Assembly: GCF_025641885.1 (NCBI RefSeq)
Contig: NZ_JAOTQN010000002.1
Coordinates: 1 to 64,000 of the forward strand
Source of the DNA: Pyrobaculum sp. 3827-6
GTDB taxonomy: Archaea > Thermoproteota > Thermoprotei > Thermoproteales > Thermoproteaceae
Reading direction: 5' to 3'
DNA length: 64,000 nt
The notes under the pieces are model-generated. The model did not search any database. It had not been told where the DNA came from and saw only the letters and a list, made by a program, of their open reading frames with translations. Shown here piece after piece: positions 1 to 64,000 of this stretch. Made by a program: the position numbers and the translations under genes. Positions within the stretch are counted from its first letter, which is position 1; each line of letters starts with the position of its first letter.

Positions 1-2
1 CT

Positions 3-3000
3 AGGTACGTGGAGAGGCTGGCGAAGAGGGGCGGCGCGGCGCTGGTGGAGGCGGCCGAGTCCCTCGCCGGCGACGTGTACAGCTTGATATGGCACGCAGT
101 GGACTCGCCGGAGGCCCTCCACTACCTGGCGATACTTCTTGACAGGGCTGAGGACGTGGTCCACGGCATGGAGCCGAGGAGCCCAGTGGAGGCCGATGCG
201 GCTAGGGTCTTCGCGGAGGTTAGGGAGAGGTTTGAGAGAATAAAGGCGGAGCTCGGCGAGGAGCTGGCTGAAGAAGCATGGCGCTACGCCTACGCCGTGG
301 GTAGGGAGGTGATTAAGGCGCTGATCTCAACGCATGAAGGCGCCCTCAAGGCGGTGGCCACTGTTGAGCAGGCTCTTAGGCTGGCGGCGTTCGCCGGGGC
401 GGCCACGGAGTCCCTAATCGCCCTCCACCACGGCCTCTACAGCGAGGCCGTCGTATCCGCAGTCGCCGGCGCGTTGGCGCTTGTGGAGGAGGGCCGCTTC
501 GAGAAGGCTATTGAGTACGTCAGAAAGGCCGCCGAGGCGGCTTACGAAGCTCTGCGGGATGTTTTCGAAAAGGCGAGGGTAGCGCTGGAGAGGCTGTACG
601 AGTTGTTTGTAGAGGCTGTTGCCCGCATAATCGCATGGGTGGATGAGCACAGGGCTTGGCTGTTTTTGGCGGCAGCCGCCTCCGCCGGCGTCGTGACGTG
701 GGCCTTCGCCCACGACGTCTTCGGCTCGGTGCTACTCGGCAAGCTGGCTTTGGCCTCCGGGCTGATTAAATACGGCGAGTTTAAGAAGCCGCCGACGGCG
801 CAAGAACTGGTGGAGGCTGTGAAGAAGAGAAATGAGGCGGTGGGCAATGCGCTTGAGGAGCTGTTTAGCGTTGTGGACAAGCTCTCCAGAGGTGCGGCGG
901 ACGTGGACGAGGCAAGGCTGTTAAGAATCGCTAATCTGCTGGAGGCGGCTAGAGGTGTTAGGGTGCCGTGGCTGGGGCCGGCGGCCGAGGCGCTTAAGTA
1001 CTGGGAGAGTGGTAAGCGTAGCGATGAGGAGAAGAGCGAGTACGCCAAGGCGGCTTTTCTAATTGTGTGGGCTGTGCTTCAGCGCCGCGCCCATGATGTG
1101 TACAAAATGCTTGAGGAGATGTGGAAGGCGAGAGAGGAGGCCGCCGCTGTTTTGAAGCAGGCGCTGGAGGGCAACGACAGAGAGAAGTGGAGGGAGTTCT
1201 ACAACGTACTGAAGAGGCTGGAGGAGGCCGAGGGGGAGGTGTTGAAAATCGCCGGGGAGGTGGCGAGTGAGTTGAACAGAATAGCGGTGAATCTGAGAGC
1301 CGCGGCTGAGAAGAAGGGCGTGAAGGCGCTGGAGGAGGTGGCGGAGTGGGTAGAGGTAGATGCTAGAGAGGCGAGGGAGCTGGCGGAGGCGACTGCTGAT
1401 AGGTTGGCCGTGTTCTCAGGCGTCAGCTACGGCACTAGGGCAGTTGCGTATCTGAGGGCGATTGTAGAGGACAATGCGGTGGGTTTGACTGCGCTGAGGG
1501 CCCTCGCCGCGGAGGACTTGGCTTCGCTTGTGGCTCACACGACTGCTAGAGCGCATGTCAAGTTGCTGAAGAAAGCGCAAAGCGTCAAACGTGGACGGAT
1601 AAGCGAGCTTCCGCCTGAGGAGAGGCTGGCTGTGGAGCTGGGCAGAGCTTTGAGTTACGCAAAGGTGTATGACGAGCTGAGGCCTCTGGCGGAGGCGTTT
1701 GAGAGTGGAGAGGCGAGGGTGGAGAAGACGGAGAAGGAAGGTGTGTATGTCATCTACGCCGGCGGCAGAAAGGCGGTGCTGAAGCTTATGGAGGGCGGCG
1801 GCGCCAAGTTACGAGATGAGTTAACCTACCCGCTTGCTGATAGGATGCTGGAGGAGGCCAAAAGGGCTGTGGAGAAGTACGAGGAGATGCTGAAGAAGGG
1901 CAAGGCGCCTCTGGCCAGCCGCTGGGCTCAAGACGGCTGGCTGTTGAGCGACGCCTTTGTGGAGGAGAGTAGCGAAGAGGGGCGTAGAGTAGTTATGGTA
2001 ACAGCCTCCTTGGAGCAAGTGGTGACGTTCCTCTCAGCCTTCGGCGTGGGGGCGGGGGAGATACACTGGGGAGGCGGCGAGAGGTGGAAGAATGGCATAA
2101 TCTACGTCGACTATTTCGACGTGACTAGCGAGGGGCTGAGGCCTATGTACCGCATTTTGCTATACGGAAAATACGCCGAAGAGGTTTGGGGGAGGCTCTC
2201 CTCGGCGCCTAGCATGTCAGAGAAGGAGAGGAAAGCTGTCGTGGACTTCATAGTCAGCCGCCTAGGCGAAGAGGTTCTGGAGAGGTTGGGCGTCAGCCCG
2301 GAGGAGTTTAGGCGGAAGCTGGAGGGGTGGCTTGGGGAGTGGCCTAACAGAGCACCTAAGATCACCAAGTGGGATAAGGACTCCCGCGTGCTCCACACCT
2401 TAATAGACATCTTTAGAGAGCTGGCGAGAGGCGGGAAGGACGCCGAAGAGCGCGAGGTTGCGAGGAGGCGCGCCGTGGGTATGCTCCTACACGCGGTGCT
2501 GGGCGACGGCTCTGTGTTACGAAATGAGATTATGCTGGCCGTTGGCAAGGGCGACGTGATGTCTGCTGAGGACAAAGCAACACTGTACTACGCGCTACTG
2601 AGGGAGCTGGGGTATCAGCCGAAGATGCGCAAAGCCGAGAGAACAGTCCACATAAAGCTGTACGGCGGGGAGGCGAGGAAGTTCGCCCGGGATGCTCTGC
2701 CGTATCTGGCGGCTCTCGAACGTATGCTTGAAGAGGTGAAGGGCGACGAACAGATTTATTCCAAGGTGGAGAAGCTTATCGACATGGCGAGGGCGGAGAG
2801 GGTCAAGGCGTGGATTAAGGACTTCACTACGGAGGGCAAGATGCCGAGGGCTAGGCTGGTCATAGAGGCGGACGGCGCGGCGGCGGAGTACCAGATAAGC
2901 TTGCGTAAAAACAACGCTGTGAAGCTTCACTTTGGCACAACCAGCCGCGAGGAGGCTGAGCGGAGAGCCGCTGTCCTTAGGGCGGTTGGCGTTAGGGCGG

Positions 3001-3992
3001 AGGTGGAGAAGATCTACGACAAATCTCGCAACCGCGACGTGTGGCGTATAGACGTCTCGACAAACGCGCTGGCCGCCGAGTCTGTGCACGAGGCGGTTAG
3101 GAAGGCGGTGGCGGAGTTCCTTAGGCAGTGCAGAGAGGCCGGGGCCGTCGGAGAGGATACGTACAGACGCTTAGCCGGGAAGTTCGAGAGGGGTGTGCCT
3201 GATTGGAGAGAGGTTAGGTTCTCCGTATGGCTGACAAAAAACGGCGCTGTAGAAGTAGCGTACGAACCCAGCGATCCGGAGTCCTTCAGCAGGGCTGTGG
3301 AGTTTCTGCGGGGACTGGGGATGAGAGACAGCTGTGAGGGGGAGTGGTGCTTTGTCCACTTCACTGCAAGGGAGCCGGAGGGAGGCAGGCAGGGCTTCGT
3401 CCGGATAACGGCGGACGGCCTTAGGTACATCGGCTGGCTCGCCCTACACGGCGAGGGCGAGGCGAGGGAAAAGGCGCAATGGCTGAAGGAAATGTTGCTA
3501 AAGGAAGCCGAGGCGAGGGGAAAGGAGGTGCGTAGGCGGCTGGAGCAGTACTTCCGCGAAGGCGAGATGTGGGGCTCCGTAAAGCCGCCGATAGAGAAGG
3601 AAGTCGAGGTAGAGGGCAGAAGGCTGAAGGTACACGTCGAGGAGGTGGAGGCGTGGAGAGAAAAGGGCAAGAAGAAGGAGCACTTGGTCGTGAGGGTGAG
3701 GGCAAAGGTGTTCGACGGGACCAGCGAAGTAGCGGTGGAGAAAGAGGCCAGGTTCTCCAAAAGCGGCGGCGCGGTCCACGGCTACGTCGTTATACACGCC
3801 GGCGCCGAGGGAGGCCGCGAAGCGGACTATGCGAGGACGGCCGCTGTGCTGAAAAACCTGGGGATAGAGGGGTGGTCAGTCATTAAAGAAGGGGGAAAGC
3901 TGAAAGAGATACGCCTCACCGGAGGCGCCCTAGACGCGTTTATGCGCCTAGAGCCGGTATGCACCGCACTGGGCCAATGCAGAGAAACTTAA
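3..3992 (+). CDS. PaREP2b-family giant protein, 5' end outside window
   Basis: A reading frame of more than 1,300 codons, open to the left edge, so the true start may lie outside; the first in-window start codon is GTG at 9. Residue numbers count from there. The first ~200 residues are charged helices. A hydrophobic stretch at about 215-250 could be a membrane segment. Long helical regions continue to about 560, and the C-terminal half matches the second PaREP2b copy at 32.9-34.5 kb. Around residues 823-840 the segment LLHAVLGDGSV followed by LRELGYQPKM resembles the core of LAGLIDADG endonuclease folds; that is my inference, not family knowledge. PaREP2b proteins are a Pyrobaculum repeat family of unknown function in which many members are broken. 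This copy has no internal stop in view and may be intact. It ends 25 bases before the convergent thiL. Confidence 0.8.
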   Translation, partial: RYVERLAKRGGAALVEAAESLAGDVYSLIWHAVDSPEALHYLAILLDRAEDVVHGMEPRSPVEADAARVFAEVRERFERIKAELGEELAEEAWRYAYAVGREVIKALISTHEGALKAVATVEQALRLAAFAGAATESLIALHHGLYSEAVVSAVAGALALVEEGRFEKAIEYVRKAAEAAYEALRDVFEKARVALERLYELFVEAVARIIAWVDEHRAWLFLAAAASAGVVTWAFAHDVFGSVLLGKLALASGLIKYGEFKKPPTAQELVEAVKKRNEAVGNALEELFSVVDKLSRGAADVDEARLLRIANLLEAARGVRVPWLGPAAEALKYWESGKRSDEEKSEYAKAAFLIVWAVLQRRAHDVYKMLEEMWKAREEAAAVLKQALEGNDREKWREFYNVLKRLEEAEGEVLKIAGEVASELNRIAVNLRAAAEKKGVKALEEVAEWVEVDAREARELAEATADRLAVFSGVSYGTRAVAYLRAIVEDNAVGLTALRALAAEDLASLVAHTTARAHVKLLKKAQSVKRGRISELPPEERLAVELGRALSYAKVYDELRPLAEAFESGEARVEKTEKEGVYVIYAGGRKAVLKLMEGGGAKLRDELTYPLADRMLEEAKRAVEKYEEMLKKGKAPLASRWAQDGWLLSDAFVEESSEEGRRVVMVTASLEQVVTFLSAFGVGAGEIHWGGGERWKNGIIYVDYFDVTSEGLRPMYRILLYGKYAEEVWGRLSSAPSMSEKERKAVVDFIVSRLGEEVLERLGVSPEEFRRKLEGWLGEWPNRAPKITKWDKDSRVLHTLIDIFRELARGGKDAEEREVARRRAVGMLLHAVLGDGSVLRNEIMLAVGKGDVMSAEDKATLYYALLRELGYQPKMRKAERTVHIKLYGGEARKFARDALPYLAALERMLEEVKGDEQIYSKVEKLIDMARAERVKAWIKDFTTEGKMPRARLVIEADGAAAEYQISLRKNNAVKLHFGTTSREEAERRAAVLRAVGVRAEVEKIYDKSRNRDVWRIDVSTNALAAESVHEAVRKAVAEFLRQCREAGAVGEDTYRRLAGKFERGVPDWREVRFSVWLTKNGAVEVAYEPSDPESFSRAVEFLRGLGMRDSCEGEWCFVHFTAREPEGGRQGFVRITADGLRYIGWLALHGEGEAREKAQWLKEMLLKEAEARGKEVRRRLEQYFREGEMWGSVKPPIEKEVEVEGRRLKVHVEEVEAWREKGKKKEHLVVRVRAKVFDGTSEVAVEKEARFSKSGGAVHGYVVIHAGAEGGREADYARTAAVLKNLGIEGWSVIKEGGKLKEIRLTGGALDAFMRLEPVCTALGQCRET

Positions 3993-4017
3993 AAAACGGC
4001 CAAGGAAGGATACCCGC

Positions 4018-4872
4018 CTATGGCCTCCTGAAGTACGCCCAGCCCCGCCACCTCAGCAACTCTCCTCTCCACCAGACGTGGCCGCTCCCCTCTGCCACGT
4101 AGGCAAACGCCACGTACGGCGGCTCTACGCGGCACCGTGGCTCCACGGCGAAGACGGGGAGGAACTCCTCGCCGCCGTTGAACACAAGCTCCTCTAAAGA
4201 GAGGCCGTGGGACGCGGCGAATTCCCTAACCTCCTCTGTAGTTGGCAACTCCTTTACCACTATGTCGACGCCCTGCGCCATGGTCCACAACACGTCTGCG
4301 AGCCCGTCGGAGGAGTCCATGCTGGCGGTGACGCAGTCAGCCGGGGGGAGCGGCCAATCGGGGGCGGGCCTTCTGAGGATCTCCACCCCCCTCCTCGCCG
4401 TCGGGTGGTCCAAGTGCCAGAATCTGTAGGCGATGGCGGTGTAGCCGAATTCTGGTATTGTAATAAGCAGGTTACCTGGCTGGGGGACCCTCCCCAGCCT
4501 GCGGCGGGGGATGCCCACAACGGCGACGTCTACCACCACGTCACCTCCTTGGTTCAAGTCCCCGCCTATGTAGGCCACTGAGAAGCGGCGCGCCGCCTCT
4601 CTTACGCCTTCGATAACTTCAGAGGCTATGTCGAGGCTGGGGGCCGTGACCGAGGCCGCGAGGTGGCGGGGCTCGGCATACTTCACCCTGAGGTCGCTGA
4701 CGGCGGCTGCCACGTTGCGCCAGCCGAAGTCGCTCCACGTCTGGAAGGGGAGTTTTGAGGTGGAGGCCGCGGAGCCGTCTATTTTAAGCACCACCCCGTT
4801 TAGGTACGCGACGTCGTTGTCCTCTACCCCCAGCTCCTGTTGGAGGCGCTTGAGAAAGCTCTTCTCGTCCAC
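4018..4872 (-). CDS. thiL: Thiamine-monophosphate kinase ThiL
   Basis: ThiL phosphorylates thiamine monophosphate to thiamine diphosphate with ATP, the last step of cofactor synthesis. The protein has the AIR-synthase/ThiL fold. An Asp-rich nucleotide and metal site is seen in GGDLNQGG (about residue 100) and in ASMDSSDGLADVL (about residues 185-197), followed by the C-terminal GGEEFLPVF typical of ThiL. At 284 residues it is slightly shorter than bacterial ThiL, and the N-terminal GEDAA-type motif is degenerate (LKIDGSAAS). The GTG start at 4872 lies three bases after the stop of the winged-helix gene upstream, so the two are cotranscribed. A YjbQ-type gene just upstream fits a thiamine context. 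Confidence 0.85.
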   Translation of the reverse strand: MDEKSFLKRLQQELGVEDNDVAYLNGVVLKIDGSAASTSKLPFQTWSDFGWRNVAAAVSDLRVKYAEPRHLAASVTAPSLDIASEVIEGVREAARRFSVAYIGGDLNQGGDVVVDVAVVGIPRRRLGRVPQPGNLLITIPEFGYTAIAYRFWHLDHPTARRGVEILRRPAPDWPLPPADCVTASMDSSDGLADVLWTMAQGVDIVVKELPTTEEVREFAASHGLSLEELVFNGGEEFLPVFAVEPRCRVEPPYVAFAYVAEGSGHVWWRGELLRWRGWAYFRRP

Positions 4873-4875
4873 TCG

Positions 4876-5208
4876 CTACTCGCCAGCCGCCGCCTCTATG
4901 AGGGCCAGGGCCTCCGCGTCGCCGCCCCTCAGCCTCTGCCACAGAGGCGAGTTTTTACACAAAACATACCTAGTCCTAGCCCTCGAGTCGTCTCTCTGCA
5001 TGTAGCCGGCCTCCACCAGCTTTTCAAGTATGTGCTTCACCAAGGTAAGGGCCACCGGCGCCGTTGTGTCCACGCCGCCGAATTCTAAAACTTTCCGCGG
5101 GGTAAACGACACGCAGGACCCCCTCGCCTCTCCTACGATTTTCCTCATGCCCATATACACCGTCTTCAACACAGTTTTGAAGTCTGAGAGATTAAAACGA
5201 TGATTCAT
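4876..5208 (-). CDS. Small winged-helix-like protein of unknown function
   Basis: A 110-residue protein. The segment ALTLVKHILEKLVEAGYMQR followed by basic and beta-like residues looks like the recognition helix and wing of a winged-helix DNA-binding domain. The C-terminus is helical and acidic. An ATG start at 5208 is preferred to an open extension up to 5328: it is preceded by a purine-rich GGGGGG run on the coding strand and an AT-rich block about 25 bases upstream, and it removes the overlap with yjbQ. It is directly followed by thiL. It could be an archaeal transcription factor or a non-regulatory fold; no specific family was recognised. Confidence 0.65.
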   Translation of the reverse strand: MNHRFNLSDFKTVLKTVYMGMRKIVGEARGSCVSFTPRKVLEFGGVDTTAPVALTLVKHILEKLVEAGYMQRDDSRARTRYVLCKNSPLWQRLRGGDAEALALIEAAAGE

Positions 5209-5305
5209 GAAGCTACCCCCCGGGAGAAATTTAACTTCACTAAACAACTCCACCTCTATGTGATATCCCTTTACCTGCAATATGCCTGTATTCACCCCCA
5301 GGCTT

Positions 5306-5719
5306 TTATTCCCCCATAACCACCACAACTACATCACGCCTAGCCCTAGGCCCGTCCATCTCAATTAACATGAGGTCCTGCCACGTGCCTCTCCTCAGCC
5401 TGCCGTTTACCACGGGCATGACGACGTGAAACCCTAGAAAAACGTTGGCTAGATGTGCGTTGGCGTTGTCGTCTATCTCGTCGTGCCGATACCCCGCCCC
5501 CCGGGGGAAAAGCGCCCTGACCTTGTTCAAAATGTCCTCTTTGAGACGCGGCTCGTTCTCGTTGGCGGTCACCACGGCGGTGGCGTGCGGCACGTATATC
5601 AAAGCCAGGCCGTTTTTCACGCCGCTCCTCTCCACAATCCGCTCAACCTGTGCCGTAATTACTACCACCTCCTCACGCGACTTGGTAGACACGTGAAACT
5701 CCTCTACGTACACCTTCAC
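5306..5719 (-). CDS. YjbQ/UPF0047 family protein
   Basis: The 137-residue length and the motifs VPHATAVVTANENEP (about 43-57) and NANAHL (about 86-91), with conserved His, Asn and Glu, identify the YjbQ/UPF0047 family. In bacteria YjbQ has weak thiamine-phosphate synthase activity, hence the name secondary thiamine-phosphate synthase, but the physiological role is unsettled. Closeness to thiL (two genes downstream on the same strand) supports a thiamine link. A TATA-like AT block lies just upstream of the ATG at 5719, in the short gap before the DUF92 gene stop. Confidence 0.85.
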   Translation of the reverse strand: MKVYVEEFHVSTKSREEVVVITAQVERIVERSGVKNGLALIYVPHATAVVTANENEPRLKEDILNKVRALFPRGAGYRHDEIDDNANAHLANVFLGFHVVMPVVNGRLRRGTWQDLMLIEMDGPRARRDVVVVVMGE

Positions 5720-5742
5720 GTATCCTCCACTCCGCCGAGTAT

Positions 5743-6483
5743 TTAAACGATTAGTAGATATAGGAAGCCGGCCAGGAGGCCGCTTACCAAATTCACAGCT
5801 TCGTTAGATAGAAAACCCCTCTTCCTACACCCTGGCGCCGGCAACTCGGCGATTTTCCCGCCGCATAGGTACTTCGTCTGGAGGGTGGCGCCGATGACGC
5901 TGTCTAAAAACTCGCCGAGGTACCCCAGGAGGGCCACTGTCAAGAGGGGGCCGCCCACGCCGAGTAGCTGAGACAACACCGCCACCGTCGAGGCTCCGGC
6001 GGCGGAGGCGGCGATTCCCACAGCGGTGACCCCCCCGGAGACGCCGGGGTCAACCCGCCTCCATGGGGCGAGGACGTAGCGAGGCACCCCGCCGTACGCA
6101 ACGCCTAACTCGCTAGCCCACGTATCGGCAGTCGCCACCGCCACGGCCACGGCCGCCGCTCCTAAAAGCCGCGCGTCGCCAGACAAGACGTAGAGCACTG
6201 CAAACAACGCAATAGGTGTCCCCACGCCGGCCACCTGCCTCAGCGACCTCCCCGAGACGTCTTTAAGACCCATCTCTCTTTTCCACTCAGCCCTCAGCTT
6301 GGTGAAGACTGAGGACGTCAAGAAGAAGAAGGTGAGGAGGAGGAATAAGCCGAGGTGCGCCACCGCCACGGCCGACCCCACAACCACCGCCGAGATGGCC
6401 CCCCTAAGCGTCAAGTAGCCCTTCCTCAGCGCTAGAAAGGCGAGCGCGGTGATGGACGGCACGGCGAAGAGATATATATCCAT
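5743..6483 (-). CDS. DUF92/VTE6-type integral membrane protein
   Basis: About 246 residues with at least six hydrophobic segments. It has the DUF92 hallmarks ADTWASELG (a conserved Asp-rich membrane-border motif) and the Gly/Arg/Asp motif around WRRVDPGVSGGVTAVG. DUF92 includes plant VTE6, which phosphorylates phytyl monophosphate to the diphosphate; the archaeal role is not established. The ATG at 6483 was chosen because the TATA block at 6499-6510 lies about 22-26 bases upstream. A longer start at 6534 would overlap the divergent GGPP synthase. Divergence from GGPP synthase and isopentenyl phosphate kinase suggests isoprenyl-phosphate salvage, which is inference. Confidence 0.8.
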   Translation of the reverse strand: MDIYLFAVPSITALAFLALRKGYLTLRGAISAVVVGSAVAVAHLGLFLLLTFFFLTSSVFTKLRAEWKREMGLKDVSGRSLRQVAGVGTPIALFAVLYVLSGDARLLGAAAVAVAVATADTWASELGVAYGGVPRYVLAPWRRVDPGVSGGVTAVGIAASAAGASTVAVLSQLLGVGGPLLTVALLGYLGEFLDSVIGATLQTKYLCGGKIAELPAPGCRKRGFLSNEAVNLVSGLLAGFLYLLIV

Positions 6484-6496
6484 CGGCGGTGTTACA

Positions 6497-6512
6497 GTAT
6501 ATATATTTATTA
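6497..6512. promoter_or_regulatory. Shared divergent TATA block, DUF92 / GGPP synthase
   Basis: The AT run containing the self-complementary TATATATA lies midway between the ATG at 6483 (minus) and the ATG at 6527 (plus), 43 bases apart. It sits at about -25 for both genes if both messages are leaderless. Confidence 0.65.
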
Positions 6513-6526
6513 GTTTCCCATAGCGC

Positions 6527-7531
6527 ATGGACATAGTCTCGGCGCTACATGCAAAATACGGAGAGGCCGTCGAGAGGGCCTTGGAGCGCTACCTCGCCAT
6601 AGACCTCTCGCCAGATTTCCGCGAAGAGGTGCTATACCAGGTCAAGACCGGGGGGAAGAGGCTTAGGCCCCTTCTGACCCTTGCCGCCGCCGAGGCTGTT
6701 TCGGGAGACTGGAGGCCGGCTCTCCCCGCCGCTACAATTGTAGAGCTGATTCACAACTACTCCCTTATCTACGACGACATAATTGACCGCGGCGACGTCC
6801 GGAGGGGGCTACCTACGGTTAGGAAGGCCTACGGCGACAACGCCGCCATTTTGATAGGGATATGGTACCGCGAGGCGATTGAAGAGGCGGTTCTAGACAC
6901 GCCCAAGCCCCAACTGTTCGCGAGGGAGGTCGCCAAGGTCATAAAGGCTATAGACGAGGGGGAGAGGCTCGACATTTTGTTTGAATACGCCGGGAGGGAA
7001 GACCCCTACTTCGTCAAGGCGAGGAGGAGGGAGGTGTCTGTGGAGGACTACGTAAAGATGGTGTCGCTGAAGACCGGGGTTTTGATCGCCGCCGCCGCGA
7101 AGTGGGGCGTGATGTCCGTAAGCGACGACCCGGCCCTGGCCGACGCCGCCTGGGGCTTCGGCATCAACGCCGGGATCGCCTTCCAGATAATCGACGACGT
7201 GCTGGACATATACGGCGACCCGAAGAAATTCGGCAAAGAGATAGGCAAAGACATTAAGGAGCACAAGAGGGGCAACGCGCCGGTGGTCATCGCTCTGTCG
7301 AAGCTGACGCCCGAGGGGAGGGAGAAGTTGCTCTCAATCTTGGCAAAGCACAACGTAGGCGAGGCAGATGTGAGGGAGGCGGTTGCCCTCCTAGACTCGG
7401 TGGGCGCCAGGGAGGTGGCGCTGGAGATGGCCCGGCGCTATAGAGGCGAGGCTGAGAGACACCTAGCTAAGCTCCCCAACAACGCCGTCCTCAAGGAGCT
7501 CCTCGACTTCATACTTGAGAGGCAATACTAA
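6527..7531 (+). CDS. Geranylgeranyl/farnesyl diphosphate synthase
   Basis: A trans-isoprenyl diphosphate synthase that condenses isopentenyl diphosphate with allylic diphosphates to make C15-C20 chains for archaeal ether lipids. The first Asp-rich motif IYDDIID is at about 86-92 and the second, [12 protein letters not shown], at about 222-233, with GGKRLRP near residue 45. At 334 residues the length is normal. A bulky residue upstream of the first motif ([10 protein letters not shown]) would set chain length, but the exact product cannot be read from sequence. The ATG follows the TATA block by ~20-25 bases. The stop codon overlaps the ATG of the isopentenyl phosphate kinase gene by one base, so they form an operon. 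Confidence 0.9.
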
Positions 7532-8250
7532 TGTTCATCGTAAAATTCGGCGGCTCCGCCATTACAGACAAGACGAGGCCATACACCTACATCAGAGGCA
7601 GAGTCGCCTCCGTGGCCGCGGAGATAAGGGGCGTCCCGGCCGTGTTGATACACGGCGCCGGGTCCTTCGCCCATCCCCACGTCAAAGCATTCGGCCTCAC
7701 CCCCCTGGGCATTGCCTATACAAAAGCGGCGCTTAGGAGACTCACCGCCTACATCGTGGAGGAGCTGGCACAAGCTGGCGTCGCCGCACTGCCTGTCGAG
7801 CCCAGCGACGTCTTCTGGGGGAAGACGCTGGCGAGGCCGGAGGTCGTGACCCACGCCGTTAGACACGGCATGTACCCCCTCCTCCACGGCGACATTGTGC
7901 CGTCCGACGATGGGTACGTCGTTATCAGCGGCGACGACATCGCGGTGGAGCTTGCAAAATTGCTGAAGCCCAGGGCCGTGTTATTCCTCATGAACGTAGA
8001 CGGAATATACACGGCGCCTCCCAACACCCCCGGCGCGAGGAAAATTGAGATAATCAGAGGAGACGTCGAGGTGGAGGGCACCGCAGGTATAGACGTCACC
8101 GGCGGCGTGAGGAAAAAAATAGAGGCAGGACTCGCAATAGCCAGGCTAGGCGCCCCGGTCTACTACTGCGCGATAACAGACCGGGCATCGCTCAGAGAGA
8201 TACTAAACGGCGGCGAACCCAGGAACTGCACAGCAATCAAGCACCTTTAG
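7531..8250 (+). CDS. Isopentenyl phosphate kinase
   Basis: Phosphorylates isopentenyl phosphate to isopentenyl diphosphate in the archaeal variant of the mevalonate pathway, feeding the upstream prenyl synthase gene. It has the amino-acid-kinase fold: KFGGSAITDK at the N-terminus, HGAGSFAHP with the substrate His at about 44-52, SGDDIAVELAKLL at about 132-144 and TGGVRKKIEAG near 193. At 239 residues the length is typical. It shares its first base with the last base of the GGPP synthase stop codon. Its 3' end overlaps the convergent gene by four bases. Confidence 0.92.
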   Translation: MFIVKFGGSAITDKTRPYTYIRGRVASVAAEIRGVPAVLIHGAGSFAHPHVKAFGLTPLGIAYTKAALRRLTAYIVEELAQAGVAALPVEPSDVFWGKTLARPEVVTHAVRHGMYPLLHGDIVPSDDGYVVISGDDIAVELAKLLKPRAVLFLMNVDGIYTAPPNTPGARKIEIIRGDVEVEGTAGIDVTGGVRKKIEAGLAIARLGAPVYYCAITDRASLREILNGGEPRNCTAIKHL

Positions 8251-8804
8251 AAAAATCTGATGCTCTTGGGTTGTCCTCCGCTTAGTTCTATTCTGATGTA
8301 GTTGCTTTGTAGCTGGCCGAATTTGTTTTGTATCTGCTGGAGCCAGGTCTGCACCGTCGCAAATTTGTTCAGCGGGTATGTGAGCAGTATCACTGGGTTT
8401 TTGGTGTTGGTGGGGATTGTGTCTATGTAGTCTTCTGGGTTGATGGGTGTGTTGTAGATGGGGATGGGTAGTATGTACACTGGCTTCTCCCCGGCGTCTA
8501 GAGCAATCTGCCTAGCCACGGCGTCTGGAAGCGCCACGCCGGGCTGGTAAGCCACGACGTAGACATAGGCATCGCCATACAGCTGAGACACCCCCCGCGA
8601 AACAGACCCATTGAAGAAGACGTAGGCAGTAGACACCCCAACAACATCACTAAAACCCACTGAAGCACCACGGACACCCGGAAAGATTATGCCCATTAGG
8701 CCGGTTGTCCCGAGTATGTAGCCTGTTTCGGCGAAGATAAGTGCTAACAATGCTATTATGAAGATCTTTCCCCGCTTCTTTCTCTTCTCTGTTGCTCGTG
8801 GCAT
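8247..8804 (-). CDS. Hypothetical single-pass membrane protein
   Basis: 185 residues. A basic N-terminus (RATEKRKKRGK) is followed by one hydrophobic segment at about 14-35, then an extracytoplasmic-type domain rich in Val, Tyr, Pro and Gln. The topology is probably a signal anchor with the domain outside. No family was recognised; a thioredoxin-like or solute-binding fold cannot be excluded, but no CxxC is present. The ATG at 8804 is followed by a clear signal-anchor pattern. It ends in a four-base tail-to-tail overlap with the isopentenyl phosphate kinase gene. Confidence 0.7.
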   Translation of the reverse strand: MPRATEKRKKRGKIFIIALLALIFAETGYILGTTGLMGIIFPGVRGASVGFSDVVGVSTAYVFFNGSVSRGVSQLYGDAYVYVVAYQPGVALPDAVARQIALDAGEKPVYILPIPIYNTPINPEDYIDTIPTNTKNPVILLTYPLNKFATVQTWLQQIQNKFGQLQSNYIRIELSGGQPKSIRFF

Positions 8805-8843
8805 AACGTCGTCGGCTTTATCCGAATTTAAAAACTTGATGTA

Positions 8844-9110
8844 CTAGCAGTACTGCAGAGTTCCGGGGTTTAGAAATGTTATCCACATGACGAGTAGGTA
8901 CAGCAGGGCTAGGCCCACGCCTATTGTCTCCAGTTGTCTGTACCATCTGCTCAGCAGAAGGGACCCACCCGCCAGTGCGCCGAGGAGCACGTATCCGGTC
9001 AGCACCCCGCAGTACGCAGTCTGGGCGTTGACTATGCTCCAGAGCCCGTTCAGCACGAGTGCTATGAACACCACGGCGGCGAGGCCCACCGCCACGTCGA
9101 ATTTCTCCAT
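8844..9110 (-). CDS. Small three-helix membrane protein
   Basis: 88 residues, almost entirely hydrophobic. Segments lie at about 5-27, 32-52 and 57-80, with Arg/Tyr/Gln in the SRWYRQLE loop and a terminal Cys. The ATG at 9110 is preferred over an in-frame start at 9149 because the AT block at 9131-9140 falls about 26 bases before it. No family recognised. It lies head-to-head with the ZPR1 gene and upstream of another single-pass membrane protein on the same strand. Confidence 0.6.
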   Translation of the reverse strand: MEKFDVAVGLAAVVFIALVLNGLWSIVNAQTAYCGVLTGYVLLGALAGGSLLLSRWYRQLETIGVGLALLYLLVMWITFLNPGTLQYC

Positions 9111-9130
9111 GGGGGGCTGGGTGTGACACG

Positions 9131-9142
9131 TTTTTAAATTAT
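9131..9142. promoter_or_regulatory. Shared divergent TATA block, membrane protein / ZPR1
   Basis: TTTTTAAATTATT sits 18-30 bases from the ATG at 9158 (plus) and the ATG at 9110 (minus). The starts are 47 bases apart with no other AT-rich element between them. Confidence 0.6.
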
Positions 9143-9157
9143 TGCCCACCTCGGCGC

Positions 9158-9712
9158 ATGTCTGTGGTATTCAGCACAGAGGCGACTTGCCCCGTCTGTG
9201 GAGCCAAGACGTTTAGGTACGTCGAGGTGCTCTACGACACGCCCTTCTTCGGCAACGTGCTTATACAAAGCGGGTACTGCCAGACCTGCGGCTACAGATT
9301 CTTCGACATCGACTACGCAGAAGTCGGCCGCCCGACGCGCGTCATATTCACGGCGCAGGACGGCACAGACGTCGCCAAGTCCTTCCTCATCCGTAGCAAG
9401 ACCGGCACGATCTACTCCCCCGATCTTGGGTTCACCTTAGAGCCCGGAAGCCACGGAGAGCCCATGATCACAACAGTGGAGGGCTTTCTCTACAAGGTTA
9501 TCGACTACGCCGAGAGGTTAAAGGTACTTGAGCCAGAGGGCAGGGAGAGGGTAGACCAGTTTATACAGAGAGTTTATAAAAAAATCGAGGAGGGGGGCTT
9601 CACCCTCGTGGTGGAGGACCCCCTGGGGAAGTCCCTAGTAATCCCGTATAGGGAGGGGACGGCTAGGGTCGAGTATCTAGACGCTACGGGCCAGCCCCGG
9701 GGCAGTACCTAG
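9158..9712 (+). CDS. ZPR1-related zinc-finger protein
   Basis: 184 residues. An N-terminal CxxC pair (CPVCGAKTF, about 11-19, and YCQTCGYRF, about 41-49) forms the Zn-ribbon typical of ZPR1-domain proteins, followed by a beta-rich domain with GTDVAKSFLIRSKTGTIYSPD. Archaeal ZPR1 homologues are single-domain proteins; the eukaryotic relative binds translation elongation factor 1A, so a translation-related role is possible but unproven here. Leaderless ATG after the block at 9131. The last 29 bases overlap the convergent HD-domain gene. Confidence 0.85.
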   Translation: MSVVFSTEATCPVCGAKTFRYVEVLYDTPFFGNVLIQSGYCQTCGYRFFDIDYAEVGRPTRVIFTAQDGTDVAKSFLIRSKTGTIYSPDLGFTLEPGSHGEPMITTVEGFLYKVIDYAERLKVLEPEGRERVDQFIQRVYKKIEEGGFTLVVEDPLGKSLVIPYREGTARVEYLDATGQPRGST

Positions 9713-10214
9713 CCAAGTATAGGTCGAGGATGTGGGCCAAGTCGTCGTATTTAGACAATTTTCCATACAAGTTCTTTATAAGGTCGTCTGTGTCGAAGCC
9801 GAGCTTCTTGTAGCGGCAGGCTCTTATAAGAGTGGCTAACTTATCCGCGAAGGCCACTATGCGGCCTACGAAGTTTGTCTCGTAGCGGTACCACCGGAAC
9901 AGCTCAGCCAAGTGGGGGAACTCCCTTTTTATAACCTCCTCCTCAAGCTCCTCCCACCTCAGTCTGTCTCTCACCTCGCGGCCGGGGTGGCCCAGTATGG
10001 ACTCGGCCAAGTCGTGCACAGCCGCCACCGCCAACACCTTTGCTAAATCCACCTCAGCGCCCTCTGCGTTTAGATGCGCCGCGATTTCCCCGGCGAGCAG
10101 GGTCACCAACATGATGTGTTCACACACGCTTTCGGCGTCTGGGACGCCCCTCTGCAACCACCCGACGCGCGGCGTCTTGCATAGAGTGTCAACCACGGAC
10201 AAGGCGTCGCTCAT
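9684..10214 (-). CDS. HD-domain phosphohydrolase, YfbR-like
   Basis: 176 residues with HD-superfamily metal ligands: His in SVCEHIMLV (about 31), the His-Asp pair in AAVHDLAESILGHP (about 66-67) and a later Asp in IVAFADKLATL. The pattern matches YfbR-like HD proteins, which include 5'-deoxynucleotidases; the substrate here is unknown. The ATG overlaps the gatD stop (four bases), so it is the third gene of an S9 peptidase-gatD-HD operon. The 3' end overlaps the ZPR1 gene tail-to-tail. Confidence 0.8.
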   Translation of the reverse strand: MSDALSVVDTLCKTPRVGWLQRGVPDAESVCEHIMLVTLLAGEIAAHLNAEGAEVDLAKVLAVAAVHDLAESILGHPGREVRDRLRWEELEEEVIKREFPHLAELFRWYRYETNFVGRIVAFADKLATLIRACRYKKLGFDTDDLIKNLYGKLSKYDDLAHILDLYLARYCPGAGP

Positions 10215-11461
10215 AATGCCCCAAACGCGGTGGGGTCAGATCTAGGACTTATCTCGTAAGCCACGGGCGTCGTCAGTACCCGCGCCACCTCCTCCTTCTT
10301 GAAGTTAGCCAAGGCCCAGGACATCTTGGCATAGGCCGCCTCTGGCAACATATCCTCTAGAGGCACAACTCCCATGGACAGCAACTCCCTTCCCCTCCTA
10401 TACACATAGAGGTTCACCCTGCCGAATAGAGTCTGGCTCGCCACAGCCACCACGACGCCGGCGTCTGTCAGTTTCTTGACAGCTGGCAGTAGGTACTCGC
10501 CTACGTGGCCGAAGCCCGTCCCCTCGATCACCACGCCCCTCACCCCGATTTCAAGCAACGCCTCTAGGAGGCGCGGGTGCATCCCGGGGTAGAACTTAAC
10601 CAGAGCAACCGCCTCGTCGAATTTCGTCGTGTACTCCAGCCCGCCCCTCTCCTTGTAGTCGGCCGTGTTTATCTGCAACACGTCTTTATCCGGGTAGTAC
10701 TCCGCAATGGGGGCGGCGTTTACTGACTGAAACGCGTCTCGGCGCGAGGTATGCATCTTCCTCACCCTCGCCCCCCTGTGGATAGCCACCGCCGAGTCGC
10801 TACTTGACTTGTGCATCGCCACGACAGACTCGGCGAACGGCGCCCTGGCCGCCGCCGCCACCGCCGCCTTGAGGTTCAGCACGGCGTCTGTAGAGGGCCT
10901 ATCGCTCGACCTCTGCGCCCCCACAAACACCACGGGGCCGGGGGCTCTCCTGAAGGCAAAGGCCATGGCCGCCGCGGTGTAGTGCATGGTGTCGGTGCCG
11001 TGCATAACCACGACCCCCCGTGCCCCTCTCTGGAAAGCCTCCCCTATCCTCGCGGCGACGAGAGACCAAAGCCCCGGCGTCATGTCCTCGCTGAACTTCG
11101 CCGTCACCTCCTCCACCTCAATCGGAGCCTCCAAGCCGCCGAGGATCTCTATGAGGTAGTCCACGCTGAGGGTTGGGTAGACCCCTCCCGTGACGTAGTC
11201 AACCCTAGAGAGAATCGTGCCGCCTGTCGCTAGGAGCCAGATCCTCTCTCCGCCGCCACTCGGCGCCGGCTGCGCTGTGGGAGGCGGCGCCACTTCGCCC
11301 AGCTCGACCAGCTCCTTGATTCTCCCCTTCTTGAAGCCGACGTTGTAGCCGTTCTTCAGCTTCAATACGACGATGTCCGGGTCGCTGAACTGCGTCGGAG
11401 GGATCAAAACGCCTTCAAAGACGTCGCCGTTGTCCAGAGTTACTCTAACCCGCCTATACAT
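10211..11461 (-). CDS. gatD: Glutamyl-tRNA(Gln) amidotransferase subunit D
   Basis: The glutaminase subunit of the archaeal GatDE enzyme, which converts Glu-tRNA(Gln) to Gln-tRNA(Gln). The N-terminal ~60 residues form the small beta domain of GatD (VRVTLDNGDVFEGVLIPP), and a type I asparaginase-like domain follows. The nucleophile Thr is in LLATGGTILSRVDY (about 76-89), and the second catalytic Thr-Asp pair is in MHGTDTMHYTAAAMAF (about 152-168). At 416 residues the length is normal. gatE is not in this window. The start overlaps the S9 peptidase gene by eight bases and the stop overlaps the HD gene by four. Confidence 0.95.
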   Translation of the reverse strand: MYRRVRVTLDNGDVFEGVLIPPTQFSDPDIVVLKLKNGYNVGFKKGRIKELVELGEVAPPPTAQPAPSGGGERIWLLATGGTILSRVDYVTGGVYPTLSVDYLIEILGGLEAPIEVEEVTAKFSEDMTPGLWSLVAARIGEAFQRGARGVVVMHGTDTMHYTAAAMAFAFRRAPGPVVFVGAQRSSDRPSTDAVLNLKAAVAAAARAPFAESVVAMHKSSSDSAVAIHRGARVRKMHTSRRDAFQSVNAAPIAEYYPDKDVLQINTADYKERGGLEYTTKFDEAVALVKFYPGMHPRLLEALLEIGVRGVVIEGTGFGHVGEYLLPAVKKLTDAGVVVAVASQTLFGRVNLYVYRRGRELLSMGVVPLEDMLPEAAYAKMSWALANFKKEEVARVLTTPVAYEISPRSDPTAFGAL

Positions 11462-13337
11462 ACCTATCCAGCCAGTTTAGAATCTCCTTAAAGTTTTCCA
11501 CACGGTGCCTAGGCTTCCCCTTCCGGGTCAACTCGTGGCTCTCCTCGGGGAAGAGGACCAGCCTCGCATCCACTCCGTGTAGCTTAAGCGCCGTGAAGAA
11601 GAGAATCCCCTGGTCGAGCCACGTTCTGTAGTCCTCTAGAGAGTGGATAATCAAAGTCGGCGTCTTGACCCTATCCGCTAGATACAGCGGGCTCTTCTCT
11701 ATACAGAGCTCGCGGCCTCTCCACGGGGTACAGCACAGCTGATCCTCCACGAAGTACCACCCGATGTCGGTGGTGCCGTACATAGACACCCAGTCGCAGA
11801 TAGAGCGCTGGGTTACCGCGGCTCTGAACTTATCCACGTGGGTAATTATCCAGTTGGTCATAAAGCCGCCGTAAGACCCGCCAGCCACGGCCGACCTATT
11901 TAGATCAAGAGGGTGGTTCCTAACCACGTGCTCCGCAACCTCCATCAAGTCTTGGAAATCTCTCTCGCCGTATCTACACCTAATGTCTGCAAACTCCTCG
12001 CTGTAGCCGTCGCTCCCCCTGGGGTTTGAAAAAACCACGGCGTACCCCCGCGAGGCCAGTAGGTGAAACTCGAACATAAAACCCTCCCCATACGCCGTCT
12101 TGGGCCCTCCATGTATGTACAACACCCACTTATGCGGGCCGGGGCCGTCCGGCAACAGCACCCACCCCTCCACCTCCTCCCCATCGCTCGCCTTGACCAC
12201 AAACCTACTGGGCTTTCTGAGGCGCCACCTCTCCAAAACGAAATCGTTAAAGCGGGTTAACTTACGGGCCTCGGACCCGTCCCAGTAGTACAGCTCCTTA
12301 GGCCTGTCCGCTTCCATGTAGGTGTATACAACGCCGCCTCCCAGCGGCGCGAACTCGTCCACAACCCCCCTAGGCGTGAGGACCGGGGACACCTCGCCGC
12401 TGAGCTCTGCGCGGAAAACCCCAACTGTCCCCCCGACAGTGGCCTGGAACAGCACGGAGTCCCCAGCCCAGTAGAGAGACCTCGCGTAGCTAGGTCCCCT
12501 CGCGTCGCTGTTAACCCCGTTGCCAACCCCATACCTAAAGCCGCAGGTGACGCACACCGGCTCCCCACCCTCCTCCACTACCCACACCCTGGAGTGGGAT
12601 GACAGCCCCCTAGGCCTCAGATGGCCCGTGAAGGCTATTCGCCTCCCGTCGGGGCCCCACGCAACTTCAGACACAGAGGAGAACCCCGAAGCCACCACCG
12701 CCTGCTCCCCTGTCTTCAAGTCGAGGACAACCACGTCTTGTATATGAGGCCTCCTCCAGTCACGCGCCACCACGTACGCTATCCTCCTTCCGTCGGGGCT
12801 CCACCCAGCCCTCAACACCCTCACGTCTCCCTCAGTCAGCCTCTCCGCGGCGCCGCTGAGGGCATCCACGATGTAGAGGTGGCTGGCGACGTTGTACGCA
12901 AAGCCGAAGTCGTTTATCCACACAGGCAACCTCTCCACATGCTTAACGTCGCTTTCAAGAGCGCCCTCATACGCCACCACGGCCAAGGCGCCGCTGTCGG
13001 GCCCCCACGCGAAGTCCAGAACCCCCAGAAACTTGGCCAACTGCCTAGGCTCCCCACCCCACTCCGAGACCCACAGCGCGACGCCCCTCTCCTTTTCCCC
13101 AAACCCCCTCCGGGAGAGGAAGGCGATCCGCGCCCCGTCGGGAGATGCCTTAGCCGCCAAGTCGAACGGCCCCGGCAAGACAGACCTGCAGAAGCCCCCC
13201 TCGCAGACCCAGATAGAAGACTCGTACCTATCCTGCTCTAGGCTTATCCTCGTCACCGTGAAGAGAACCCGGCCGCCGCCGGCGTCTGGGCTGGAGACGA
13301 GGACAAGCTTAGCCAAGTCCTCTGGGGAAAGAGACAT
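11454..13337 (-). CDS. S9 family acylaminoacyl-peptidase / prolyl oligopeptidase
   Basis: 627 residues. The N-terminal ~370 residues carry repeated SPDGxRIA and WGPD strands of a beta-propeller. The C-terminal alpha/beta hydrolase has the Ser nucleophile in GGSYGGFMTNW (about 467-477), an Asp in HSLEDYRTW and a His in PEESHELTRKG. This is an acylaminoacyl-peptidase type S9C enzyme that trims peptides; with no signal peptide it is probably cytoplasmic. Its own promoter is likely the AT block TATTAAAAC about 20-26 bases upstream of the ATG at 13337. It heads the operon with gatD and the HD gene. Confidence 0.9.
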   Translation of the reverse strand: MSLSPEDLAKLVLVSSPDAGGGRVLFTVTRISLEQDRYESSIWVCEGGFCRSVLPGPFDLAAKASPDGARIAFLSRRGFGEKERGVALWVSEWGGEPRQLAKFLGVLDFAWGPDSGALAVVAYEGALESDVKHVERLPVWINDFGFAYNVASHLYIVDALSGAAERLTEGDVRVLRAGWSPDGRRIAYVVARDWRRPHIQDVVVLDLKTGEQAVVASGFSSVSEVAWGPDGRRIAFTGHLRPRGLSSHSRVWVVEEGGEPVCVTCGFRYGVGNGVNSDARGPSYARSLYWAGDSVLFQATVGGTVGVFRAELSGEVSPVLTPRGVVDEFAPLGGGVVYTYMEADRPKELYYWDGSEARKLTRFNDFVLERWRLRKPSRFVVKASDGEEVEGWVLLPDGPGPHKWVLYIHGGPKTAYGEGFMFEFHLLASRGYAVVFSNPRGSDGYSEEFADIRCRYGERDFQDLMEVAEHVVRNHPLDLNRSAVAGGSYGGFMTNWIITHVDKFRAAVTQRSICDWVSMYGTTDIGWYFVEDQLCCTPWRGRELCIEKSPLYLADRVKTPTLIIHSLEDYRTWLDQGILFFTALKLHGVDARLVLFPEESHELTRKGKPRHRVENFKEILNWLDRYV

Positions 13338-13365
13338 AGGGTGGAAAAAGGGGCTTGTATTAAAA

Positions 13366-13809
13366 CTACTCCCCGGGGCAGCGGCCCTCCGCCTGCGAGA
13401 CTGCGGGTGTGAAAAAGAAGCTGAACCCCTGTCTCGTCACGACGCGTCCCGTGGGCATCCAGCCGGGCGCCACCGAGACGCCGGGGAACTCGGCCTTTAT
13501 ATACCCCACGTCACCCGCCTTTACCACGTCCCTCTCCACACCTCTCACGTAGACTCTCACGCTGGGCGATAGCCTGCCGTCTAGCTCAACCCCCGAGATG
13601 GAGAGGCCGCCGGAGCCCCCGACCATGAAGCAAATCTTCACCTCAGCCCCCGCGGAGGTTGGGTAGATGTAGGCCTGCGTCAGCGCTATGTAGGTATACT
13701 GCAGAGAGGAGTAAAACGTGGTGTAGAGATACCCCGCGAGGGCGATGGCAATAGCCATGATAAACATAAGAAGAATAGCCACCTGAATACTAACAACAGC
13801 ACCTCTCAT
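13366..13809 (-). CDS. Type IV pilin-like secreted protein
   Basis: 147 residues. A short polar N-terminus (MRGAVVS) runs straight into a long hydrophobic helix at about 6-28 (IQVAILLMFIMAIAIALAGY), the shape of archaeal type IV pilin and archaellin precursors. A beta-rich domain with several Gly and Tyr residues follows. No clear class III peptidase site is visible, so it could instead be an N-terminally anchored surface protein. The ATG at 13809 has the AT block GAAATATAAAC about 25 bases upstream, fitting its own promoter. No secretion ATPase is nearby. Confidence 0.65.
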   Translation of the reverse strand: MRGAVVSIQVAILLMFIMAIAIALAGYLYTTFYSSLQYTYIALTQAYIYPTSAGAEVKICFMVGGSGGLSISGVELDGRLSPSVRVYVRGVERDVVKAGDVGYIKAEFPGVSVAPGWMPTGRVVTRQGFSFFFTPAVSQAEGRCPGE

Positions 13810-14089
13810 ATGAAATTTCTACATACCAGAAATATAAACTACACGGCGGGTAGCTACCACACGCGCCTCATACGCACCGCACAGCCACGCGGAGATAACG
13901 ACGATGGCGCACCTCCAAAGCCGTTGCAAATATGATGCTACGCGGCGTGGGTGACCGCATCGAATTAGAAAAGACAAAGAGACGGTATTTGATTCTAAGG
14001 CCTGGGCGTTTTTGACGAAGACTGGGGTTTCAACGCCGGGTTCAGGTATAGGCGAAATATTCAAATTTCGGCTTTCATATGCCTCTTGC

Positions 14090-14300
14090 CGGGACTATGC
14101 CCCCTTTCTACTCTCCGGGCGTCCCGGGGGGCACGGGGCCCCGAGGCGCCGAAGGCCCCTCGGGGCGGGGCCGCCCGGAGGGTTGGCGCCGCCCCTTCGG
14201 CGAGCGCGAATACAGGCGCAGCTTCGCCTCCCGGTGCCCTCGCGGGAGGCGGGGCGGGCATCTGCAAGCCCATGGGTGTAGATACACACCCCCAATTTAT
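14090..14300. other. GC-rich multi-hairpin element, possible structured RNA
   Basis: A very GC-rich block inside a poorly coding region. Visible pairings: AUGCCC 14097-14102 with GGGCAU 14256-14261 (closing stem); CUCCGGGCG 14113-14121 with CGCCCGGAG 14172-14180; inside that, CCCCGAGG 14139-14146 with CCUCGGGG 14158-14165; CGCCG 14187-14191 with CGGCG 14198-14202; GCCUCCCG 14226-14233 with CGGGAGGC 14243-14250; and GGGUGU 14274-14279 with ACACCC 14286-14291. AT-rich blocks flank it on both sides (14055-14068 and 14297-14311), so either strand could be transcribed. It lacks the SRP helix-8 motif and the RNase P P4 core. No RNA family was identified. Confidence 0.45.
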
Positions 14301-15331
14301 GAATTAACGATTGGCGTACGTCAAGCCGCGCCGAACTCGCCTTTGTTAATTCCAATCTTTATTTTTGGAACCGATCTCGGCGTCTTCTTCTTTCAATTGT
14401 CATGGTATTTTGTTAATTCTAAATCTATCGGTGACGCCGTGTAGGTATGTCGGATACTTTTCCTGATCTTTCGTCGGATGTACTTCCTGAATCAGGTAGA
14501 TTGTCCGACGTGAAGTCAGGAAGTGCGTATGTGGGAGAGTTGAACTGAGTAATTCAGCTCATGGAGCATCTCGGCGCCTCCCACGTTGTGGGTACCTCGT
14601 TGCGCTGGGCGACGTTGCGTCTGTAGACGCTGTTTTTTTCGGTGAGTTTCGGCACCGCATTTTTCCATACCCCGCCAATCGCATCACGGAAGTGCCGCCA
14701 GACAGCGGGCGCCCCCCCCCGGCGCCTAGCTGTATCACGGAGGCGGCGAGCCGTGGCTTGGGCTGGGCAACGGTCCGGCTCTTCTCCATACCCTGGATGG
14801 CATATACATGGACCGGCGGGAGGTGGTGTGTAGGGGCTGACCGGAGTGGTTCCCCAGGGATCTCGCTGTTGAGTGTGTGAGGCTGGCCGGGAACCATGGC
14901 GCTAGAGGCGTAAGGCACGCCTTCGACGGCTGGCGACACTCATGTGCGCCATACATCGAGCTCTAGCCCCTTTTCCAAAACTATTCACGCGCCTTTCTAC
15001 TCATGGGCAGGGAGGTGTGCAGAAAACCGCTTCGCAAAGCTTCTGGAGGTGGCGAAGGTGGCCGTGCAGTACGGCGCCTCGTTACATGTATACGGAGACA
15101 GTTTCGTAGTTGAAGACAGAGTGGGGCCTAAAGCAACGGCAACTCTTTAAATTCACTTTTTCCTCTCTTCGTGACGAGCCGGGACTACGCCGGACGAGGG
15201 CGGCGGACGCCGCGCTGTGAATCCGGCGGGGCACCGCCCCGTCCTATTTGTCGCGTTTTACGTTGTATCTCCGCCGCTGTGTGCGAATCAGGAGTATGCA
15301 AACCATATATATCCCGGCACAGCGGCGTTTG
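14301..15331. other. Intergenic stretch without a convincing gene
   Basis: About 1 kb with short open frames on both strands but none with a good start, promoter and family signature. A GTC-GGA/TCC-GAC rich stretch with short inverted repeats (CTTCCTGA and TCAGGAAG) lies at about 14450-14530. A coding-like tail, FAKLLEVAKVAVQYGASLHV, is readable at about 15030-15090 on the plus strand and ends with a stop at 15150; it may be a gene remnant. The last 30 bases hold the promoter of the protease gene (ATATATAT at 15305-15312). Confidence 0.4.
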
Positions 15332-16131
15332 ATGAAGGCTCCGAGACCCGGGCTTGAGGCGGCTGTGTTGGTGGCTGTGGGGCTGGTTGTGCTGGTGGTT
15401 GCGTTAACACAAGATTTGTCTAAGTATCAAGATCCGCTGTTTCCGGGGGTGATTGCGAAGCCAGCCACGTGCCGGTGATTTTCCAGGCTCCGTGTAATAG
15501 GGTGTTTACACTGGGCTACGCTGCGTGGCTGGGGTCCCAGGCGGCGTGCGCCGCGGCTTCCCACGGCTTAAATAACGGCGACGGCGTGTACCAGCCGTGC
15601 TACTACGACTGCGGCGGAGAGCCCTTTGTCGGAAAGATTTGGGACAAAGAGCTGTATGTAGACGCCGCTGTGTTGAAAATTGAGCAACGGGGAACTCAAG
15701 CCTCGCCACATGTAGAGATATGCGGATTCAACCCCACCCCCACCTCTGTCGATGGCTACTTCACAGACGCAGAATTAAAGTCGTATGTAGGAGGTTCTAT
15801 ATACTCGATGTACCGAATAGGATTTGTAACAGGTTGTAGAGGCGGTATAGCACAAGTATATGCATATGAACCCTATACATATGATGGACAGCCTTACTGC
15901 CTATTAGTGCTACAATCCACTGATCAATGGCAACCGACCGAGCAAGGCGATAGCGGATCTCCACTTTTCCAGATAAAATCAGTCTATACACTTGGAAATA
16001 TGTGGTCGATAAAAATGGCGGGTATTCTCACTAAAGTGAGATATGTGGATAATCAGCCTGCGTATATAGAATTCCGCTCTGTGGATTGCGTTAATAGGTT
16101 CTATGGCGTTGCGTTTAGGTATGGTAGTTAG
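15332..16131 (+). pseudogene. Secreted trypsin-like (S1) serine protease, split by a frameshift
   Basis: Two overlapping frames make one protein. The first, from the ATG at 15332 (26 bases after ATATATAT), encodes a hydrophobic signal or anchor segment and ends at 15478. The second, open from GTG 15469 to 16131, encodes the protease. In it the triad reads as His in AAASHGLNNGD (about residue 31), Asp in VDAAVLKI (about 62) and Ser in QGDSGSPLF (about 163), with paired Cys residues as in secreted S1 enzymes. Without the first frame the enzyme has no export signal, so either a frameshift has inactivated it or the frames are joined by slippage or sequence error. Base composition turns AT-richer from about 15.75 kb, suggesting foreign origin. 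It overlaps the next gene. Confidence 0.65.
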
Positions 16132-17149
16132 GTTTCTGCTTCTTTTACTAATTTCCGTCACATCGGCGGCCATATTTACATATCATAGTGAAGTTCATAG
16201 ATTTGGCAATTTGTCCGTTGTATATTCGCTGAATGGAATACCTGCAACTGAGGTGAGGGTAGACGGCTGTATATACTACGTCGTGAGGAGCTACGATCCC
16301 GAGGTATCTAGGGCGTTTAAAGAGGCTGTGAAGAAGGTGGGAGAGACAAATGATGTGCTTGAAAAATGGCGCATTAGATTCGGATTGGATGTATGGCCCG
16401 TTATAGATATGGAACTGAGGGCGGCAAACTACAGCGGCCCCTTGGACTTCGTTTATTGTTGTGATACGGGAGCTGAAAAGATAACAGCTGTGAGATTATC
16501 AAAGGCCAGTAGGTGGGTAAACAAAACACTGTCTTTAGTAGAAAAAGTAGAGGGCGCTCTTAAAGAGGCAGGCGCTGAAGTGAGGAGCATATACGTAAGC
16601 GTGAGTCAGGGCTTTGCGGGGGTGGATGTGTTTGTGCGCCCCGGCAAAGGGGCTGGCCTTCTGGCTAAGGTTAAGAATAAGCTTGACAACGTGTTTAGAA
16701 GCTATGGAAATACGCCGTTTTTACTTTTGATAAACATACATGAGGCACCGCCGCCTTCGCCCTATATCAAAGGCGTTGATGAAGAGGAATTAAAAGAGAG
16801 ATATGTTAAGTTATATAAAATTATTTTACAGATATATGAGGATATCGGCATGTCCGTTAAGCCGCATGACGATGTTTTAATAGGTATAAGACCTAACAAG
16901 GGTATTGTAATGTTGTTGAAAGCGCCTCCAAATGAAGATAACTTCCTCAAGACTTTAACAGAGAGAACCGTGAAGGAGTTCGGTACATGTCCCAACGGCA
17001 CGATTGTTGAGCTGGCGAGAGATATAAGGGTTGAGGAACCTATCGGCGTGGAGATTCCGTGGGGACTGGTGATTACAGAGACGACAGCATTGGCAGTGGG
17101 AGCCACGGCGCTTATCTACTTAACTAGACGAATATTAAGGGGTAAGTAG
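16121..17149 (+). CDS. Membrane-anchored secreted protein of unknown function
   Basis: About 342 residues. Start ATG 16121 (an in-frame ATG at 16103 also exists) lies inside the protease 3' end, so the two are cotranscribed. A signal peptide occupies about 1-20 (FLLLLLISVTSAA), a large outside domain with paired Cys (VYCCDTG) follows, and a C-terminal membrane helix at about 315-335 ends in a basic tail (RRILRGK). No family was recognised. Codon use is clearly more AT-rich than neighbours, especially at 16780-16920. Given the coupling to a secreted protease it may anchor, shield or inhibit that enzyme; this is inference. Confidence 0.7.
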   Translation: MVVRFLLLLLISVTSAAIFTYHSEVHRFGNLSVVYSLNGIPATEVRVDGCIYYVVRSYDPEVSRAFKEAVKKVGETNDVLEKWRIRFGLDVWPVIDMELRAANYSGPLDFVYCCDTGAEKITAVRLSKASRWVNKTLSLVEKVEGALKEAGAEVRSIYVSVSQGFAGVDVFVRPGKGAGLLAKVKNKLDNVFRSYGNTPFLLLINIHEAPPPSPYIKGVDEEELKERYVKLYKIILQIYEDIGMSVKPHDDVLIGIRPNKGIVMLLKAPPNEDNFLKTLTERTVKEFGTCPNGTIVELARDIRVEEPIGVEIPWGLVITETTALAVGATALIYLTRRILRGK

Positions 17150-17286
17150 CTCCCCTTCCCCATTCCAGGTTTGCCTGCGTTTTTTCCGCATGTACTACAT
17201 AGGGACTGGCGCCGCCGGTTTTAACTAGCTGAGGCGCGCTTGGTGCGTCCAGGTGTTGAAATCCCGAGGGGTTGTTGATGGGCGCA

Positions 17287-17299
17287 TAAAAGTTTATAA
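17287..17299 (+). promoter_or_regulatory. rtcB promoter TATA
   Basis: AAAAGTTTATAAC lies about 26 bases before the ATG at 17321, consistent with a leaderless rtcB message. Confidence 0.6.
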
Positions 17300-17320
17300 C
17301 TACACAGAGGGTGTCGCCCT

Positions 17321-18775
17321 ATGAGGAACATTCCTATTAACAGGGTTAGTGACTACGTGTGGGAGATTCCGCCTGGGGTGAAGCCTTGCCAGAAGGTGCC
17401 TGTGAGGATTTATGCAGATAGTGTGTTGCTGGAGAAGATGAAGAGCGACATGACGCTGGAGCAGGGTATTAACGTCGGTTGCCTCCCGGGGATCTATAGG
17501 TGGTCTATTGTCCTGCCGGACGCCCATCAGGGCTACGGCTTCCCCATCGGCGGCGTGGCTGCGATAGACGCCGAGGAGGGGGTCATCTCGCCCGGCGGCA
17601 TTGGGTACGATATTAACTGCGGCGTGAGGGTGCTGAGGACAAACCTCACAGAGGACGAGGTCAGGCCGAGGCTGAAGGAGCTTGTCGACACGATATTTAG
17701 ACTGGTGCCTCCCGGCGTCGGCGGGACGGGCCACCTTAGGCTCTCCCCGACGGAGTTTGAGAGAGTCCTCGCCGAGGGCGTTGAGTGGGCCGTGCAGAAG
17801 GGCTACGGCTGGGCTGAGGATATGGATTTCATAGAGGAGAGGGGTTCGTGGAAACTCGCCGACCCCTCTAAGGTCAGCGAGAAGGCCAAGGCGAGGGGTA
17901 GAGACCAGCTGGGGACGCTGGGCTCGGGCAACCACTTCCTGGAAATACAGGTGGTGGACAAGATATACGACGAGAAGGTGGCTAAGGTATTCGGCATCGA
18001 GAGGGAGGGCCAGGTGGTGGTTATGATACACACGGGTAGCCGCGGCTTCGGGCACCAGGTGGCTACCGACTACCTGCTCATAATGGAGAGGAAGATGAGG
18101 CAGTGGGGTCTGAATCTCCCGGATAGAGAGCTCGCGGCGGCTCCTCTGAGGGACAAGGTGGCGGAGGACTACATCAAGGCCATGGCCTCCGCCGCCAACT
18201 TCGCATGGACCAACCGCCACATCATAATGCACTGGGTTAGGGAGGCGTTTAAGAAGGTGTTCGGCTCTATCGAGAAGGTGGGCCTCGAGCTGGTGTACGA
18301 CGTGGCGCACAACATCGCCAAGCTAGAGGACCACGTTGTAGACGAGAGGGGCACTGTGAGGAGGGTGTGGGTCCACCGCAAAGGCGCCACCCGCGCCTTC
18401 CCGCCGGGGAGGTCCGAGATCCCGGCCAGGTACAGAGACGTGGGCCAGCCGGTGCTGATACCCGGCTCCATGGGGACTGCCTCGTGGATACTCGTGGGCA
18501 CCCACGACTCTATGAAGTTCACCTTCGGCACGGCTCCGCACGGCGCGGGGAGGGTGTTGAGCCGCGAGGCGGCCATCAGGATGTACCCGCCGCACAAGGT
18601 GCAAGAGGAGATGTCAAAGAGAGGTATCATTGTGCGGAGCGCAGAGACGGAGGTGATAAGCGAAGAGGCTCCCTGGGCTTACAAAGACGTAGACCGCGTC
18701 GTCGAGGCCGCGCACCAGGTAGGCTTCGCAAAGAAGGTGGTGAGGCAGAGACCTATAGGCGTCGTCAAAGGCTAA
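17321..18775 (+). CDS. rtcB: tRNA-splicing ligase RtcB
   Basis: Joins tRNA exon halves in a GTP- and Mn-dependent reaction. All signature blocks are present: PDAHQGYGFPIGG (about 67-79), the metal-binding Cys in GYDINCGVRV (about 96-105), GTLGSGNHFLE (about 199-209), the Gly/His-rich MIHTGSRGFGHQV (about 229-241) and the guanylylated-His region APHGAGRVLSREAA (about 405-418). The 484 residues contain no intein, which some archaeal RtcB genes carry. Transcribed alone from its own TATA; the stop is three bases from the convergent PaREP1 gene. Confidence 0.96.
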   Translation: MRNIPINRVSDYVWEIPPGVKPCQKVPVRIYADSVLLEKMKSDMTLEQGINVGCLPGIYRWSIVLPDAHQGYGFPIGGVAAIDAEEGVISPGGIGYDINCGVRVLRTNLTEDEVRPRLKELVDTIFRLVPPGVGGTGHLRLSPTEFERVLAEGVEWAVQKGYGWAEDMDFIEERGSWKLADPSKVSEKAKARGRDQLGTLGSGNHFLEIQVVDKIYDEKVAKVFGIEREGQVVVMIHTGSRGFGHQVATDYLLIMERKMRQWGLNLPDRELAAAPLRDKVAEDYIKAMASAANFAWTNRHIIMHWVREAFKKVFGSIEKVGLELVYDVAHNIAKLEDHVVDERGTVRRVWVHRKGATRAFPPGRSEIPARYRDVGQPVLIPGSMGTASWILVGTHDSMKFTFGTAPHGAGRVLSREAAIRMYPPHKVQEEMSKRGIIVRSAETEVISEEAPWAYKDVDRVVEAAHQVGFAKKVVRQRPIGVVKG

Positions 18776-18777
18776 CT

Positions 18778-19269
18778 TTACTTGTCGGCGGGGGCTACAC
18801 CTATTTTCTGAACAATCTCGAAAACTAGCTGTCTAACTCTATGAAGAGCCAGCTCCACTGAGGTCCCCGTAGCCCACCCCTCGTAGAAGTTTATGTGCAT
18901 GGCGTTTGCGGCGTTCCAGGCGTCGCGTACCCAGTCGCCTAGCTCAGCGGCGATTTTATCCTTATAGCGCCACAGCTCTCCGCGTGACGCCAGTCTGGCG
19001 CCGTCGCGCCAGTAGGCGTAGGCCTTCACAGCCAGCGCCGCCGCCCCCCAAATCTTCTCACTAGCCTGCCTCAAATCACCAGCCCTCAACTCCTCCTCGG
19101 CGGCTCTCAGCAGATCTAAGGCAGCTTCGGCGTATGCCTCGGCTCTGCTTGGGGGATCCACATCTGCCAGCAGTCTTTCCAATACGTAGTCTTCAAGGGT
19201 GATGCCCTCTTTCTCAACTCTTTTGCGCAACTCCGTCACGACGCTTGCCGGAAGACGTATAGTCTCCAC
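18778..19269 (-). CDS. PaREP1-family protein, RHH-like plus HEPN-like
   Basis: About 163 residues. The first ~40 (VETIRLPASVVTELRKRV, then a second helix ending in LERLLAD) look like a ribbon-helix-helix DNA-binding unit. The rest is helical, with AGDLRQASEKIWGAAALAVK and the conserved MHINFYEG near the end, resembling HEPN-type bundles. The GTG at 19269 (Val-Glu-Thr-Ile) is favoured over TTG 19281: it aligns with the start of the copy at 30.4 kb and has TTTATATTAA ~20-26 bases upstream. Positions 18872-19068 are identical to 30503-30699. Function unknown; some related families include toxin-antitoxin proteins. Confidence 0.85.
   Translation of the reverse strand: METIRLPASVVTELRKRVEKEGITLEDYVLERLLADVDPPSRAEAYAEAALDLLRAAEEELRAGDLRQASEKIWGAAALAVKAYAYWRDGARLASRGELWRYKDKIAAELGDWVRDAWNAANAMHINFYEGWATGTSVELALHRVRQLVFEIVQKIGVAPADK
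18872..19068. repeat. 197-bp perfect repeat, copy 1
   Basis: Identical, by direct reading, to 30503-30699 in the same orientation. It lies inside a PaREP1 gene, and the bases diverge immediately on both sides of the block. Confidence 0.9.
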
Positions 19270-19344
19270 GTCATTCCTCAAATTCCAGTTTATATTAATG
19301 TCTGCGCCTCTCTTTCAGATCGTCGGCTTGAACAGGCGCCGTTT

Positions 19345-20040
19345 CTAGCGCTGGATCCATTCGACGCACTCTTTTAAATCACCTGCGTAGAGGGCGTAGC
19401 CCACTATCACCCCGTCGAATCCAAGGCGGCGGGCTGTCTCGGCGTCTCTGCAGTTTTTAACTCCACCTGCGTAGTATATCCTCTCTGCGACTCTCCTCAG
19501 CCTGCCCACGTCTATGTCTGCCTTGACGCCGCCTCCCGTGCCCTCCACCTCCACCGCCGTCACCACGACTGCGGCGTAGGGGCCGGCCTCTGCCAGCAGA
19601 CGCACAGCCTCTTCAAGAGGTAGGGCTCTCTCTAGCCAGCCGCCGATCAAGACGTGCCCCCCGCCGTAGTCTATCGAAACTACTAGCCTCTGTCTGTAAA
19701 GCCCGGCTATCTCTGTGAACAGGTCCCAGTTTTTAAATGGCAACGAGCCGACGACTGCGTATTTACAGAGGGCAAGCGCCTCCTCCACAGCCTCCCTACT
19801 CCTCAGCCCGCCCCCCAACTGGCACCTACCCCCGAGGATCTCCGCGACCCGCTTGATAACTGCCGTGTTGACTGGCCTGCCGGCCTCAGCGCCGTCTAGA
19901 TCCACCACGTGGACAAGAGGGGCTGGTCTGAATTTGTAGGCCAGCTCCACGGGATCGCCCTGGAAGATGTACCGCCCTCTCTCCCCCTTCACGCGCTTTA
20001 CAGCCCTGCCTCCCTCTATGTCGATTGAGGGGATAATCAC
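19345..20040 (-). CDS. hisA: ProFAR isomerase HisA
   Basis: Phosphoribosylformimino-5-aminoimidazole carboxamide ribotide isomerase, fourth step of histidine synthesis. A (beta/alpha)8 barrel of 231 residues with the catalytic Asp in PSIDIEGGRAVK (about 4-15), phosphate-binding LGGGLRS (about 76-82) and YYAGGVKN (about 188-195). The usual second catalytic Asp is in VTAVEVEGTGGG, where Glu-Val-Glu replaces the common Asp-Arg-Asp, so substrate specificity deserves a check. It has its own TATA (ACTATTTAATG, about 26 bases upstream), although hisB lies just upstream on the same strand. Confidence 0.93.
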   Translation of the reverse strand: MIIPSIDIEGGRAVKRVKGERGRYIFQGDPVELAYKFRPAPLVHVVDLDGAEAGRPVNTAVIKRVAEILGGRCQLGGGLRSREAVEEALALCKYAVVGSLPFKNWDLFTEIAGLYRQRLVVSIDYGGGHVLIGGWLERALPLEEAVRLLAEAGPYAAVVVTAVEVEGTGGGVKADIDVGRLRRVAERIYYAGGVKNCRDAETARRLGFDGVIVGYALYAGDLKECVEWIQR

Positions 20041-20092
20041 GCCCCCGCCTCGAAGTACTATTTAATGTTTAACGAGAGGCGGCTCTACCGCC

Positions 20093-20656
20093 TCATTTCA
20101 GCGTTCCCTTTGTAGAGGTGCCCTGGCCGGGCGAGAGGGCGTGTCTCAACGCGAGGCCGAGGGCCTTGTGTGCGGCCTCTATCTTGTGGTGGGGGTCTAA
20201 GCCTCTGGCGTATATGTGGATGGTGGCCCTCGCCTCTGTTGCCAAGCTCCTCACGAAGTGGGGGAACATGGAGAGGGGGTAGCCCCCGATGGCTGTGTCC
20301 GGCAACCTCGTCTTCACCACCCAGTACACCCTCCCTCCGAGATCTACCGCGGCCAGCGCGATGCTGTCGTCCATTGGCACAACCGAGTGGCCGAACCTAG
20401 CGATCCCCTTCCTATCGCCCATGAGGGCGTCCAGCGCCCTGCCGAGCGCGATGGCGACGTCCTCTATTACGTGGTGGCCGTCGTCCAGCCTCCTCAGCTC
20501 CCTCGCGATGACTTTCCCCCCCAGCCCCGCGTACGTGAGCAGGGTCTCCACCATGTGTGTGAGGAAGGGGATAGGCGTGTCGACGGACACCTCGCCGCCT
20601 CGGCTCAGCTCCACGACCACCTCAGTCTCCAAAGTCTTCCGGGTGTACGCGGCCAT
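20093..20656 (-). CDS. hisB: Imidazoleglycerol-phosphate dehydratase HisB
   Basis: Dehydrates imidazole glycerol phosphate in histidine synthesis. Metal-binding His/Glu motifs are present: DDGHHVIEDVAIALG (about 58-72) and HHKIEAAHKALG near residue 160. At 187 residues it is the normal single-domain archaeal form. The ATG at 20656 faces hisF, with one AT block between the two starts. hisA follows on the same strand after a 52-base gap that has its own TATA. Confidence 0.95.
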   Translation of the reverse strand: MAAYTRKTLETEVVVELSRGGEVSVDTPIPFLTHMVETLLTYAGLGGKVIARELRRLDDGHHVIEDVAIALGRALDALMGDRKGIARFGHSVVPMDDSIALAAVDLGGRVYWVVKTRLPDTAIGGYPLSMFPHFVRSLATEARATIHIYARGLDPHHKIEAAHKALGLALRHALSPGQGTSTKGTLK

Positions 20657-20670
20657 GTCCCCCCTCCCGT

Positions 20671-20685
20671 TTGTATTTATATAGA
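20671..20685. promoter_or_regulatory. Shared divergent TATA block, hisB / hisF
   Basis: TTGTATTTATATAG lies midway between the hisB ATG (20656) and the first in-frame hisF GTG (20702), starts 45 bases apart. It is the only AT-rich element there and fits -25 for both leaderless genes. Confidence 0.65.
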
Positions 20686-20701
20686 CTATGCATTAAGCTC
20701 C

Positions 20702-21460
20702 GTGGCCGTGGTGAGGGTCATCCCGTGTCTCGACATGGACGGCAAGGCGGGGGTCGTGGTTAAGGGGGTGAATTTCCAGGGTATTAGAGAGGTTGGCGAC
20801 CCCGTGGAGATGGCTGTGAGGTACGAGGAGGAGGGTGCCGACGAAATCGCCGTACTGGACATCACAGCCACGCCGGAGGGGAGGGCCACCTTTATCGAAT
20901 CGGTTAGGAGAGTGGCCGAGGCCGTTTCTATACCAGTCTTGGTGGGGGGCGGGGTGCGGAGCCTGCGGGACGCAGAGGCTCTGTTTAAAGCAGGCGCCGA
21001 CAAGGTCTCTGTAAATACAGCCGCGGTGAAGAGACCGGAGCTTGTGGAAGAGATGGCTAGAGAGTTCGGTAGCCAATCCACAGTGGTGGCCATAGACGCG
21101 AAGCTGGCTGGGGGCCGCTACGAGGTCTACATAGGCGGGGGACGTGTGGCGACGGGGCTAGACGCGGTGCAATGGGCGAGGGGAGTTGAGGAGTTGGGTG
21201 CCGGGGAGATACTGCTGACGTCGATTGACCGCGACGGGACTAGGGCAGGCTACGATGCCGAGTTGATTAAAAGAGTGACCTCCGCCATCAAGATCCCCGT
21301 CATCGCCTCCGGGGGGGCCGGCGCGCTTGAGCACTTCCACGAGGCGGTCGTGGCTGGCGCCGACGCAGTGCTGGCCGCCTCTCTCTTCCACTTCAAAATC
21401 GTCACCATAGGACAGGTAAAGAGTTTTCTAAAGCAGAGGGGGGTGGCGGTTAGGCTCTAG
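20702..21460 (+). CDS. hisF: Imidazole glycerol phosphate synthase cyclase HisF
   Basis: With HisH it makes imidazole glycerol phosphate and AICAR. The barrel's two catalytic Asp residues are in IPCLDMDGK and [13 protein letters not shown], with phosphate-binding VGGGVRS and ASGGAGA. About 252 residues. The open frame runs far upstream through hisB, so start choice matters: in-frame GTG codons occur at 20702, 20708 and 20711, and 20702 fits the TATA distance. hisH is 8.7 kb away, so the heterodimer subunits are not coupled in one operon. Confidence 0.94.
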
Positions 21461-21583
21461 AAGGCTTGGCGTGGGACCGCCACAGCTTAGAGGCCGGCTC
21501 AGCTCTGAAATTTACCAACCACGCCGCCGTGGGGATGTGGTTTTTCACTTGTTGGCTATATCAACCGCCGCGTCTTCTAAGGC

Positions 21584-22261
21584 ATGTATGTTTTGACTCC
21601 GCGTTTCAACACTCTGCCCCTGGGGGAGATGTGTGTGAAGTTGGTGGGCGAGGTGCCGGTGGTGCTCAACGAGCCGTGCCAGGGCCGGTACCTGGTGTTG
21701 AAGAGGGGGGAGGGCGTATATCCCGAATCTGCTTCTGTTGAGGAGTCTGTGTTCTACGTAGCTGCTGGGTACCCGAAGAGGGTAGAGCTGAACGATGGGG
21801 CCCTCGCCGTCTCGGACGGGCTGGGCCTATTCCGGGGTTTTGCAAAGAGGGGGGTTTGGTGGGAGTTGGCCAGGGCGTTTAACGCGGCGCTGGCGGTGTA
21901 CGCGAGTAGGTGCATATACTGTACGGCGTATATGGAGGCCGTATTTAAAAGCCGCCCACGTCTACAGGTGGGCAACGGCGTAGTTGCCAGCTTCGAAAAA
22001 ACGCAGGTGGGTTACAGAGCTGTGGTGGTCTCTGGACCTGGGCGTTCAGATGTTTTCAAATGGGTGGTGGAGACCCTCTTCCGTATCTCTACCTACATAC
22101 ATGAAGTGGCTTTGGGGGCGACGGTTGACGCGCCTCTTAGCCTCTACCTACCGCCGACGCGTCCGGCGCCGGCCGAGGGATGGCTAGGCGCTGGGAGGCG
22201 GCCACTAATCGCCACACCTCAGCGCACGCTCTCGGCGCCCAATACGACTGCCGTTTTGTAA
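21584..22261 (+). CDS. Hypothetical protein
   Basis: 225 residues, no family recognised. The N-terminal half is beta-rich (VCVKLVGEVPVVLNEPCQGR region), the middle has a Cys pair (CIYCTAY, about 109-115) and an aromatic-rich helix, and the last 40 residues are Pro/Ala/Arg-rich and probably disordered. The ATG has GCTATATCAA about 26 bases upstream, supporting a real leaderless gene. It sits between hisF and hisD on the same strand but shows no histidine-pathway signature. Confidence 0.55.
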   Translation: MYVLTPRFNTLPLGEMCVKLVGEVPVVLNEPCQGRYLVLKRGEGVYPESASVEESVFYVAAGYPKRVELNDGALAVSDGLGLFRGFAKRGVWWELARAFNAALAVYASRCIYCTAYMEAVFKSRPRLQVGNGVVASFEKTQVGYRAVVVSGPGRSDVFKWVVETLFRISTYIHEVALGATVDAPLSLYLPPTRPAPAEGWLGAGRRPLIATPQRTLSAPNTTAVL

Positions 22262-22366
22262 TCCCTAGATGTTGAGGGCATGTGCAACTCATCTTGAAGC
22301 CTGCCGCGGGGAGCGCCGCTAAGCGTGTAGATAGCAATGCTAATAAATAGGGAGAGTAGGGGAGGC

Positions 22367-23476
22367 ATGAGGAGAGGCTTTCCGCGGGATGTCTTGGATT
22401 CCGTTAGTAAGATTATTGACGATGTGGAGAGCGGGGGGCTGAGCGCGGCTTTGGAGTACTCCAGGCGGCTTGACGGCGTTGCCCCAGAGAATCACCTAGT
22501 CACGCCGAGATCGGGGGGAGACGTTGAGGTGGTGTCGGCAGCCCTCGCCGCGGCCGAGTCGCTTAGGAGGTTTTACGAGAAGATGGCGCCTCCATCCGCG
22601 GCGGATTACTACGGCGGTGTGTTGAGAACGGCGCTGTGGAGACCTGTCAAGAGCGTGGGGCTGTATGTGCCCGCGCGCTACATATCTACTCTCGTCATGC
22701 TGGCGATCCCCGCGAAAATCGCCGGGGTCGACGAGATATACGTAGTGACGCCGCCCCGCGGCGTTACAGACGAGTTGCTTGCTGTGGCGAGGGAGCTCGG
22801 GGTCAAGGCGGTGCTTGCCGTCGGGGGCCCCCACGGCCTCGCCTACGCGGTGCACCACATAGGGGTAGATATGGTGGCGGGCCCCGGCGGGTTGTACGTC
22901 CAGGCGGCGAAGTACCTGCTGTCTCAACATGTCGGGATAGACGGCATAGAGGGCCCCACCGAGCTGGTGGTGTACGCAGAATCCGTAGCGCCCGACACGG
23001 CGGCTAGGGGGGCGCTGGCTCAGCTGGAGCACGGCCCCGCCTCATTTGCATACGTCATCTCGCCGGATTCCGAACTGCTGAGAGGCGTCGAAGAGATATA
23101 CAGGAGAGAGAAGACGTCTTCGATGGGGCTACTGGAGACGAGAAAGGTCTCTGGCGTGGAGGAGGCCGTGGATCTCATCGAGAGAATTGCCCCCGAGCAT
23201 CTGGAGGTGTGGGGGAGGAGGGAGGTGGCTTACAGAGTTAGGAACGTAGGCGCCGTGTCTGTCAACATGCCGAGCCCCTATCTCGACTACGTGGCGGGGA
23301 TCAGCCACGTCTTGCCCACAGGCGGCTCGGCGAGGTGGCGGGGCATCGTGACGCCGCTTACCTTTATGAAGGCCGTCGGCATAGCCGAGGCGGTGGGCGA
23401 GCTGGCTCTCCGCGAGGCCGCCAGAAGGCTGGCAGAGTACGAAGGCTTCCCATTCCACCGCAGGGCGTTGCTATGA
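22367..23476 (+). CDS. hisD: Histidinol dehydrogenase HisD
   Basis: Oxidises histidinol to histidine in two NAD-dependent steps. Motifs include the NAD-binding VGLYVPARYIST region, AGPGGLYVQAAKYLL, GIEGPTELVVYA (about 215-226), the Zn-ligand region LEHGPASFAYV and APEHLEVWG. The ATG 22367 was chosen over ATG 22337 because TAATAAATA (22341-22349) sits 18-26 bases before it and a purine-rich tract precedes it. The C-terminus, FHRRALL, overlaps the hisE start by four bases (ATGA), so hisD-hisE are translationally coupled. Confidence 0.94.
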   Translation: MRRGFPRDVLDSVSKIIDDVESGGLSAALEYSRRLDGVAPENHLVTPRSGGDVEVVSAALAAAESLRRFYEKMAPPSAADYYGGVLRTALWRPVKSVGLYVPARYISTLVMLAIPAKIAGVDEIYVVTPPRGVTDELLAVARELGVKAVLAVGGPHGLAYAVHHIGVDMVAGPGGLYVQAAKYLLSQHVGIDGIEGPTELVVYAESVAPDTAARGALAQLEHGPASFAYVISPDSELLRGVEEIYRREKTSSMGLLETRKVSGVEEAVDLIERIAPEHLEVWGRREVAYRVRNVGAVSVNMPSPYLDYVAGISHVLPTGGSARWRGIVTPLTFMKAVGIAEAVGELALREAARRLAEYEGFPFHRRALL

Positions 23477-23757
23477 CGTGTCAGGTGCTGGAGAAGCTTG
23501 AGGAGGTCATCCGACGGAGAATCGCCGAGGGCAACCCCCAGAGCTACACATACCGCCTATACGCATCGGGCGTCCCCACGGTAGCCCGGAAGGTCGGCGA
23601 AGAGGCGGTGGAGGTGGCTGTGGCGGCCTTGTCAGAGGGGAGGGAGAGGGTAGTGGCCGAGGCGGCCGACCTCCTCTACCACCTCCTGGTGTTGCTAAAC
23701 GCCCTCGGCCTCTCTCTCGCGGATGTCTGCGACGAGTTGGAGAGGCGGATGAAGTAG
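23473..23757 (+). CDS. hisE: Phosphoribosyl-ATP pyrophosphohydrolase HisE
   Basis: Second step of histidine synthesis, removing pyrophosphate from PR-ATP. A 94-residue all-helical MazG-like protein with metal-binding Glu residues in KVGEEAVEVAVAAL and EAADLLYHLLVLLN. The ATG at 23473 overlaps the hisD stop; the frame is open further upstream, but those residues duplicate the hisD coding region. In this genome hisE and hisI are separate genes rather than a fusion. Confidence 0.93.
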   Translation: MTCQVLEKLEEVIRRRIAEGNPQSYTYRLYASGVPTVARKVGEEAVEVAVAALSEGRERVVAEAADLLYHLLVLLNALGLSLADVCDELERRMK

Positions 23758-23769
23758 CGGGGCGACGGC

Positions 23770-24951
23770 TCAGCAACTCTTTAGCTGTAGGAGGAATATT
23801 GGCAGATCTTTCTTGGCGACTATCTGCACCTCCCTGGGGTAGCTCTTCCGGGTTTTGGACGTCTTTATCTCCAGCCTGTAGCTCCCCGCGACTATCTCTA
23901 TCTCTGTCCTATTTCTGTAGTAGTAGACAGAGCCGCATGTTCTGTAGAGGTGTTCTTGAGCCACGTGTTCAAGTAGCGTAGATTCATCAACCGCCTTCCC
24001 GGTCCACCAGGCTAGAGCTCTATATATCAGGGGGTCTCTAAAGAAGATTTTTTTCTCTCGTCGGAGGTTTGGCTTGTCTCCCTCTAGTAGATACGCCACA
24101 CCTAGCAGATAAAGATCTTTGAGAAATTCCACATAGTCGCGGACTGTGTTGTGAGATATCCCAACCTCTTGGGCCACGGCGTGGTACGACAGAGGGCTGG
24201 GAACCTTCTCCATGATGGCGCCTACTACTTCTTTTAATAGCTGGGGGCTCCTTCCGTGTCTATACGTCTCAGAGACCACGGCGTCGATAAGTGAAGCGGC
24301 GGCGTCTGGGTGTTCATTTACAGACTTGGGAAACCCACCTCTCTTTAAGTACTCCTCAAACAAGGCCTCAACCACGGCGGGATCTCTCGCCTCTCCGTAG
24401 AGCACAGTTGCGAACTGGGGGAAGCCCAGCGGCAGGACAACCACATCTCTACCGCCCCCCCTCCGACCTGGAAATTTTTCTGGAGTTTTCAACAGCTCAA
24501 CAGCCGAAGATCCAGTCGCTGTGACCACCGACCTCTCCAAAGCCCCGGAGTCTATGTAAAACTTGACCACCCTCCACCACCCTCTGAGAGAGGTCACTTC
24601 GTCGAAGAATATATATAGCCGCTTGACGCCTCTCGCCTCAGCCCTAGCCAACACCTAATGCATCACCTCTCTAAACTCCCTCAGTGAGACCACGGAGTCC
24701 AGGTCGACATAAACCACAGACTCCGGTGGGACGTTCTCGAGCAGGTGCTTAATGAGAAACTTCACGCCGGTGGTTTTCCCAGTCTGCCGCGGTCCGTAGA
24801 CAAAATTAAGAGCAGGTGGGGCGAGGGATAGGTGCTCTATCCATTGAGGAATCCACCTGACCCTCTCCGACGCCCAGCGCCTAAGGTGTATATCCCTCTC
24901 GGACCAGTCTGGGTCGAACCACCACGGGTTGCTCCGCTCTAACATCTCCAT
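23770..24951 (-). pseudogene. AAA/DUF4143-type ATPase interrupted by an in-frame TAG
   Basis: Both halves are in the same frame, separated only by TAG at 24655-24657. The N-terminal half starts at ATG 24951, about 26 bases after TTTATATTTAA on the coding strand, and carries the Walker A VYGPRQTGKTTG (about 50-61). The C-terminal half carries Walker B YIFFDEVTSLRGWW, an arginine-finger region, a winged-helix segment (VAQEVGISHNTVRDYVEFLK) and a DUF4143-like nuclease-fold tail with EIKTSK. Such ATPases are archaeal genes of uncertain function, often mobile or defence-linked. Without readthrough the P-loop is separated from the rest, so a nonsense-mutated pseudogene is most likely; GTG 24654 could restart the second half. 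Confidence 0.75.
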
Positions 24952-25028
24952 ACCAGCAACCGGTGCCTTAAATATAAATCTTTGATACAAAACTGACAAC
25001 TACACGCAGTTGGCTTGTCAGTATTCTA

Positions 25029-26468
25029 TCAATGTTGCGTGAGGTATTTCAAAATCCCCCTCGCCGCTAGAACCCCGGTGGCCGCGGCGACGTTTATGCC
25101 GCGGGAGAGGCCGGCGCCGTCGCCCGCGACGAATAAGCCGGGAACTGTCGTCATTAAGTTGGCATCTACCGCAGGCCTCGCTGAGTAGTACTTAATCTCA
25201 GGGGCGTAGATGAGTGTCTGTGGGCTCGCTACGCCGGGGGCCAGCTCGTCGAGCTTCTTCAACCCCTCTATAATGTCCTCAACAATGCGGTGGGGTAGCG
25301 CAAGGGATATGTCGCCAGGCGTGACGTCTTTAAGCGTGGGAGATATACTCGACCTCCTAATACGATCCCAGGTGGATCTCTGCCCCCTCTCCAGGTCGTA
25401 AAGCCTCTGGATGAGCGGCTTGCCGCCCCCCAGCTTGGTGGCCAGCCTGGCGATTGACTTGCCGAACTCAAGCGTGTCCTCCATGGGGTCTGTAAGCCTA
25501 AGCGTTACTAGAAACGCGAAGTTTGTGTTGTCGCTCTTTTTCTCTAGGTACGTCTCGCCGTTGACGCCGATCGTGCCGTCCGAATATACCTCCTTAACCA
25601 CGAAGCCGCGAGGATTTGTACAGAAGGTCCTCACCTTGTCGTCGTATTTAGAGGTGTAGAGAACCACCTTAGGGTCGTGCACCGCGTCTGTAAGCGGCTT
25701 CATGACGTGGTACGGCACCTCCACCCTCACCCCGATATCCACAGGGCCGAAGTCAATAGAGGCGCCCAGGCGCTTCAGCTGTGAGACAAGCCACTCGGCG
25801 CCGCCCCTCCCCGGCGCCAAAAGCACAGCCCTCGCGTTCAGCACACCGCGGGTAGTCTTGACGGTGAAGAGTCCATTCGACCCGCGCTCCACCTCCACAG
25901 CCCACGTGGCGTACATCACGGCGACGCCGGCCCCCTCGAGGTGCCGAGTCATAGCCTCCACAACCATCCTACTCCCGTCAGTACCCATGTGTCGCTGGCG
26001 TATTGGGATAATCCTCGCGTTGACCCTCGCAGCCAGCGCCGAGAGCTTCGCGAGGTACTCCATATTAGGCTCGTAGACGCGGCCCGGCGCCCCGAACTTG
26101 ACAAATATCGAATCCACGTAGTTGATAAGCTCCATCGCCCTGTCCCAGTCCCCCACCAGCTCGTGGAGGTCGCCCCCCACGTCCGGCCTGAGGTTGATGA
26201 GGCCGGAGCTCAACGTGCCCGCCCCCCCAATGCCGTACATGATATGGCAGGGGACGCAGTAGGTACACTTCTCCAGAGGAGTCTGCAGAGGGCAGTGTCT
26301 CTGCGAGGCCTTGTACCCGCCGTCGATGAGAGCCACCTTGACCCCCCCGGCCTCTGCCAGCTCAAGAGCGGCGAAGAGGCCCGCCGGCCCCGCCCCCACT
26401 ATCACCACGTCGTAATCCCCCACGTACCGATCCAGCGTCCTGAGGCGGGATAGGTACTGCGTAACCAC
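25029..26468 (-). CDS. FAD-dependent dehydrogenase
   Basis: 479 residues. The N-terminal dinucleotide-binding fold is [22 protein letters not shown] (about 20-41), and the C-terminal FAD site is [24 protein letters not shown] (about 440-463). A Cys-rich stretch, [19 protein letters not shown] (about 57-75), could bind a metal or cluster. It resembles the uncharacterised FAD-dependent dehydrogenase group (COG2509-like); the substrate is unknown. It is transcribed alone, divergent from purA with 117 bases between, long enough for two separate promoters. Confidence 0.8.
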
Positions 26469-26585
26469 TTAACAACGCACACAGCTGGATATTTATAATA
26501 TTACTAGTACAAATTACCAAGCCGCCCAGCGATAGACGGTGCAGATAGGCAGTATTACTTAAAACCACTGCCGCAGACGAGAAAC

Positions 26586-27590
26586 ATGCTATACGTCGTC
26601 GTCGACGGCTTCTTCGGCGACACGGGAAAGGGCAAAGTCGTGGCGTATCTAGCCGCCGTCGACAAGCCGGCGCTGTGCGTGAGGACCGGCGCCCCCAACG
26701 CGGGGCATACAGTGGTTTGGAGAGGTGAGACCGTGGTCCTACGCACGCTCCCCACGTGCTTCGTCAACCCCGGCTCCAAGCTGGCCGTGGCACCCGGCGC
26801 GTTGATCAAGATAGACGTCTTCCTCTCGGAGGTTGAGAAGTTCGGCAGAGGCCGTAGCTATGTCGACTTCAACACAGGCGTCATAGAAGAGGCACATGTG
26901 GAGCGGGAGAGGGCAGACGAATTTCTCATGAAAACAGTCGGCTCCACGGGGCAGGGCGTCGGGGCCGCGATGGTCGACCGCGTCCTCCGGAGGCTTAGGC
27001 TGGCCAAGGAGTTCGAGGCGCTCACGCCCTACCTCGCCGACGTCCCGGCGATGATACACCAAGAACGGGATCGGGGCGTGGTTATAGAAGGCACCCAGGG
27101 GACCTTCCTATCCCTCTACCACGGCACCTACCCCTACGTCACAAGTAGAGACGTCACGGCAAGCGGCGTGTTGAGCGAGGCGGGGGTGGGTCCCAGGGCC
27201 GTGGACCACGTCGTGCTTGTATTCAAGGCCTACGTTACGAGGGTGGGCAACGGCCCCCTACCCGGCGAGCTACCGCCAGAAGAGGCCGAGAGGAGGGGGT
27301 GGGCCGAGCGGGGAGCCGTCACCGGCAGGCCGAGGAGGGCGGCGCCATTCAACATGGAGCTCGCCAAGCGCGCAGTTCTCCTCAACACCCCCACCCAAAT
27401 AGCCATAACAAAGATAGACATCCTCTTCAGAGACGCCTCAGGCAAAACCAGGTGGACAGATCTGCCGCCAGAAGCCAGGAAGTGGATTGAAGAAGTGGAA
27501 GACGCGCTGAAGGTACCCATCACGTTAATAGGAACCGGCCCAGAGCCGCAACACATGGTAGACTTGAGAAAGGAGAAAGGAGTAGTGTAA
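26586..27590 (+). CDS. purA: Adenylosuccinate synthetase PurA
   Basis: Condenses IMP with aspartate using GTP on the way to AMP. The P-loop reads GFFGDTGKGKVV (about 8-19), with Thr where most homologues have Glu, as in short archaeal forms. The His loop GAPNAGHTVV (about 36-45) and the Thr/Arg region GSTGQGVGAAM follow. At 334 residues it is about 90 shorter than bacterial PurA, the known archaeal short type. TTACTTAAAAC lies about 26 bases upstream of the ATG. A PaREP1-like gene intervenes before purB. Confidence 0.94.
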   Translation: MLYVVVDGFFGDTGKGKVVAYLAAVDKPALCVRTGAPNAGHTVVWRGETVVLRTLPTCFVNPGSKLAVAPGALIKIDVFLSEVEKFGRGRSYVDFNTGVIEEAHVERERADEFLMKTVGSTGQGVGAAMVDRVLRRLRLAKEFEALTPYLADVPAMIHQERDRGVVIEGTQGTFLSLYHGTYPYVTSRDVTASGVLSEAGVGPRAVDHVVLVFKAYVTRVGNGPLPGELPPEEAERRGWAERGAVTGRPRRAAPFNMELAKRAVLLNTPTQIAITKIDILFRDASGKTRWTDLPPEARKWIEEVEDALKVPITLIGTGPEPQHMVDLRKEKGVV

Positions 27591-27601
27591 TAAAGAGAGG
27601 T

Positions 27602-28084
27602 GTGGAGGTTTTGCCAGAGCCTTGGTTCGACCTAATGCGGTATAGAGAGGTGCGGCTAAGGGAAGCTCTTTACGAGGCTGAGCTGGCGGAGAAGTTCCTC
27701 GAAGAGGGCCTTGTGCGAAATGCCGCGGGTAAGGCCTTCCAGAGCTGGAAGGCTATTGTCGCCGCGTATTCAGTGGATAAAATCGAGGAGCTGGGTAAAG
27801 CTTTCCCCGGCCGTAAAAAGCCGAGAGGCGCCAGACGCGTCGTCGACAAGGCTGTGTGGATAGTGGCAATAATGCCAGCCATGGCCCTTAAGAGGGTGGC
27901 GCAGATAGTTGGAGGAGACGTAGATCTCTATACAAACATAGCGCTACTGCTCCGCGAGTATCAGTACAACGGCCCCGATCCCGAGGGTATACTCAGCGTG
28001 TATCCAGACGACGACGCCGCGGTAAAGGACGTGAAGAGGCTAGTCGAAAAGGCTAAGGAGCTGGCGAGACAACTCCATTTATAA
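27602..28084 (+). CDS. PaREP1/PaREP8-like helical protein
   Basis: 160 residues, mostly helical and highly charged. The core LVRNAAGKAFQSWKAIVAAY (about 38-57) and the YNGPDPEG motif (about 119-126) recur in the protein encoded at 32.2 kb. The pattern of an early Gly-Asn-Ala-Ala helix followed by a hydrophobic helix and a late Tyr/Asn motif resembles HEPN-like bundles, but no catalytic signature was verified. GTG 27602 lies 11 bases after the purA stop, preceded by GAGAGG, and purB follows closely, so it may be carried within a purA-purB transcription unit. Confidence 0.7.
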   Translation: MEVLPEPWFDLMRYREVRLREALYEAELAEKFLEEGLVRNAAGKAFQSWKAIVAAYSVDKIEELGKAFPGRKKPRGARRVVDKAVWIVAIMPAMALKRVAQIVGGDVDLYTNIALLLREYQYNGPDPEGILSVYPDDDAAVKDVKRLVEKAKELARQLHL

Positions 28085-28105
28085 AAACTCGGAAACAACG
28101 TGGCG

Positions 28106-29320
28106 ATGTACGTATCCCCATTTGACTGGCGCTACGGCTCCGAGGAGATGCGCCGCCTCTTCAGCCAGGAGGCAGTCATCAACGCCTATCTAGAGGTGGA
28201 GAGGGCGCTTGTATGTGCGCTGGAGGAGCTGGGCGTGGCTGAGAAGGGCTGTTGCGAAAAAGTAAAAAACGCAGAGGTAGGCGCCGACGAGGTCTACCGG
28301 CTTGAGAAGGAGACGGGACACGACGTGCTGAGCCTAGTGCTTCTGCTGGAGCAGAGAAGCGGGTGCAGATACGTGCACTACGGGGCCACCTCCAACGACA
28401 TAATAGACACGGCGTGGGCTCTGCTCATTAGACGCGCCCTCTCCATTATAAAACAGAGGGCGCGGGCCGTGGGCGAGGAGCTGGCGCGCCTCGCGGAGAG
28501 GCACAAAACCCTAGAGATGGTGGGCAGGACGCACGGGCAGTGGGCCGAGCCCATCACGCTGGGTTTCAAATTTGCAAACTACTACTACGAGCTCCACATC
28601 GCATGCAGACAGCTGGCCCTCGCCGAGGAGTTGATAAGAGCCAAGATAGGCGGCGCCGTCGGCACCATGGCCGCGTGGGGGGAACTAGGACCCGAGGTCA
28701 AGAGGAGGGTCTCCGAGAAGCTGGGCCTCCCCCACCACGTAATTACCACCCAGGTGGCGCCCAGGGAGGCATTCGCCGTGCTCGCCGCCTCTCTGGCGTT
28801 AATGGCGGCCGTCGCCGAGCGCCTCGCGGTGGAGATAAGAGAGCTCTCCCGCCCCGAAATCGGCGAGGTGGTGGAGAGGGGAGGCGGCTCCTCCGCCATG
28901 CCTCACAAGGCCAACCCCACAACCTCAGAACGCATCGTCAGCCTGTCGAGGTACCTGAGGGCTTTGACACACGTGGCATTTGAAAACGTGGCTCTGTGGC
29001 ATGAGAGAGATCTCACAAATTCCGCCAACGAGCGTATATGGATACCCGAGGCCCTTCTCGCGCTGGACGAAATCCTCAACAGCACCCTGAGAGTTTTGAA
29101 GACTATATACATAGACGAGGCGAGAATAGAGGAGAACCTACAGAAGGCGCTACCCCACATCCTCACAGAGTTCCACATGAATAAACTGATAAGAGAGGGA
29201 CACAGCAGAGCCGAGGCGTATAGAAAGGCCAAGGAAATACACGCATTGACATACGAATACCATAATTGGCCCGTGGAGAAACTGATAGAAGAAGCAATAA
29301 AACTGAAGCTGTGCGATTAA
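28106..29320 (+). CDS. purB: Adenylosuccinate lyase PurB
   Basis: Cleaves adenylosuccinate to AMP and SAICAR to AICAR. It belongs to the fumarase/aspartase superfamily, with signature SSAMPHKANPTTSER (about 263-277), HYGATSNDIIDTA (about 91-103) and the catalytic His in VGRTHGQWAEP (about 139-149). About 404 residues. ATG 28106 is preferred to the in-frame GTG at 28100 because TTATAAAAAC lies about 26 bases upstream. It is in the same orientation as purA with one PaREP1-like gene between. Confidence 0.95.
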   Translation: MYVSPFDWRYGSEEMRRLFSQEAVINAYLEVERALVCALEELGVAEKGCCEKVKNAEVGADEVYRLEKETGHDVLSLVLLLEQRSGCRYVHYGATSNDIIDTAWALLIRRALSIIKQRARAVGEELARLAERHKTLEMVGRTHGQWAEPITLGFKFANYYYELHIACRQLALAEELIRAKIGGAVGTMAAWGELGPEVKRRVSEKLGLPHHVITTQVAPREAFAVLAASLALMAAVAERLAVEIRELSRPEIGEVVERGGGSSAMPHKANPTTSERIVSLSRYLRALTHVAFENVALWHERDLTNSANERIWIPEALLALDEILNSTLRVLKTIYIDEARIEENLQKALPHILTEFHMNKLIREGHSRAEAYRKAKEIHALTYEYHNWPVEKLIEEAIKLKLCD

Positions 29321-29420
29321 TCTGTATTCAAAAATTTAGCAAAAATCTGCCTTGATACAGTTGTACGCATCCATTAAGCGATGTAGTCTCAGTTTTTAAA
29401 CCCCCTTTTCCCTCCCTCCC

Positions 29421-29996
29421 GTGCTTGTTGGTGTTGTGGACTACACGGTGGGCAACGTCGGTAGCGTACTAACGGCGTTGAGAAGGGCGGGGGCGGAGCC
29501 TGTAGTTGTGAAAAGCTTAGAGGAGGCGGCGGGGGTCGACGCGCTGGTGTTGCCCGGCGTCGGCACCTACGAGGCTGCCTACGCGCTGGCCCACGAATTT
29601 AGAAATGCGATTTTGGAAAAGCCGACGCTGGCCATATGCCTCGGCATGCAGTTGCTGTTCGAGGCAAGCGAAGAGGGCGGGGGGCGGGGGCTCGCAGTCT
29701 TCAGAGGGCGGGTGGAGAGGGTAAGGGCCCGTAAGGTGCCGCACATCGGCTGGGCGTATACGCATGTGGCGAGGCCCGACGGCGTGGTGGAGGAGGGGTA
29801 CTACTACTACCTACACAGCTACGGCGTGCGCTGGGACGGGGAGGACCCCTCGCACATCGCCTACGTGGAGCCGGGCGATAGATACGCCGCGGCGGTTAGG
29901 AGGGGCCACATACTCGGCGTGCAGTTCCACCCAGAGAGAAGCGGCAAGGCCGGCCTCGCGCTGATTAGGAGATTCCTAGCCGAGGCGCGCAGGTAG
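29421..29996 (+). CDS. hisH: Imidazole glycerol phosphate synthase glutaminase HisH
   Basis: Supplies ammonia from glutamine to HisF. A class I glutamine amidotransferase of 191 residues with the nucleophile Cys in AICLGMQLLF (about 72-81) and the His-Glu pair in VQFHPERSGKAG (about 173-184). The N-terminal VVDYTVGNVGSV is typical of HisH. The GTG start at 29421 follows TTTTTAAAC by about 22-26 bases. It ends directly before the convergent hisI gene. Confidence 0.95.
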   Translation: MLVGVVDYTVGNVGSVLTALRRAGAEPVVVKSLEEAAGVDALVLPGVGTYEAAYALAHEFRNAILEKPTLAICLGMQLLFEASEEGGGRGLAVFRGRVERVRARKVPHIGWAYTHVARPDGVVEEGYYYYLHSYGVRWDGEDPSHIAYVEPGDRYAAAVRRGHILGVQFHPERSGKAGLALIRRFLAEARR

Positions 29997-30395
29997 CTAC
30001 AGCAAGCCGCGCCGCTCCTCCCCGCTCTTCAAGACGTGCGACGCCGAAGACTCGAAGCACGACCTAGAACCCGTGTGGCACGCCGCGCCTATCTGGAAGA
30101 CCTTGAGCACGACGGCGTCGCCGTCGCAGTCCGTCCTAAACTCCTTTACTATCTGGTAGTGGCCGCTGGTCTCCCCCTTCAGCCAGACCCTCTTGCGCGT
30201 GGTGGAGAAGTAATGCGCAAGGCCCGTGGTGAGCGTCAGCACCACGGCGATCGGGTCCATATACGCCACCATCAAGACGTCTTTAGTAACCACGTCTTGT
30301 GCAACCGCCACCACAGTGCCATCTATGTGGCGGTAGCGTAGAGACGACGCAATTTTCCAAGCCTCCTCAGCAGATGCCAAAGGCCTAGGCTCCAT
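29997..30395 (-). CDS. hisI: Phosphoribosyl-AMP cyclohydrolase HisI
   Basis: Opens the purine ring of PR-AMP, third step of histidine synthesis. At 132 residues it is the single-function form. Metal and Zn-binding residues appear in FRTDCDGDAVVLK (about 88-100) and IGAACHTGSRSCFE (about 105-118), with VLMVAYMDPIAV near residue 40. The start overlaps the 3' end of a PaREP1 gene by 11 bases, so it is probably cotranscribed with it. Confidence 0.95.
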   Translation of the reverse strand: MEPRPLASAEEAWKIASSLRYRHIDGTVVAVAQDVVTKDVLMVAYMDPIAVVLTLTTGLAHYFSTTRKRVWLKGETSGHYQIVKEFRTDCDGDAVVLKVFQIGAACHTGSRSCFESSASHVLKSGEERRGLL

Positions 30396-30900
30396 GAGAA
30401 TTTGTCTGGCTTTTAGGTTTGTCGTGTTCGAGAATTCGCTTGGCGATCCTATCGACGAAGTTTTTTACCTCCTCGTAGGCTTTCCTCACGTCGGATTCAG
30501 TGGCCCACCCCTCGTAGAAGTTTATGTGCATGGCGTTTGCGGCGTTCCAGGCGTCGCGTACCCAGTCGCCTAGCTCAGCGGCGATTTTATCCTTATAGCG
30601 CCACAGCTCTCCGCGTGACGCCAGTCTGGCGCCGTCGCGCCAGTAGGCGTAGGCCTTCACAGCCAGCGCCGCCGCCCCCCAAATCTTCTCACTAGCCTGA
30701 CGGAAGTCGCCGGTTCCAAGCTCCTCCCCCGCCGTCTTTAGGAGCTCTAGGGCGGCCTCGGCGTATGCTTTGGCTTTGCCGGGTGGGTCTACGTCGGCTA
30801 GTAGCCGCTCTAATAGATAATCCTCTATAGACACGCCAGCCTCATCCGCTCTTGCCTTAAGCTCCCTCACGATTCTAGACGGCAACACTAACGTCTCCAC
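30385..30900 (-). CDS. PaREP1-family protein, second copy
   Basis: 171 residues with the same architecture as the 18.8-kb copy: an RHH-like N-terminus (METLVLPSRIVRELKARADE) and a helical domain with KIWGAAALAVKAYAYWRD and MHINFYEGWAT. The central 197 bases are identical to the first copy, while the flanking coding sequence differs clearly, indicating recent recombination. GTG start 30900 with TTTATATAGG about 20-26 bases upstream. It overlaps hisI by 11 bases, so it is the leading gene of that unit. Confidence 0.85.
   Translation of the reverse strand: METLVLPSRIVRELKARADEAGVSIEDYLLERLLADVDPPGKAKAYAEAALELLKTAGEELGTGDFRQASEKIWGAAALAVKAYAYWRDGARLASRGELWRYKDKIAAELGDWVRDAWNAANAMHINFYEGWATESDVRKAYEEVKNFVDRIAKRILEHDKPKSQTNSHGA
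30503..30699. repeat. 197-bp perfect repeat, copy 2
   Basis: Identical to 18872-19068 and in the same orientation, inside the second PaREP1 gene. The copies are 11.6 kb apart. Confidence 0.9.
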
Positions 30901-31084
30901 ACATCTGTGATGGTAGAAATTTATATAGGTTACCGAGCTCGACGAAGTTCAGCTCTTTCGCAGTTCTGCCAAAGGCTCGGCGTAGGGCACGCGTGTATAC
31001 GCATCAACGAAACGGCGATATACGCTACGTATTCGCCCGCCGTGCTACATAGATAAGGTTTTATAACTATAGTTTGCTTGGTCC

Positions 31085-32125
31085 GTGTTGTTGCCCGAAA
31101 TAGACTTCGCCTACGATGAGCCTGACGTGGGCTATCAGAGGATAAGGCTTCACTTTAATGAAAACCTCTTCCTCCCAGAGGACTACTACAGAGCTGTCAC
31201 GGCGCTCCCCGAGCCGTGGGAGATACGCTACTACACAGATCCTAATAATAAGAAGCTAGCAGTGGCTATAGAGAGGCATCTAGGCCTCCCACAAGGCTCC
31301 GTCGTTGTAACTGCTGGGGCTGACGAGGGGCTGAGGCTCGCCATGCAACTAGCCGCGCATATGGGGCGCGGCTTAGCTATTGTGGAGCCCACCTACGGCA
31401 TGGCGCGTGTGGTGGCTAGGCAGGTGGGGCTGAGGCCCGCGGTTGCTGTCTACGGCGTGAATTTGTCGCTCGACGTCGACGCGGTGGCGAGGCTTGGCGT
31501 CGGCGCTGTGTACGTCTGCTCGCCTAACAACCCCACCGCCCACGTGGTGAAGGAGGTGGAGGAGCTCGCGGCGAGGTTCAGCGGCCTCGTAGTGCTAGAC
31601 GCCGCATACGCCGAGTTCGCCGGGTACTGGACGCCGAAGCTGTACGAATATGGAAACGTCGCCGAGGTGAGGACTTTTTCAAAGGCGTGGGGCCTTGCGG
31701 GGCTGAGAGTCGGCTACGTCGTCGCCCAAAAGCGGCTGGCCGAGGCTCTGAGGGCGCTGTCACCGCCGCACCCCATCTCCTCCTTCTCGGCCAAGGTGGT
31801 GGAAAAGGCGCTGGAGGTCGGCAGGCCGTACGTGGAGCGTTCCGTAGAGGAGTTGAGTGAAGTACGCCAGTGGGCCGCGGCGCAGATAAGAGGCGACAAG
31901 TACCACGGCCCCACCAACTTCATCACAGTCAAGGTTGGCGACGCAGAGGCCGCGGCCTCCAAGCTGGAGAAGGCCGGCTTCGTGGTGAGGGTACTCGGCG
32001 GAAAGCCGCTCTGCCCCTCATGCATACGCTTCACCCTGGCCCCCCGCCCCATCATGGACAAGTTCCTCCAACAGTTAGAAAAAGTCCTGCAAGAAACCTC
32101 TGGAGGTAGGAGCCAGGCTCCTTAG
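31085..32125 (+). CDS. hisC: Histidinol-phosphate aminotransferase HisC
   Basis: PLP-dependent fold-type I aminotransferase of 346 residues that transaminates imidazole acetol phosphate. It has HFNEN near the N-terminus (substrate region), CSPNNPTAHV (about 140-149), the Asp-Ala-Ala-Tyr of LDAAYAEF, and the Schiff-base Lys in TFSKAWGLAGLRVGY (about 198-212). Location in the histidine region favours HisC over a general aminotransferase. GTG start 31085 with TTTTATAAC about 22-28 bases upstream. A second, more divergent HisC-like gene is at 55.6 kb. Confidence 0.88.
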   Translation: MLLPEIDFAYDEPDVGYQRIRLHFNENLFLPEDYYRAVTALPEPWEIRYYTDPNNKKLAVAIERHLGLPQGSVVVTAGADEGLRLAMQLAAHMGRGLAIVEPTYGMARVVARQVGLRPAVAVYGVNLSLDVDAVARLGVGAVYVCSPNNPTAHVVKEVEELAARFSGLVVLDAAYAEFAGYWTPKLYEYGNVAEVRTFSKAWGLAGLRVGYVVAQKRLAEALRALSPPHPISSFSAKVVEKALEVGRPYVERSVEELSEVRQWAAAQIRGDKYHGPTNFITVKVGDAEAAASKLEKAGFVVRVLGGKPLCPSCIRFTLAPRPIMDKFLQQLEKVLQETSGGRSQAP

Positions 32126-32222
32126 GCCCAAGCGGCGCCGCGCCTCCCGGCGCTTTGTGTAGATTGTATAGCGGCGGCTCGCCGCGGGGTTATGGTTTTT
32201 AAAAGAGGGGACTTGTGGACAT

Positions 32223-32723
32223 GTGGAGACCGGCCGGAGGGGGGTCCAGATATTGAGGATACCGCTGGAGGACGTGGCGAAGGCAAGGCTTATGGAGAGC
32301 AGAGCTGAGGTAGAGCTGGCTAGGAAATTCCTCCACGCAGGTCTCCTAAGGAACGCCGCCGGCAAGGCTTTCCAAGCGTGGAAAGCATATCTCTCCTACC
32401 TAGCAATTAAGCACCAAGATCTGTTCCAGCTAGAGGGTGTTAAAATCTTGAGGAGGGGCATCGGCGTCTTGCGTAAGGAGCTGGTGCTTGCCCTGGCGCC
32501 CACCACCATGATGACGCAACTGGCCGAAAAGCTAGGCGCGAGAGAGCCGGAGGTCGTGGAGCTCACTGCCTTGGCCTTGTTGATACATGAATACCAGTAC
32601 AACGGCCCAGACCCCTCCGGCGCTCTGAGCAAAATACCCAGCGACGACGCGGCCAGGGGCCTTATAGAGAGGCTAGTTACGCAACTAGAGAGGAGGCTGG
32701 CGGGCGAGGCCGGCAGAACTTAG
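32223..32723 (+). CDS. PaREP1/PaREP8-like helical protein, second member
   Basis: 166 residues. It shares with the 27.6-kb gene the core LLRNAAGKAFQAWKAYLSYL (about 40-59) and the YQYNGPDPSG motif (about 125-134), but overall identity is moderate. Helical and charged, function unknown. The GTG at 32223 has TTTTTAAAAG about 20-27 bases upstream, so it has its own promoter. Immediately downstream lies the hisG remnant. Confidence 0.7.
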   Translation: METGRRGVQILRIPLEDVAKARLMESRAEVELARKFLHAGLLRNAAGKAFQAWKAYLSYLAIKHQDLFQLEGVKILRRGIGVLRKELVLALAPTTMMTQLAEKLGAREPEVVELTALALLIHEYQYNGPDPSGALSKIPSDDAARGLIERLVTQLERRLAGEAGRT

Positions 32724-32744
32724 GGGCCGCCGCGTCTACTGAGT

Positions 32745-32842
32745 TAACATTTATAGATTGACGGGTTGTGGCCCCGATTCCCGAGGACGTGTTCCCAGAT
32801 CTCGTGACGCGGCTTAAAGAGGCTGGGGTGAGAGATGTGTAA
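32745..32842 (+). pseudogene. hisG deletion remnant (promoter plus C-terminal end)
   Basis: An ATTTATAGATTGACGGGTTG promoter-like segment matches the hisG upstream region at 35194-35213 (TTTATAAATCGACAGGTTG). It is fused directly to a copy of the hisG 3' end: frame GTG 32768 to TAA 32840 encodes PEDVFPDLVTRLKEAGVRD, against PEDVLPDLVMRLKEAGARD in HisG. At the DNA level CCCAGATCTCGTGA and GCGGCTTAAAGAGGC are exact. About 760 bases of gene body are missing. It is a decayed duplicate, not expected to be functional. Confidence 0.85.
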
Positions 32843-32871
32843 TATAATCCTCACCGTCTTGGAGGGCCAAC

Positions 32872-34550
32872 TTAGCTACGGCGGCATATGCCCAGGGCGG
32901 CGCACAACGGCTCTAGGCGCATGAGGGTGTCTAGGGCGCCTCTGGTGAGTTGTATCTGTTTTGGCTTTCCGCTCCACTTGTCTACGCCGAGGGTTTTCAG
33001 CACGGCGGCTGTCCTTAGGTAGTCTGCCTCGCGTCCGCCCTCTGCGTTGGCGTGTATGTTGACGTAGCCACGAATCTCGTTGCCGCTGGTTTTGTAAAAC
33101 CTGGCCTCTTTCTCTACTGCTACTTCGCTGTTCCCCTCAACTACTTTTGCCTTTATCTTCACGACTAGGTGCTCCCTTGTCTCTCTTTGCTCTCTCCACG
33201 CCTCTACCTCCTCTATACGCACTCTCAGCCGCCTGCCCTCCACCTCCACCTCTCTCTCAATGGGCGGCTTCACAGAGCCCCACTGCTCCCCCTCGCGGAG
33301 GTACTGCTCAAGACGCTGGCGCACCTCCCCTCCCTTCCTCTCTGCCTCCCTTAGGAGCATGTCCCTCAGCCGCTGGGCCTTCTCCCTCACCTCGCCTTCG
33401 CCGTGTAGGGCGAGCCACCCGATGTACTTAAGTCCGTCTACGGTAATGCGCACGTAGCCGGGCCTGCCGCCCTCCGGCTCCCTAGCCGTGAAGTGGACGA
33501 AGCACCACTCCCCTTCGCAACCGTCCCGCATGCCCAGATCCCGTAGGAAGTTTACCACTCGCTCGAAGGACTGGGGGTCGCTGGGTTCGTGAATTACTTC
33601 TACAATGCCGTCTTTTTTCAGCGCCACGGAGAACCTTACGTTGCCCCACTCCGGCACTCCCTTCTCTAATTTCTTGACTAGGCGGCTGTATGTCTCCTCT
33701 CCGAGGACGCCAGCCTCTCTACACCTCTCCAAAAACTCAGCCACGGCTTTTCTAACCGCCTCGTGCACCGACTCGGCGGCCAGCGCATTGGTGGTCACGG
33801 CTATGTACCACTCGTCGCGGTTGCGAGATTTGTGGTGACGTTTAAATACCTCCGCCTTTACGCCTACAGCCCTCAGCACCGCCGCCCTCCGCTCAGCCTC
33901 GGCGCGGTCGGTGGTGTCGAAGCGGAGTTCCACTTTTATTGTTTTCATCAAGGCGTATTGCATATTCCGCCGCTACGCCGTCAGCTTCGACGATCAGCCT
34001 AGCCCTCGGCCTCCCGCCCTCTGCGGTGAATCCCTCCACCCGCGCCTTCACCTTCTCTGCCTTGGCCATGTCAATAAGCTTTTCCACCTTTGAATAAATC
34101 TGTTCGTCGCTCTTCACCACCTCAAGCATACGCTCAAGAGCCGCCAGATACGGCAGAGCCTCCCGGGCGAACCTCCTCGCCTCCCCGCCGTACAGCCTTA
34201 TGTAGACTGCTCTCTCGGCTTTTGTCATCTTCGGCTGGTACCCCAGCTCCCTCAGCAACGCGTAGTAGAGGTCGGCCTTGACCTCAGCCGGCACCTCATC
34301 CTCCTCCCCGCCGCCGACGGCCAGCACAACCTCATTCGCCGTCACAGTCCCGTCCCCCAGCACTGCGTGTAGGAGCATACCCACGACGCGTCTCCTCGCA
34401 ACCCCGCGCTTTCCAGCATCTTCTTCGCTCTGCGCCAGCTCTCTCAAGGAGTTCACAAGGGTGTGGAACACCCGGTGTTGCTTTAAGCCCGGCGCCTTTG
34501 CAAGCCACTCACCCAGCCACCTCTCCAACCTCTCTCTAGACGCCGCGCGC
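32872..34550 (-). pseudogene. PaREP2b fragment, 5'-truncated and frameshifted
   Basis: Homologous to about residues 770-1327 of the large PaREP2b protein at the left edge. It covers the LLHAVLGDGTV and LRELGYQPKM region, then, in a different frame from about 33950, RAAVLRAVGVKAEVFK and the C-terminal block through RLEPLCAALG. The first frame runs 33893-34528 and ends in RRG after the shift; the second runs 32872-33963. The N-terminal ~770 residues are absent and no promoter is visible upstream. PaREP2b copies are often decayed in Pyrobaculum. Confidence 0.88.
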
Positions 34551-35190
34551 CGGGCCGCGTCGCTGAGTGCTCCAAACGTCTTGGCGCGGGGTCTTCAAGA
34601 CATCGGCGCCGCGGCCTCTAGAAGCTTTTGTGGAGTGGCTTTCCTCGATTTCGCCTAGGGGTTCTGCGTCTAGAGTGTATGATCTGTGGAGGCGCCGGCT
34701 CGTGCAGAGGGGCGACACGCGGCGCGGTGAAGTGGGCCGTCGATAGAGGCCTCGTGGTAGGTGTGGCGGAGTTGGCCAGCGGCTGGCTCAGCCAGCCAGC
34801 TCTGAAAGCCGCCGTCTCGACGTACAAGGCGGTGGTGGAGGGCGGGAGCTGTGAGTCGAGAGGAGAAGAGGAGCGTTAAAACTCCACAAAGATATGTGCG
34901 CCGCAGACGCCGAGAAGCGGCTGAAAGACGCCGGGCGGCGCGCCGGAGGGCTGGGCGAACTCCGATATACGGGTGTTGGGCTGTAGTCTGCCTCGCCGCT
35001 GTGGGTTGCTACAGGCGACTGCAGAAGCCCATATGCTGGCGTAGCGGCGGCTTGCGCCAACCCCCGCACGCCGCCTCAGAAGCGGGCTCTCCGCTACTTG
35101 CGTTTTGCGCCCCGGCTCCATCCCCGGTTTACACCACGGCGGCGAACGCCGGGTTTTTCGCCGTGTAAACAGAGCCGCCGCGGCTCTCGG
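34551..35190. other. Non-coding or decayed stretch before hisG
   Basis: About 640 bases between the PaREP2b fragment and the hisG promoter. A short frame at about 34676-34879 reads GAVKWAVDRGLVVGVAEL and looks coding-like, but has no start, promoter or family. The region ends in two hairpins just before the hisG TATA. Probably debris of former genes. Confidence 0.4.
35127..35187. other. Two adjacent hairpins upstream of hisG
   Basis: GTTTACAC (35127-35134) pairs with GTGTAAAC (35163-35170), enclosing a nested stem CGGCG/CGCCG and a T run. Directly after it AGAGCCG (35171-35177) pairs with CGGCTCT (35181-35187). They lie immediately upstream of the hisG TATA, so before the transcript starts; a DNA-level protein site or an old terminator are possible. 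Confidence 0.45.
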
Positions 35191-35196
35191 GCTAAT

Positions 35197-35206
35197 GTTT
35201 ATAAAT
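35197..35206 (+). promoter_or_regulatory. hisG TATA
   Basis: GTTTATAAAT precedes the hisG ATG (35241) by about 39 bases, leaving a short leader of roughly a dozen bases rather than a leaderless message. A related copy (ATTTATAG) stands before the hisG remnant. Confidence 0.55.
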
Positions 35207-35240
35207 CGACAGGTTGCGGCCTCTATGGATAACCCTCCCC

Positions 35241-36089
35241 ATGCTTCTGGCGGTTCCTAGCAAGGGCAGGCTTCAGGAACCTACGCTGAAGCTTCTCGAG
35301 GCTGTCGGCATCAGGCCGCTGGCTTCGGACGAGAGGGCGCTGGTGGTGCCCACCTCGTGGAGTGGGGTAAATCTCATACGGGCCAGGCCCGAGGACATAC
35401 CGTACCTCGTCGAAAGCGGGAGGGTATGGGCTGGCGTGACTGGACACGACTACGTTGTGGAGTCCGGCTCCAACGTAGTTGAGGCCCTCGACTTAGAGTT
35501 CGGGAGGGGGAAGTTGGTGGTTGCGGTTCTGAAATCCAGCGGCGTGTCTACCGTCGAGGAGCTACCACCCGGGGCCCGGGTGGCTACCAAGTTCGTCAAC
35601 ATTGCCTACAACTACTTCGCAGAGCTGGGGAAGAGAGTCCGCATAGTCAGAGTGACGGGGTCCGTTGAGGTGTTGCCGCAGCTCGGCATCGCGGATGCCA
35701 TACTAGACGTGATGGCGACCGGCACCACTCTGGAGGTGCACGGGCTGAGGCCGATAGCCACCGTGCTCGAGACCTCGGCGAGGCTCGTGGTAAACCCCCG
35801 CTACGTGGAGCACGAGCTGACGAAGAAGCTCGTCACATTCATAAGGGGGTACTACGCGGCTCAGGGCAGGAAGATGGTGTTTCTAAACGTCCCCGCGGAC
35901 AAGCTAGAGGCTGTGTTGGCGGTGCTCCCGGCGATGGAGGCCCCCAGCGTGACGAAGCTCGCCAAGGGCGACATTTACGAAGTCTTTTCCGTAGTCCCCG
36001 AAGATGTACTCCCAGATCTCGTGATGCGGCTTAAAGAGGCGGGGGCAAGAGACATAGTCATAACCCCCATAGAAAAGTTAATAGCGTAG
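35241..36089 (+). CDS. hisG: ATP phosphoribosyltransferase HisG, long form
   Basis: First and committed step of histidine synthesis, joining ATP and PRPP. About 282 residues, the long form with a C-terminal ACT-like regulatory domain (KGDIYEVFSVVPEDVLPDL onward), so histidine feedback and no HisZ subunit are expected. Catalytic-domain motifs are LAVPSKGRLQ at the N-terminus, VWAGVTGHDYV (about 56-66) and the PRPP loop LDVMATGTTLEVHGL (about 153-167). ATG 35241 is chosen because it gives the normal HisG N-terminus; a TTG at 35214 would add nine atypical residues. Confidence 0.94.
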   Translation: MLLAVPSKGRLQEPTLKLLEAVGIRPLASDERALVVPTSWSGVNLIRARPEDIPYLVESGRVWAGVTGHDYVVESGSNVVEALDLEFGRGKLVVAVLKSSGVSTVEELPPGARVATKFVNIAYNYFAELGKRVRIVRVTGSVEVLPQLGIADAILDVMATGTTLEVHGLRPIATVLETSARLVVNPRYVEHELTKKLVTFIRGYYAAQGRKMVFLNVPADKLEAVLAVLPAMEAPSVTKLAKGDIYEVFSVVPEDVLPDLVMRLKEAGARDIVITPIEKLIA

Positions 36090-36101
36090 GAGGCGGCGTC
36101 G

Positions 36102-36698
36102 TCAGCGGCCGCCTCTCGCGCCCCTCTCAATTACCGACCTCTGTATTATCTCCGCCACCTCCGCGGCCACCTCCTCTGGACTCCGGGAGGCGTCCACCAC
36201 GGGGTACCCCTCTTCCGCCGCCCTGGCTAGGTATATCTCCCTAACCCTCCTCAGAAATTGGACGTATTCAAACTTCTCCACGTGCCCCCTCCTCCTAATA
36301 CGAGCCTCGGCGACCTCTGGATCTACGTCGAGGACTACGGTGAGGTGGGGCCTCGGCACGAGCCTGTTGATGTATTTTATGAAGTCTATCGGCACCCCCG
36401 CCGCGCCTTGGTACGCTATTGAGGACTCCACGTAGCGTTCGCTGATGACCAGGTACCCCTCCCTTATCTTCGGCTCCACCTCTCTCTTGTAGTGCTCTAT
36501 ACGATCGGCTGCAAACAGCAACGCATCGACGTGGGGGTCCACAGACCCCCCCTTCAGAGCCCACTCCTTTATCAGCCTGCCCACGGGGCCGCCGCTGGGC
36601 TCCTTCGTGACGTATACCCTCGGCAGAAGCTTTGCGAGGAGCTGTATCACAGTGCTCTTGCCCGACCCGTCGATGCCCTCCACCGCTACAAACGCCAT
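36102..36698 (-). CDS. tmk: Thymidylate kinase
   Basis: Phosphorylates dTMP to dTDP. P-loop EGIDGSGKSTVIQLL (about 7-21), the DR(I/Y)/LID-type region LLFAADRIEHYK, SERYVESSIAYQG (about 91-103) and VLDVDPEVAEARI (about 126-138). At 198 residues the length is typical. Although the GINS gene lies upstream on the same strand, a TATTAAAGA block about 26 bases before the ATG suggests a separate leaderless promoter. Confidence 0.94.
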   Translation of the reverse strand: MAFVAVEGIDGSGKSTVIQLLAKLLPRVYVTKEPSGGPVGRLIKEWALKGGSVDPHVDALLFAADRIEHYKREVEPKIREGYLVISERYVESSIAYQGAAGVPIDFIKYINRLVPRPHLTVVLDVDPEVAEARIRRRGHVEKFEYVQFLRRVREIYLARAAEEGYPVVDASRSPEEVAAEVAEIIQRSVIERGARGGR

Positions 36699-36750
36699 GG
36701 CCCCCAGCGGGCGCCTGCTATTAAAGACTCCGCGTAGGGGGGACGCGGCT

Positions 36751-37248
36751 TCACAACACCGAAAGCATAAACTGGGTAATGGCGTTGTACATCGATATCA
36801 AGAGGGCCTTCTCCTCAGGCGTCAGCCGCTCCATGAAGGACTGGTCGTTAACAATGTCGGGTCGTGTGGCTACGAGCAACGCCATCTTCTTCACTCTCTC
36901 TATTAGGAGCTCCCTGACGTCTTGGAGGATGGTCTTGACGATCTTCGCGTCGCCTCTCTTGCTAAGGAGGTATATGGTGAGCCTCAGCCGGGGGTAGAAG
37001 CCCTCCGGCAGCTTCGCGGGATAGGTCTCCCTCTGCTCTACATATTTTAAAGAAGCCACGTCTCTCGGGGGGAGGGCATACGCCTCGTCTATCTCCACGG
37101 CCCCCATCTCGTCCAGCTTCAAGGCGAGGTACAGCGGCACCTCCGCCACCGTGTTGGCTTGGTAGGAGACGCCGAGCAGAGGTAGGGATACGTCCCGCCT
37201 AAACGTGACCCTCACCGGGTAGTAGCTAGCCACGCTGTTGAACGCCAC
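36751..37248 (-). CDS. GINS complex subunit, Gins23-type
   Basis: Component of the replicative helicase assembly (Cdc45/RecJ-MCM-GINS). The small beta domain comes first (VRVTFRRDVSLPLLGVSYQA, then AEVPLYLALKLDEMGAVEID) and the helical domain second (ILQDVRELLIERVKKMALLV), the B-A order of Gins23 rather than Gins51. The GTG at 37248 (Val-Ala-Phe-Asn) fits the TATA distance; an in-frame ATG at 37260 is an alternative. About 165 residues. It faces the CPBP gene across one AT block. Confidence 0.8.
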   Translation of the reverse strand: MAFNSVASYYPVRVTFRRDVSLPLLGVSYQANTVAEVPLYLALKLDEMGAVEIDEAYALPPRDVASLKYVEQRETYPAKLPEGFYPRLRLTIYLLSKRGDAKIVKTILQDVRELLIERVKKMALLVATRPDIVNDQSFMERLTPEEKALLISMYNAITQFMLSVL

Positions 37249-37265
37249 ACATCTACACATATACC

Positions 37266-37276
37266 AGTTAAAAAGA
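37266..37276. promoter_or_regulatory. Shared divergent TATA block, GINS / CPBP protease
   Basis: AGTTAAAAAGA is the only AT-rich element between GTG 37248 (minus) and GTG 37294 (plus), starts 45 bases apart, and sits 18-28 bases from each. Confidence 0.6.
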
Positions 37277-37293
37277 CGCGTTTCCAGCACTGT

Positions 37294-37851
37294 GTGGTAA
37301 TACGGCTCATGGTCACAGCGGCGTTTATCGCCGGCATCGCCGCCTTGGCGATAATAAAGCCGCCGGCGTGCGCCGCGCTGTACGGCGGGACTCTCTACTA
37401 CGCGGCGTTTCTACCCGCGGGCTACCTGGCGAGGTGGCGGCTGGGGAGGGGCTTCCCTCTTGCATACGGCGTGTACTTCCTATCCCTCACGGCGGCGGGG
37501 CTGTTGGTACTAGCCTCGCCGCAGATACTGCAGAGCTACAACGAGGTGAGGGAGGCCCAGGCCCGCTACTTCTCCGCCGCCTCTCAATGCCCCCTGGGGA
37601 GGCCTCTAATCGTGATGCAAGCCGTCTTCCTCGCGCCGCTCGTCGAGGAGGTGGTCTTCCGGGGACTCCTCTTTGAGGAGGTGAGGAGGAGGTGGGGCAC
37701 GGCGTCTGCATACCTAATCTCCTCGCTGGGATTCGCCCTACTCCACAACCCCGGACTCGGGGCGGTTCCCATATTTATCGTCGCCCTATCCCTGGCGTTC
37801 GCTTACCACAGATACGGCCTGCCCGCCAGCATCATGCTCCACGCCACGTAG
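37294..37851 (+). CDS. CPBP-family intramembrane metalloprotease, C-terminally shortened
   Basis: 185 residues with about six membrane segments. The CPBP/CAAX-protease motifs are LVEEVVFRGLLF (about 114-125, EExxxR) and the His in LLHNPGLGAV (about 149-158). The last motif, SIMLHAT, is followed directly by TAG at 37849-37851. The same frame continues for Asn-Thr-Leu-Ala-Met-Phe-Val-His and a second TAG at 37876-37878. Family members usually continue HAxxN through this point, so a tryptophan or tyrosine codon has probably mutated to TAG and the last residues are lost. The activity may or may not survive. Confidence 0.75.
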   Translation: MVIRLMVTAAFIAGIAALAIIKPPACAALYGGTLYYAAFLPAGYLARWRLGRGFPLAYGVYFLSLTAAGLLVLASPQILQSYNEVREAQARYFSAASQCPLGRPLIVMQAVFLAPLVEEVVFRGLLFEEVRRRWGTASAYLISSLGFALLHNPGLGAVPIFIVALSLAFAYHRYGLPASIMLHAT

Positions 37852-37874
37852 AACACCCTCGCCATGTTTGTACA

Positions 37875-38405
37875 CTAGCCGAAGCTCGCCGCGGCGCCTC
37901 CCTCAGCCGCGCAGACAAGCTCCGCCAGCCTCTCGGGATCGTCTACATAAACCACCCTCACCACCCTCCTCTCGTCGAAGTACTCGGGATACGCCTCCCG
38001 GAGGCGGTCTGTGGAGGCCCCCGCCCCCGCCAGCACAAACAGCGGCTTGCCCATGGCATACGCCATAAAGGCCTCTATGGCCGTCCCCACGCCGCCGCCC
38101 ACCACCGCCACGGCGTCGGCAGAGCGCACCATAATCACAGAGCGGCACCGGTACTCGCAACCGCTACGTATCACCACGGCGCCGGGAGGGAGCTCCACCC
38201 CCTCCCTCTCGATTGGCAACACCGCCACCACCCTCAGCCCCCTCCTCAAGGCACTGTCCACCACCTCTTTCATGTGTCACCAGTAGCCGCCCACCAGCAG
38301 AACAGCGTCTGGACACCTGCCGGCCAAGGCCTCTACAAACCTCTCCACCTTCTCAGCTAGCCCCGGGACGTTGTTGCTGTGGACGGCGACTGCTATCTGC
38401 TTCAT
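37875..38405 (-). pseudogene. LOG-family (lysine decarboxylase-like) protein with in-frame TGA
   Basis: Reading from ATG 38405, the frame gives the Rossmann start MKQIAVAVHSNNVPG and LLVGGYW, then TGA at 38277-38279. It continues in frame with HMKEVVDSALRRGLRVVAVLP, GGGVGTAIEAFMAYAMGKP and LREAYPEYF. LOG/TIGR00725-type proteins normally have GGYxGxMxxV at the interruption, so a Gly GGA to TGA change is likely. The downstream part has an ATG at 38273 and could be made alone without the first strand. The start overlaps the moaB stop by four bases, so they form an operon. LOG proteins are nucleotide-binding; some hydrolyse ribosyl nucleotides. Confidence 0.75.
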
Positions 38406-38923
38406 TGTCGGATGAGGTAAAGCACGTGGGGGACCTCGGCGAGGATTATCCGCATGCCAGTCTTCACAGAGTTGGGAGACCCCGGTAGCAGAAACACGGC
38501 CTTGCCGTTTACAACGCCGGCGGTGGACCTCGTTAAAAACGCCGCGGTTCCCACCTCCTGAATACTGTAGTATCTAAACACGTCGCCGAACCCCTCCATC
38601 TCCTTCTCAAACAGCGGCCTCACCGCCTCGATAGTGACGTCAGTCTTCGTAAGCCCAGTCCCCCCGGTGAATATAATCACGTCGACGTCGTCCCTCTGGA
38701 CAAGCTCAAACACCTTCCGCCTAATGGCGTACAAGTCGTCGGGAAGCAAGTCGCGCCCCACCACGACATGCCCAGCATCCCTAGCCATAGCCTCCGCCAA
38801 GTCGCCAGACTCATCCCCCGGAGACCCCCCCGCGGACCTCTCCCTAAACCTAGACGTGCTAACAGTCACGATGTAGAACCTAGCCACACGAGGCCCCTGC
38901 GATCTGTGGTGCTCGTGAGCCAT
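38402..38923 (-). CDS. moaB: Molybdenum cofactor biosynthesis protein MoaB
   Basis: MogA/MoaB-type molybdopterin adenylyltransferase; archaeal MoaB also serves tungsten cofactor synthesis. 173 residues with VVTVSTSRFRE at the start, IIFTGGTGLTKTDVTIEAV (about 93-111) and LLPGSPNSVKTGM (about 148-160). The first ~12 residues are polar and His-rich. CTATTTAAAAC lies about 20-25 bases upstream of the ATG. It overlaps the following LOG-family gene by ATGA. Confidence 0.93.
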   Translation of the reverse strand: MAHEHHRSQGPRVARFYIVTVSTSRFRERSAGGSPGDESGDLAEAMARDAGHVVVGRDLLPDDLYAIRRKVFELVQRDDVDVIIFTGGTGLTKTDVTIEAVRPLFEKEMEGFGDVFRYYSIQEVGTAAFLTRSTAGVVNGKAVFLLPGSPNSVKTGMRIILAEVPHVLYLIRQ

Positions 38924-39057
38924 GTAGAAACATACACACTATTTAAAACCAGCCACCCCCCAACGCCAGTAGCCAGCGCCACCCCACACCCCCCGCGCAT
39001 CTCTGTGGGCGTCTTCGCATATCCACAACACTTTATAAACTACGCCAAGCTTATGCT

Positions 39058-39552
39058 GTGCTAATTGTGTTGGATCTAGACGGCACGGCGTGGGATCATC
39101 TAGACATCTCTTCGCTCTACCCCCCATTTAGACGGGTCTCCCCGCTGAAGATACAAGACAGCAGAGGGGTGGAGGTGGCTCTGAGGCCGCACCTCCCCGA
39201 CTTCTTAAAGTGGGCCGTGGAGGACGGCCACGTCCTCGCCACTTTGTCCTGGAACGACTTTGACGTGGCGTACCAGGCGCTGAGGGCCTTCGAAATAGAC
39301 AAGTACTTCCACTACCTAGCAATAGAGCCACACCCCCGTAAAGACAAGATGCTCTACAAACTACTTAGGCAGATCAAGGCGGAGAGGGGACTCGACATAG
39401 AGCCTCGGGACGTCGTCTATATAGACGACAGAGATATACACATCCGAGAGATCTGGGAAAACATCGGCCCGGTGCGCTTCATCCACTTCGGCAGAGACGT
39501 CAAGTGCTTCCTGGAGGTAATCCAGCTACTCAACCCTTCACCGCGTAGCTGA
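39058..39552 (+). CDS. MDP-1-like magnesium-dependent phosphatase (HAD)
   Basis: 164 residues. HAD motif I is VLDLDGTAWDH (about 4-14), motif II is ATLSWND (about 61-67, with Ser), the Lys is in PRKDKMLYKLL, and motif III is DVVYIDDRDIHIREI (about 121-135). The sequence and spacing match MDP-1 phosphatases, which act on phosphotyrosine and sugar phosphates in vitro. GTG start 39058 with CTTTATAAAC about 20-27 bases upstream. The 3' end overlaps the convergent binding-protein gene by 23 bases. Confidence 0.88.
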   Translation: MLIVLDLDGTAWDHLDISSLYPPFRRVSPLKIQDSRGVEVALRPHLPDFLKWAVEDGHVLATLSWNDFDVAYQALRAFEIDKYFHYLAIEPHPRKDKMLYKLLRQIKAERGLDIEPRDVVYIDDRDIHIREIWENIGPVRFIHFGRDVKCFLEVIQLLNPSPRS

Positions 39553-40726
39553 TCTTCTCCACCGCCTTAATCATCTCCTCTGTGTAGTTCAGATATATTA
39601 GATTAGCGGACTCCGGCGGAAACACAACCGGATCGTTGAGAATGTCTGGGTCCAGGTACTTCGCCAGCAACTGCCTCTTCAAGGCGGTGGGGTAGTTAGA
39701 CGCCTTCACGATGCGCGCGGAGTTCTCCGGCCGGAGCAGGAAGTCGATGAAGAGATACGCGGCTTCGACATTCTTGGCGTCGCGCGGGATCACCATGAAG
39801 TCGACCCATCTGTGGGTCTTCGGCTTGGGGAGGACGTATTCAAACTTGTCGGCGTTTGCCTGGCCGGCGGTTTTGGTAAACTCGTCTCTCGCGGTGGTGG
39901 CGTCGCCAGACCAGATCTGGGAGACCCAGAGCTCGCCTGCGGCAAGCGCGGGCACTATCTGGCTGATGCCAAGGTACCCCCTTATGTAGGGCTTCTGCTT
40001 CTTCAACAAGTCGATCACCTTGTTCACGGCGCCCTCACTCCAGTCGTCCGGGTCTATGCCTAGGGCGTATTTAGCGGCCATCACAGGCTCGACAAACTCC
40101 TCCAGCATGGCCACCCTATTCCTAATTTTTTCCAGGATTGCCGCGTCGAACAAGTCCTCCCACTTCTCTAACCTACCGACGTCGGCCTTCATCGCGTAGT
40201 AGTTCACAGCGAAGCCCGTCGTGCCGAAGGCGTACGGAACCGAGTACTGCAGACCGGGGTCGTTCGGATTTTCAAAAAATGCAGGATCTACGTTGCCTAG
40301 GTTACTCAGCTTGTTGTGGTCTATCTTCCTCACGTACCCCCCATTTATTATCTCCTTGAGATAGGTGTCCGGGAGGACCACCAGATCGTAACCCCCGCCG
40401 CCCCTCAGCAAGGCGGCGTAGGCCTCCTCGCCGCTTTCAAACTCCTGGTACACCACCTTTATGCCGTACTCCTTCTCAAACTCGGGAAGCAGATCCTTGT
40501 CGATGTAGTACGAGTAGTTGTAGACGGCGATTTCCCCGCCACGCTTGGGGGCGGGGGTGGTTGCCGTCGTGGTGGTGGAAGAGGAAGTAGAGGTGATCGT
40601 GGCTGAGGTGGTGGTTGCCGTCCCCTGCGCCTCCGCTTGCTTTCTCGTAAGCAGGAGCCCGCCCCCAACGGCGGCTAGGACTGCGGCGGCGCCAGCGGCT
40701 ATGAGGAGCTTCCTCCTGGTGACCAT
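39530..40726 (-). CDS. Polyamine-type ABC transporter substrate-binding protein
   Basis: PotD/PotF-like extracytoplasmic binding protein. ATG 40726 gives [20 protein letters not shown], a signal or anchor with twin Arg. A Ser/Thr-rich linker of about 30 residues follows, a typical archaeal surface tether, then the binding domain: [49 protein letters not shown] and [16 protein letters not shown]. Spermidine or putrescine is the likely ligand, but other ligands occur. No permease or ATPase gene is in the window. The start lies inside the end of the DUF99 gene. Confidence 0.85.
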
Positions 40727-41286
40727 TGTTGCCCAGCCGTACATTGAATTTTTAAAAATTGTCTAGCCCCGCTGGCGATTATCTTAGCTATGCGTAGAGG
40801 CTCCGGCATCTTGCCGAATTTCATACAGGCCTCCGCCGCCTTACCCGCGTCTATGGGGTCGATGCCCCAGGACCTTACGTAAATCTTGAAACCGTCTCTA
40901 GTGTAGTAAAGCGTGGGTGGGCCCAGCCTCCTAATGGCCTCCAGCCTCTCCTCCCAGTCTGGGAATAACTTCTTCACGGCCTCTTCAACGCGCCCCTCGG
41001 GCTCCTCGAAGACGTAGCAAGCAACAGGCTTTTGAAACCTGGTGTAAAGCGCCTCCCCGTCTATCCAGTTGTAGAAGGACACTATGCACCCGTCGAGCAT
41101 GACGAGGCTGACGTCTCTCTTAAGGACGGCGCCGAGTATCCTAGCGGCGGCTTCTGTGCCGTCTCTACCCCCGACCTTGGCCTTTGCGAACGCCACGTCC
41201 TCCACCACGCCGTCGCGCCGGGCCCTCACGCCGACGTACACCGACTCGCCGTCTTCCAGTCTGAAGCTCTCGGCTATGGCCACCAC
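40699..41286 (-). CDS. DUF99 family protein
   Basis: About 195 residues. [35 protein letters not shown] and [16 protein letters not shown] identify the archaeal DUF99 family, whose fold has been related to endonuclease V; activity is unproven and the usual acidic residue after the first strand is not obvious. No ATG is available. GTG 41286 lies about ten bases after the upstream aminotransferase-like stop and avoids a 100-base overlap. The 3' end overlaps the binding-protein start by 28 bases. Confidence 0.75.
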
Positions 41287-41296
41287 CTTGAAGTTT

Positions 41297-42175
41297 TTAG
41301 AGAGGTACCTTGGATAGGAAATCGGCGAGCTCCTCCTCTGTCGCACTAGTGAGGCCCAGCCTGACGTACTCCCCGAAGCGGCCTCTCCAGGAGAAGACAC
41401 TGCCGTCTAGGGCGCCGTGTTTTAAAAAAATTGTCTTATCCCTAGGCCTCAGCCACGCGAAGTAAGGCGTGGCCTCCACGCCTAGGTGTTGCCTCACCAG
41501 ATCGCGGCGCCTCGCCAGGGAGTTAAACACGGCGTAGACAGCGCCGGACTTCACGGCGGCGTAGAACAAATACTGCATATACGTAGGCGGGTGTAGATAT
41601 GACGCCTCCAGGACGTTTAGGTAGTAGTCGGAGAGGCTTGGCGGGACCGCGACGTACGCCAAGTGGAGGCTGGGGAAAAGCACGTCGAGCGAGCCGACGA
41701 CGACGGCGCCCTCCGGTACGTACGGCACGTCGCCGGCGAGTAGGCCGTAGGTCAAGTCGTAAATGGCTAGAGGCGCCGAGCGCGCCGCCGCCTCCAGCTC
41801 GCCGGCGGTATATATATACCCGTCGGGGTTCCTCCAGTGGGGCTGTATATACACGGCCTTAGGCCTTCCGCACTTGGCGTAGCTTAATACTTCTTTCTGT
41901 GTGGGGTCCTCCGGCTGTATGCACTCCCCCGGGTTTAGGTGGATTTCTGCAACGACCCTGATGCTGTCGGCTATGCTTGTGGTGAAGTACACCTCGTGTC
42001 TCGTAAAGCCCTTTGCGGCTAGGATTCTCCTCAGCTCCTCCCTGGGCTCGGGCGCCCCCGCGGTGTCTGTGTACTGCAGAGCCCGCCTGCCGAATTCCCT
42101 CACCACGGTTTCGTGTACTAGCCTCACCACATCCACGTCGCTGTTTTTTATCCAGGTGCCGCTTAGGTCAACCAT
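41297..42175 (-). CDS. Aminotransferase-like protein lacking the PLP lysine
   Basis: 292 residues with the fold-type I aminotransferase layout: [14 protein letters not shown] at the start, [19 protein letters not shown] (the NP-x-G motif, about 110-128) and [14 protein letters not shown] (Asp-Tyr of the cofactor site). The Schiff-base segment reads [20 protein letters not shown] (about 159-178), where active enzymes have Ser-x-Ser-Lys before the Pro-Gly-Leu-Arg. No Lys is in that segment. The protein is therefore probably not a transaminase; a binding or regulatory role is possible. It starts 24 bases from the divergent HypE-like gene and is followed by DUF99. Confidence 0.75.
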
Positions 42176-42199
42176 TTAACATAGGGAAATTTGGCGTTT

Positions 42200-43177
42200 A
42201 TGAAGATTGGTAAGCTACCGCCTGACCTGCTTCAGCGCCTTGTACTCGCCAGACGGGGGGCGGCGAGGCGGGAGGTGCTTGTGGGACCCGCGGTGGGGGA
42301 AGACGCGGCGGTTATAGACGTAGGCGGGAGGTACCTGGCGGTCCACACGGACCCCATATCGGGCTCGGTGAAGCTACTCGGCTACCTCGCGGTGTACATC
42401 CCCACGAACGACATAGCGGTGAGGGGGGTGGAGCCGATGTGGCTCTCCACGGCGCTGTTTCTGCCTCCGGGCGCGGACGAGTCTGTCCTCGACATGATTA
42501 CTAGGCAGATAGACGAGGCGGCGGGGAGGCTGGGGATTATGGTGGTGGGCGGCCACACGGAGGTGACCACGGCCGTTACCAGGCCGATGGCGGTGGCCAC
42601 GGCGATGGGCGTCGGCGATAGGTATGTATCCACGGGGGGCGCCCGGCCCGGCGACGTAGTCATTATGACCAAATCCGCGGGGCAGGAGGCCGCCTCTATC
42701 CTCGCGACGGACTTCAGAGAGGAGGCTCTCAAGAGGGGGGTGGAGCCGGAGGCTGTGGCGAGGGCGGAGAGGCTGGCCCTTGAGGTGTCTGTGGCGAGGG
42801 AGGCCCTTGCCTTGGCCGACATAGCCACGTCTATGCACGACCCCACTGAGGGCGGCTTGGCCAACGGGCTGGCGGAGATCGCCTACGCGTCGGGAGTGTC
42901 AATAGACGTGGATAGGGGAAAGGTCGTCGTCTACAGGGAGGTGGAGGCGCTGTGCCGAGCCTTCGGCATAGACCCCCTCGAGACGTTGAGCTCGGGTGTG
43001 CTCCTCGCCACGGTGCCCCGCGGGAGGCTAGACGAGGCTGTGGAGAGGCTGAAGGCGCTGGGCGTGCCGCACGCCGTGATCGGCGAGGTGAAGCCGCCGA
43101 GCGGCTACCTGGTCAGAATCGGCGGGAAGATATACACAAGGCCCTACGTCGAGGATAAGTTGTTCACGTTTTTCTAA
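42200..43177 (+). CDS. HypE-like AIR synthase-related protein
   Basis: About 325 residues. Its AIR-synthase/HypE fold has GPAVGEDAAVIDVG (about 29-42), a nucleotide/metal loop at VHTDPISGS (about 49-57), VVGGHTEVT, the middle helix-strand unit SMHDPTEGGLANGLAEIA (about 215-232) and SSGVLLATVP. It lacks the C-terminal Pro-Arg-Ile-Cys signature of true HypE, so hydrogenase maturation is unlikely; such archaeal proteins are uncharacterised. The ATG 42200 has TTTAACATA 17-25 bases upstream, overlapping the divergent gene's start codon. Confidence 0.82.
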   Translation: MKIGKLPPDLLQRLVLARRGAARREVLVGPAVGEDAAVIDVGGRYLAVHTDPISGSVKLLGYLAVYIPTNDIAVRGVEPMWLSTALFLPPGADESVLDMITRQIDEAAGRLGIMVVGGHTEVTTAVTRPMAVATAMGVGDRYVSTGGARPGDVVIMTKSAGQEAASILATDFREEALKRGVEPEAVARAERLALEVSVAREALALADIATSMHDPTEGGLANGLAEIAYASGVSIDVDRGKVVVYREVEALCRAFGIDPLETLSSGVLLATVPRGRLDEAVERLKALGVPHAVIGEVKPPSGYLVRIGGKIYTRPYVEDKLFTFF

Positions 43178-43958
43178 GCTCTACGAGGGCCTCTATGAGG
43201 AGCCTAGCCACGTCTACTCCTGTGGTTTTCATGAGTGCCTTGAACTCCGGTATTCCGTTGACCTCGTTGACGTACAGCCTGTCTCCTATGAGTATATCCA
43301 CGCCGGCGTAGAAAGCCCCCACAGATCTCGCCGCCTTCACAGCGAGGTCTTCCAACTCGCCGTCTATCTGCTGAGGCTCTGTCCGGCCACCCCTGGCGGC
43401 GTTGCTTCTCCAGTCGCCTCTGGGGGGTATCCTCCTCATGGCCGCCACTGCCCTCTCCCCGATTATAAAGACTCTGATGTCCTCCCCAGTGCCTATCATC
43501 TCCTGTAGCAGAAATACCTCGTTCTCCGCGGATCTCATCAAGAGCCTCACCTCCTCGGGCGCGGTAACCAGCGCCACCTTACGCCCCCAGCTACCGCTGG
43601 CTGTCTTCACAATAGCTCTTTCTCCCACCTCCACCTCGGCTTCGCCGAAGAGCACCTTGGTTCTGGGCACCGGGAGCCCGCTGGCCCTTAGCCTCGCCAG
43701 GGTAACTGCCTTGTTCCAGCTCACGGCTATGGCGCTGGAGGAGTTGACGGCTAGCCCTCCGTTGCCCTCGACCACCGCGGCCGCCACGATGCCCTTGTTA
43801 TGGCTCAGGGTCCTTATTAGGTAGACGTCGGGCTCCCACCCCTCCACATCCAACACCTCCCCTATCTTCACAGTTTTCAAAGCTACACCGAGCCTCTCCG
43901 CAGTCTTTATCAAAGCCTTCTCCTCTTCCCTGACCACGTCGTATACCAGCGTCACCAC
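43164..43958 (-). CDS. RimK-type ATP-grasp ligase, LysX/ArgX-like
   Basis: 264 residues. ATP-grasp core: SSSAIAVSWNKAVTLARL (about 74-91), IVKTASGSWGRKVALV (about 115-130), EMIGTGEDIRVFIIGERAVA and the metal site YVNEVNGIPEFKALMKTTGVD (about 228-248). The EVN-x-x-PEFK pattern matches LysX/ArgX, which attach alpha-aminoadipate or glutamate to the carrier LysW. No lysW gene is in the window. The start overlaps the carB stop by seven bases, so the operon is carA-carB-ligase, favouring an arginine role; glutamate versus aminoadipate cannot be decided from sequence. Confidence 0.8.
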   Translation of the reverse strand: MVTLVYDVVREEEKALIKTAERLGVALKTVKIGEVLDVEGWEPDVYLIRTLSHNKGIVAAAVVEGNGGLAVNSSSAIAVSWNKAVTLARLRASGLPVPRTKVLFGEAEVEVGERAIVKTASGSWGRKVALVTAPEEVRLLMRSAENEVFLLQEMIGTGEDIRVFIIGERAVAAMRRIPPRGDWRSNAARGGRTEPQQIDGELEDLAVKAARSVGAFYAGVDILIGDRLYVNEVNGIPEFKALMKTTGVDVARLLIEALVELRKT

Positions 43959-46900
43959 GGCGACACCTCAAGCCTCCCGTTTTTGTAATACCACTCAAAG
44001 GCCTTGGCAAGCTCCACGGCCAGCGTCGAGTCGAGGACCAGCGGCGTGTTGGTGTCGGCGGCGGTCCTCCTGATGTGGAAGTCTCTCTGCGGGGTGTCCC
44101 CCGCGGTCATTACGATGTCCACCTCGCGCCACTTCAACATGTCGAGGAGCTTGTCGCCCAGCTGCCCGGGCGTATACACCTCAAGCCGCCCGGAGAGGAG
44201 CTCCGCGGCTTGTTTGATGAGCTCGCCGTGCCGCGGGTCGTAGGTGTACACCAAGGCCCTCCTGGCCGGCACCTTGTTGGGTGTGGCCGAGAGCCAGCTC
44301 TTCAGCAGAGCCTCTTCGTACACAGCTCCGTTCGACGCCACCTCCCCCGTGCTGTACATGACGGGCCCCAGCCTGGGGTACGCGCCTCTGAGCCTAGCCC
44401 AGGAAAACTGGGGAGACTTGACCCACCACTTCGACGGCTTGAGCACCACCCTCTCTTCGTCAACCGCCAGCGCGCCCATGGTCAAGACGTCGGCGACTAG
44501 CGACATGTAGTTAACCCCGGTTGCCTTGCTCACAAACGGCATGGAGCGGCTCACCCGGAGGTTCGCCTCGATGACGTATACGTCGTCTTGGACGAGGAAC
44601 TGTACGTTGAGCGGCCCCTTGACCTCCAGCTCCCTCGCCAACGTGTGGACCACTTCCACCATCTTCCTCACGGCGGCGTCGCTAAGCCTCCTCGGCGGCA
44701 GGACCATCGTAGAGTCGCCGGAGTGCACCCCGGGGGGCTCTATGTGTTCAATCGGCGTCGCCACTAGCCGCACCCCGTCGGAGACGGCGTCCACCTCGGC
44801 CTCCACCCCCCTGGGCATGAACTTGGAGATAACCACTGGGTACTCCCCGCTTACTCTCGCCGCCTTTTCGAGAAAGCCGCGTAGCTCCTCCCCGCTGTGC
44901 GCAACCGCCATGTAGGTCCCCCCGAGGACGTAGCTAGGCCTCACCAACACGGGGTAGCCCAGGTCTTCAGCTAGCTTAAGCGCCTCGTCGATGCTTGAGG
45001 CGTGTACCCACGGCGGCTGTCTAATGCCGAGTCTATCCAACAGCTTAGAGAACTTGCTCCTATCCTCAGCGACGTCAATCGACTTGGAGCGCGTCCCCCC
45101 AATCCTCACCCCGGCCCGCTCAAGCGGGACGTACAGCCTCTGCCCTATCTGGCCGCCTGCGTACAGCACCACCGTGACCCCCCCGCCTTCCTTCTCTACT
45201 ATGTCGAGTATGCGCTCGGCGGAGATCTCGTCGAAGTAGAGCTTATCTACAATATCCCAATCGGTGGACACGGTCTCGGGGTTGTAGTTCAGGATGGCCA
45301 CCCGGTGGCCCCTATTCCTAAGCTCGGTAGCCAGCATTACGGTGGACCAGTCGAACTCGACCGATACGCCTATTCTAAACACGCCGGCGCCCACCACTAG
45401 GTAATCCACCGGCGGCGTCTCGTCGTCGTACTGGCCGCCGTATGTGAGGTATAGGTAGTTGGTGTCCGCTGGCCACTCCCCGGCCAGCGTGTCGATTTTC
45501 TTAACCACAGGCCTCCTCCTAGCCCTCCTCACCTCCTCCACAGACTTCCCCAAAGCCCCGGCGATCTGCTCATCCGAGAAGCCGAGCACTTTGGCCTCCT
45601 CCAAGTCGAGCGCCCCGGCCTCCAGCTGCTTATAGGCATCTACAATCCGCCAAATAGCCCTTAAGAAAAATCTGTCGACTTTGTTTACCCTGTAGATCTC
45701 TTCGATTGAGGCGCCGAGGTACATCGCCTTGGCGGCGCAGATGGGCCAGTACGGCCTGTACTCCTCTATGCACTTCAGCGACTCGCCAAGCGTGAGGTTG
45801 CGGAACATCCTCCCGCCCACCAGCCCGGGCTCCCCGATGTCTATCATCCTCACGGCCTTCTGCCACGCCTCCTCCAGCGTCCTACCCACCCCCATCGCCT
45901 CGCCTATGGACATCATCTCTGGGCCGAGCCCCTCTGTGATGCCGAACCGCTCGGCCTCCCACCTGGGGTGCTTCACCACGATGTAGTCAAGGGACGGCTC
46001 GAAGGACGCGACGGTGCGCCTCGTCACCTGGTTCAACACCTCGTCCAGGCGGTAGCCCAGGGCCAGCTTCGCCGCTATGTAGGCCAGGGGGTATCCAGAG
46101 GCCTTGGAGGCGAGGGCGCTCGAGCGCGACATACGTGGATTCGTCTCAATGGCATACTGCTCAGGCCCCGCGTAGTTCACAGCCACCTGGACATTCCCCT
46201 CCCCCACCAGCTCAATAGCCCTGGCAACCCCTATGGAGATGTTGCGCGCCGTTTGGTACTCCTCGTCCGTGAGGGTTAGACACGGCGCGACCACAATGGA
46301 GTCTCCTGTGTGGATCCCCATGGGGTCGACGTTTTCCATACACACAACCGCCGCCACGTTGTTGTAGGAGTCCCTAACCACCTCGAACTCCACCTCCTTC
46401 CAGCCCTCGAGGTACTTCTCCACAAGGACCTCCCCAATCGCCGACTGCGCAAACGCCTTGTAGATCCTAGCTCTCAACATCTCCTCGCTACGGGCCACGA
46501 AGGCCCCGGCACCGCCCAAGTTGAAGCTGACCCTAACAACCACGGGGTACCCGAGCCTCTTGGCGATCTCAAGCGCCTCCTCCGGCGACTTGGCTGGGCT
46601 ACTTGGAGGCACGGGTATCCCCGCCTCCTTCATGGCCTTCTGAAATAGATCTCTCGACAGGGCCCTCTTTATGCCGCGCACCGGCGTCCCCACCACCCTA
46701 ACCCCGTACTTATCCAGCACCCCGGCCTCCTCCAGCTCGACGCATGCAGACAGCGCGGTCTGCCCCCCGAAGCCGCAGGCGATGGCGTCCGGCCTCTCCT
46801 TTTCTATAACCTCCGTTAGAAGCTGCCTCTGTATGGGGATGAAGTACACCTTGTCGGCGAGGAGTTTAGACGTCTGAATCGTGGCTATGTTGGGGTTCAC

Positions 46901-47029
46901 CAACACGGTCTCTATGCCCTCCTCCCTGAACGCCTTCAGCGCCTGTGAGCCGGAGTAGTCAAACTCCGCCGCCTCGGCGACTTTTATAGCCCCGGACCCT
47001 ATTATTAGGATTTTCCTAACGTCCGGCAT
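43952..47029 (-). CDS. carB: Carbamoyl-phosphate synthase large subunit CarB
   Basis: 1,025 residues carrying both ATP-grasp halves. Half one has RKILIIGSGAIKVAEAAEFDYSG and NPRMSRSSALASKASGYPLA (about 297-316). Half two has YLVVGAGVFRIGVSVEFDWS (about 541-560), VIEANLRVSRSMPFVSKATG and a short C-terminal allosteric-type domain (RRALVYTYDPRHGELI onward). It makes carbamoyl phosphate from bicarbonate, ammonia and two ATP, for arginine and pyrimidines. It overlaps carA by 14 bases and the LysX/ArgX-like gene by seven. Confidence 0.96.
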   Translation of the reverse strand: MPDVRKILIIGSGAIKVAEAAEFDYSGSQALKAFREEGIETVLVNPNIATIQTSKLLADKVYFIPIQRQLLTEVIEKERPDAIACGFGGQTALSACVELEEAGVLDKYGVRVVGTPVRGIKRALSRDLFQKAMKEAGIPVPPSSPAKSPEEALEIAKRLGYPVVVRVSFNLGGAGAFVARSEEMLRARIYKAFAQSAIGEVLVEKYLEGWKEVEFEVVRDSYNNVAAVVCMENVDPMGIHTGDSIVVAPCLTLTDEEYQTARNISIGVARAIELVGEGNVQVAVNYAGPEQYAIETNPRMSRSSALASKASGYPLAYIAAKLALGYRLDEVLNQVTRRTVASFEPSLDYIVVKHPRWEAERFGITEGLGPEMMSIGEAMGVGRTLEEAWQKAVRMIDIGEPGLVGGRMFRNLTLGESLKCIEEYRPYWPICAAKAMYLGASIEEIYRVNKVDRFFLRAIWRIVDAYKQLEAGALDLEEAKVLGFSDEQIAGALGKSVEEVRRARRRPVVKKIDTLAGEWPADTNYLYLTYGGQYDDETPPVDYLVVGAGVFRIGVSVEFDWSTVMLATELRNRGHRVAILNYNPETVSTDWDIVDKLYFDEISAERILDIVEKEGGGVTVVLYAGGQIGQRLYVPLERAGVRIGGTRSKSIDVAEDRSKFSKLLDRLGIRQPPWVHASSIDEALKLAEDLGYPVLVRPSYVLGGTYMAVAHSGEELRGFLEKAARVSGEYPVVISKFMPRGVEAEVDAVSDGVRLVATPIEHIEPPGVHSGDSTMVLPPRRLSDAAVRKMVEVVHTLARELEVKGPLNVQFLVQDDVYVIEANLRVSRSMPFVSKATGVNYMSLVADVLTMGALAVDEERVVLKPSKWWVKSPQFSWARLRGAYPRLGPVMYSTGEVASNGAVYEEALLKSWLSATPNKVPARRALVYTYDPRHGELIKQAAELLSGRLEVYTPGQLGDKLLDMLKWREVDIVMTAGDTPQRDFHIRRTAADTNTPLVLDSTLAVELAKAFEWYYKNGRLEVSPW

Positions 47030-48098
47030 GGCGATGCGCCAGCTTTAGAAACTTGTCGAAGACCCACCTCGTGTCATGAGGCCCCGGCGATGCCTCGGGG
47101 TGCCACTGGGTGGTTAACACCGGGAGGCGCTCGTGGTAGAGGCCCTCCACAGTGCCGTCGTCTGGCTGGACGGCCCACACCCTCAACTCGGTGCCGCTGG
47201 GGTCAACCGCGTAGCCGTGGTTGTGGGTCGTTATGTAGGTCCCGCCGGTGAATAACAAGTCGCGTACAGGCTTGTTGCTGGCTCTGTGGCCTAGCTTCAG
47301 CTTGTATATCCCGGCGCCTAGGGCCATGGCAATCACCTGGTGGCCGAGGCATATGCCCATCAGGGGCTTTCTATACTCTACATACTCCGCAATCTTTGTA
47401 GATAGGAAGTCCAGTAGCTTGGGGTTGCCGGGGCCGTTGCTGACAAACAACGCGTCGCAGTCGAAAGCCGCCTCGGGCCGGCGGCACGGCACAAGCCTCA
47501 CCTTTGCACCCCTCTTCAAAAACTCTCTCACAATAGACCTCTTCACGCCGCAGTCTACAACGCCCACACAGAGCTTCCCGTCCCCCAGCTCCACAGGCTC
47601 TTTAACAGATACCTGGTCTACGTACAGCACCTCGTCGTAGCGGGGCGATCTGCGCAACTTCTCCAACAACACCCCCGGCCCCTCGGGCCCCACCGCCCCC
47701 ATCATCACACCATGCTCTCTAAGAATCTGCACCAGCGCTCTCGTGTCGACCCTAGCCACGCCGGGCACGCCGGAGGCGGCTAGCCACTCGTCAAGCGACA
47801 TCACGGATTTGTAGTGACTCGGCGACGTCGCCTCAAACAGCACAACACCCTCCACCTTCACCCCATCGGACTCCATCTGGTCCTCCGAGACGCCGTAGTT
47901 ACCTATCAAGGGCATTGTAAACGTAAGTATCTGCCCCCTGTAGCTCGGATCGGTCAACGCCTGCGGGTAGCCCACCACCGCGGTTGTGAAGACAACCTCC
48001 CCCACCGCTACCCTCTCCGCCCCAATTGGCCTCCCTACAAAAGTAGTGCCGTCTTCAAGGACGAGGTACGCCCTCCCATTCGCCCCTTTGACATCAAT
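47016..48098 (-). CDS. carA: Carbamoyl-phosphate synthase small subunit CarA, unusual start
   Basis: Glutaminase subunit of CPSase: GEVVFTTAVVGYPQALTDPSYRG and the amidotransferase triad Cys in MGICLGHQVIAMALG and His-Glu in TQWHPEASPGPHDT. The first conventional start codon is GTG at 48005, but that would remove about 30 residues clearly belonging to CarA (RAYLVLEDGTTFVGRP). Upstream to an in-frame TAG at 48114 there is no ATG, GTG or TTG. The TATA on the coding strand (TTATATAG, about 48114-48122) would start the message near an ATT codon at 48098, so a non-canonical AUU start or a sequence change is suspected. Confidence 0.85.
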   Translation of the reverse strand: MDVKGANGRAYLVLEDGTTFVGRPIGAERVAVGEVVFTTAVVGYPQALTDPSYRGQILTFTMPLIGNYGVSEDQMESDGVKVEGVVLFEATSPSHYKSVMSLDEWLAASGVPGVARVDTRALVQILREHGVMMGAVGPEGPGVLLEKLRRSPRYDEVLYVDQVSVKEPVELGDGKLCVGVVDCGVKRSIVREFLKRGAKVRLVPCRRPEAAFDCDALFVSNGPGNPKLLDFLSTKIAEYVEYRKPLMGICLGHQVIAMALGAGIYKLKLGHRASNKPVRDLLFTGGTYITTHNHGYAVDPSGTELRVWAVQPDDGTVEGLYHERLPVLTTQWHPEASPGPHDTRWVFDKFLKLAHRHAGR

Positions 48099-48130
48099 AG
48101 CCTGAACCGTCCACTATATAAACTTTATGC

Positions 48131-48583
48131 TTATCTACACACATCCCCATCTTCCACAAGCCTGTAGATCACGATGCATATGTCTCTACATCTAACCTCA
48201 GCCCCCATCCTCCTAGCTATAGACAGCGCCTTGTAGTTCTCGGGGGAGACGTACGCAACGGCGTATTTAAACCCCATTTCCCTAAGCCTCGGCGCGAAGT
48301 CCACAGCCACGGCCCTCCCCAACCCCCTGCCCTGGTACGCATCCGCTATAACTATCGCAACCTCAGCCCCCTCGCCGCATGGAGTTACGTCTACCACCCC
48401 CACGGCCTTGTTTCTATGATAAACAAGAAAGGTCTTACAGCCCCGGCTCCACAAATACCTGTATATATACACAGGATCTGCAGGGTGTAAAAACCTATAT
48501 ATTACGCTGTCTAGCGAAACCGCGCGGTAAAACTCTTGAATTTTTGAGTACACTCCAGTAATCTCGACATAGTCGATGTCCAT
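48131..48583 (-). CDS. GNAT-family N-acetyltransferase
   Basis: 150 residues. The acetyl-CoA loop is IADAYQGRGLGRAVAVDFA (about 80-98), preceded by VGVVDVTPCGEGAEVAIV, and the C-terminal strand-helix is YVSPENYKALSIARRMGAEV. The substrate is unknown; an archaeal PatA-like or protein acetyltransferase is possible. It precedes carA on the same strand, but carA has its own TATA. Head-to-head with the FBP aldolase/phosphatase gene, sharing one AT block. Confidence 0.85.
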   Translation of the reverse strand: MDIDYVEITGVYSKIQEFYRAVSLDSVIYRFLHPADPVYIYRYLWSRGCKTFLVYHRNKAVGVVDVTPCGEGAEVAIVIADAYQGRGLGRAVAVDFAPRLREMGFKYAVAYVSPENYKALSIARRMGAEVRCRDICIVIYRLVEDGDVCR

Positions 48584-48600
48584 ACGGAGTTTATGGAAAA

Positions 48601-48613
48601 TCTTTTAATATCC
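48601..48613. promoter_or_regulatory. Shared divergent TATA block, GNAT / FBP aldolase-phosphatase
   Basis: TCTTTTAATATCC lies midway between the ATG at 48583 (minus) and the ATG at 48631 (plus), starts 47 bases apart. The only AT-rich box in the gap. Confidence 0.65.
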
Positions 48614-48630
48614 GACTCAAGCCAGTTGCT

Positions 48631-49830
48631 ATGAAGGTAACGGTTTCCATAATTAAAGCCGACGTAGGCGGCTTCCCAGGTCACGCCCATGTCCACCCAA
48701 AAATGCTTGAGTACGCCGCGGCGAAGATGAGAGAGGCCCAGAAGAGGGGTCTCATCATCGACTACTTCGTCTACAACGTGGGGGACGACATATCTCTACT
48801 AATGACCCACACAAAAGGCGAAGACAACCCGGAAATCCACGGCCTCGCCTGGGAGACCTTCAAGGAGGTCACCGAGCAGATAGCCAAGAGGTACAAGCTG
48901 TACGGGGCGGGTCAAGACCTTTTGAAAGACGCCTTCTCCGGCAACGTAAGGGGCATGGGACCCCAGGTAGCTGAGATGGAGTTCGAGGAGAGGCCCAGCG
49001 AGCCGTTAATAGTATTCGCCGCCGACAAGACCGAGCCAGGCGCCTTCAACCTCCCCCTATACAAAATGTTCGCAGACCCCTTCAACACAGCCGGCCTTGT
49101 CATAGACCCCTCAATGCACGAAGGCTTCATATTCGAGGTGCTGGACGTAGTTGAGCACAAGGTATATCTGCTCAAGACGCCGGAGGAGGCCTACTCCCTC
49201 CTCGGCCTTATAGGAACCACCGGGAGATATATAATTAGGAAAGTCTTTAGAAAAGCCGACGGCGCCCCCGCCGCCGCCAACAGCGTCGAGAGGCTCTCCC
49301 TCATAGCCGGCCGCTACGTCGGTAAAGACGACCCAGTGATGATGGTTAGGGCGCAGTCGGGTCTGCCCGCCGTGGGGGAGGTGCTCGAGGCGTTTGCCCA
49401 TCCACACCTCGTGCACGGCTGGATGCGCGGCAGCCACGCCGGGCCGTTGATGCCGGCGCGCTTCATCACGGTAGACCCCGAGCGGAGGATCGCCATCGGG
49501 GCCAAGATGACGCGGTTTGACGGGCCGCCGAAGGTAGGCGCCCTCGGGTTCCAGCTCCACGAGGGGTATCTGGAAGGGGGTGTGGACCTCTTTGACGACC
49601 CAGCCTTCGACTACGTGAGGCAGGTCGCGGCGCAGGTGGCCGACTACATTAGGAGGATGGGGCCCTTCCAGCCCCACAGACTGCCGCCAGAGGAGATGGA
49701 GTACACAGCGTTGCCGAAGATACTATCTAAGATTAAGGCGTACCCCGCCGATCAGTATGAGAAAAACAGGAGGAGGTACGTGGAGGCCGTGGTAAAGGGG
49801 GTGAAGGTAGAGGAGTCGCAACACGACTAG
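48631..49830 (+). CDS. fbp: Bifunctional fructose-1,6-bisphosphate aldolase/phosphatase
   Basis: Archaeal gluconeogenic enzyme that condenses triose phosphates and then dephosphorylates FBP in the same active site. 399 residues. Signature regions: TVSIIKADVGGFPGHAHVHP (about 3-22, metal ligands), YNVGDDISLLMTHTKGED (about 48-65), AADKTEPGAFNLPLYKMFADPFNTAGL (about 131-157) and HGWMRGSHAGPLMPA. It explains hexose synthesis in an organism with a modified Embden-Meyerhof route. Leaderless from the shared block. Confidence 0.95.
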   Translation: MKVTVSIIKADVGGFPGHAHVHPKMLEYAAAKMREAQKRGLIIDYFVYNVGDDISLLMTHTKGEDNPEIHGLAWETFKEVTEQIAKRYKLYGAGQDLLKDAFSGNVRGMGPQVAEMEFEERPSEPLIVFAADKTEPGAFNLPLYKMFADPFNTAGLVIDPSMHEGFIFEVLDVVEHKVYLLKTPEEAYSLLGLIGTTGRYIIRKVFRKADGAPAAANSVERLSLIAGRYVGKDDPVMMVRAQSGLPAVGEVLEAFAHPHLVHGWMRGSHAGPLMPARFITVDPERRIAIGAKMTRFDGPPKVGALGFQLHEGYLEGGVDLFDDPAFDYVRQVAAQVADYIRRMGPFQPHRLPPEEMEYTALPKILSKIKAYPADQYEKNRRRYVEAVVKGVKVEESQHD

Positions 49831-49901
49831 ATTTCAACTATCGTCATTAGCAAACCGGCGGCTTTTTAATAAAGTTACTTGCCGGGCGGCTACCTCGATC
49901 C
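49831..49901. promoter_or_regulatory. AT-rich promoter region before a small ORF
   Basis: TTTTTAATAAAG at about 49863-49874 is the strongest AT box in the gap after fbp. It lies about 30 bases before GTG 49902. Confidence 0.4.
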
Positions 49902-50081
49902 GTGCCGTGGCTCCTTTTACGCCTGCGCAACGTGTCCACAGATCTCAGGGCTCTTGAGGATGCTACTGAGAGAGCCGTGAGAAAGGCGCAGGTAGAGGCT
50001 AGAGGCGGTGAGGTGAGGACCGTGGCTGAGGCTTCGAAGGAATCATCACAGCGCCTAGACAGGTTTTACACAGCTGAGTAG
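49902..50081 (+). CDS. Small charged helical ORF, 59 residues
   Basis: GTG 49902 to TAG 50079-50081. The product is strongly helical and charged, with a central segment reading LEDATERAVRKAQVEARGG and ending DRFYTAE. The AT box TTTTTAATAAAG lies upstream. Third-position GC bias resembles neighbouring genes. No family recognised; it may be an intact small gene or the tail of a decayed one. Confidence 0.4.
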   Translation: MPWLLLRLRNVSTDLRALEDATERAVRKAQVEARGGEVRTVAEASKESSQRLDRFYTAE

Positions 50082-50495
50082 GCGCGTGGATCGAGGGGGG
50101 CTTGGGTTTTTCTCACAGAGGCGGCGCCGTCACTTGTGAGAGGGCCTTAGTGAGGAGGTTGATGCGGGAGAGTTGTGTCAGCGTGGCGCCGCATATCCGC
50201 GTGGATAATCTCGTGTTGGTTTGCTCGTGGAGTGCGTGGCGACGTGGTTGAGGTGGCGGGGAGGGGGTTCAGCGGCCGTGGTCCACTGGTAGTGCGACAC
50301 GCCCGTGGTGGCTGTGTTAGCCGGCGTGAGAATAGGAAGCGACGTGGAGAAATGCGCAAAGGGCGGGGGGATGTTGGTGCTAGAGTTCTGCTGGGGTTTT
50401 GGGTGAATTGTTTTTATGTGGGGGCTGTGGCTGTATTTTGGTGACGAGGCGCGTGAGGTCGGATTGGTGAAGAGTGTTGTTGGCTGAGTGGGTAA
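50082..50495. other. Intergenic stretch without a convincing gene
   Basis: About 410 bases. An 89-codon frame at 50175-50444 encodes an Arg/Gly-rich sequence with no promoter or family signature and is probably spurious. The region is G-rich on the plus strand. The marC promoter (CTTTAAATCC, 50498-50506) follows. Confidence 0.35.
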
Positions 50496-50524
50496 AGTCT
50501 TTAAATCCTCTGTGTGGGTGTGCC

Positions 50525-51118
50525 GTGAGCCCCGTGGAGTTCTTGGGTTTGGTAGGTCAGCTTTACGCTATTATGAATCCCATAGGGAAGCTTGCCATTG
50601 TAGGCCCTCTCGCTGTTGAGAAGCCGGAGTACGTCCGGAAGATAACCATAGTTGTAGTTATCACGGTGTACATCCTATCGTCAATCTTCGCCTTAAGCGG
50701 AGGGATCATCCTGGCCGTGTTTGGAGTCAGTATTGATAGCTTTAGGATTGCCGGTGGCGTTGTGTTGATGGCTATTTCCATAATGACTTTGGTATCTGGC
50801 TCCTACGTGGGCCGTCTAGAGGTTACTGAGGAACAGGCGGTTGTCCCGCTGGCGACGCCTCTAATAGTGGGCCCGGGCACTATCACTGCTCTAATCATAA
50901 TGTCGTCTATATACGGCCCGGCAACTGCGCTGGCGGTTTCCGTGGCCGCGTCGACGGCGGTTGCGGCGACGTTGCTACTAGGCATCAGAGTTGTTAGGTA
51001 CGTGGGGGCCACGCCCATGAGGCTCCTCGGCAGATTTATGTCTCTTATCATAGCCTCGGTGGCAACGGAAATGATTCTAACAGGTGTTAAAAACCACGTA
51101 GCGAGATGGATGTCGTAG
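50525..51118 (+). CDS. MarC-family integral membrane protein
   Basis: About 197 residues with six predicted membrane helices: AIMNPIGKLAIVGPL (typical MarC helix 1 motif), ITVYILSSIFALSGGIILAVFG and the repeat-like TPLIVGPGTITALIIMSS, with the Pro-Gly-Thr motif. MarC proteins are of unknown transport function. GTG 50525 (Ser-Pro-Val-Glu-Phe) follows TTTAAATC by about 20-26 bases; an upstream TTG at 50474 would add an atypical N-terminus. Confidence 0.87.
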   Translation: MSPVEFLGLVGQLYAIMNPIGKLAIVGPLAVEKPEYVRKITIVVVITVYILSSIFALSGGIILAVFGVSIDSFRIAGGVVLMAISIMTLVSGSYVGRLEVTEEQAVVPLATPLIVGPGTITALIIMSSIYGPATALAVSVAASTAVAATLLLGIRVVRYVGATPMRLLGRFMSLIIASVATEMILTGVKNHVARWMS

Positions 51119-51223
51119 ATGTAAATAGGGCACGTGGAGTCCTACCCCCGGCTCAGCGGGGCGGTGCTCTACATCTACGGGCCATGTGCACTATATAAAC
51201 TCCTAAACACATATTTCGTAGCA

Positions 51224-51421
51224 GTGAGGCAGCTGTCCCCCGACCTATCCGATTTTGTGGAGGCGGTTAAGTACGGCCTCTCACACGCCCCGGAGCTCCT
51301 TGGCTTTAGCTACACGGTGGTTGAGGGGGATTCGGACGACGAGGTGGAGTTCTTGAGAGGGTTAGAAATGAGCCAATTAGGAAAGATTATTTACGTTAAA
51401 TGTTGGAAAACATATATATAA
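51224..51421 (+). CDS. Small hypothetical protein, 65 residues
   Basis: The frame is open from GTG 51134, but a strong TATA (CTATATAAAC, 51191-51200) sits inside that frame about 26 bases before the in-frame GTG 51224, so the shorter form is more likely. The product is acidic: VRQLSPDLSDFVEAVKYGL, FSYTVVEGDSDDEVEFLRG, then a hydrophobic/basic end. No family recognised. It follows marC on the same strand. Confidence 0.5.
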   Translation: MRQLSPDLSDFVEAVKYGLSHAPELLGFSYTVVEGDSDDEVEFLRGLEMSQLGKIIYVKCWKTYI

Positions 51422-51520
51422 ATACATTTTCTGTATAATTTAGGCTCTTTGGGACAAGTTAAAAAATTTTGAATATAGACAATACAAAAAATATAAATAT
51501 GCACAATATTTTTAGAATTA
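51422..51520 (+). promoter_or_regulatory. AT-rich promoter region of korAB
   Basis: About 100 bases of strongly AT-rich DNA with T runs (possible terminator of the preceding small gene) and TATA candidates AAAATATAAATATG (51488-51501). They lie 20-33 bases before the korA ATG at 51521. Confidence 0.55.
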
Positions 51521-53422
51521 ATGAAAATTAGTTTCTTAATAGGAGGCCCCCAGGGCAGGGGTGTTGAGACCGCGTCTTTCATGTTTATATACGGCGTCGG
51601 CTCCGCGGGGTATTATGTATACTCCAGGAGGGAGTTCTGGAGTAACATAGCGGGTGGGCGCCATAGCTATGTAGTCGGGACGATATCGGAGAGGTGGCCC
51701 GCCCCGGCGCCGGGAAACTCCGTAGAGCTGGCGCTGACTTTCGACGGCCACGCGGTGCTGGAGCACGTCTTCCACTTAAGGAGGGGGAGCTACTTGGTGT
51801 ACAACACCGAGGAGGACTCCAAAACCCCTGATAACTACACGATGATGTCCAAGGCGCTGGCGGAAAGGTTGAAAAAATTCGCAAAGGAGAACGGCTTCGA
51901 GCCCACGGTAAAGGGATACGTGGATTACCTAAGGCGAGGCGGCGTCGAGGTCATCGGGTTGCCCTATAATAAGCACATTACTGAAATTGGGAGGAAGATT
52001 GGGGTTACGTCGCCGGTTATGTTGGCCAGATTTGTAAACACCTTCGTGGTGGCTCTAGGCGCGGCGTTGCTGGGTCTCAGCGATGAGTACGTGGCTAGGG
52101 GCGTCGGCTTTGCTCTCGGGAAGAAGGCAGATGTAATTGAGCAGAACAAGAAGGTTGCGGCGGAGGCCATGAAGCTGGTGGATAGGATGATTGCCGTGCT
52201 AAAGCCGAGGGAACCCGGCGTCAGACGCGTGTTTTGGAATGGGAATGAGGCCTCTGGATATGGTAAAGTGGTGGGGGGGATTCGATTTATCGCCTACTAC
52301 CCCATAACCCCCGCCACCGACGACGCCTTGACTTTTGAAAGGCTGATACCATTTCCAGCGGCGAGGGGCGCTGGGGAGTTCTCTAAATACGAGCGGGTCG
52401 GCGCCGTGGCCTTCCAAGCTGAGGATGAGCTTGCGGCTGTGGCCATCGCGACCGGCGGCGCCATCGCCGGCGCCAGGTCGGCCACCGTCACCTCTGGTCC
52501 GGGCTTTAGCCTAATGGCCGAGGCGATCTCCATGGCGGGCATGATGGAGGTTGGGCTGGTACTCACGTTGTGGATGAGGGCAGGGCCGAGCACTGGGCAG
52601 GCGACGAGGCAGGGTCAGCAAGATCTATTATTTTCGCTATACATAGGCCACGGCGAGTATCCCAAAATTGTCTACGCCAGCGGCGACTTGGAGGAGGTTT
52701 TCCTAGACAGCATCCGCGTGGCTAACTGGGCCGAGAGATTTAGAGTGCCAGTAATCCACCTCCTCGACAAAAACCTGTCTAATACATTCGCCGTGATGCC
52801 GTTGCCGGACCCGTCCAGGGTCAAGATAGCCGCGGTGAAGCCGGTGGTGTATCCACAGACTAGGGAGGTGGAGGCCTATCCCCTAGAGGAAGAGGTGCCG
52901 CCTAGGCTGTTGCCAGGCGTGTCAAACGCTATATTCCACCTAAACAGCCTGGAGCACGACCCCGAGGGCGACCCTGAGGAGGACCCGGTGGTGGTGACGA
53001 GGATGTTCGAGAGGAGGATGGCGAAGCTGAGGCTGATTGAGAGGGAGATACCGCCTGAGGAGAAGCTAGTCTACTACGGCCCCGGGGACGCCAGGCGTGT
53101 AATTGTGGGGTGGGGCTCCACGAAGCCCGCCATACTGACGGCACTTGAGGAGCTACGCGACGTGGGGTTCCTCTACATGAAGTTGCTGTACCCATACCCC
53201 GCGGAGCTGGTGCGGAGGTATCTGCAGGGCAGAGAGACGCTATTTATCGAAAATAACTACTATGGCCAGCTTGCGCTGATAACCCGCATGTACGCTGGAA
53301 TAGAGCCGAGGGCCGTCGCCGTTAAGTTCAACGGGAGGCCTGTAACCAGCGACGATGTTTTATACGCCTATAAAAAATTCGAGGAGGGTCAAAACGTTAT
53401 TAAAATAGAGACGGATCTGTAA
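51521..53422 (+). CDS. korA: 2-oxoacid:ferredoxin oxidoreductase, fused gamma-alpha subunit
   Basis: Oxidatively decarboxylates a 2-oxoacid to its acyl-CoA, reducing ferredoxin. The N-terminal ~190 residues are the gamma domain (ISFLIGGPQGRGVETA, GGRHSYVVGT). The alpha domain follows, with YYPITPATDD (about 259-268, substrate motif), EDELAAVAIATGGAIAGARSATVTSGPG and the C-terminal Rossmann-like domain. 633 residues. The fused gamma-alpha plus separate beta layout is that of crenarchaeal broad-specificity enzymes. Two bases separate it from korB, so the two are an operon. Confidence 0.93.
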   Translation: MKISFLIGGPQGRGVETASFMFIYGVGSAGYYVYSRREFWSNIAGGRHSYVVGTISERWPAPAPGNSVELALTFDGHAVLEHVFHLRRGSYLVYNTEEDSKTPDNYTMMSKALAERLKKFAKENGFEPTVKGYVDYLRRGGVEVIGLPYNKHITEIGRKIGVTSPVMLARFVNTFVVALGAALLGLSDEYVARGVGFALGKKADVIEQNKKVAAEAMKLVDRMIAVLKPREPGVRRVFWNGNEASGYGKVVGGIRFIAYYPITPATDDALTFERLIPFPAARGAGEFSKYERVGAVAFQAEDELAAVAIATGGAIAGARSATVTSGPGFSLMAEAISMAGMMEVGLVLTLWMRAGPSTGQATRQGQQDLLFSLYIGHGEYPKIVYASGDLEEVFLDSIRVANWAERFRVPVIHLLDKNLSNTFAVMPLPDPSRVKIAAVKPVVYPQTREVEAYPLEEEVPPRLLPGVSNAIFHLNSLEHDPEGDPEEDPVVVTRMFERRMAKLRLIEREIPPEEKLVYYGPGDARRVIVGWGSTKPAILTALEELRDVGFLYMKLLYPYPAELVRRYLQGRETLFIENNYYGQLALITRMYAGIEPRAVAVKFNGRPVTSDDVLYAYKKFEEGQNVIKIETDL

Positions 53423-53424
53423 CT

Positions 53425-54363
53425 ATGCAACAGGTTGTCAAGAGGACAGCCGCCGATTATAGGTGGCTACGCGCGCCTGAGTGGTGCCCCGGGTGTGGAC
53501 ATTTCGGCGTCTTGCAGGCCATCTACAACGCCTTTGCGGAGCTTAACCTCGACCCCGCTAACGTGGTGCTTGTCTCCGGCATCGGCTGCTCCTCACGTCT
53601 CCCCCACTATGTCCGCACCACCAGCGTACATGCAATACACGGGAGGGCCATACCCTACGCCCTGGGGATAAAGCTGGCCAACCCCTCCCTCGAGGTGGTG
53701 GTGGTGGGCGGAGACGGGGACTTGATGGCTATAGGCGGCAACCACCTACTCCACATGGGGAGGAGAAACGTCGACATGACCGTCATACTGATGGACAACT
53801 CGGTATATGGACTTACGAGGGGACAGGCAGGCCCCACCCTACCAGCTGGGATTAAGGTAAAGGCAGTACCTAAGGCAAACCCCCAGAGCGAGATAAACCC
53901 ACTCCTCATGGCACTCACGGCGGGGTTCACCTTCATCGCGAGGGGCTACTCATACGACATAAAATACACCACGCGGCTAATCGTAGAGGCGATTAGACAC
54001 AGGGGTAGCGCCTTTGTGCAGATATACAGCCCCTGCGTAACCTACAACAACATAATGACGAGAGAGTGGTACGAGAAGAGGATATACAAACTAGAAGAGG
54101 CTGATCCGAGCTGGGACCCCGTCGTCCACGACGAGAAGGAGCTGGACACCAAGATACGCAAGGCGCTTGACAAGATAGTGGAGCGAGAAAGGCTACCACT
54201 CGGCATATTCTACAAGAACGAGCTTATCCCAACCTTCGAGGAGCGGTATGAAAGCCTATACGACCCCAACTACAGGTCCCTCCCGCCCGCTCTACAGCCA
54301 GTGGAGGTAGACGGCAGACCCATCGTTGACTTCGAAAAGCTCATCGCAGACAGGTTGCTATAG
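53425..54363 (+). CDS. korB: 2-oxoacid:ferredoxin oxidoreductase, beta subunit
   Basis: 312 residues. Carries the cluster and thiamine diphosphate sites: APEWCPGCGHFGVLQAI (about 17-33), GIGCSSRLPHY, VVVGGDGDLMAIGGNHLLH (about 90-108) and MDNSVYGLTRGQAGPT (about 121-136). Cys residues in CPGC, GIGC and SPCVTYNN fit the four ligands of one [4Fe-4S] cluster in these short two-subunit enzymes. The 3' end overlaps the convergent ykgJ-like gene by six bases. Confidence 0.94.
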   Translation: MQQVVKRTAADYRWLRAPEWCPGCGHFGVLQAIYNAFAELNLDPANVVLVSGIGCSSRLPHYVRTTSVHAIHGRAIPYALGIKLANPSLEVVVVGGDGDLMAIGGNHLLHMGRRNVDMTVILMDNSVYGLTRGQAGPTLPAGIKVKAVPKANPQSEINPLLMALTAGFTFIARGYSYDIKYTTRLIVEAIRHRGSAFVQIYSPCVTYNNIMTREWYEKRIYKLEEADPSWDPVVHDEKELDTKIRKALDKIVERERLPLGIFYKNELIPTFEERYESLYDPNYRSLPPALQPVEVDGRPIVDFEKLIADRLL

Positions 54364-54990
54364 AAACTTCTCGATAGTCAGCTCGGGGTAGAATCGGCGG
54401 ATATACGTGAAGCCGTTTATGATGGGGAAGAAGGGGTACTTCCCCTCCTCGTCTAGCTCCGCCTCCCCCCTCTTCCACAGCTCCGACAGGATCTTGGCGT
54501 ATAGATACCGCTTCTCCAGCGTCTTGACGGCTACGCCGACTTCTCTCGGCGCGTATTTCACAGCCACCTTTACGTTAGCCATATGCGCCACGTCCGCCGC
54601 CGTCAAGTCGCGGCGCACCACTGGGCATAGAGTAGACATTACAAACTTGACATCCATCCTAACCTCGCGCGCCGCGGGGTCCAGCTCGTAGCGGATTACC
54701 TTCGGGAGGTAGGGAAACGACCTGCACGTCAGAGGTTTGTAGAGGTCGTGCAACATACACCTCGTCCCGTCGAGAAAGGGACAGGCGCCATCCTCGTCGA
54801 GATGCATTAAGTACGACAGAGCCACCCTGAGATTAGCCCTTAAGTCGGCCACCTTGTAGGCAGGCGTAAACACCACCTCTACGCCCAGATCCCTGGCGTA
54901 TTTCTGCAACAGGTACACTTCGTGCGGTAGCACCGTTACCGGACTGGCTCTGCAACACAAGGCGCAACCCGGCTCGCATCTAAACGTCAC
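54358..54990 (-). CDS. YkgJ-type cysteine cluster protein
   Basis: 210 residues. The N-terminal FRCEPGCALCCR gives Cys at about 5, 9, 12 and 13, and later Cys residues in GACPFLDGTRCMLHDLYKPLTCR (about 69-91) complete the Zn/Fe-chelating motif of the YkgJ (CxxxCxxCC) family. Function unknown. The ATG 54990 has CTTTATATACT about 20-30 bases upstream. It starts one base from the open frame of the divergent small membrane protein. Confidence 0.88.
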   Translation of the reverse strand: MTFRCEPGCALCCRASPVTVLPHEVYLLQKYARDLGVEVVFTPAYKVADLRANLRVALSYLMHLDEDGACPFLDGTRCMLHDLYKPLTCRSFPYLPKVIRYELDPAAREVRMDVKFVMSTLCPVVRRDLTAADVAHMANVKVAVKYAPREVGVAVKTLEKRYLYAKILSELWKRGEAELDEEGKYPFFPIINGFTYIRRFYPELTIEKFL

Positions 54991-55084
54991 AGTGATGAAC
55001 TCACGCTATGACTTTATATACTCTAGCGCCGCGAATCTACCAGCCGGCGCTAAAACTTTTAAATTACCACCGGCAAGAGTGGTC

Positions 55085-55366
55085 GTGCTTGATAATGTAT
55101 TGGCACTACTGGGGCCCTTCGTAATCGGGTTCCTCGTAGGGGTTCTAGCCAAGAGGGTGCTGTCGCTGGCCGCCGTCCTAATAGCCCTCTTTATCGCCTT
55201 GGCCGCCCTGGGCTACCTATCCCCGGATCAAGTCACGGCCTTCCTAAAGCAACTTGGATACGCCGCCAACGAGGCGCTAGCCTACGCCACGAGAATAAAA
55301 AACGCGATACCCTACTCCTCGATCACATTCCTCATCGGACTGGCGCTGGGCTTGTGGAAGGGCTAG
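55085..55366 (+). CDS. Small FUN14-like membrane protein
   Basis: About 93 residues. Hydrophobic segments lie at about 5-18, 20-42 and near the C-terminus (SSITFLIGLALGLWKG). The Gly-rich pattern FVIGFLVGVLAKR followed by a polar helix resembles archaeal FUN14-type proteins. The frame is open from 54992, but TTTTAAATTA at 55057-55066 lies about 20-28 bases before GTG 55085 (GTG 55079 is also possible), so the short form is favoured. Confidence 0.6.
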   Translation: MLDNVLALLGPFVIGFLVGVLAKRVLSLAAVLIALFIALAALGYLSPDQVTAFLKQLGYAANEALAYATRIKNAIPYSSITFLIGLALGLWKG

Positions 55367-55438
55367 TCTAATCTAAAACACCGCCGCTGACAGCTACACC
55401 GCCTTTGTTAAATATGCCACTCATTAACCACTACACCT

Positions 55439-55594
55439 ATGAGGGCGGACGCCCCACTTATGAAGCTACTACGTAACGGTGGTCTTTGGATGCTTAGCGG
55501 CGTATCGCGCCTACGTGTCGATTCGCGGCTGGGGGAGGCGACGTACGTGCAGAGCCTCTACGCAACAACGCAGTTTGGGCGTGGGGGGCCATGA
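55439..55594 (+). CDS. Small 51-residue ORF coupled to the aminotransferase
   Basis: ATG 55439 to TGA 55592-55594. The stop overlaps the ATG of the aminotransferase (ATGA). TTGTTAAATATG at 55405-55416 lies about 23-34 bases before the start, placing a leaderless message at this ORF rather than at the aminotransferase. The basic product includes MKLLRNGGLWMLSGVSRLRV and YVQSLYATTQFGRGGP. No family recognised. It may be a leader peptide or small subunit, or a former N-terminal extension. Confidence 0.5.
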   Translation: MRADAPLMKLLRNGGLWMLSGVSRLRVDSRLGEATYVQSLYATTQFGRGGP

Positions 55595-56586
55595 CCCTCC
55601 CGCCGCCCGCCGGCGTTCTTAAGCTTGACCAGAACGAGGTGCCTATACCGCCTCCGGAGCACGTCGTCGCGGCCGCGGCCCAGGCGCTGTATGTGAGTAA
55701 CTGGTATCAGCCCGCGGCTCTGTACGACGAGGTTAGGCAGCTCTACGCAGAGTATTCGGGGGTAGACCCGAGCCGCGTCTGGCTGTTCCCGGGGGCGGAC
55801 GACTTTTTCGACATGTTGCTACACAGGGTAAAGACGCTGGCGGCGCCCCGCCCCACGTACTTCCTCCTAGAGGACCAGTCCGCGTTTAACAGAGTGGCCC
55901 TTGTGCAGAGCCCGCTCACGGGGGAGGAGTTCCGCCTAGACTTCTCGGATTTTCTAGACAAGGCCAAGAGGGCAGACGCGGTGTATGTAGACAACCCCAA
56001 CAACCCAACTGGCCAGCTACTACTGAGCCAGAGAGAGGTGGAGGAGCTGCTGGCGCTGGGCAAGCCCACTATCGTCGACGAGGCGTATTTCGAGTTCTCC
56101 GGCGTAACAGTGGCCGGACTGGTGGAGTCCTGGCCCAACCTCGCCGTGGTTAGGACTATGTCCAAGGCGTTTCTAATGGCCGGGTTCAGAGTCACGCCGG
56201 TGCTCGCCGGGAGGGGCTGGGAGATACACTACAACACGGTGAGGTTCAGGGTGTCTCTGGCTTCTCTCGCCGCGGCCAGGGCCGCCCTGTACAAAAGGGA
56301 TTACGTCAACGACGTGGTGAGGCAGATAAGAGATGGCGCCGAGCTTCTGAGGCAGGGCCTCGCCAAGGCGGGGGTCAAGACGTGGCCTACGTGGGCCAAC
56401 TTTCTCTTAGCCAGAGGCCCGCCTGGCTTCGCCCAGTTGCTCAGAAAACACGGAGTCTGGGTCAGAGACGAGGAGCGGAGGCTCGGCCCGGGCTACGTCC
56501 GCATCACCGTGGGGACGAGGGAGGTGAACCTCCAGCTACTGAGGACCGTGGCTGCCGTGCTCACCCCCGCCTCTGCGCCGACTTAG
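55591..56586 (+). CDS. Class I/II aminotransferase, HisC-like
   Basis: 331 residues. KLDQNEVPIPPPEHV at the start, YVDNPNNPTGQLLLSQ (about 132-147), VDEAYFEFSG (about 159-168) and the Schiff-base Lys in VRTMSKAFLMAGFRVTPV (about 189-206). This is a plausible active enzyme related to histidinol-phosphate or aromatic aminotransferases. With hisC at 31 kb, this second copy may have another substrate. Its ATG is inside the stop of the upstream small ORF. The last 26 bases overlap the convergent PaREP1 gene. Confidence 0.85.
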   Translation: MTLPPPAGVLKLDQNEVPIPPPEHVVAAAAQALYVSNWYQPAALYDEVRQLYAEYSGVDPSRVWLFPGADDFFDMLLHRVKTLAAPRPTYFLLEDQSAFNRVALVQSPLTGEEFRLDFSDFLDKAKRADAVYVDNPNNPTGQLLLSQREVEELLALGKPTIVDEAYFEFSGVTVAGLVESWPNLAVVRTMSKAFLMAGFRVTPVLAGRGWEIHYNTVRFRVSLASLAAARAALYKRDYVNDVVRQIRDGAELLRQGLAKAGVKTWPTWANFLLARGPPGFAQLLRKHGVWVRDEERRLGPGYVRITVGTREVNLQLLRTVAAVLTPASAPT

Positions 56587-57025
56587 CCATCTCCACGGCG
56601 TGTGACCGGACGGACTCCGCCGCCTTTAGAAGAGCTTCTATATCTCCCCTCTCGAGATGTCCCTCGTAGAAGTTTATATGCAACTGCTCAACGGCGGCGA
56701 ACATGGTGATTAGCTCTGGCTTATCTCTAGCCAGCCGCCTCACCACAGCCCAGATTAGTCTGTGAGAGTCGTGCGGAAGCCCTGTGACCTCTGCGTAGGC
56801 CTTCACGGCTTGCACAACTGCGTTCCATATCTTCTCAGATGCTTGTCTCAAGTCTCCTAGCGATAGCAACCTCAGCCCCTCCCTCCAGAACCAGTCGGAG
56901 GCGGCTATACAAGCCTCAACCCTCTCTGGGGGGTCCGCCTCCCGGGCTAGGAGTTCTAGGAGGTAGGCATCTGCGTCCTTCCCGAGCTGTTCAGCACGTC
57001 TTTTTAGCATTGCCAGCGGCTCCAC
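56561..57025 (-). CDS. PaREP1-family protein, third copy
   Basis: 154 residues. Its N-terminus is shorter and less RHH-like (MEPLAMLKRRAEQLGKDADA) than in the other two copies. The helical domain has GDLRQASEKIWNAVVQAVKA (about 56-75) and the conserved LHINFYEG (about 119-126). Protein identity to the others is moderate and there is no long DNA identity, so it is an older paralogue. GTG start 57025 with GATATTAAAAATT about 15-28 bases upstream. Confidence 0.82.
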   Translation of the reverse strand: MEPLAMLKRRAEQLGKDADAYLLELLAREADPPERVEACIAASDWFWREGLRLLSLGDLRQASEKIWNAVVQAVKAYAEVTGLPHDSHRLIWAVVRRLARDKPELITMFAAVEQLHINFYEGHLERGDIEALLKAAESVRSHAVEMAKSAQRRG

Positions 57026-57099
57026 TTATATAACCCGCGATATTAAAAATTAATGTTGGCTACCGCTAAGCTATATTAACTCTAAACGACATGGAGGTC

Positions 57100-58212
57100 A
57101 TGGATGTAAAGTCGGCCAGGTCGCTTGGGGCAGAGCTCGTGGGTAAGCTCCCTTGGCAGGAGGTGGCGGATTCCCCCACCATTAGGTACTACACCGACTG
57201 GTCTAGGTTTGAGGGGTTTAAGCGCCTGGAGGAGGCGCCGAGGGTTGAGTTGCCTGTCTCTGGCTGTGAGGTTGTTGTCTACAACGGCGTGTTGCTGGGG
57301 GCTGGGAGGTGCGGGGGGGTGGAGGTGGGGGTCGCCGACGACGTGTTTAAAGAGGTGCAGATAAACAGCAAGATATTGGCCCTGCACGCCGCGGCGCTTA
57401 TAGAGCCCGTGTCTGTGAGGGTGAGGGGCTCGGTAGGCCCCCTGGTGGTTAAGTTGCTGGCCTCTGAGAGGGGGGTCCACGTGGCTAGCCACGTCGTGTT
57501 GGATATCGACAGCGCCGCCTCGGGCTCTGTGGTTATCTACGTCGAGGCGGGGGAGGGGGTGATGCACACCGCCGTGGTGGAGGGGGTGGCCGGCGGCGGT
57601 GTGGAGTATGTGCTTGTGTCTAGGGGCGGGGGGCCTCAGTACGTCCACTCGGCGCTTTCCGTGAGGAGCGCCCTCTACGCGAGGCCCTTGGTGATGGGGG
57701 GCGTGATGAACTCTGTGAGGGAGGAATATGTGACGGGGGAGGGGGCCTCTGTTGAGGTGGTGGGTCTTGAGCTGGGCACCGGCGCCTCTAGGCTTGACCA
57801 CGTGGTTTCTGTGATAAACGACGCGCCTAGGGGTAGGGGCTATGCCCGGCTCTACGCAGTGGCGGCGGACAAGTCGTTTGTTACGCAGAGGGCTGTGGGC
57901 CGCATCACGAAGCAGGGTGTTGGTAGCGACAGCGCGGTGGAGGGCGTGGTGTACATAGCGGGGGAGGGGGCCGTCGCCAACACCCAGCCCATCATCCTGG
58001 TGGAGACTGGCGAGGTGGAGGGGGCTAGGCACTCTGCCGCCGACGCCGCGCTGGACGAGGAGAGGGAGTACTACCTCAGAGCCAGGGGGGTGAGGAGGGG
58101 GGATCTGCCTAAGTTGCTCATTGCGAGCTTGATAGATCAGTATCTCTCGTCGCTGTCGGAGCAAGCCCGGGGTTTTGTAGAAGAGGTTGTCAAAGCCTCG
58201 GGCGTGCTCTAG
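57100..58212 (+). CDS. SufD/SufB-type Fe-S assembly protein
   Basis: About 370 residues of right-handed beta-helix character. The C-terminal signature DSAVEGVVYIAGEGAVANTQP, GARHSAADAALDEEREYYLRARG (about 304-326) and GFVEEVV matches SufD/SufB scaffold partners; a Ser stands near the usual His/Cys site. The SufBC partners are not in the window. ATG 57100 lies about 26 bases after CTATATTAA; an in-frame ATG at 57091 is the alternative. The 3' end overlaps tiaS tail-to-tail by four bases. Confidence 0.82.
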   Translation: MDVKSARSLGAELVGKLPWQEVADSPTIRYYTDWSRFEGFKRLEEAPRVELPVSGCEVVVYNGVLLGAGRCGGVEVGVADDVFKEVQINSKILALHAAALIEPVSVRVRGSVGPLVVKLLASERGVHVASHVVLDIDSAASGSVVIYVEAGEGVMHTAVVEGVAGGGVEYVLVSRGGGPQYVHSALSVRSALYARPLVMGGVMNSVREEYVTGEGASVEVVGLELGTGASRLDHVVSVINDAPRGRGYARLYAVAADKSFVTQRAVGRITKQGVGSDSAVEGVVYIAGEGAVANTQPIILVETGEVEGARHSAADAALDEEREYYLRARGVRRGDLPKLLIASLIDQYLSSLSEQARGFVEEVVKASGVL

Positions 58213-59456
58213 ACAATCCACCTGACGGCGCTGGGGGAGAAGAAGCTTGCGATCTCCGGCTCAACCCCGGGTGGCTTAAGGAGGTGGCGCCACTCGCCGG
58301 GCCTGGGCAGAATCAGAGCCCTGGGGGCGTAGTCGTATATCCACCTGGTGGCGGCCCGGCGGAACAGCGTGCCGCAGACGCGGCATCTCCAGCCCTTCCC
58401 AGCCCCGGCGCTTTCCAGCGAGCCTCCGCAGTAGGGACACCTCTCCCTAGCCCTCCGGTAGCGCCCGAGGATGTACGCCCTCTCTACGTATAGGTAGAGC
58501 CGCCCTCCGCGGGGCTTCAGCCCTCCGTAGAGCTCCACGTCGCACCCAACGCATCTCTCCAGTTCAGCCGCCATCCTCCCCAGATGTCTATAGACCACGA
58601 ATGGAAGGCCGCTGTCCAGCCACCCCACAAGATGCCTCCCCCCCACCCTCTTTACGCCTTGTATTATGCCCCTGGCTCTATAGAAAGAGTAGGGATAGGG
58701 CTCGTCGAAGTAGATCCCCAGCTCGATGTGGGCGTCCACGGCTTGGTTAGTCCTGTAGATAACCCAACCCGACGGCTTAAAGCCCCAGCTCTCTAAAAGA
58801 GACTCTGCGTATACGAGGTGCTGGGGGGTTAGCCCCCTCACGCCGAAGTACACGGGGTCGGGCCCCCTGGGCTCGATCAACACCCTGTTCCTGTCGACGT
58901 TGTGGAAGGTGAATGGGTAGGTGAGGGCCTCCATGGCCCTCGCCAGCTGGGGGGGTATCGGTAGCCTCTCCCCCTCCCGGTAGGCGATGAGCTCGAAGGT
59001 GGAGAGGGGGAGCTCCGCCCCCACGGCGGCGACGGCGCCTATCTTACCTCTACCGCCCCACGTCTTAAGCCCTGCGCGCTCAGCCGCGCTTACGCTGACC
59101 ACCTGCGTCAGCGCCATTCTGTATAGGACCCGCGCGCGCTCCGGCACCAAGCCGACGGCCATGGCGACTCCTGGGTCGGTCTTGCCCTCCCGCCTGGCGA
59201 GGGCTTGGACCACCTCCACGGCGAGTCTCCACAGCTCATCTACGTCGCCGGGCGGCACGTCGAGGGCAAGGGCCACGGCGGCGTTGCCCCTAGTCTTAAA
59301 CGGCACGTTGGGGTTCAGCCTAATCAGCCGGGGGAAGTCTTGGAAGGCCTCGGGGCCCCACTTCTTTAACACCTCCTTTGCAAATACGTAGCCTACATAC
59401 GTCGTGCAACCTCCCCTGTGGCTGTCCGTGTCGTCGATCCCTATGTAAACCTTCAT
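58209..59456 (-). CDS. tiaS: tRNA(Ile2) agmatinylcytidine synthetase TiaS
   Basis: Attaches agmatine to C34 of tRNA(Ile)-CAU so that it reads AUA, an archaeal modification. 415 residues: VYIGIDDTDSHRGGCTTYVG (about 3-22, kinase-like domain), FKTRGNAAVALAL, KTDPGVAMAVG, the ferredoxin-like region WGGRGKIGAVAAVGAELP, an OB-fold segment around GWVIYRTNQAVDAHIE and a C-terminal Zn ribbon CPYCGGS...CRVCG (about 358-381). The ATG overlaps the stop of the BtuF-like gene by four bases, so they are cotranscribed. Confidence 0.93.
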   Translation of the reverse strand: MKVYIGIDDTDSHRGGCTTYVGYVFAKEVLKKWGPEAFQDFPRLIRLNPNVPFKTRGNAAVALALDVPPGDVDELWRLAVEVVQALARREGKTDPGVAMAVGLVPERARVLYRMALTQVVSVSAAERAGLKTWGGRGKIGAVAAVGAELPLSTFELIAYREGERLPIPPQLARAMEALTYPFTFHNVDRNRVLIEPRGPDPVYFGVRGLTPQHLVYAESLLESWGFKPSGWVIYRTNQAVDAHIELGIYFDEPYPYSFYRARGIIQGVKRVGGRHLVGWLDSGLPFVVYRHLGRMAAELERCVGCDVELYGGLKPRGGRLYLYVERAYILGRYRRARERCPYCGGSLESAGAGKGWRCRVCGTLFRRAATRWIYDYAPRALILPRPGEWRHLLKPPGVEPEIASFFSPSAVRWIV

Positions 59457-60265
59457 CTATAGGGGCCGTACCAGGCGTCCCGCAGAGAGGGCCTCGAGAC
59501 GCTGGAGGCGCCCCCCACCCACCTCTCCCCCCTGGCAACGGCGGCGGCGAGGAGGCCCAGATCTAGGGGCAGAGAGGGGCCGTAGTGCGCCAGGGTGTCG
59601 TTTGGAGTCACCACGTACTCCCTCCCCCTCAGGAACTCCACCTCACGCTCGCTGTAGCTCCTCCCCCTGGCCTCGTAAATCACGAAGCTGGACCTTTCCA
59701 CCAACCCCAGTGGGGGCTCCTCGTAGTGCATAAAGACGCATGGGAGCCCCCCTAGATATCTCAGCCCCACCCTCGTAAGCGCGTCCGCCACGTAGGAGTT
59801 GCCGCAAGCCACGTCGTACACGCCGAGGTTAATAATCGCAAGAACGCCGTCGTACAGCGGCGCCCCCCTCAACAAATCTCGGTACACCCCGGCTAGTCTG
59901 TCCCCCTCCTCGTCGCGATCGAAAAGCCTTGCGAAGAACCTAAACACGGCAACTACCGCGTCGATATTCACAGGTGTCGGTACAGCCACAACTGCCCGAG
60001 ACACCTCCGCCGCCTTTTCTAACAAATGCCTCTGCACCGGGTAGTAGAGGATAAACAAGTCGGGGGCCAGTGCCCGCGCCCGCTCCCCGTCGAAATCTGT
60101 AAACGTGCCCACGATAGGCACCTTCATCAGCTCCCTCGGCCTGTACGAAAAGGCGTCACGCCCGACGATCTCAACGCCGAGCAACGCCAAGAACTCGTTA
60201 ACAGACGGGTTGAGACTCACAACTCTCCTAGGCACCCCGTCAACACGGCCCATCAGCAACACCAT
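59453..60265 (-). CDS. BtuF-like periplasmic-binding-fold protein, no export signal
   Basis: About 270 residues. RVVSLNPSVNEFLALLGVEIVGRD (near the N-terminus) and LAPDLFILYYPVQRHLLEKA belong to the cobalamin/siderophore binding-protein fold. The likely start, ATG 60265 (or ATG 60253), gives only MVLLMGRVDGVPRR before the fold, with no signal peptide; GATATAAAAAC is 14-26 bases upstream. It is possibly cytoplasmic with a non-transport role. The following overlapping gene is tiaS; no transporter partner is nearby. Confidence 0.75.
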   Translation of the reverse strand: MVLLMGRVDGVPRRVVSLNPSVNEFLALLGVEIVGRDAFSYRPRELMKVPIVGTFTDFDGERARALAPDLFILYYPVQRHLLEKAAEVSRAVVAVPTPVNIDAVVAVFRFFARLFDRDEEGDRLAGVYRDLLRGAPLYDGVLAIINLGVYDVACGNSYVADALTRVGLRYLGGLPCVFMHYEEPPLGLVERSSFVIYEARGRSYSEREVEFLRGREYVVTPNDTLAHYGPSLPLDLGLLAAAVARGERWVGGASSVSRPSLRDAWYGPYR

Positions 60266-60325
60266 TAACTCACAAAAACCCGATATAAAAACAAGCACAG
60301 ATATACTACAGGGGCAACCGTGTAA

Positions 60326-60336
60326 AGCTTATATCC
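60326..60336 (+). promoter_or_regulatory. TATA box of the RNase P RNA gene
   Basis: AGCTTATATCC is centred about 24 bases before the 5' strand of helix P1 (60355). Confidence 0.6.
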
Positions 60337-60352
60337 CAGCACTGCTAGAAGA

Positions 60353-60573
60353 TAGGGGCGCCGAGGGGACGGGGCTGGCTCGGAGACGGCCAGCCTCTGG
60401 AACCTCCCGCACCGCCGCGGGGAGCCTCCAGCGGGCCGCCGAGAGGCGGGGGTAAAAACCAGCTGGAGGCGCGGCCCCCAAGCAGGGCCTGTGAGGCCCG
60501 CGCGAGGCCCGGGTAGGGGGGTAGACACATACCCCAACAGAAGCGGGGGTACCCGGCGCCCCCCCTCCCCACT
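60353..60573 (+). ncRNA. rnpB: RNase P RNA, minimal (type T) form
   Basis: Catalytic RNA that trims tRNA 5' ends. Helix P1: GGGGCGCCG 60355-60363 pairs with CGGCGCCCC 60554-60562. Helix P4: 5' strand ACCUCCCGC (60402-60410, preceded by UGGA as in conserved region I) pairs with GCGGGGGU (60543-60550), leaving exactly one bulged U at 60405, the universal P4 feature. Conserved region IV ACAGAA occupies 60537-60542, directly before the P4 3' strand. The element is only about 210 bases, too short for a specificity domain, matching the reduced RNase P RNA described in Pyrobaculum and relatives. Exact ends are estimated; strand is set by the order of these elements. Confidence 0.85.
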
Positions 60574-60630
60574 GCGTTTAGCAGACAGCCAGCTCCATTG
60601 GGTATTTATAACAGATGCATTTTGATATAT

Positions 60631-60825
60631 GTGGGGCGTGTAAGGCGTTTCCCCAAGGAGGTGGCTGAAGAAAGGCTAGAGAAGATTATTATAATGTCTG
60701 CGAGGCTGGGGCGAAATGTGATTTGGCTTTCAGACGATGTATTTACGCTTAGAAGCCTCGAGCCGCATAAGAGGTACAGAGTTAGACTCGTAGAGGGGGT
60801 GTACGTCGTGGATGAGCTCCTGTAG
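60631..60825 (+). CDS. Small protein, putative antitoxin partner
   Basis: 64 residues from GTG 60631, which lies 20-31 bases after GTATTTATAACAG; TTG 60598 would be a longer, less likely start. The sequence reads VAEERLEKIIIMSARLGRNV, then strands with FTLRSLEPHKRYRVRLVEGV and an acidic end DELL. The basic/beta pattern is like small antitoxin or RNA-binding proteins, but no family was recognised. The last 14 bases overlap the nucleotidyltransferase gene. Confidence 0.6.
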   Translation: MGRVRRFPKEVAEERLEKIIIMSARLGRNVIWLSDDVFTLRSLEPHKRYRVRLVEGVYVVDELL

Positions 60826-61375
60826 CCCCGCGCTTGGGTTTTTGGCTGAGCTGAATGAAGAGGTTTGGCGGCGTGGCCTAGGGAGGGTAGTTATTGTGGG
60901 CGGCTTCGCGATGGAGCTGTACAGCGGGGGGGCGTACAGAACAGGAGATATAGATTTTGTCATAGATACCCCGAGGGTGAGGGAGGCCCGGCACGTCTTT
61001 GAAGAGCTTGTTACAAAACGTGGATGGAGGAGGGTGTCGCGGGTGTACGAGGGGCCCGGCGCTCTCTACCTCGACCTCGTCGGCTACACCTACACAGGCC
61101 GCGTAAAGGAGTTACGTATATGTGGAGGTAGCGTATACGTCCAGTCGCCGGAGGACGCCATTGTGTCCAGCCCCAACACGTGCGCCTACCGGGAGTCCCC
61201 AGCCGTCTGCGAACGCGCCGCCGCGGTGCTGAGCGCACAGAGAGAGCGCCTCAACCGGGACTACCCCCTTGAATTCGCAAGGGGCAACGGCGTTGATAAA
61301 AAGCTGGAGGAAATGAGACGCGTCGTCGAGAAGACCTTTTCAGCTCTACAAGATGTGGTGGGCGAAAGAGGCTAG
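60812..61375 (+). CDS. Nucleotidyltransferase-fold protein, possible toxin
   Basis: 187 residues. The NTase core has VVIVGGFAMELYSGG (about 26-40) then YRTGDIDFVIDTPRV (about 43-57), where Asp-x-Asp are metal ligands, and a third acidic residue in ALYLDLVGYT (about 88-97). The GGFAxxxY..R.T.DID pattern is that of AbiEii/MNT-like nucleotidyltransferases. A later segment QSPEDAIVSSPNTCAYRESP matches the family's substrate-side region. It overlaps the small gene upstream, a toxin-antitoxin-like order. Its 3' end overlaps the methyltransferase start by 23 bases. Confidence 0.72.
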   Translation: MSSCSPALGFLAELNEEVWRRGLGRVVIVGGFAMELYSGGAYRTGDIDFVIDTPRVREARHVFEELVTKRGWRRVSRVYEGPGALYLDLVGYTYTGRVKELRICGGSVYVQSPEDAIVSSPNTCAYRESPAVCERAAAVLSAQRERLNRDYPLEFARGNGVDKKLEEMRRVVEKTFSALQDVVGERG

Positions 61376-61913
61376 AGAGGCGTACATCTCAATCGGTGAG
61401 GAGTACGAGGCGACGAGGAGGAGGCCTCTGCCCGTCGCGGACTTCGCCACATTTGGCAACAAGGCACTTGACGTCGGGTGCGGCAGGGGGGCCCAGCCGA
61501 GGTATCTGGAACATGAACACGGCTTTGTTGTCCACTGCGACCTCGACCGGAGGATGACGCCCGGCGGGGACTCTGTGGAGTGCGAGGCGACTATGATGCC
61601 CTTTAGAGACGGCGCCTTCGACGTGGTGTACCTTGTGGCGGTTATCCACCACATGCCCCGCGACGCGGCGGCGCTTGCTTTAAGAGAGGCTAGGCGGGTG
61701 GGGCGGGTGGCCGTGGCTACTGTCTGGGCGCTTGAAGTTTGGAGGGGGCGCGAAATCGCGCCGGGCGTCTGGGAGGTGCCGTGGGGAGGCAAAGCCAGGA
61801 GGATCTACTTCCAGTACCGGCTGGAGGACTTGCTGGCCGTGGCCCCCACCCGCGTCCTCTCGGCCGGGGTAATGCGGAGGGGGAGGCACTACAATTTCTA
61901 CATAGTATTTTGA
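61353..61913 (+). CDS. SAM-dependent methyltransferase, class I
   Basis: 186 residues. Motif I is ALDVGCGRGAQPRYLEHEHG (about 38-57), an acidic residue ends strand 2 (VHCDLDRR), motif IV is DGAFDVVYLVAVIHHMPRDAA (about 87-107) and a helix ARRVGRVAVATVWALEVWRG follows. The layout resembles the Trm9/ALKBH8-type branch, so RNA or a small molecule may be the substrate; not decidable here. The ATG lies within the end of the nucleotidyltransferase gene, so it is likely translated from the same message. Confidence 0.8.
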   Translation: MWWAKEAREAYISIGEEYEATRRRPLPVADFATFGNKALDVGCGRGAQPRYLEHEHGFVVHCDLDRRMTPGGDSVECEATMMPFRDGAFDVVYLVAVIHHMPRDAAALALREARRVGRVAVATVWALEVWRGREIAPGVWEVPWGGKARRIYFQYRLEDLLAVAPTRVLSAGVMRRGRHYNFYIVF

Positions 61914-61940
61914 TATTTAAAAACGCAGACTTGGCAACCT

Positions 61941-62951
61941 GTGGTATTTATCGGCAGAGAGGCTGAGCTGAGCTGGCTTCGGGAATATGCGGGGGCGGAC
62001 AGATCTACGCCGTATGTAATCTACGGCCCCGAGGGGTGCGGCAAAACGGCGCTGGCCCTGGAGGCGGTGAGGCGTTTTTTACACTGGTATCCACGCGGGG
62101 TGGCCTTATATCTAGACGGCAAAGCGAGGAGGGGGGAGGACGTCTTCAAGAGCAATATACAGCTGGGGGATGTCCTAGCAGATGTGGCAGGCGAGCTCCT
62201 AGGCCGGATAGGCGGGGCGGCGGCGCGGGCGGCGGTGTGGCTACTGGGGCGGGTTGTGGAGCGCCTTGTGGAGAAGCAGTCGCCGTCGAATATCCTCGTG
62301 ATAGTGGACGAGCTCTTCTCAGCCGTGGGCGTCAGGGAGGGGGCGGTGGTGGTGAAGCACGCCCAGGAGCTGGGCGATAGGCATCTGAGGTCTCTAAAAG
62401 CCGAGGCGGGCCTCATACCCAGGCCGCTGGCGGGCGTCCGTATCGCATACCTAGTATTTACATCTGAGGGCGCGTCCAGGCGGGAGCTTTCTAGACACAG
62501 CTGGGCCCACACGGCGTTGATGTGGAATATGGACAAAGACGACTTTAAACGCCTCAACGAGGCCGTGGGCGGGCCGGACTTCGCCGCGGCGTGGAGGCTC
62601 TGCGGAGGAAACCCCCGCTGCCTCTTCCAGCTGGCAGAGGCTGGGTGGGACGCGGAGAGGTATCTGGCGTCGATATCCTCATCGAGGGGGGTGAGGTGGG
62701 TGGTGGCCAAAGCCGCCGAGCTGGGCCTCACCGATGCGTTAAAAGAGGCGGTGGAGGACCCGGACATTTTGGCGGAGCCCAGCGGCTTGAGGCTCGCCAA
62801 GTTGCTGGAGAGCCGCAACTTCGTCGTCGAGCTCTCGCCGGCGGCCATAGGCGGCGTCCCGAGCCGCGACCCCGAGCTGGGGGTGGGGAGGCTCTACGCC
62901 TGGCAGACCCCCGCGCTTAGAGACGCCGTGGCGAGGGCTCTACGAGGCTGA
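61941..62951 (+). CDS. Archaeal AAA-type ATPase
   Basis: 336 residues. FIGREAELSWLREY at the start and Walker A IYGPEGCGKTALALEAV (about 28-44) are those of the archaeal ATPase/STAND-like group. Walker B is NILVIVDELFSAVG (about 118-131), and a sensor-like VFTSEGASRREL and GGNPRCLFQLAEAG follow. Function is unknown; the family is highly paralogous and often lineage-specific. GTG 61941 follows GATATTTAAAAAC by about 16-30 bases. The 3' end overlaps elp3 tail-to-tail by 12 bases. Confidence 0.8.
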   Translation: MVFIGREAELSWLREYAGADRSTPYVIYGPEGCGKTALALEAVRRFLHWYPRGVALYLDGKARRGEDVFKSNIQLGDVLADVAGELLGRIGGAAARAAVWLLGRVVERLVEKQSPSNILVIVDELFSAVGVREGAVVVKHAQELGDRHLRSLKAEAGLIPRPLAGVRIAYLVFTSEGASRRELSRHSWAHTALMWNMDKDDFKRLNEAVGGPDFAAAWRLCGGNPRCLFQLAEAGWDAERYLASISSSRGVRWVVAKAAELGLTDALKEAVEDPDILAEPSGLRLAKLLESRNFVVELSPAAIGGVPSRDPELGVGRLYAWQTPALRDAVARALRG

Positions 62952-64000
62952 GAGCTCTTTACACATATACGGGCCGCACCTCTCGTACCCCAGCTTGCGG
63001 AAGTAGGGCCTCGCGCCGACGCCGCTGATCACAGCCACCCTCTTCGCGAACTCCGCGGCGATCTCCTCCGCCCTCTCCATCAAAGACCTGCCTATACCTC
63101 TGTGCTGCCACCAGCCCCCCTCAGCGCCGACGGGCACCTCGGGGCCGTAGACGTGGAGCTCTCTAACCAAGGCGGCTCCCCGGAGCTCGGGCCTGTGGGG
63201 GCCGTGGGGGATCCTCAGCCGCAGAATCCCGTAGAGAGTGTCGTCGGGCCCCACCGCCTCTAGAAAAACCTCCACGCCCCCCGACGCCACGTACTCAACG
63301 CGCTTAACCTCCACCGGGCCGGGCTGAACCGGCAGGCCGTTGGCCAGCTTCACGCCGGCCTCCCTACAGCGGATCTCCACACACCTCAGCCCAAGCCTCT
63401 CCATATGCCGGAGCACCACCTGCCTCATGTTCCCCCACCTGGGGCCGTCCACGACGTGGTGCAGAGGGATGTCGCGGCCGAGGCGCATGACCCTAGCCCA
63501 CCTGGGCACCGCTGCGTACATCCTCGCCAGGAGGTCAAGCCAAGTCTCCTCGTCGTAGCTTCGGTACGCCCCGCGGCGCCACTCCTCGTACAACGCAGTC
63601 CCCGGCACCACGTACGTGGGGTATATCTTGACGCAGTCCGGCATGAAGTCCGGGTTTGAAAACACCTCCCTCACCATCTCCAAGTCGCGGTCGGGGTCGC
63701 TACCCGGCAGACCCGGCATCAGGTGGTAGCAGACCTTGTAAGCCGAATCCTTCAAAAGAGCCGTCGCCCTAACCACCTCTGCGGCGCCGTGGCCCCTCCC
63801 AACCCTCGCAAGCACGTCGTCGTATATAGACTGGACGCCCAGCTCAACCCTAGTCACCCCCAGCCTCAGGAGGAAGTCCACCTCTCCCCTATCTACGAAG
63901 TCGGGCCGCGTCTCCACCGTAAGCGCGACGAGGCGCATAGCCGCCGACTCGTTCCTAAGTTGCTCGGCCTCCAAATCCGGCGCCAGATCCGCCGAGCCCG
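62940..64000 (-). CDS. Elp3-type tRNA U34 modification enzyme, N-terminus outside window
   Basis: Radical-SAM and acetyltransferase protein that adds a carboxymethyl-type group to U34 of tRNAs. The visible 353 residues, open past the right edge, start after the [4Fe-4S] Cys motif. LTVETRPDFVDRGEVDFLLRLGVTRVELGVQS and YHLMPGLPGSDPDRDLEM belong to the radical-SAM barrel, PTYVVPGTALYEEWRRG follows, and the C-terminal GNAT domain has QHRGIGRSLMERAEE and ARPYFRKLGYERCGPYMCK. Archaeal Elp3 acts without the other Elongator subunits. Confidence 0.93.
   Translation of the reverse strand, partial: GSADLAPDLEAEQLRNESAAMRLVALTVETRPDFVDRGEVDFLLRLGVTRVELGVQSIYDDVLARVGRGHGAAEVVRATALLKDSAYKVCYHLMPGLPGSDPDRDLEMVREVFSNPDFMPDCVKIYPTYVVPGTALYEEWRRGAYRSYDEETWLDLLARMYAAVPRWARVMRLGRDIPLHHVVDGPRWGNMRQVVLRHMERLGLRCVEIRCREAGVKLANGLPVQPGPVEVKRVEYVASGGVEVFLEAVGPDDTLYGILRLRIPHGPHRPELRGAALVRELHVYGPEVPVGAEGGWWQHRGIGRSLMERAEEIAAEFAKRVAVISGVGARPYFRKLGYERCGPYMCKELSAS

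Follow-up and report, generated by a model that had tools for sequence, protein, structure and literature searches.

Computational analysis of a 64,000-nucleotide stretch of Pyrobaculum DNA (the window) revealed that PaREP2b proteins are homologous to LAGLIDADG proteins, with which they share the predicted fold and the conserved acids. On balance, we favor the reading that PaREP2b consists of a double-motif LAGLIDADG domain and a specific tail within a giant protein that ends an element, and that it is most likely a metal-dependent DNA endonuclease which cuts targets for insertion. An integrated element of ~42-53 kb, whose cargo varies, has the PaREP2b gene as its right end and final gene; at some copies, insertion was accompanied by flanking direct repeats. 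A preliminary description of the window had proposed a LAGLIDADG core around a Gly-Asp-Gly (GDG) motif. That half-domain (here P2) is real, but the domain has two halves, and the other one (P1), located ~185 residues upstream, had been overlooked.

The first of two PaREP2b copies in the window is a gene at positions 9..3992 (plus strand), an open frame of 1329 amino acids that reaches the contig edge. Because this frame is open up to the contig start, the window protein probably corresponds to the C-terminal part of a longer, giant protein; relatives in a genome assembled as one contig have open frames of 4633-4725 amino acids. This truncation and the large element around the gene had also escaped the preliminary description. 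The Pfam PaRep2b family (PF07775) matches at 2745..3383 (plus strand; E 3.7e-16), and thus begins past most of P2, with both LAGLIDADG halves upstream of it. The window's genome contains 17 matches to this Pfam family and 26 matches to the C-terminal 563 residues of the window protein, and PaREP2b matches were found in 10 of the 19 genomes searched within the host's family. Judged from their sequences, nine PaREP2b copies are under purifying selection: the median dN/dS is 0.25 over 36 pairs, and that of the P2 core is 0.31 (range 0.18-0.55).

P2 occupies residues 812-932 (2442..2804, plus strand) and has the motif LLHAVLGDGSV, followed by a strand, a helix, two strands and a helix; its assignment is based on conservation, a structural model and profile-profile comparison. 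The residues cited by the preliminary description are indeed present in the frame 9-3992 (plus strand), i.e., MLLHAVLGDG from residue 825 (window position 2481), LRELGYQPKM at 2598 and VHIKLYGG at 2646, and the cited stretch spans 2481-2700. The Asp of GDG, Asp833 (2505..2507, plus strand), is the predicted metal-binding acid of P2. Its conservation across PaREP2b had been named as a check on the proposal, and the residue proved invariant in three overlapping sets of 28, 56 and 41 sequences (28/28, 56/56 and 41/41). The residue that precedes it is mostly Gly, with Tyr or Phe in some sequences.

Several alignments were used in this analysis. In the first (A1; 28 sequences including that of the window), nine columns are invariant, among them those of the GDG Asp, the following Gly and Lys919. 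A1 omits eight matching frames whose phmmer match starts after position 100, including L066 and L083, which later proved to bear the core. The second (A2) was gathered with a core profile, which reaches more distant members; its 57 hits, less two L064 fragments, gave 55 sequences and, with the window, 56. Asp833 and Gly834 are the sole invariant columns in A2, at a mean column identity of 23%, and for this reason the GDG pattern is more than chance. A third alignment (A3) derives from 54 hits, of which L095, L117, L128, L129 and L130 were omitted, leaving 49 plus the window. The conserved Lys919 (2763..2765, plus strand) is invariant in A1 (28/28) and A3 (50/50) and is present in at least 90% of the sequences in A2 and A4, the latter described below; it lies near I-CreI position 98-99, as counted from the ends of structural-alignment ranges and not from coordinates.

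The upstream half-domain, P1, was recognized from an alignment of the upstream region and from the model. It covers residues 633-730 (1905..2198, plus strand) and has the motif GWLLSDAFV, in which Asp648 (1950..1952, plus strand) is the predicted metal-binding acid. An acidic residue at the end of a LAGLIDADG motif helix is found twice, as Asp in 40/41 sequences for P1 and 41/41 for P2; the sole exception in P1 is L075, whose upstream stretch is out of frame. In a fresh alignment (A4), for which 39 of 41 sequences were used (L075 and L081 were omitted), the only invariant columns, D59, D244 and G245, correspond to Asp648 (39/39), Asp833 and Gly834. Counterparts of the P1 motif include LAGLLATDVTF in L067 and L100 and LALLATDGSY in L108, and relatives of ~500 residues elsewhere in the order carry a further upstream motif, GLLLTDGSI. 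Profile-profile comparison of P1 is weak: it aligned the motifs of P1 and P2 with a probability of 9.8%, and P1 with LAGLIDADG_3 at 16%. The support for P1 comes from the fold, the invariant Asp and a bridging protein described below.

Structure prediction, which the preliminary description had suggested, yielded a LAGLIDADG fold, with half-domains modeled as alpha-beta-beta-alpha-beta-beta-alpha and arranged as a pseudo-dimer; the half-domain order claimed for the GDG stretch holds in these models. For the C-terminal 563 residues, AlphaFold2 (28 sequences; pLDDT 84, pTM 0.51) predicts a helix-strand-strand-helix-strand-strand-helix succession at model residues 48-146. In a Foldseek search with this model, the first eight PDB matches were all LAGLIDADG proteins, led by the bI3 maturase (E 5.8e-4). 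In VIA-align, all 50 matches listed were LAGLIDADG-fold proteins aligned on model residues 30-166, including I-CvuI (Z 9.9; 2.4 A over 91 residues), I-CreI (Z 9.4), I-DmoI (Z 8.8) and WhiA (Z 8.7).

When both halves were modeled together (residues 590-934; 39 sequences), the pLDDT was 90.5 and the pTM 0.90. Again, 50 of the 50 VIA-align matches listed were LAGLIDADG-fold proteins, and their first-to-last residue ranges cover both halves; the best was PI-PfuI (Z 12.6), and I-Tsp061I (12.1), WhiA (11.9), I-SceI (11.9) and I-DmoI (11.3) were among them, values to be read with the caveat that helix-rich models can reach Z ~13 without true kinship. I-Tsp061I was aligned over 180 of 204 residues and I-DmoI over 164 of 183 (3.1 A). 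Foldseek gave no match at E 0.001 or below for this model; a phytochrome ranked first, the best LAGLIDADG match had E 0.023, and the highest TM-score to target among the matches listed was 0.56, for I-DmoI. If residues are counted from where the VIA ranges start, with no gap assumed, Asp833 coincides with residue 20 of I-CreI and Asp648 on residue 21 of I-DmoI (entry 4un7_G), which we take to be the catalytic positions of these enzymes. The title of a PDB entry, "I-CreI(D20N)", also points to I-CreI residue 20.

By sequence profiles, significant similarity to the LAGLIDADG superfamily was obtained for relatives of the window protein only, namely for L075, for L167 and in a profile-profile comparison. 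The last of these, a kind of comparison that the preliminary description had advised, was run with hhalign: the core aligned with a set of 14 LAGLIDADG_3 proteins from within the order at a probability of 91.5% (E 8.5e-7), and two controls, with either profile reversed, each gave 0.2%. The 14 sequences were taken from 25 LAGLIDADG_3 loci listed, with the bridging L161 and loci in the wrong frame or on the wrong strand omitted. Only two of the 56 core members have a LAGLIDADG_3 match at E 1 or below, and L075 alone is over the PF14528 cut-off (E 7.9e-5); four of the 39 A4 sequences match, the best with E 5.1e-4. A LAGLIDADG_3 search of 45 genomes of the order again placed L075 above the cut-off; four further PaREP2b copies scored under it (E 0.0016-0.009).

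The window protein itself matches LAGLIDADG_3 below threshold (E 0.059) at residues 964-1019, away from GDG. This region (2898..3065, plus strand) is a possible third LAGLIDADG-like stretch, which lacks the motif helix; three of the four sub-threshold copies mentioned above were also matched there (E 0.0016-0.0058, under the cut-off). No LAGLIDADG hit was found in NCBIfam or PHROGs for the window protein or the decayed second copy. A PDB search by sequence profile reached I-DmoI at E 0.3 only, and PDB sequence searches with A1 and A4 returned designed proteins and other chance hits, those of A4 being mostly helical. Among other candidates, 14 pattern matches in viral contigs included no relatives, and three weak matches in phage records (E 0.2) were judged to be chance. 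Across the phylum, the two-motif profile matched in 26 of 398 genomes and in 9 of 163 genera.

The strongest sequence link between PaREP2b and LAGLIDADG proteins is an open frame of 547 residues in a related genome, G003 (L167:1243-2883), which was recognized by its profile matches. This frame matches LAGLIDADG_3 over the cut-off (E 5.6e-9), PaRep2b at 14.6 bits (below the cut-off of 20.4) and the profile of the two-motif family at 95 bits (i-E 1e-27 at Z 5000). It has the PaREP2b tail (i-E 1e-16 with the A1 tail), and its motifs are LLGWLASDAYI and FMLGLIEGDGHV. The corresponding locus in the window's genome is in two frames, and a PDB search with the L167 protein as lone query found no LAGLIDADG chain. 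A chance resemblance, in which another fold happens to contain a helix with GDG, could be argued from the P2 piece of the window protein, whose matches are weak and of other kinds (Pfam PDDEXK_10 at E 0.14; a phage tail-completion/Neck1 neck protein family, with the lowest E of NCBIfam and PHROGs, 0.0021). The confident model, the structural matches, the reversed-profile controls and the bridging protein largely refute this explanation, which is scarcely credible.

The archaeal intron-encoded enzymes I-Tsp061I and I-DmoI resemble PaREP2b in their double-motif pseudo-dimer fold and align over nearly their whole length. In PaREP2b, however, the domain is part of a giant protein with a tail, a helical linker of ~80 residues separates the halves, and the gene ends a large element rather than lying in an intron, as far as seen. 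Both motif acids of PaREP2b are Asp, whereas the second motif of I-DmoI has Glu117. The intein endonucleases PI-PfuI, PI-SceI and TliVMA have a similar fold over both halves, but their context differs, and a Pfam scan of the window protein found no intein splicing domain.

The similarity in fold to WhiA raises another possibility. WhiA is a bacterial transcription factor with a DNA-binding helix-turn-helix, a non-cleaving relative of these enzymes that has lost the catalytic acids. PaREP2b might likewise bind DNA but no longer cut it; in an accessory or regulatory role, it would recognize the ends of the element, tRNA genes or sites of replication. We give this explanation a modest but real chance: WhiA ranks with the nucleases for both models, and the LAGLIDADG domain makes up little of a giant protein that had no Pfam match at E 0.01 in its first 3000 residues and, in the scanned parts of two other giant proteins, none over the cut-off. 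On the other hand, both motif acids of PaREP2b are invariant at a mean column identity of ~20%, and the Lys is conserved as well.

Five genomic stretches contain a common NTPase of ~1390 residues: A, B and C in G003, and D and F in the window's genome (G000). Beyond the NTPase, A, B, C and F are collinear gene by gene up to the giant gene (the products in A have 659, ~268, 328, 309, 224 and 345 residues); D is cut by a contig end, and the giant gene of F is cut by a contig start. A repeat designated R and the end of the giant gene are both present in A, ~53 kb apart, and in B, ~42 kb apart; for C, no left end was located, and the giant gene of B is in two frames. In A, the 659-residue protein is HerA-like (DUF87, 50 bits, over the cut-off), the 345-residue protein is RadA-like (Rad51, E 1.1e-20, over the cut-off) and the 309-residue protein matches AAA_22 just over the cut-off, with TrwB below it. 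Genes in the left part of B and D encode an SNF2 helicase, a DNA methylase and a DUF499 ATPase (in B, the methylase gene is in two frames); in D, these proteins score as HmaA, HmaB and HmaC in PADLOC; A has distant relatives (28-32%) of the helicase and the methylase. A search for tyrosine integrases (PF00589, E 0.01 or below) gave no match in G003 and three in G000, at 672-728 kb of contig C1, all outside the element stretches examined.

The second copy in the window is on the minus strand and is short. Its tail, identified by sequence match (32872..33963), is in a different frame from the core, a decayed P2 half-domain seen in the translation of the open frame 33893..34528. As the preliminary description had noticed, this decayed copy keeps the GDG pattern, with the Asp at 34352-34354. 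Repeat R (34541..35170, minus strand) marks the opposite end of the short element, as recognized from R matches upstream in other short copies: R lies upstream of the PaREP2b end in six of nine other short-copy loci tested (in L063, over 27 bp only). From their sequences, the short copies look as if they were elements with the middle deleted, and copy 2 would be one such derivative.

Empty sites were found for both window copies. The right flanking direct repeat of copy 1 is at the 3' end of thiL (4019..4082, plus strand; 92% over 64 bp), and this site is uninterrupted in G003. The left repeat is on another contig of the window's genome (G000:C4:177031-177094), directly beside an R repeat, and the C4 sequence before it is continuous with the thiL flank in G003. 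We infer that the two contigs hold opposite ends of one copy 1 element. Copy 2 parts its hisC and hisG flanks by ~2.4 kb; in G003, these flanks abut with an overlap of 56 bp. It is flanked by a direct repeat on the hisC side (32726..32773) and the hisG side (35174..35221), unstranded, with 75% identity over 48 bp, which is single-copy in G003.

Direct repeats were counted in 3 of 11 short-copy tests, i.e., in copy 2, in L064 at a tRNA gene (88 bp at 98.9%; one of two ends) and in L063 (43 bp at 90.7%). In L136, a 70% match links the end of one copy to that of its neighbor and was not counted. The other short-copy tests, some at loci with little flank, showed no direct repeat, nor did three tests of the long G003 elements, where the left end of C was not located. 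The target sites differ (thiL, hisG, tRNA genes), whereas those of a strict homing endonuclease share a sequence. Integrative elements that target tRNA genes in archaea are likewise large islands, and direct repeats and adjacency to tRNA genes are shared by some PaREP2b copies; the PaREP2b stretches examined differ in showing no tyrosine integrase match, in their targets and in their long repeats (43-88 bp).

In the two genomes, a tRNA gene is located 26-60 bp downstream of 7 of the 36 gene ends among the matches listed, on the same strand, against 0.02 expected, although fewer than seven of these ends may be independent since copies common to both genomes were counted twice. This count is based on Rfam and on the matches listed for G000 (18) and G003 (18) that reach model position 530; it omits gene-end fragments from outside this set, such as those near 912694 and 1315986 of G000:C1, each also beside a tRNA gene. 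It was preferred to an ARAGORN scan, which found tRNA genes near 10 of 61 gene ends, in a span running from 300 bp upstream of the stop to 700 bp downstream; some of these genes were far or inverted. Proximity to tRNA genes, together with the first rank of the bI3 maturase in Foldseek for the C-terminal model, might point to a maturase-type protein that acts on RNA, e.g., on introns of the neighboring tRNA transcripts. But PaREP2b copies also occur at thiL and hisG, and for 29 of the 36 listed gene ends, the next 70 bp on the same strand contain no tRNA gene; such a role is very improbable.

In the insertion mechanism that we favor, two half-domains, whose motif helices each end in an Asp, would pack as a pseudo-dimer before the PaREP2b-specific tail, near the C-terminus of a giant protein of ~4.7 kaa where intact. 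This endonuclease would cut a target, often a tRNA gene but also other sites, and the RadA- and HerA-like proteins of the element may help insertion during repair, which would leave a flanking direct repeat of some 40-90 bp. Short copies would retain just the two element ends, and many would decay. LAGLIDADG enzymes leave 4-base overhangs, so that the long repeats would need two spaced nicks or repair synthesis. That the domain cleaves DNA, and that cleavage starts insertion, we infer from these data. The idea that a nuclease activity explains the spread of PaREP2b, which the preliminary description had raised, is plausible in view of the empty sites, the flanking direct repeats and the element stretches examined, in which no tyrosine integrase was matched.

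An active endonuclease could also serve in competition or defense, cutting rival elements or empty sites and thereby excluding them, while other machinery, such as the HerA- and RadA-like proteins, carries out insertion. LAGLIDADG enzymes typically cut sites that lack the element, and the HmaA/B/C-like defense cargo and the recombination proteins would also fit this explanation. However, PaREP2b is encoded right next to the junction, at the extreme end of the element, and it is this end that short derivatives retain; we regard a defensive or competitive role as unlikely.

Within the literature searched, an assignment of PaREP2b to LAGLIDADG proteins was not found. A passage of PMC3558965 calls PaREP2b a putative transposon, and the term "LAGLIDADG" is absent from the main text of that paper. 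PMC2701414 includes a discussion of paREP1 and paREP6, and neither "LAGLIDADG" nor "paREP" occurs in PMC4158269. Literature on LAGLIDADG with Pyrobaculum and homing endonucleases concerned rRNA introns and a genome method. Of interest for the HerA-like protein of the element, a part of PMC9905601 describes a DNA-exchange system of Thermoproteales linked with HerA.

Tentatively, PaREP2b elements may represent a new class of large integrative elements, a possibility that we still consider doubtful. Their targeting enzyme would be a LAGLIDADG endonuclease fused to a giant protein, with the element's own RadA and HerA replacing an integrase; the elements would enter tRNA genes as well as other sites, bring antiviral cargo with them and give rise to short derivatives that consist of the ends only. 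The abundance of tRNA introns in Thermoproteales could then have been selected, in part, because tRNA genes are attacked in this way. Our analysis gives a repeat family that had been left as a putative transposon a testable biochemical identity and ties it to islands of ~42-53 kb with defense cargo. For islands in which the search revealed no tyrosine integrase, it also proposes a mechanism of insertion based on a nuclease. Finally, the idea that the intron-rich tRNA genes of these archaea owe their shape to mobile elements targeting them can now be put to a direct test.

Immediately past the end of copy 2, the decayed short PaREP2b copy between hisC and hisG on the minus strand, the 3' part of hisG is duplicated (85.7% over 56 bp; window positions 32780-32835 and 35997-36052), an arrangement that is unexplained by a single insertion. 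A repeated tRNA gene flanks another PaREP2b copy, at locus L064, on either side (725-812 and 3114-3201; 98.9% over 88 bp). The first dozen bases of its second copy are divergent, and this copy is absent from the Rfam tRNA matches. Two variants that carry both LAGLIDADG halves (L129 and L130) have 560-aa open frames that terminate directly after the second half, P2, approximately 200 bp upstream of a tRNA gene with the same orientation.

Giant open frames of 4633-4725 aa are present in the related genome G003 (L068 and L069), and one of 4677 aa was found at L071. The scanned parts of these open frames contain no Pfam domains over the cut-off, and some of the three have a hydrophobic, membrane-like N-terminal start. 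Because several contigs of the window's genome, G000, terminate within such giant genes (ends of C1, C2, C3 and C5), its assembly is probably broken by these repeats, which makes it uncertain how many elements there really are.

Open frames of approximately 1250 aa with a strong LAGLIDADG_3 domain (79-86 bits; L137, L139 and L140, 1456-1899) occur in three genomes of the genus. HmaABC-like defence genes, i.e., those for an SNF2 helicase, a DNA methylase and a DUF499 ATPase, are carried by two elements, located in each between the terminal repeat R and the element's NTPase gene (L183, G000:C4:176000-195999, at 4018-12288; L203, G003:C1:247000-266999, at 3587-11865).

What the first reader, a model, noticed from the sequence alone, without database searches (positions are those of the whole stretch)
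60353..60573. Minimal RNase P RNA gene identifiable from P1, P4 and the ACAGAA core
The pairing P1 (60355-60363 with 60554-60562), P4 with a single bulged U (60402-60410 with 60543-60550) and ACAGAA right before the P4 3' strand are visible directly. The element is about 210 bases with no room for a specificity domain, matching the reduced RNase P RNA known from Pyrobaculum, which standard archaeal models miss. Annotators could leave this segment empty.
Basis: partly seen in the sequence, partly recalled or inferred. Interest (0 to 1): 0.75.

Follow-up and report, generated by a model that had tools for sequence, protein, structure and literature searches.

The report
Known minimal archaeal RNase P RNA
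This is the genome's single RNase P RNA gene, the RNA enzyme that trims the front end of transfer RNAs, in the unusually small form already described from Pyrobaculum and its relatives, so it is a correct reading of an ordinary, known gene.

Summary
The observation and its interpretation both hold. Window 60355-60562 (+) matches the truncated RNase P RNA family RF02357 (RNaseP-T) over its full length: 190 bits, cut-off 60, E 2e-42. No other place in the genome comes near; the one weak match (28 bits) lies inside a conserved ORF. Across 17 Pyrobaculum/Thermoproteus orthologues, 16 pairs change on both sides (5.5 in shuffles). I add a P6 pseudoknot (also covarying), a conserved kink-turn in P16, and an L15 GGU complementary to tRNA 3'-RCC. 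The ordinary archaeal model RF00373 misses it, as claimed.

RPP21 is absent from every genome that carries this short RNA and present in nearly all others of the class. Divergent RPP30, POP5 and RPP29 genes are present here. This is the form published in 2010 (Lai et al.): already known, low interest.

One possibly new correlate: tRNA promoters sit 26-31 nt upstream of the mature 5' ends, predicting leaders of only about 0-4 nt. Two relatives with full-size RNase P have wider spacing. Whether the 2010 paper reported this could not be checked.

The parts
60355..60562 (+). RNase P RNA gene, truncated (type T / type P) form
   Evidence: RF02357, 190 bits, full model length; only credible match in the genome; covarying structure in 17 orthologues
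60328..60335 (+). TATA box CTTATATC, preceded by A-rich BRE-like TAAAG (60323-60327); starts 27 nt before P1
   Evidence: read from sequence; the best-scoring box starts at 24-30 nt in 15 of the 17 Pyrobaculum/Thermoproteus orthologues
60355..60363 (+). P1 5' strand
   Evidence: pairs 9/9 with 60554-60562; 6 of 9 pairs show two-sided changes
60365..60366 (+). P2 5' strand in the Rfam register (GG with CC 60532-60533); a 4-bp register 60365-60368 with 60532-60535 is also possible
   Evidence: and sequence; the pairs hardly vary, so the register is not proven
60371..60397 (+). P3 hairpin
   Evidence: 3 pairs with two-sided changes
60402..60410 (+). P4 5' strand (CR-I), U60405 bulged
   Evidence: pairs with 60543-60550; invariant in 17 sequences
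60412..60415 (+). P5 5' strand (pairs with 60471-60474)
60416..60421 (+). P6 pseudoknot 5' strand CGCGGG, pairs with 60497-60502 CCCGCG
   Evidence: perfect 6 bp or more in all 17 sequences; both strands changed together here and in nearest relative G065, and again in G072
60424..60470 (+). P7 (60424-60432 with 60462-60470) enclosing two small hairpins, the remnant of the specificity domain
   Evidence: 5 of 9 P7 pairs with two-sided changes
60477..60518 (+). P15 (60477-60479 with 60516-60518) with inner loop L15; GGU at 60512-60514 is complementary to tRNA 3' RCC
   Evidence: invariant in all 17 sequences
60485..60510 (+). P16/P17 with kink-turn: C stem 60485-60489/60506-60510, bulge UGU 60490-60492, tandem G.A 60493-60494/60504-60505; candidate L7Ae site
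   Evidence: sequence, conserved in alignment; same place as the L7Ae footprint in P16 of Pyrococcus furiosus RNase P RNA (PMC4245976)
60537..60542 (+). ACAGAA core motif (CR-V)
   Evidence: ACARAA in all 17 sequences
60543..60550 (+). P4 3' strand
60554..60562 (+). P1 3' strand

Best explanation
60355-60562 (+) is the rnpB gene of this Pyrobaculum-like archaeon: a type T (type P) RNase P RNA consisting of the catalytic domain plus a stub of the specificity domain. It is transcribed from its own TATA box (60328-60335). It folds through P1-P7, P15 and P16/17, with the P4 and P6 long-range helices forming the catalytic core, and assembles with POP5-RPP30, probably RPP29, and probably L7Ae on the P16 kink-turn. 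It then cleaves the short 5' leaders from pre-tRNAs. Without the T-loop anchor of CR-II/III and without RPP21, it must hold the substrate through the acceptor end: the active site, and possibly GGU in L15 pairing with RCC of the tRNA 3' end. Shown here: identity, structure, uniqueness, protein inventory. Inferred: expression, assembly, cleavage, substrate recognition.
For: Full-length RF02357 match at 190 bits; single copy in a near-complete genome; same family above cut-off in 43 of 81 genomes of the class, all of them in the window's own family and one other family of its order, at the published coordinates for named species; two-sided changes at 16 pairs and in P6; TATA box at conserved spacing; RPP21 missing from all these genomes while RPP29, RPP30 (194.6 bits) and POP5 are present in this one. 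Activity of such RNAs in Pyrobaculum is reported in the literature (Lai et al. 2010, cited in PMC6565675 and PMC4919922).
Against: No transcript or activity data for this strain. P2, P4, P7-proximal and P15 pairs hardly vary, so they are supported by conservation, not covariation. POP5 and RPP29 assignments rest on weak profile scores (29.8 and 26.8 bits).
Confidence: 0.98

Rival explanations
1. The locus is a decayed or partial RNase P RNA copy and the working gene lies elsewhere.
For: Partial copies do occur: the nearest relative G065 has a 112-nt 3' fragment at 567 kb besides its full gene.
Against: In this genome there is one full-length match; the second (28 bits, C5:153146-153278) lies inside a 351-aa ORF and is 96% conserved in G065 as part of a 3.1 kb coding stretch, so it is chance. 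All core motifs are intact here. RF00373 finds nothing.
Confidence: 0.01
2. The structure is a GC-rich hairpin array, for example a terminator or an attenuator of the downstream nucleotidyltransferase-like gene, that resembles RNase P RNA by chance.
For: The segment is 76% GC, and GC-rich RNA in hyperthermophiles pairs easily.
Against: E 2e-42 over a full model, invariant CR-I and CR-V sequence, pseudoknots P4 and P6, and compensatory changes. No overlapping alternative Rfam match comes near its own cut-off.
Confidence: 0.005

Closest known systems
Type T (type P) RNase P RNA of Pyrobaculum, Thermoproteus, Caldivirga and Vulcanisaeta; Rfam RF02357 (Lai et al. 2010 PNAS 107:22493)
   Same: Same length, same helices, same core motifs, full-length model match at 190 bits, same family of organisms
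   Different: Only lineage differences: P6 has CGCGGG/CCCGCG where most relatives have CCGCGG/CCGCGG; junction ACCCGG before P1 3' instead of AUGCGG or ACGCGG
Ordinary archaeal RNase P RNA (type A/M), Rfam RF00373
   Same: Shares the catalytic domain: P1-P5, P15, P16 with kink-turn, P6, CR-I, CR-V
   Different: No CR-II/CR-III T-loop anchor, P8-P12 cut to a stub; model gives no match at E <= 1; organism lacks RPP21

Membership tests
RNase P RNA, truncated form (RF02357, type T/P) | Match to the family covariance model above the gathering score (60 bits) over its full length | tested here: met
   190 bits, model positions 1-208 of 208
RNase P RNA, truncated form (RF02357, type T/P) | Catalytic-domain core: P1, P4 pseudoknot with bulged U, CR-I GGAA..., CR-V ACAGAA | tested here: met
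   All present at the coordinates stated; conserved in 17 orthologues
RNase P RNA, truncated form (RF02357, type T/P) | Nearly no specificity domain (P11, P12, CR-II, CR-III missing) | tested here: met
   About 55 nt between the P5 strands, all used by P7 and two small hairpins; RF00373 finds nothing; definition as given in PMC7191817
RNase P RNA, truncated form (RF02357, type T/P) | Found in Thermoproteaceae and close kin, in genomes lacking RPP21 | tested here: met
   All 43 genomes above cut-off are in the window's own family and one other family of its order; none of these 43 has RPP21 above cut-off; literature says Thermoproteaceae lack RPP21 (PMC4919917)
RNase P RNA, truncated form (RF02357, type T/P) | Cleaves pre-tRNA 5' leaders | not testable with these tools
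   Needs an in vitro cleavage assay; reported for Pyrobaculum and Caldivirga RNAs in the literature
Ordinary archaeal RNase P RNA (RF00373) | Match to RF00373 above its cut-off of 84 bits | tested here: not met
   No match at E <= 1 in G000, whereas the control Sulfolobus acidocaldarius, Methanocaldococcus jannaschii and others ring

The most novel reading that the evidence does not exclude
Loss of the RNase P specificity domain and RPP21 in this clade went together with shortening of tRNA leaders towards zero, by moving promoters up against the tRNA genes. That would make this lineage an intermediate on the road to the RNase P-free state of Nanoarchaeum equitans. In this genome the TATA box starts 26-31 nt before the mature tRNA 5' end in 27 of 28 tRNAs, the same spacing as before protein start codons and before the RNase P RNA itself. 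In two relatives with full-size RNase P the median is 34.5-37 nt with a wide spread.
Probability: 0.3. Interest if true: 0.45.

Novelty: already known. Interest (0 to 1): 0.12.

Why it matters
For the finding itself the value is annotation: the gene is essential, short, and missed by the ordinary archaeal model, so it can be left out of a genome annotation. The organism also needs its divergent POP5, RPP30 and RPP29 genes named, which Pfam misses (POP5, RPP30) or just misses at the curated cut-off (RPP29). If the leader-length correlate holds, it offers a concrete, testable reason why an RNase P without its substrate-anchoring domain is good enough in this clade, a question described as open in PMC6565675 (2019).

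Tried and rejected
Second RNase P RNA in this genome: the 28-bit match at C5:153146-153278 lies in a 351-aa ORF conserved at 96% in the sister genome, so chance. Alternative RNA families over 60200-60700: five weak matches, all far below cut-off. First multiple alignment (A1) mixed strands and was discarded for A2. Full text of Lai et al. 2010: not held. Bacterial-type promoter and terminator scan: nothing useful, as expected for an archaeon. ARAGORN on the window: no tRNA. Two tRNA matches (C1:68705, C3:94285) were left out of the promoter statistic because the model start is not the mature 5' end: they look like tRNAs with an intron in the acceptor stem.

Full report
What is there. The segment 60355-60562 (+) matches the Rfam family RF02357, RNaseP-T, 'truncated form', over all 208 model positions at 190 bits (cut-off 60, E 2.1e-42). 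A TATA box CTTATATC begins 27 nt before P1 (60328-60335). In 15 of the 17 Pyrobaculum/Thermoproteus orthologues the best-scoring box starts 24-30 nt before P1.

More than chance. Seventeen orthologues from the two closest genera align almost without gaps. Of 57 pairs, 16 change on both sides in at least one sequence (shuffles 5.5 +/- 1.4; slid partners 3-4), and 98.1% of cells are paired. P6, which Rfam's nested structure cannot hold, is 60416-60421 CGCGGG with 60497-60502 CCCGCG. Most relatives have CCGCGG with CCGCGG, and G072 has a 9-bp version. All 17 sequences form at least 6 perfect pairs, and both strands changed together in this lineage. The apical part of P16 is a canonical kink-turn (GGGCC-UGU-GA ... 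GA-GGCCC), at the place where L7Ae footprints on P16 of the Pyrococcus furiosus RNA (PMC4245976).

Uniqueness and distribution. In the window's genome (2.30 Mb, 13 contigs, 99.99% complete) the only other match is 28 bits and lies inside a conserved 351-aa ORF. RF00373, the ordinary archaeal family, gives nothing at E <= 1. Over 81 genomes of the class, RF02357 is above cut-off in 43, all of them in the window's own family (f1) and one other family of the order (f3). A named scan adds Vulcanisaeta, Thermocladium and Pyrobaculum sp. WP30. The window's nearest relative is G065 (95.8% identity over 3.2 kb). I did not establish the species name of the window.

Protein partners. RPP21 (PF04032) is above cut-off in no genome of families f1 and f3 that carries the short RNA, and in nearly every other genome of the class. 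That includes G037, a member of the same order with a full-size RF00373 RNA. This matches the literature statement that Thermoproteaceae lack RPP21 (PMC4919917). RPP29 is present but divergent (G000:C5:142661-142795, 26.8 bits against a cut-off of 27). Pfam misses RPP30 and POP5 in this genome. A profile from relatives finds RPP30 at C5:119557-120063 with 194.6 bits, and the next, overlapping ORF (107 aa) matches a POP5 profile from Vulcanisaeta-type genomes at 2.7e-8, against 0.04 for the best of 1000 shuffled sequences. Adjacency of RPP30 and POP5 is the known archaeal arrangement (PMC4919917).

How it most likely works. The catalytic core (P1-P5, P6, P15-P17, CR-I, CR-V) is complete. The T-loop anchor of the specificity domain, which in Methanocaldococcus stacks on the tRNA elbow (PMC6565675), is missing, and so is RPP21. 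Substrate binding must therefore rest on the acceptor end. L15 keeps GGU (60512-60514), which could pair with RCC of the tRNA 3' end; PMC6565675 notes the same for P-type RNAs and calls it unresolved, because some tRNA genes lack RCCA. In this genome 13 of 28 tRNA genes inspected encode CCA after the discriminator base and 20 of 28 encode at least CC. So the GGU-RCC pairing is available in most precursors but not guaranteed by the gene.

A correlate worth testing. TATA boxes start 26-31 nt before the mature tRNA 5' end in 27 of 28 tRNA genes here (median 29). In Caldivirga (also minimal) the median is 32 with a narrow spread; in G037 and G030, which have full-size RNase P, medians are 37 and 34.5 with wide spread (Mann-Whitney own versus either below 2e-6, but Caldivirga versus G030 only 0.05). 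Protein start codons in the window peak at 26-28 nt, and the RNase P RNA at 27 nt, so the predicted tRNA leaders are about 0-4 nt. Nanoarchaeum equitans, which has no RNase P, places box A 26 nt upstream of tRNAs (PMC3491384), and Thermofilum pendens promoters are at -30 to -49 (PMC3218864). Only four genomes were measured, starts are predicted and not mapped, and the clade is a single evolutionary unit, so this is a lead and not a result. I could not read Lai et al. 2010, which may already discuss it.

Verdict. Correct observation, correct interpretation, known family. Interest is low; the value is annotation plus the leader-length lead.

Noticed in passing
tRNA genes of the window's genome (L065-L094): TATA boxes start 26-31 nt before the mature tRNA 5' end in 27 of 28 genes, predicting near-leaderless tRNAs in an organism with minimal RNase P; wider spacing in two relatives with full-size RNase P.
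   Followed up: partly
L032 3369-3548 (G065:C1:567368-567547): The nearest relative carries a second, partial RNase P RNA: the 3' 112 nt are intact up to the end of P1 while the 5' half is unrelated. The fragment resembles Thermoproteus/P. aerophilum sequences more than the genome's own gene, so it may have been brought in from outside.
   Followed up: partly
L019-L031, L034-L041: In the Caldivirga/Vulcanisaeta family and in genus g3 the P1 helix continues about 10-15 bp beyond the Rfam limits on both sides, and the TATA box lies about 40-45 nt upstream in most of them, so RF02357 cuts these RNAs short.
   Followed up: partly
window 15175-15236 (+): Pyrobac-1 RNA (RF01722, 52.6 bits), a Pyrobaculum small RNA family.
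   Followed up: no
G000:C1:68705, C2:108548, C3:94285 (L199-L201): Three tRNA genes (Asp GTC, Glu CTC, Glu TTC) that seem to carry a similar GC-rich intron inside the 5' acceptor strand.
   Followed up: partly
L198 1471-2013 and 2006-2326 (G000:C5): RPP30 and POP5 of this genome as overlapping ORFs, missed by Pfam PF01876 and PF01900.
   Followed up: yes
window 58209-59456 (-): TiaS, a tRNA-Ile modification enzyme, is encoded close to the RNase P RNA gene on the other strand.
   Followed up: no
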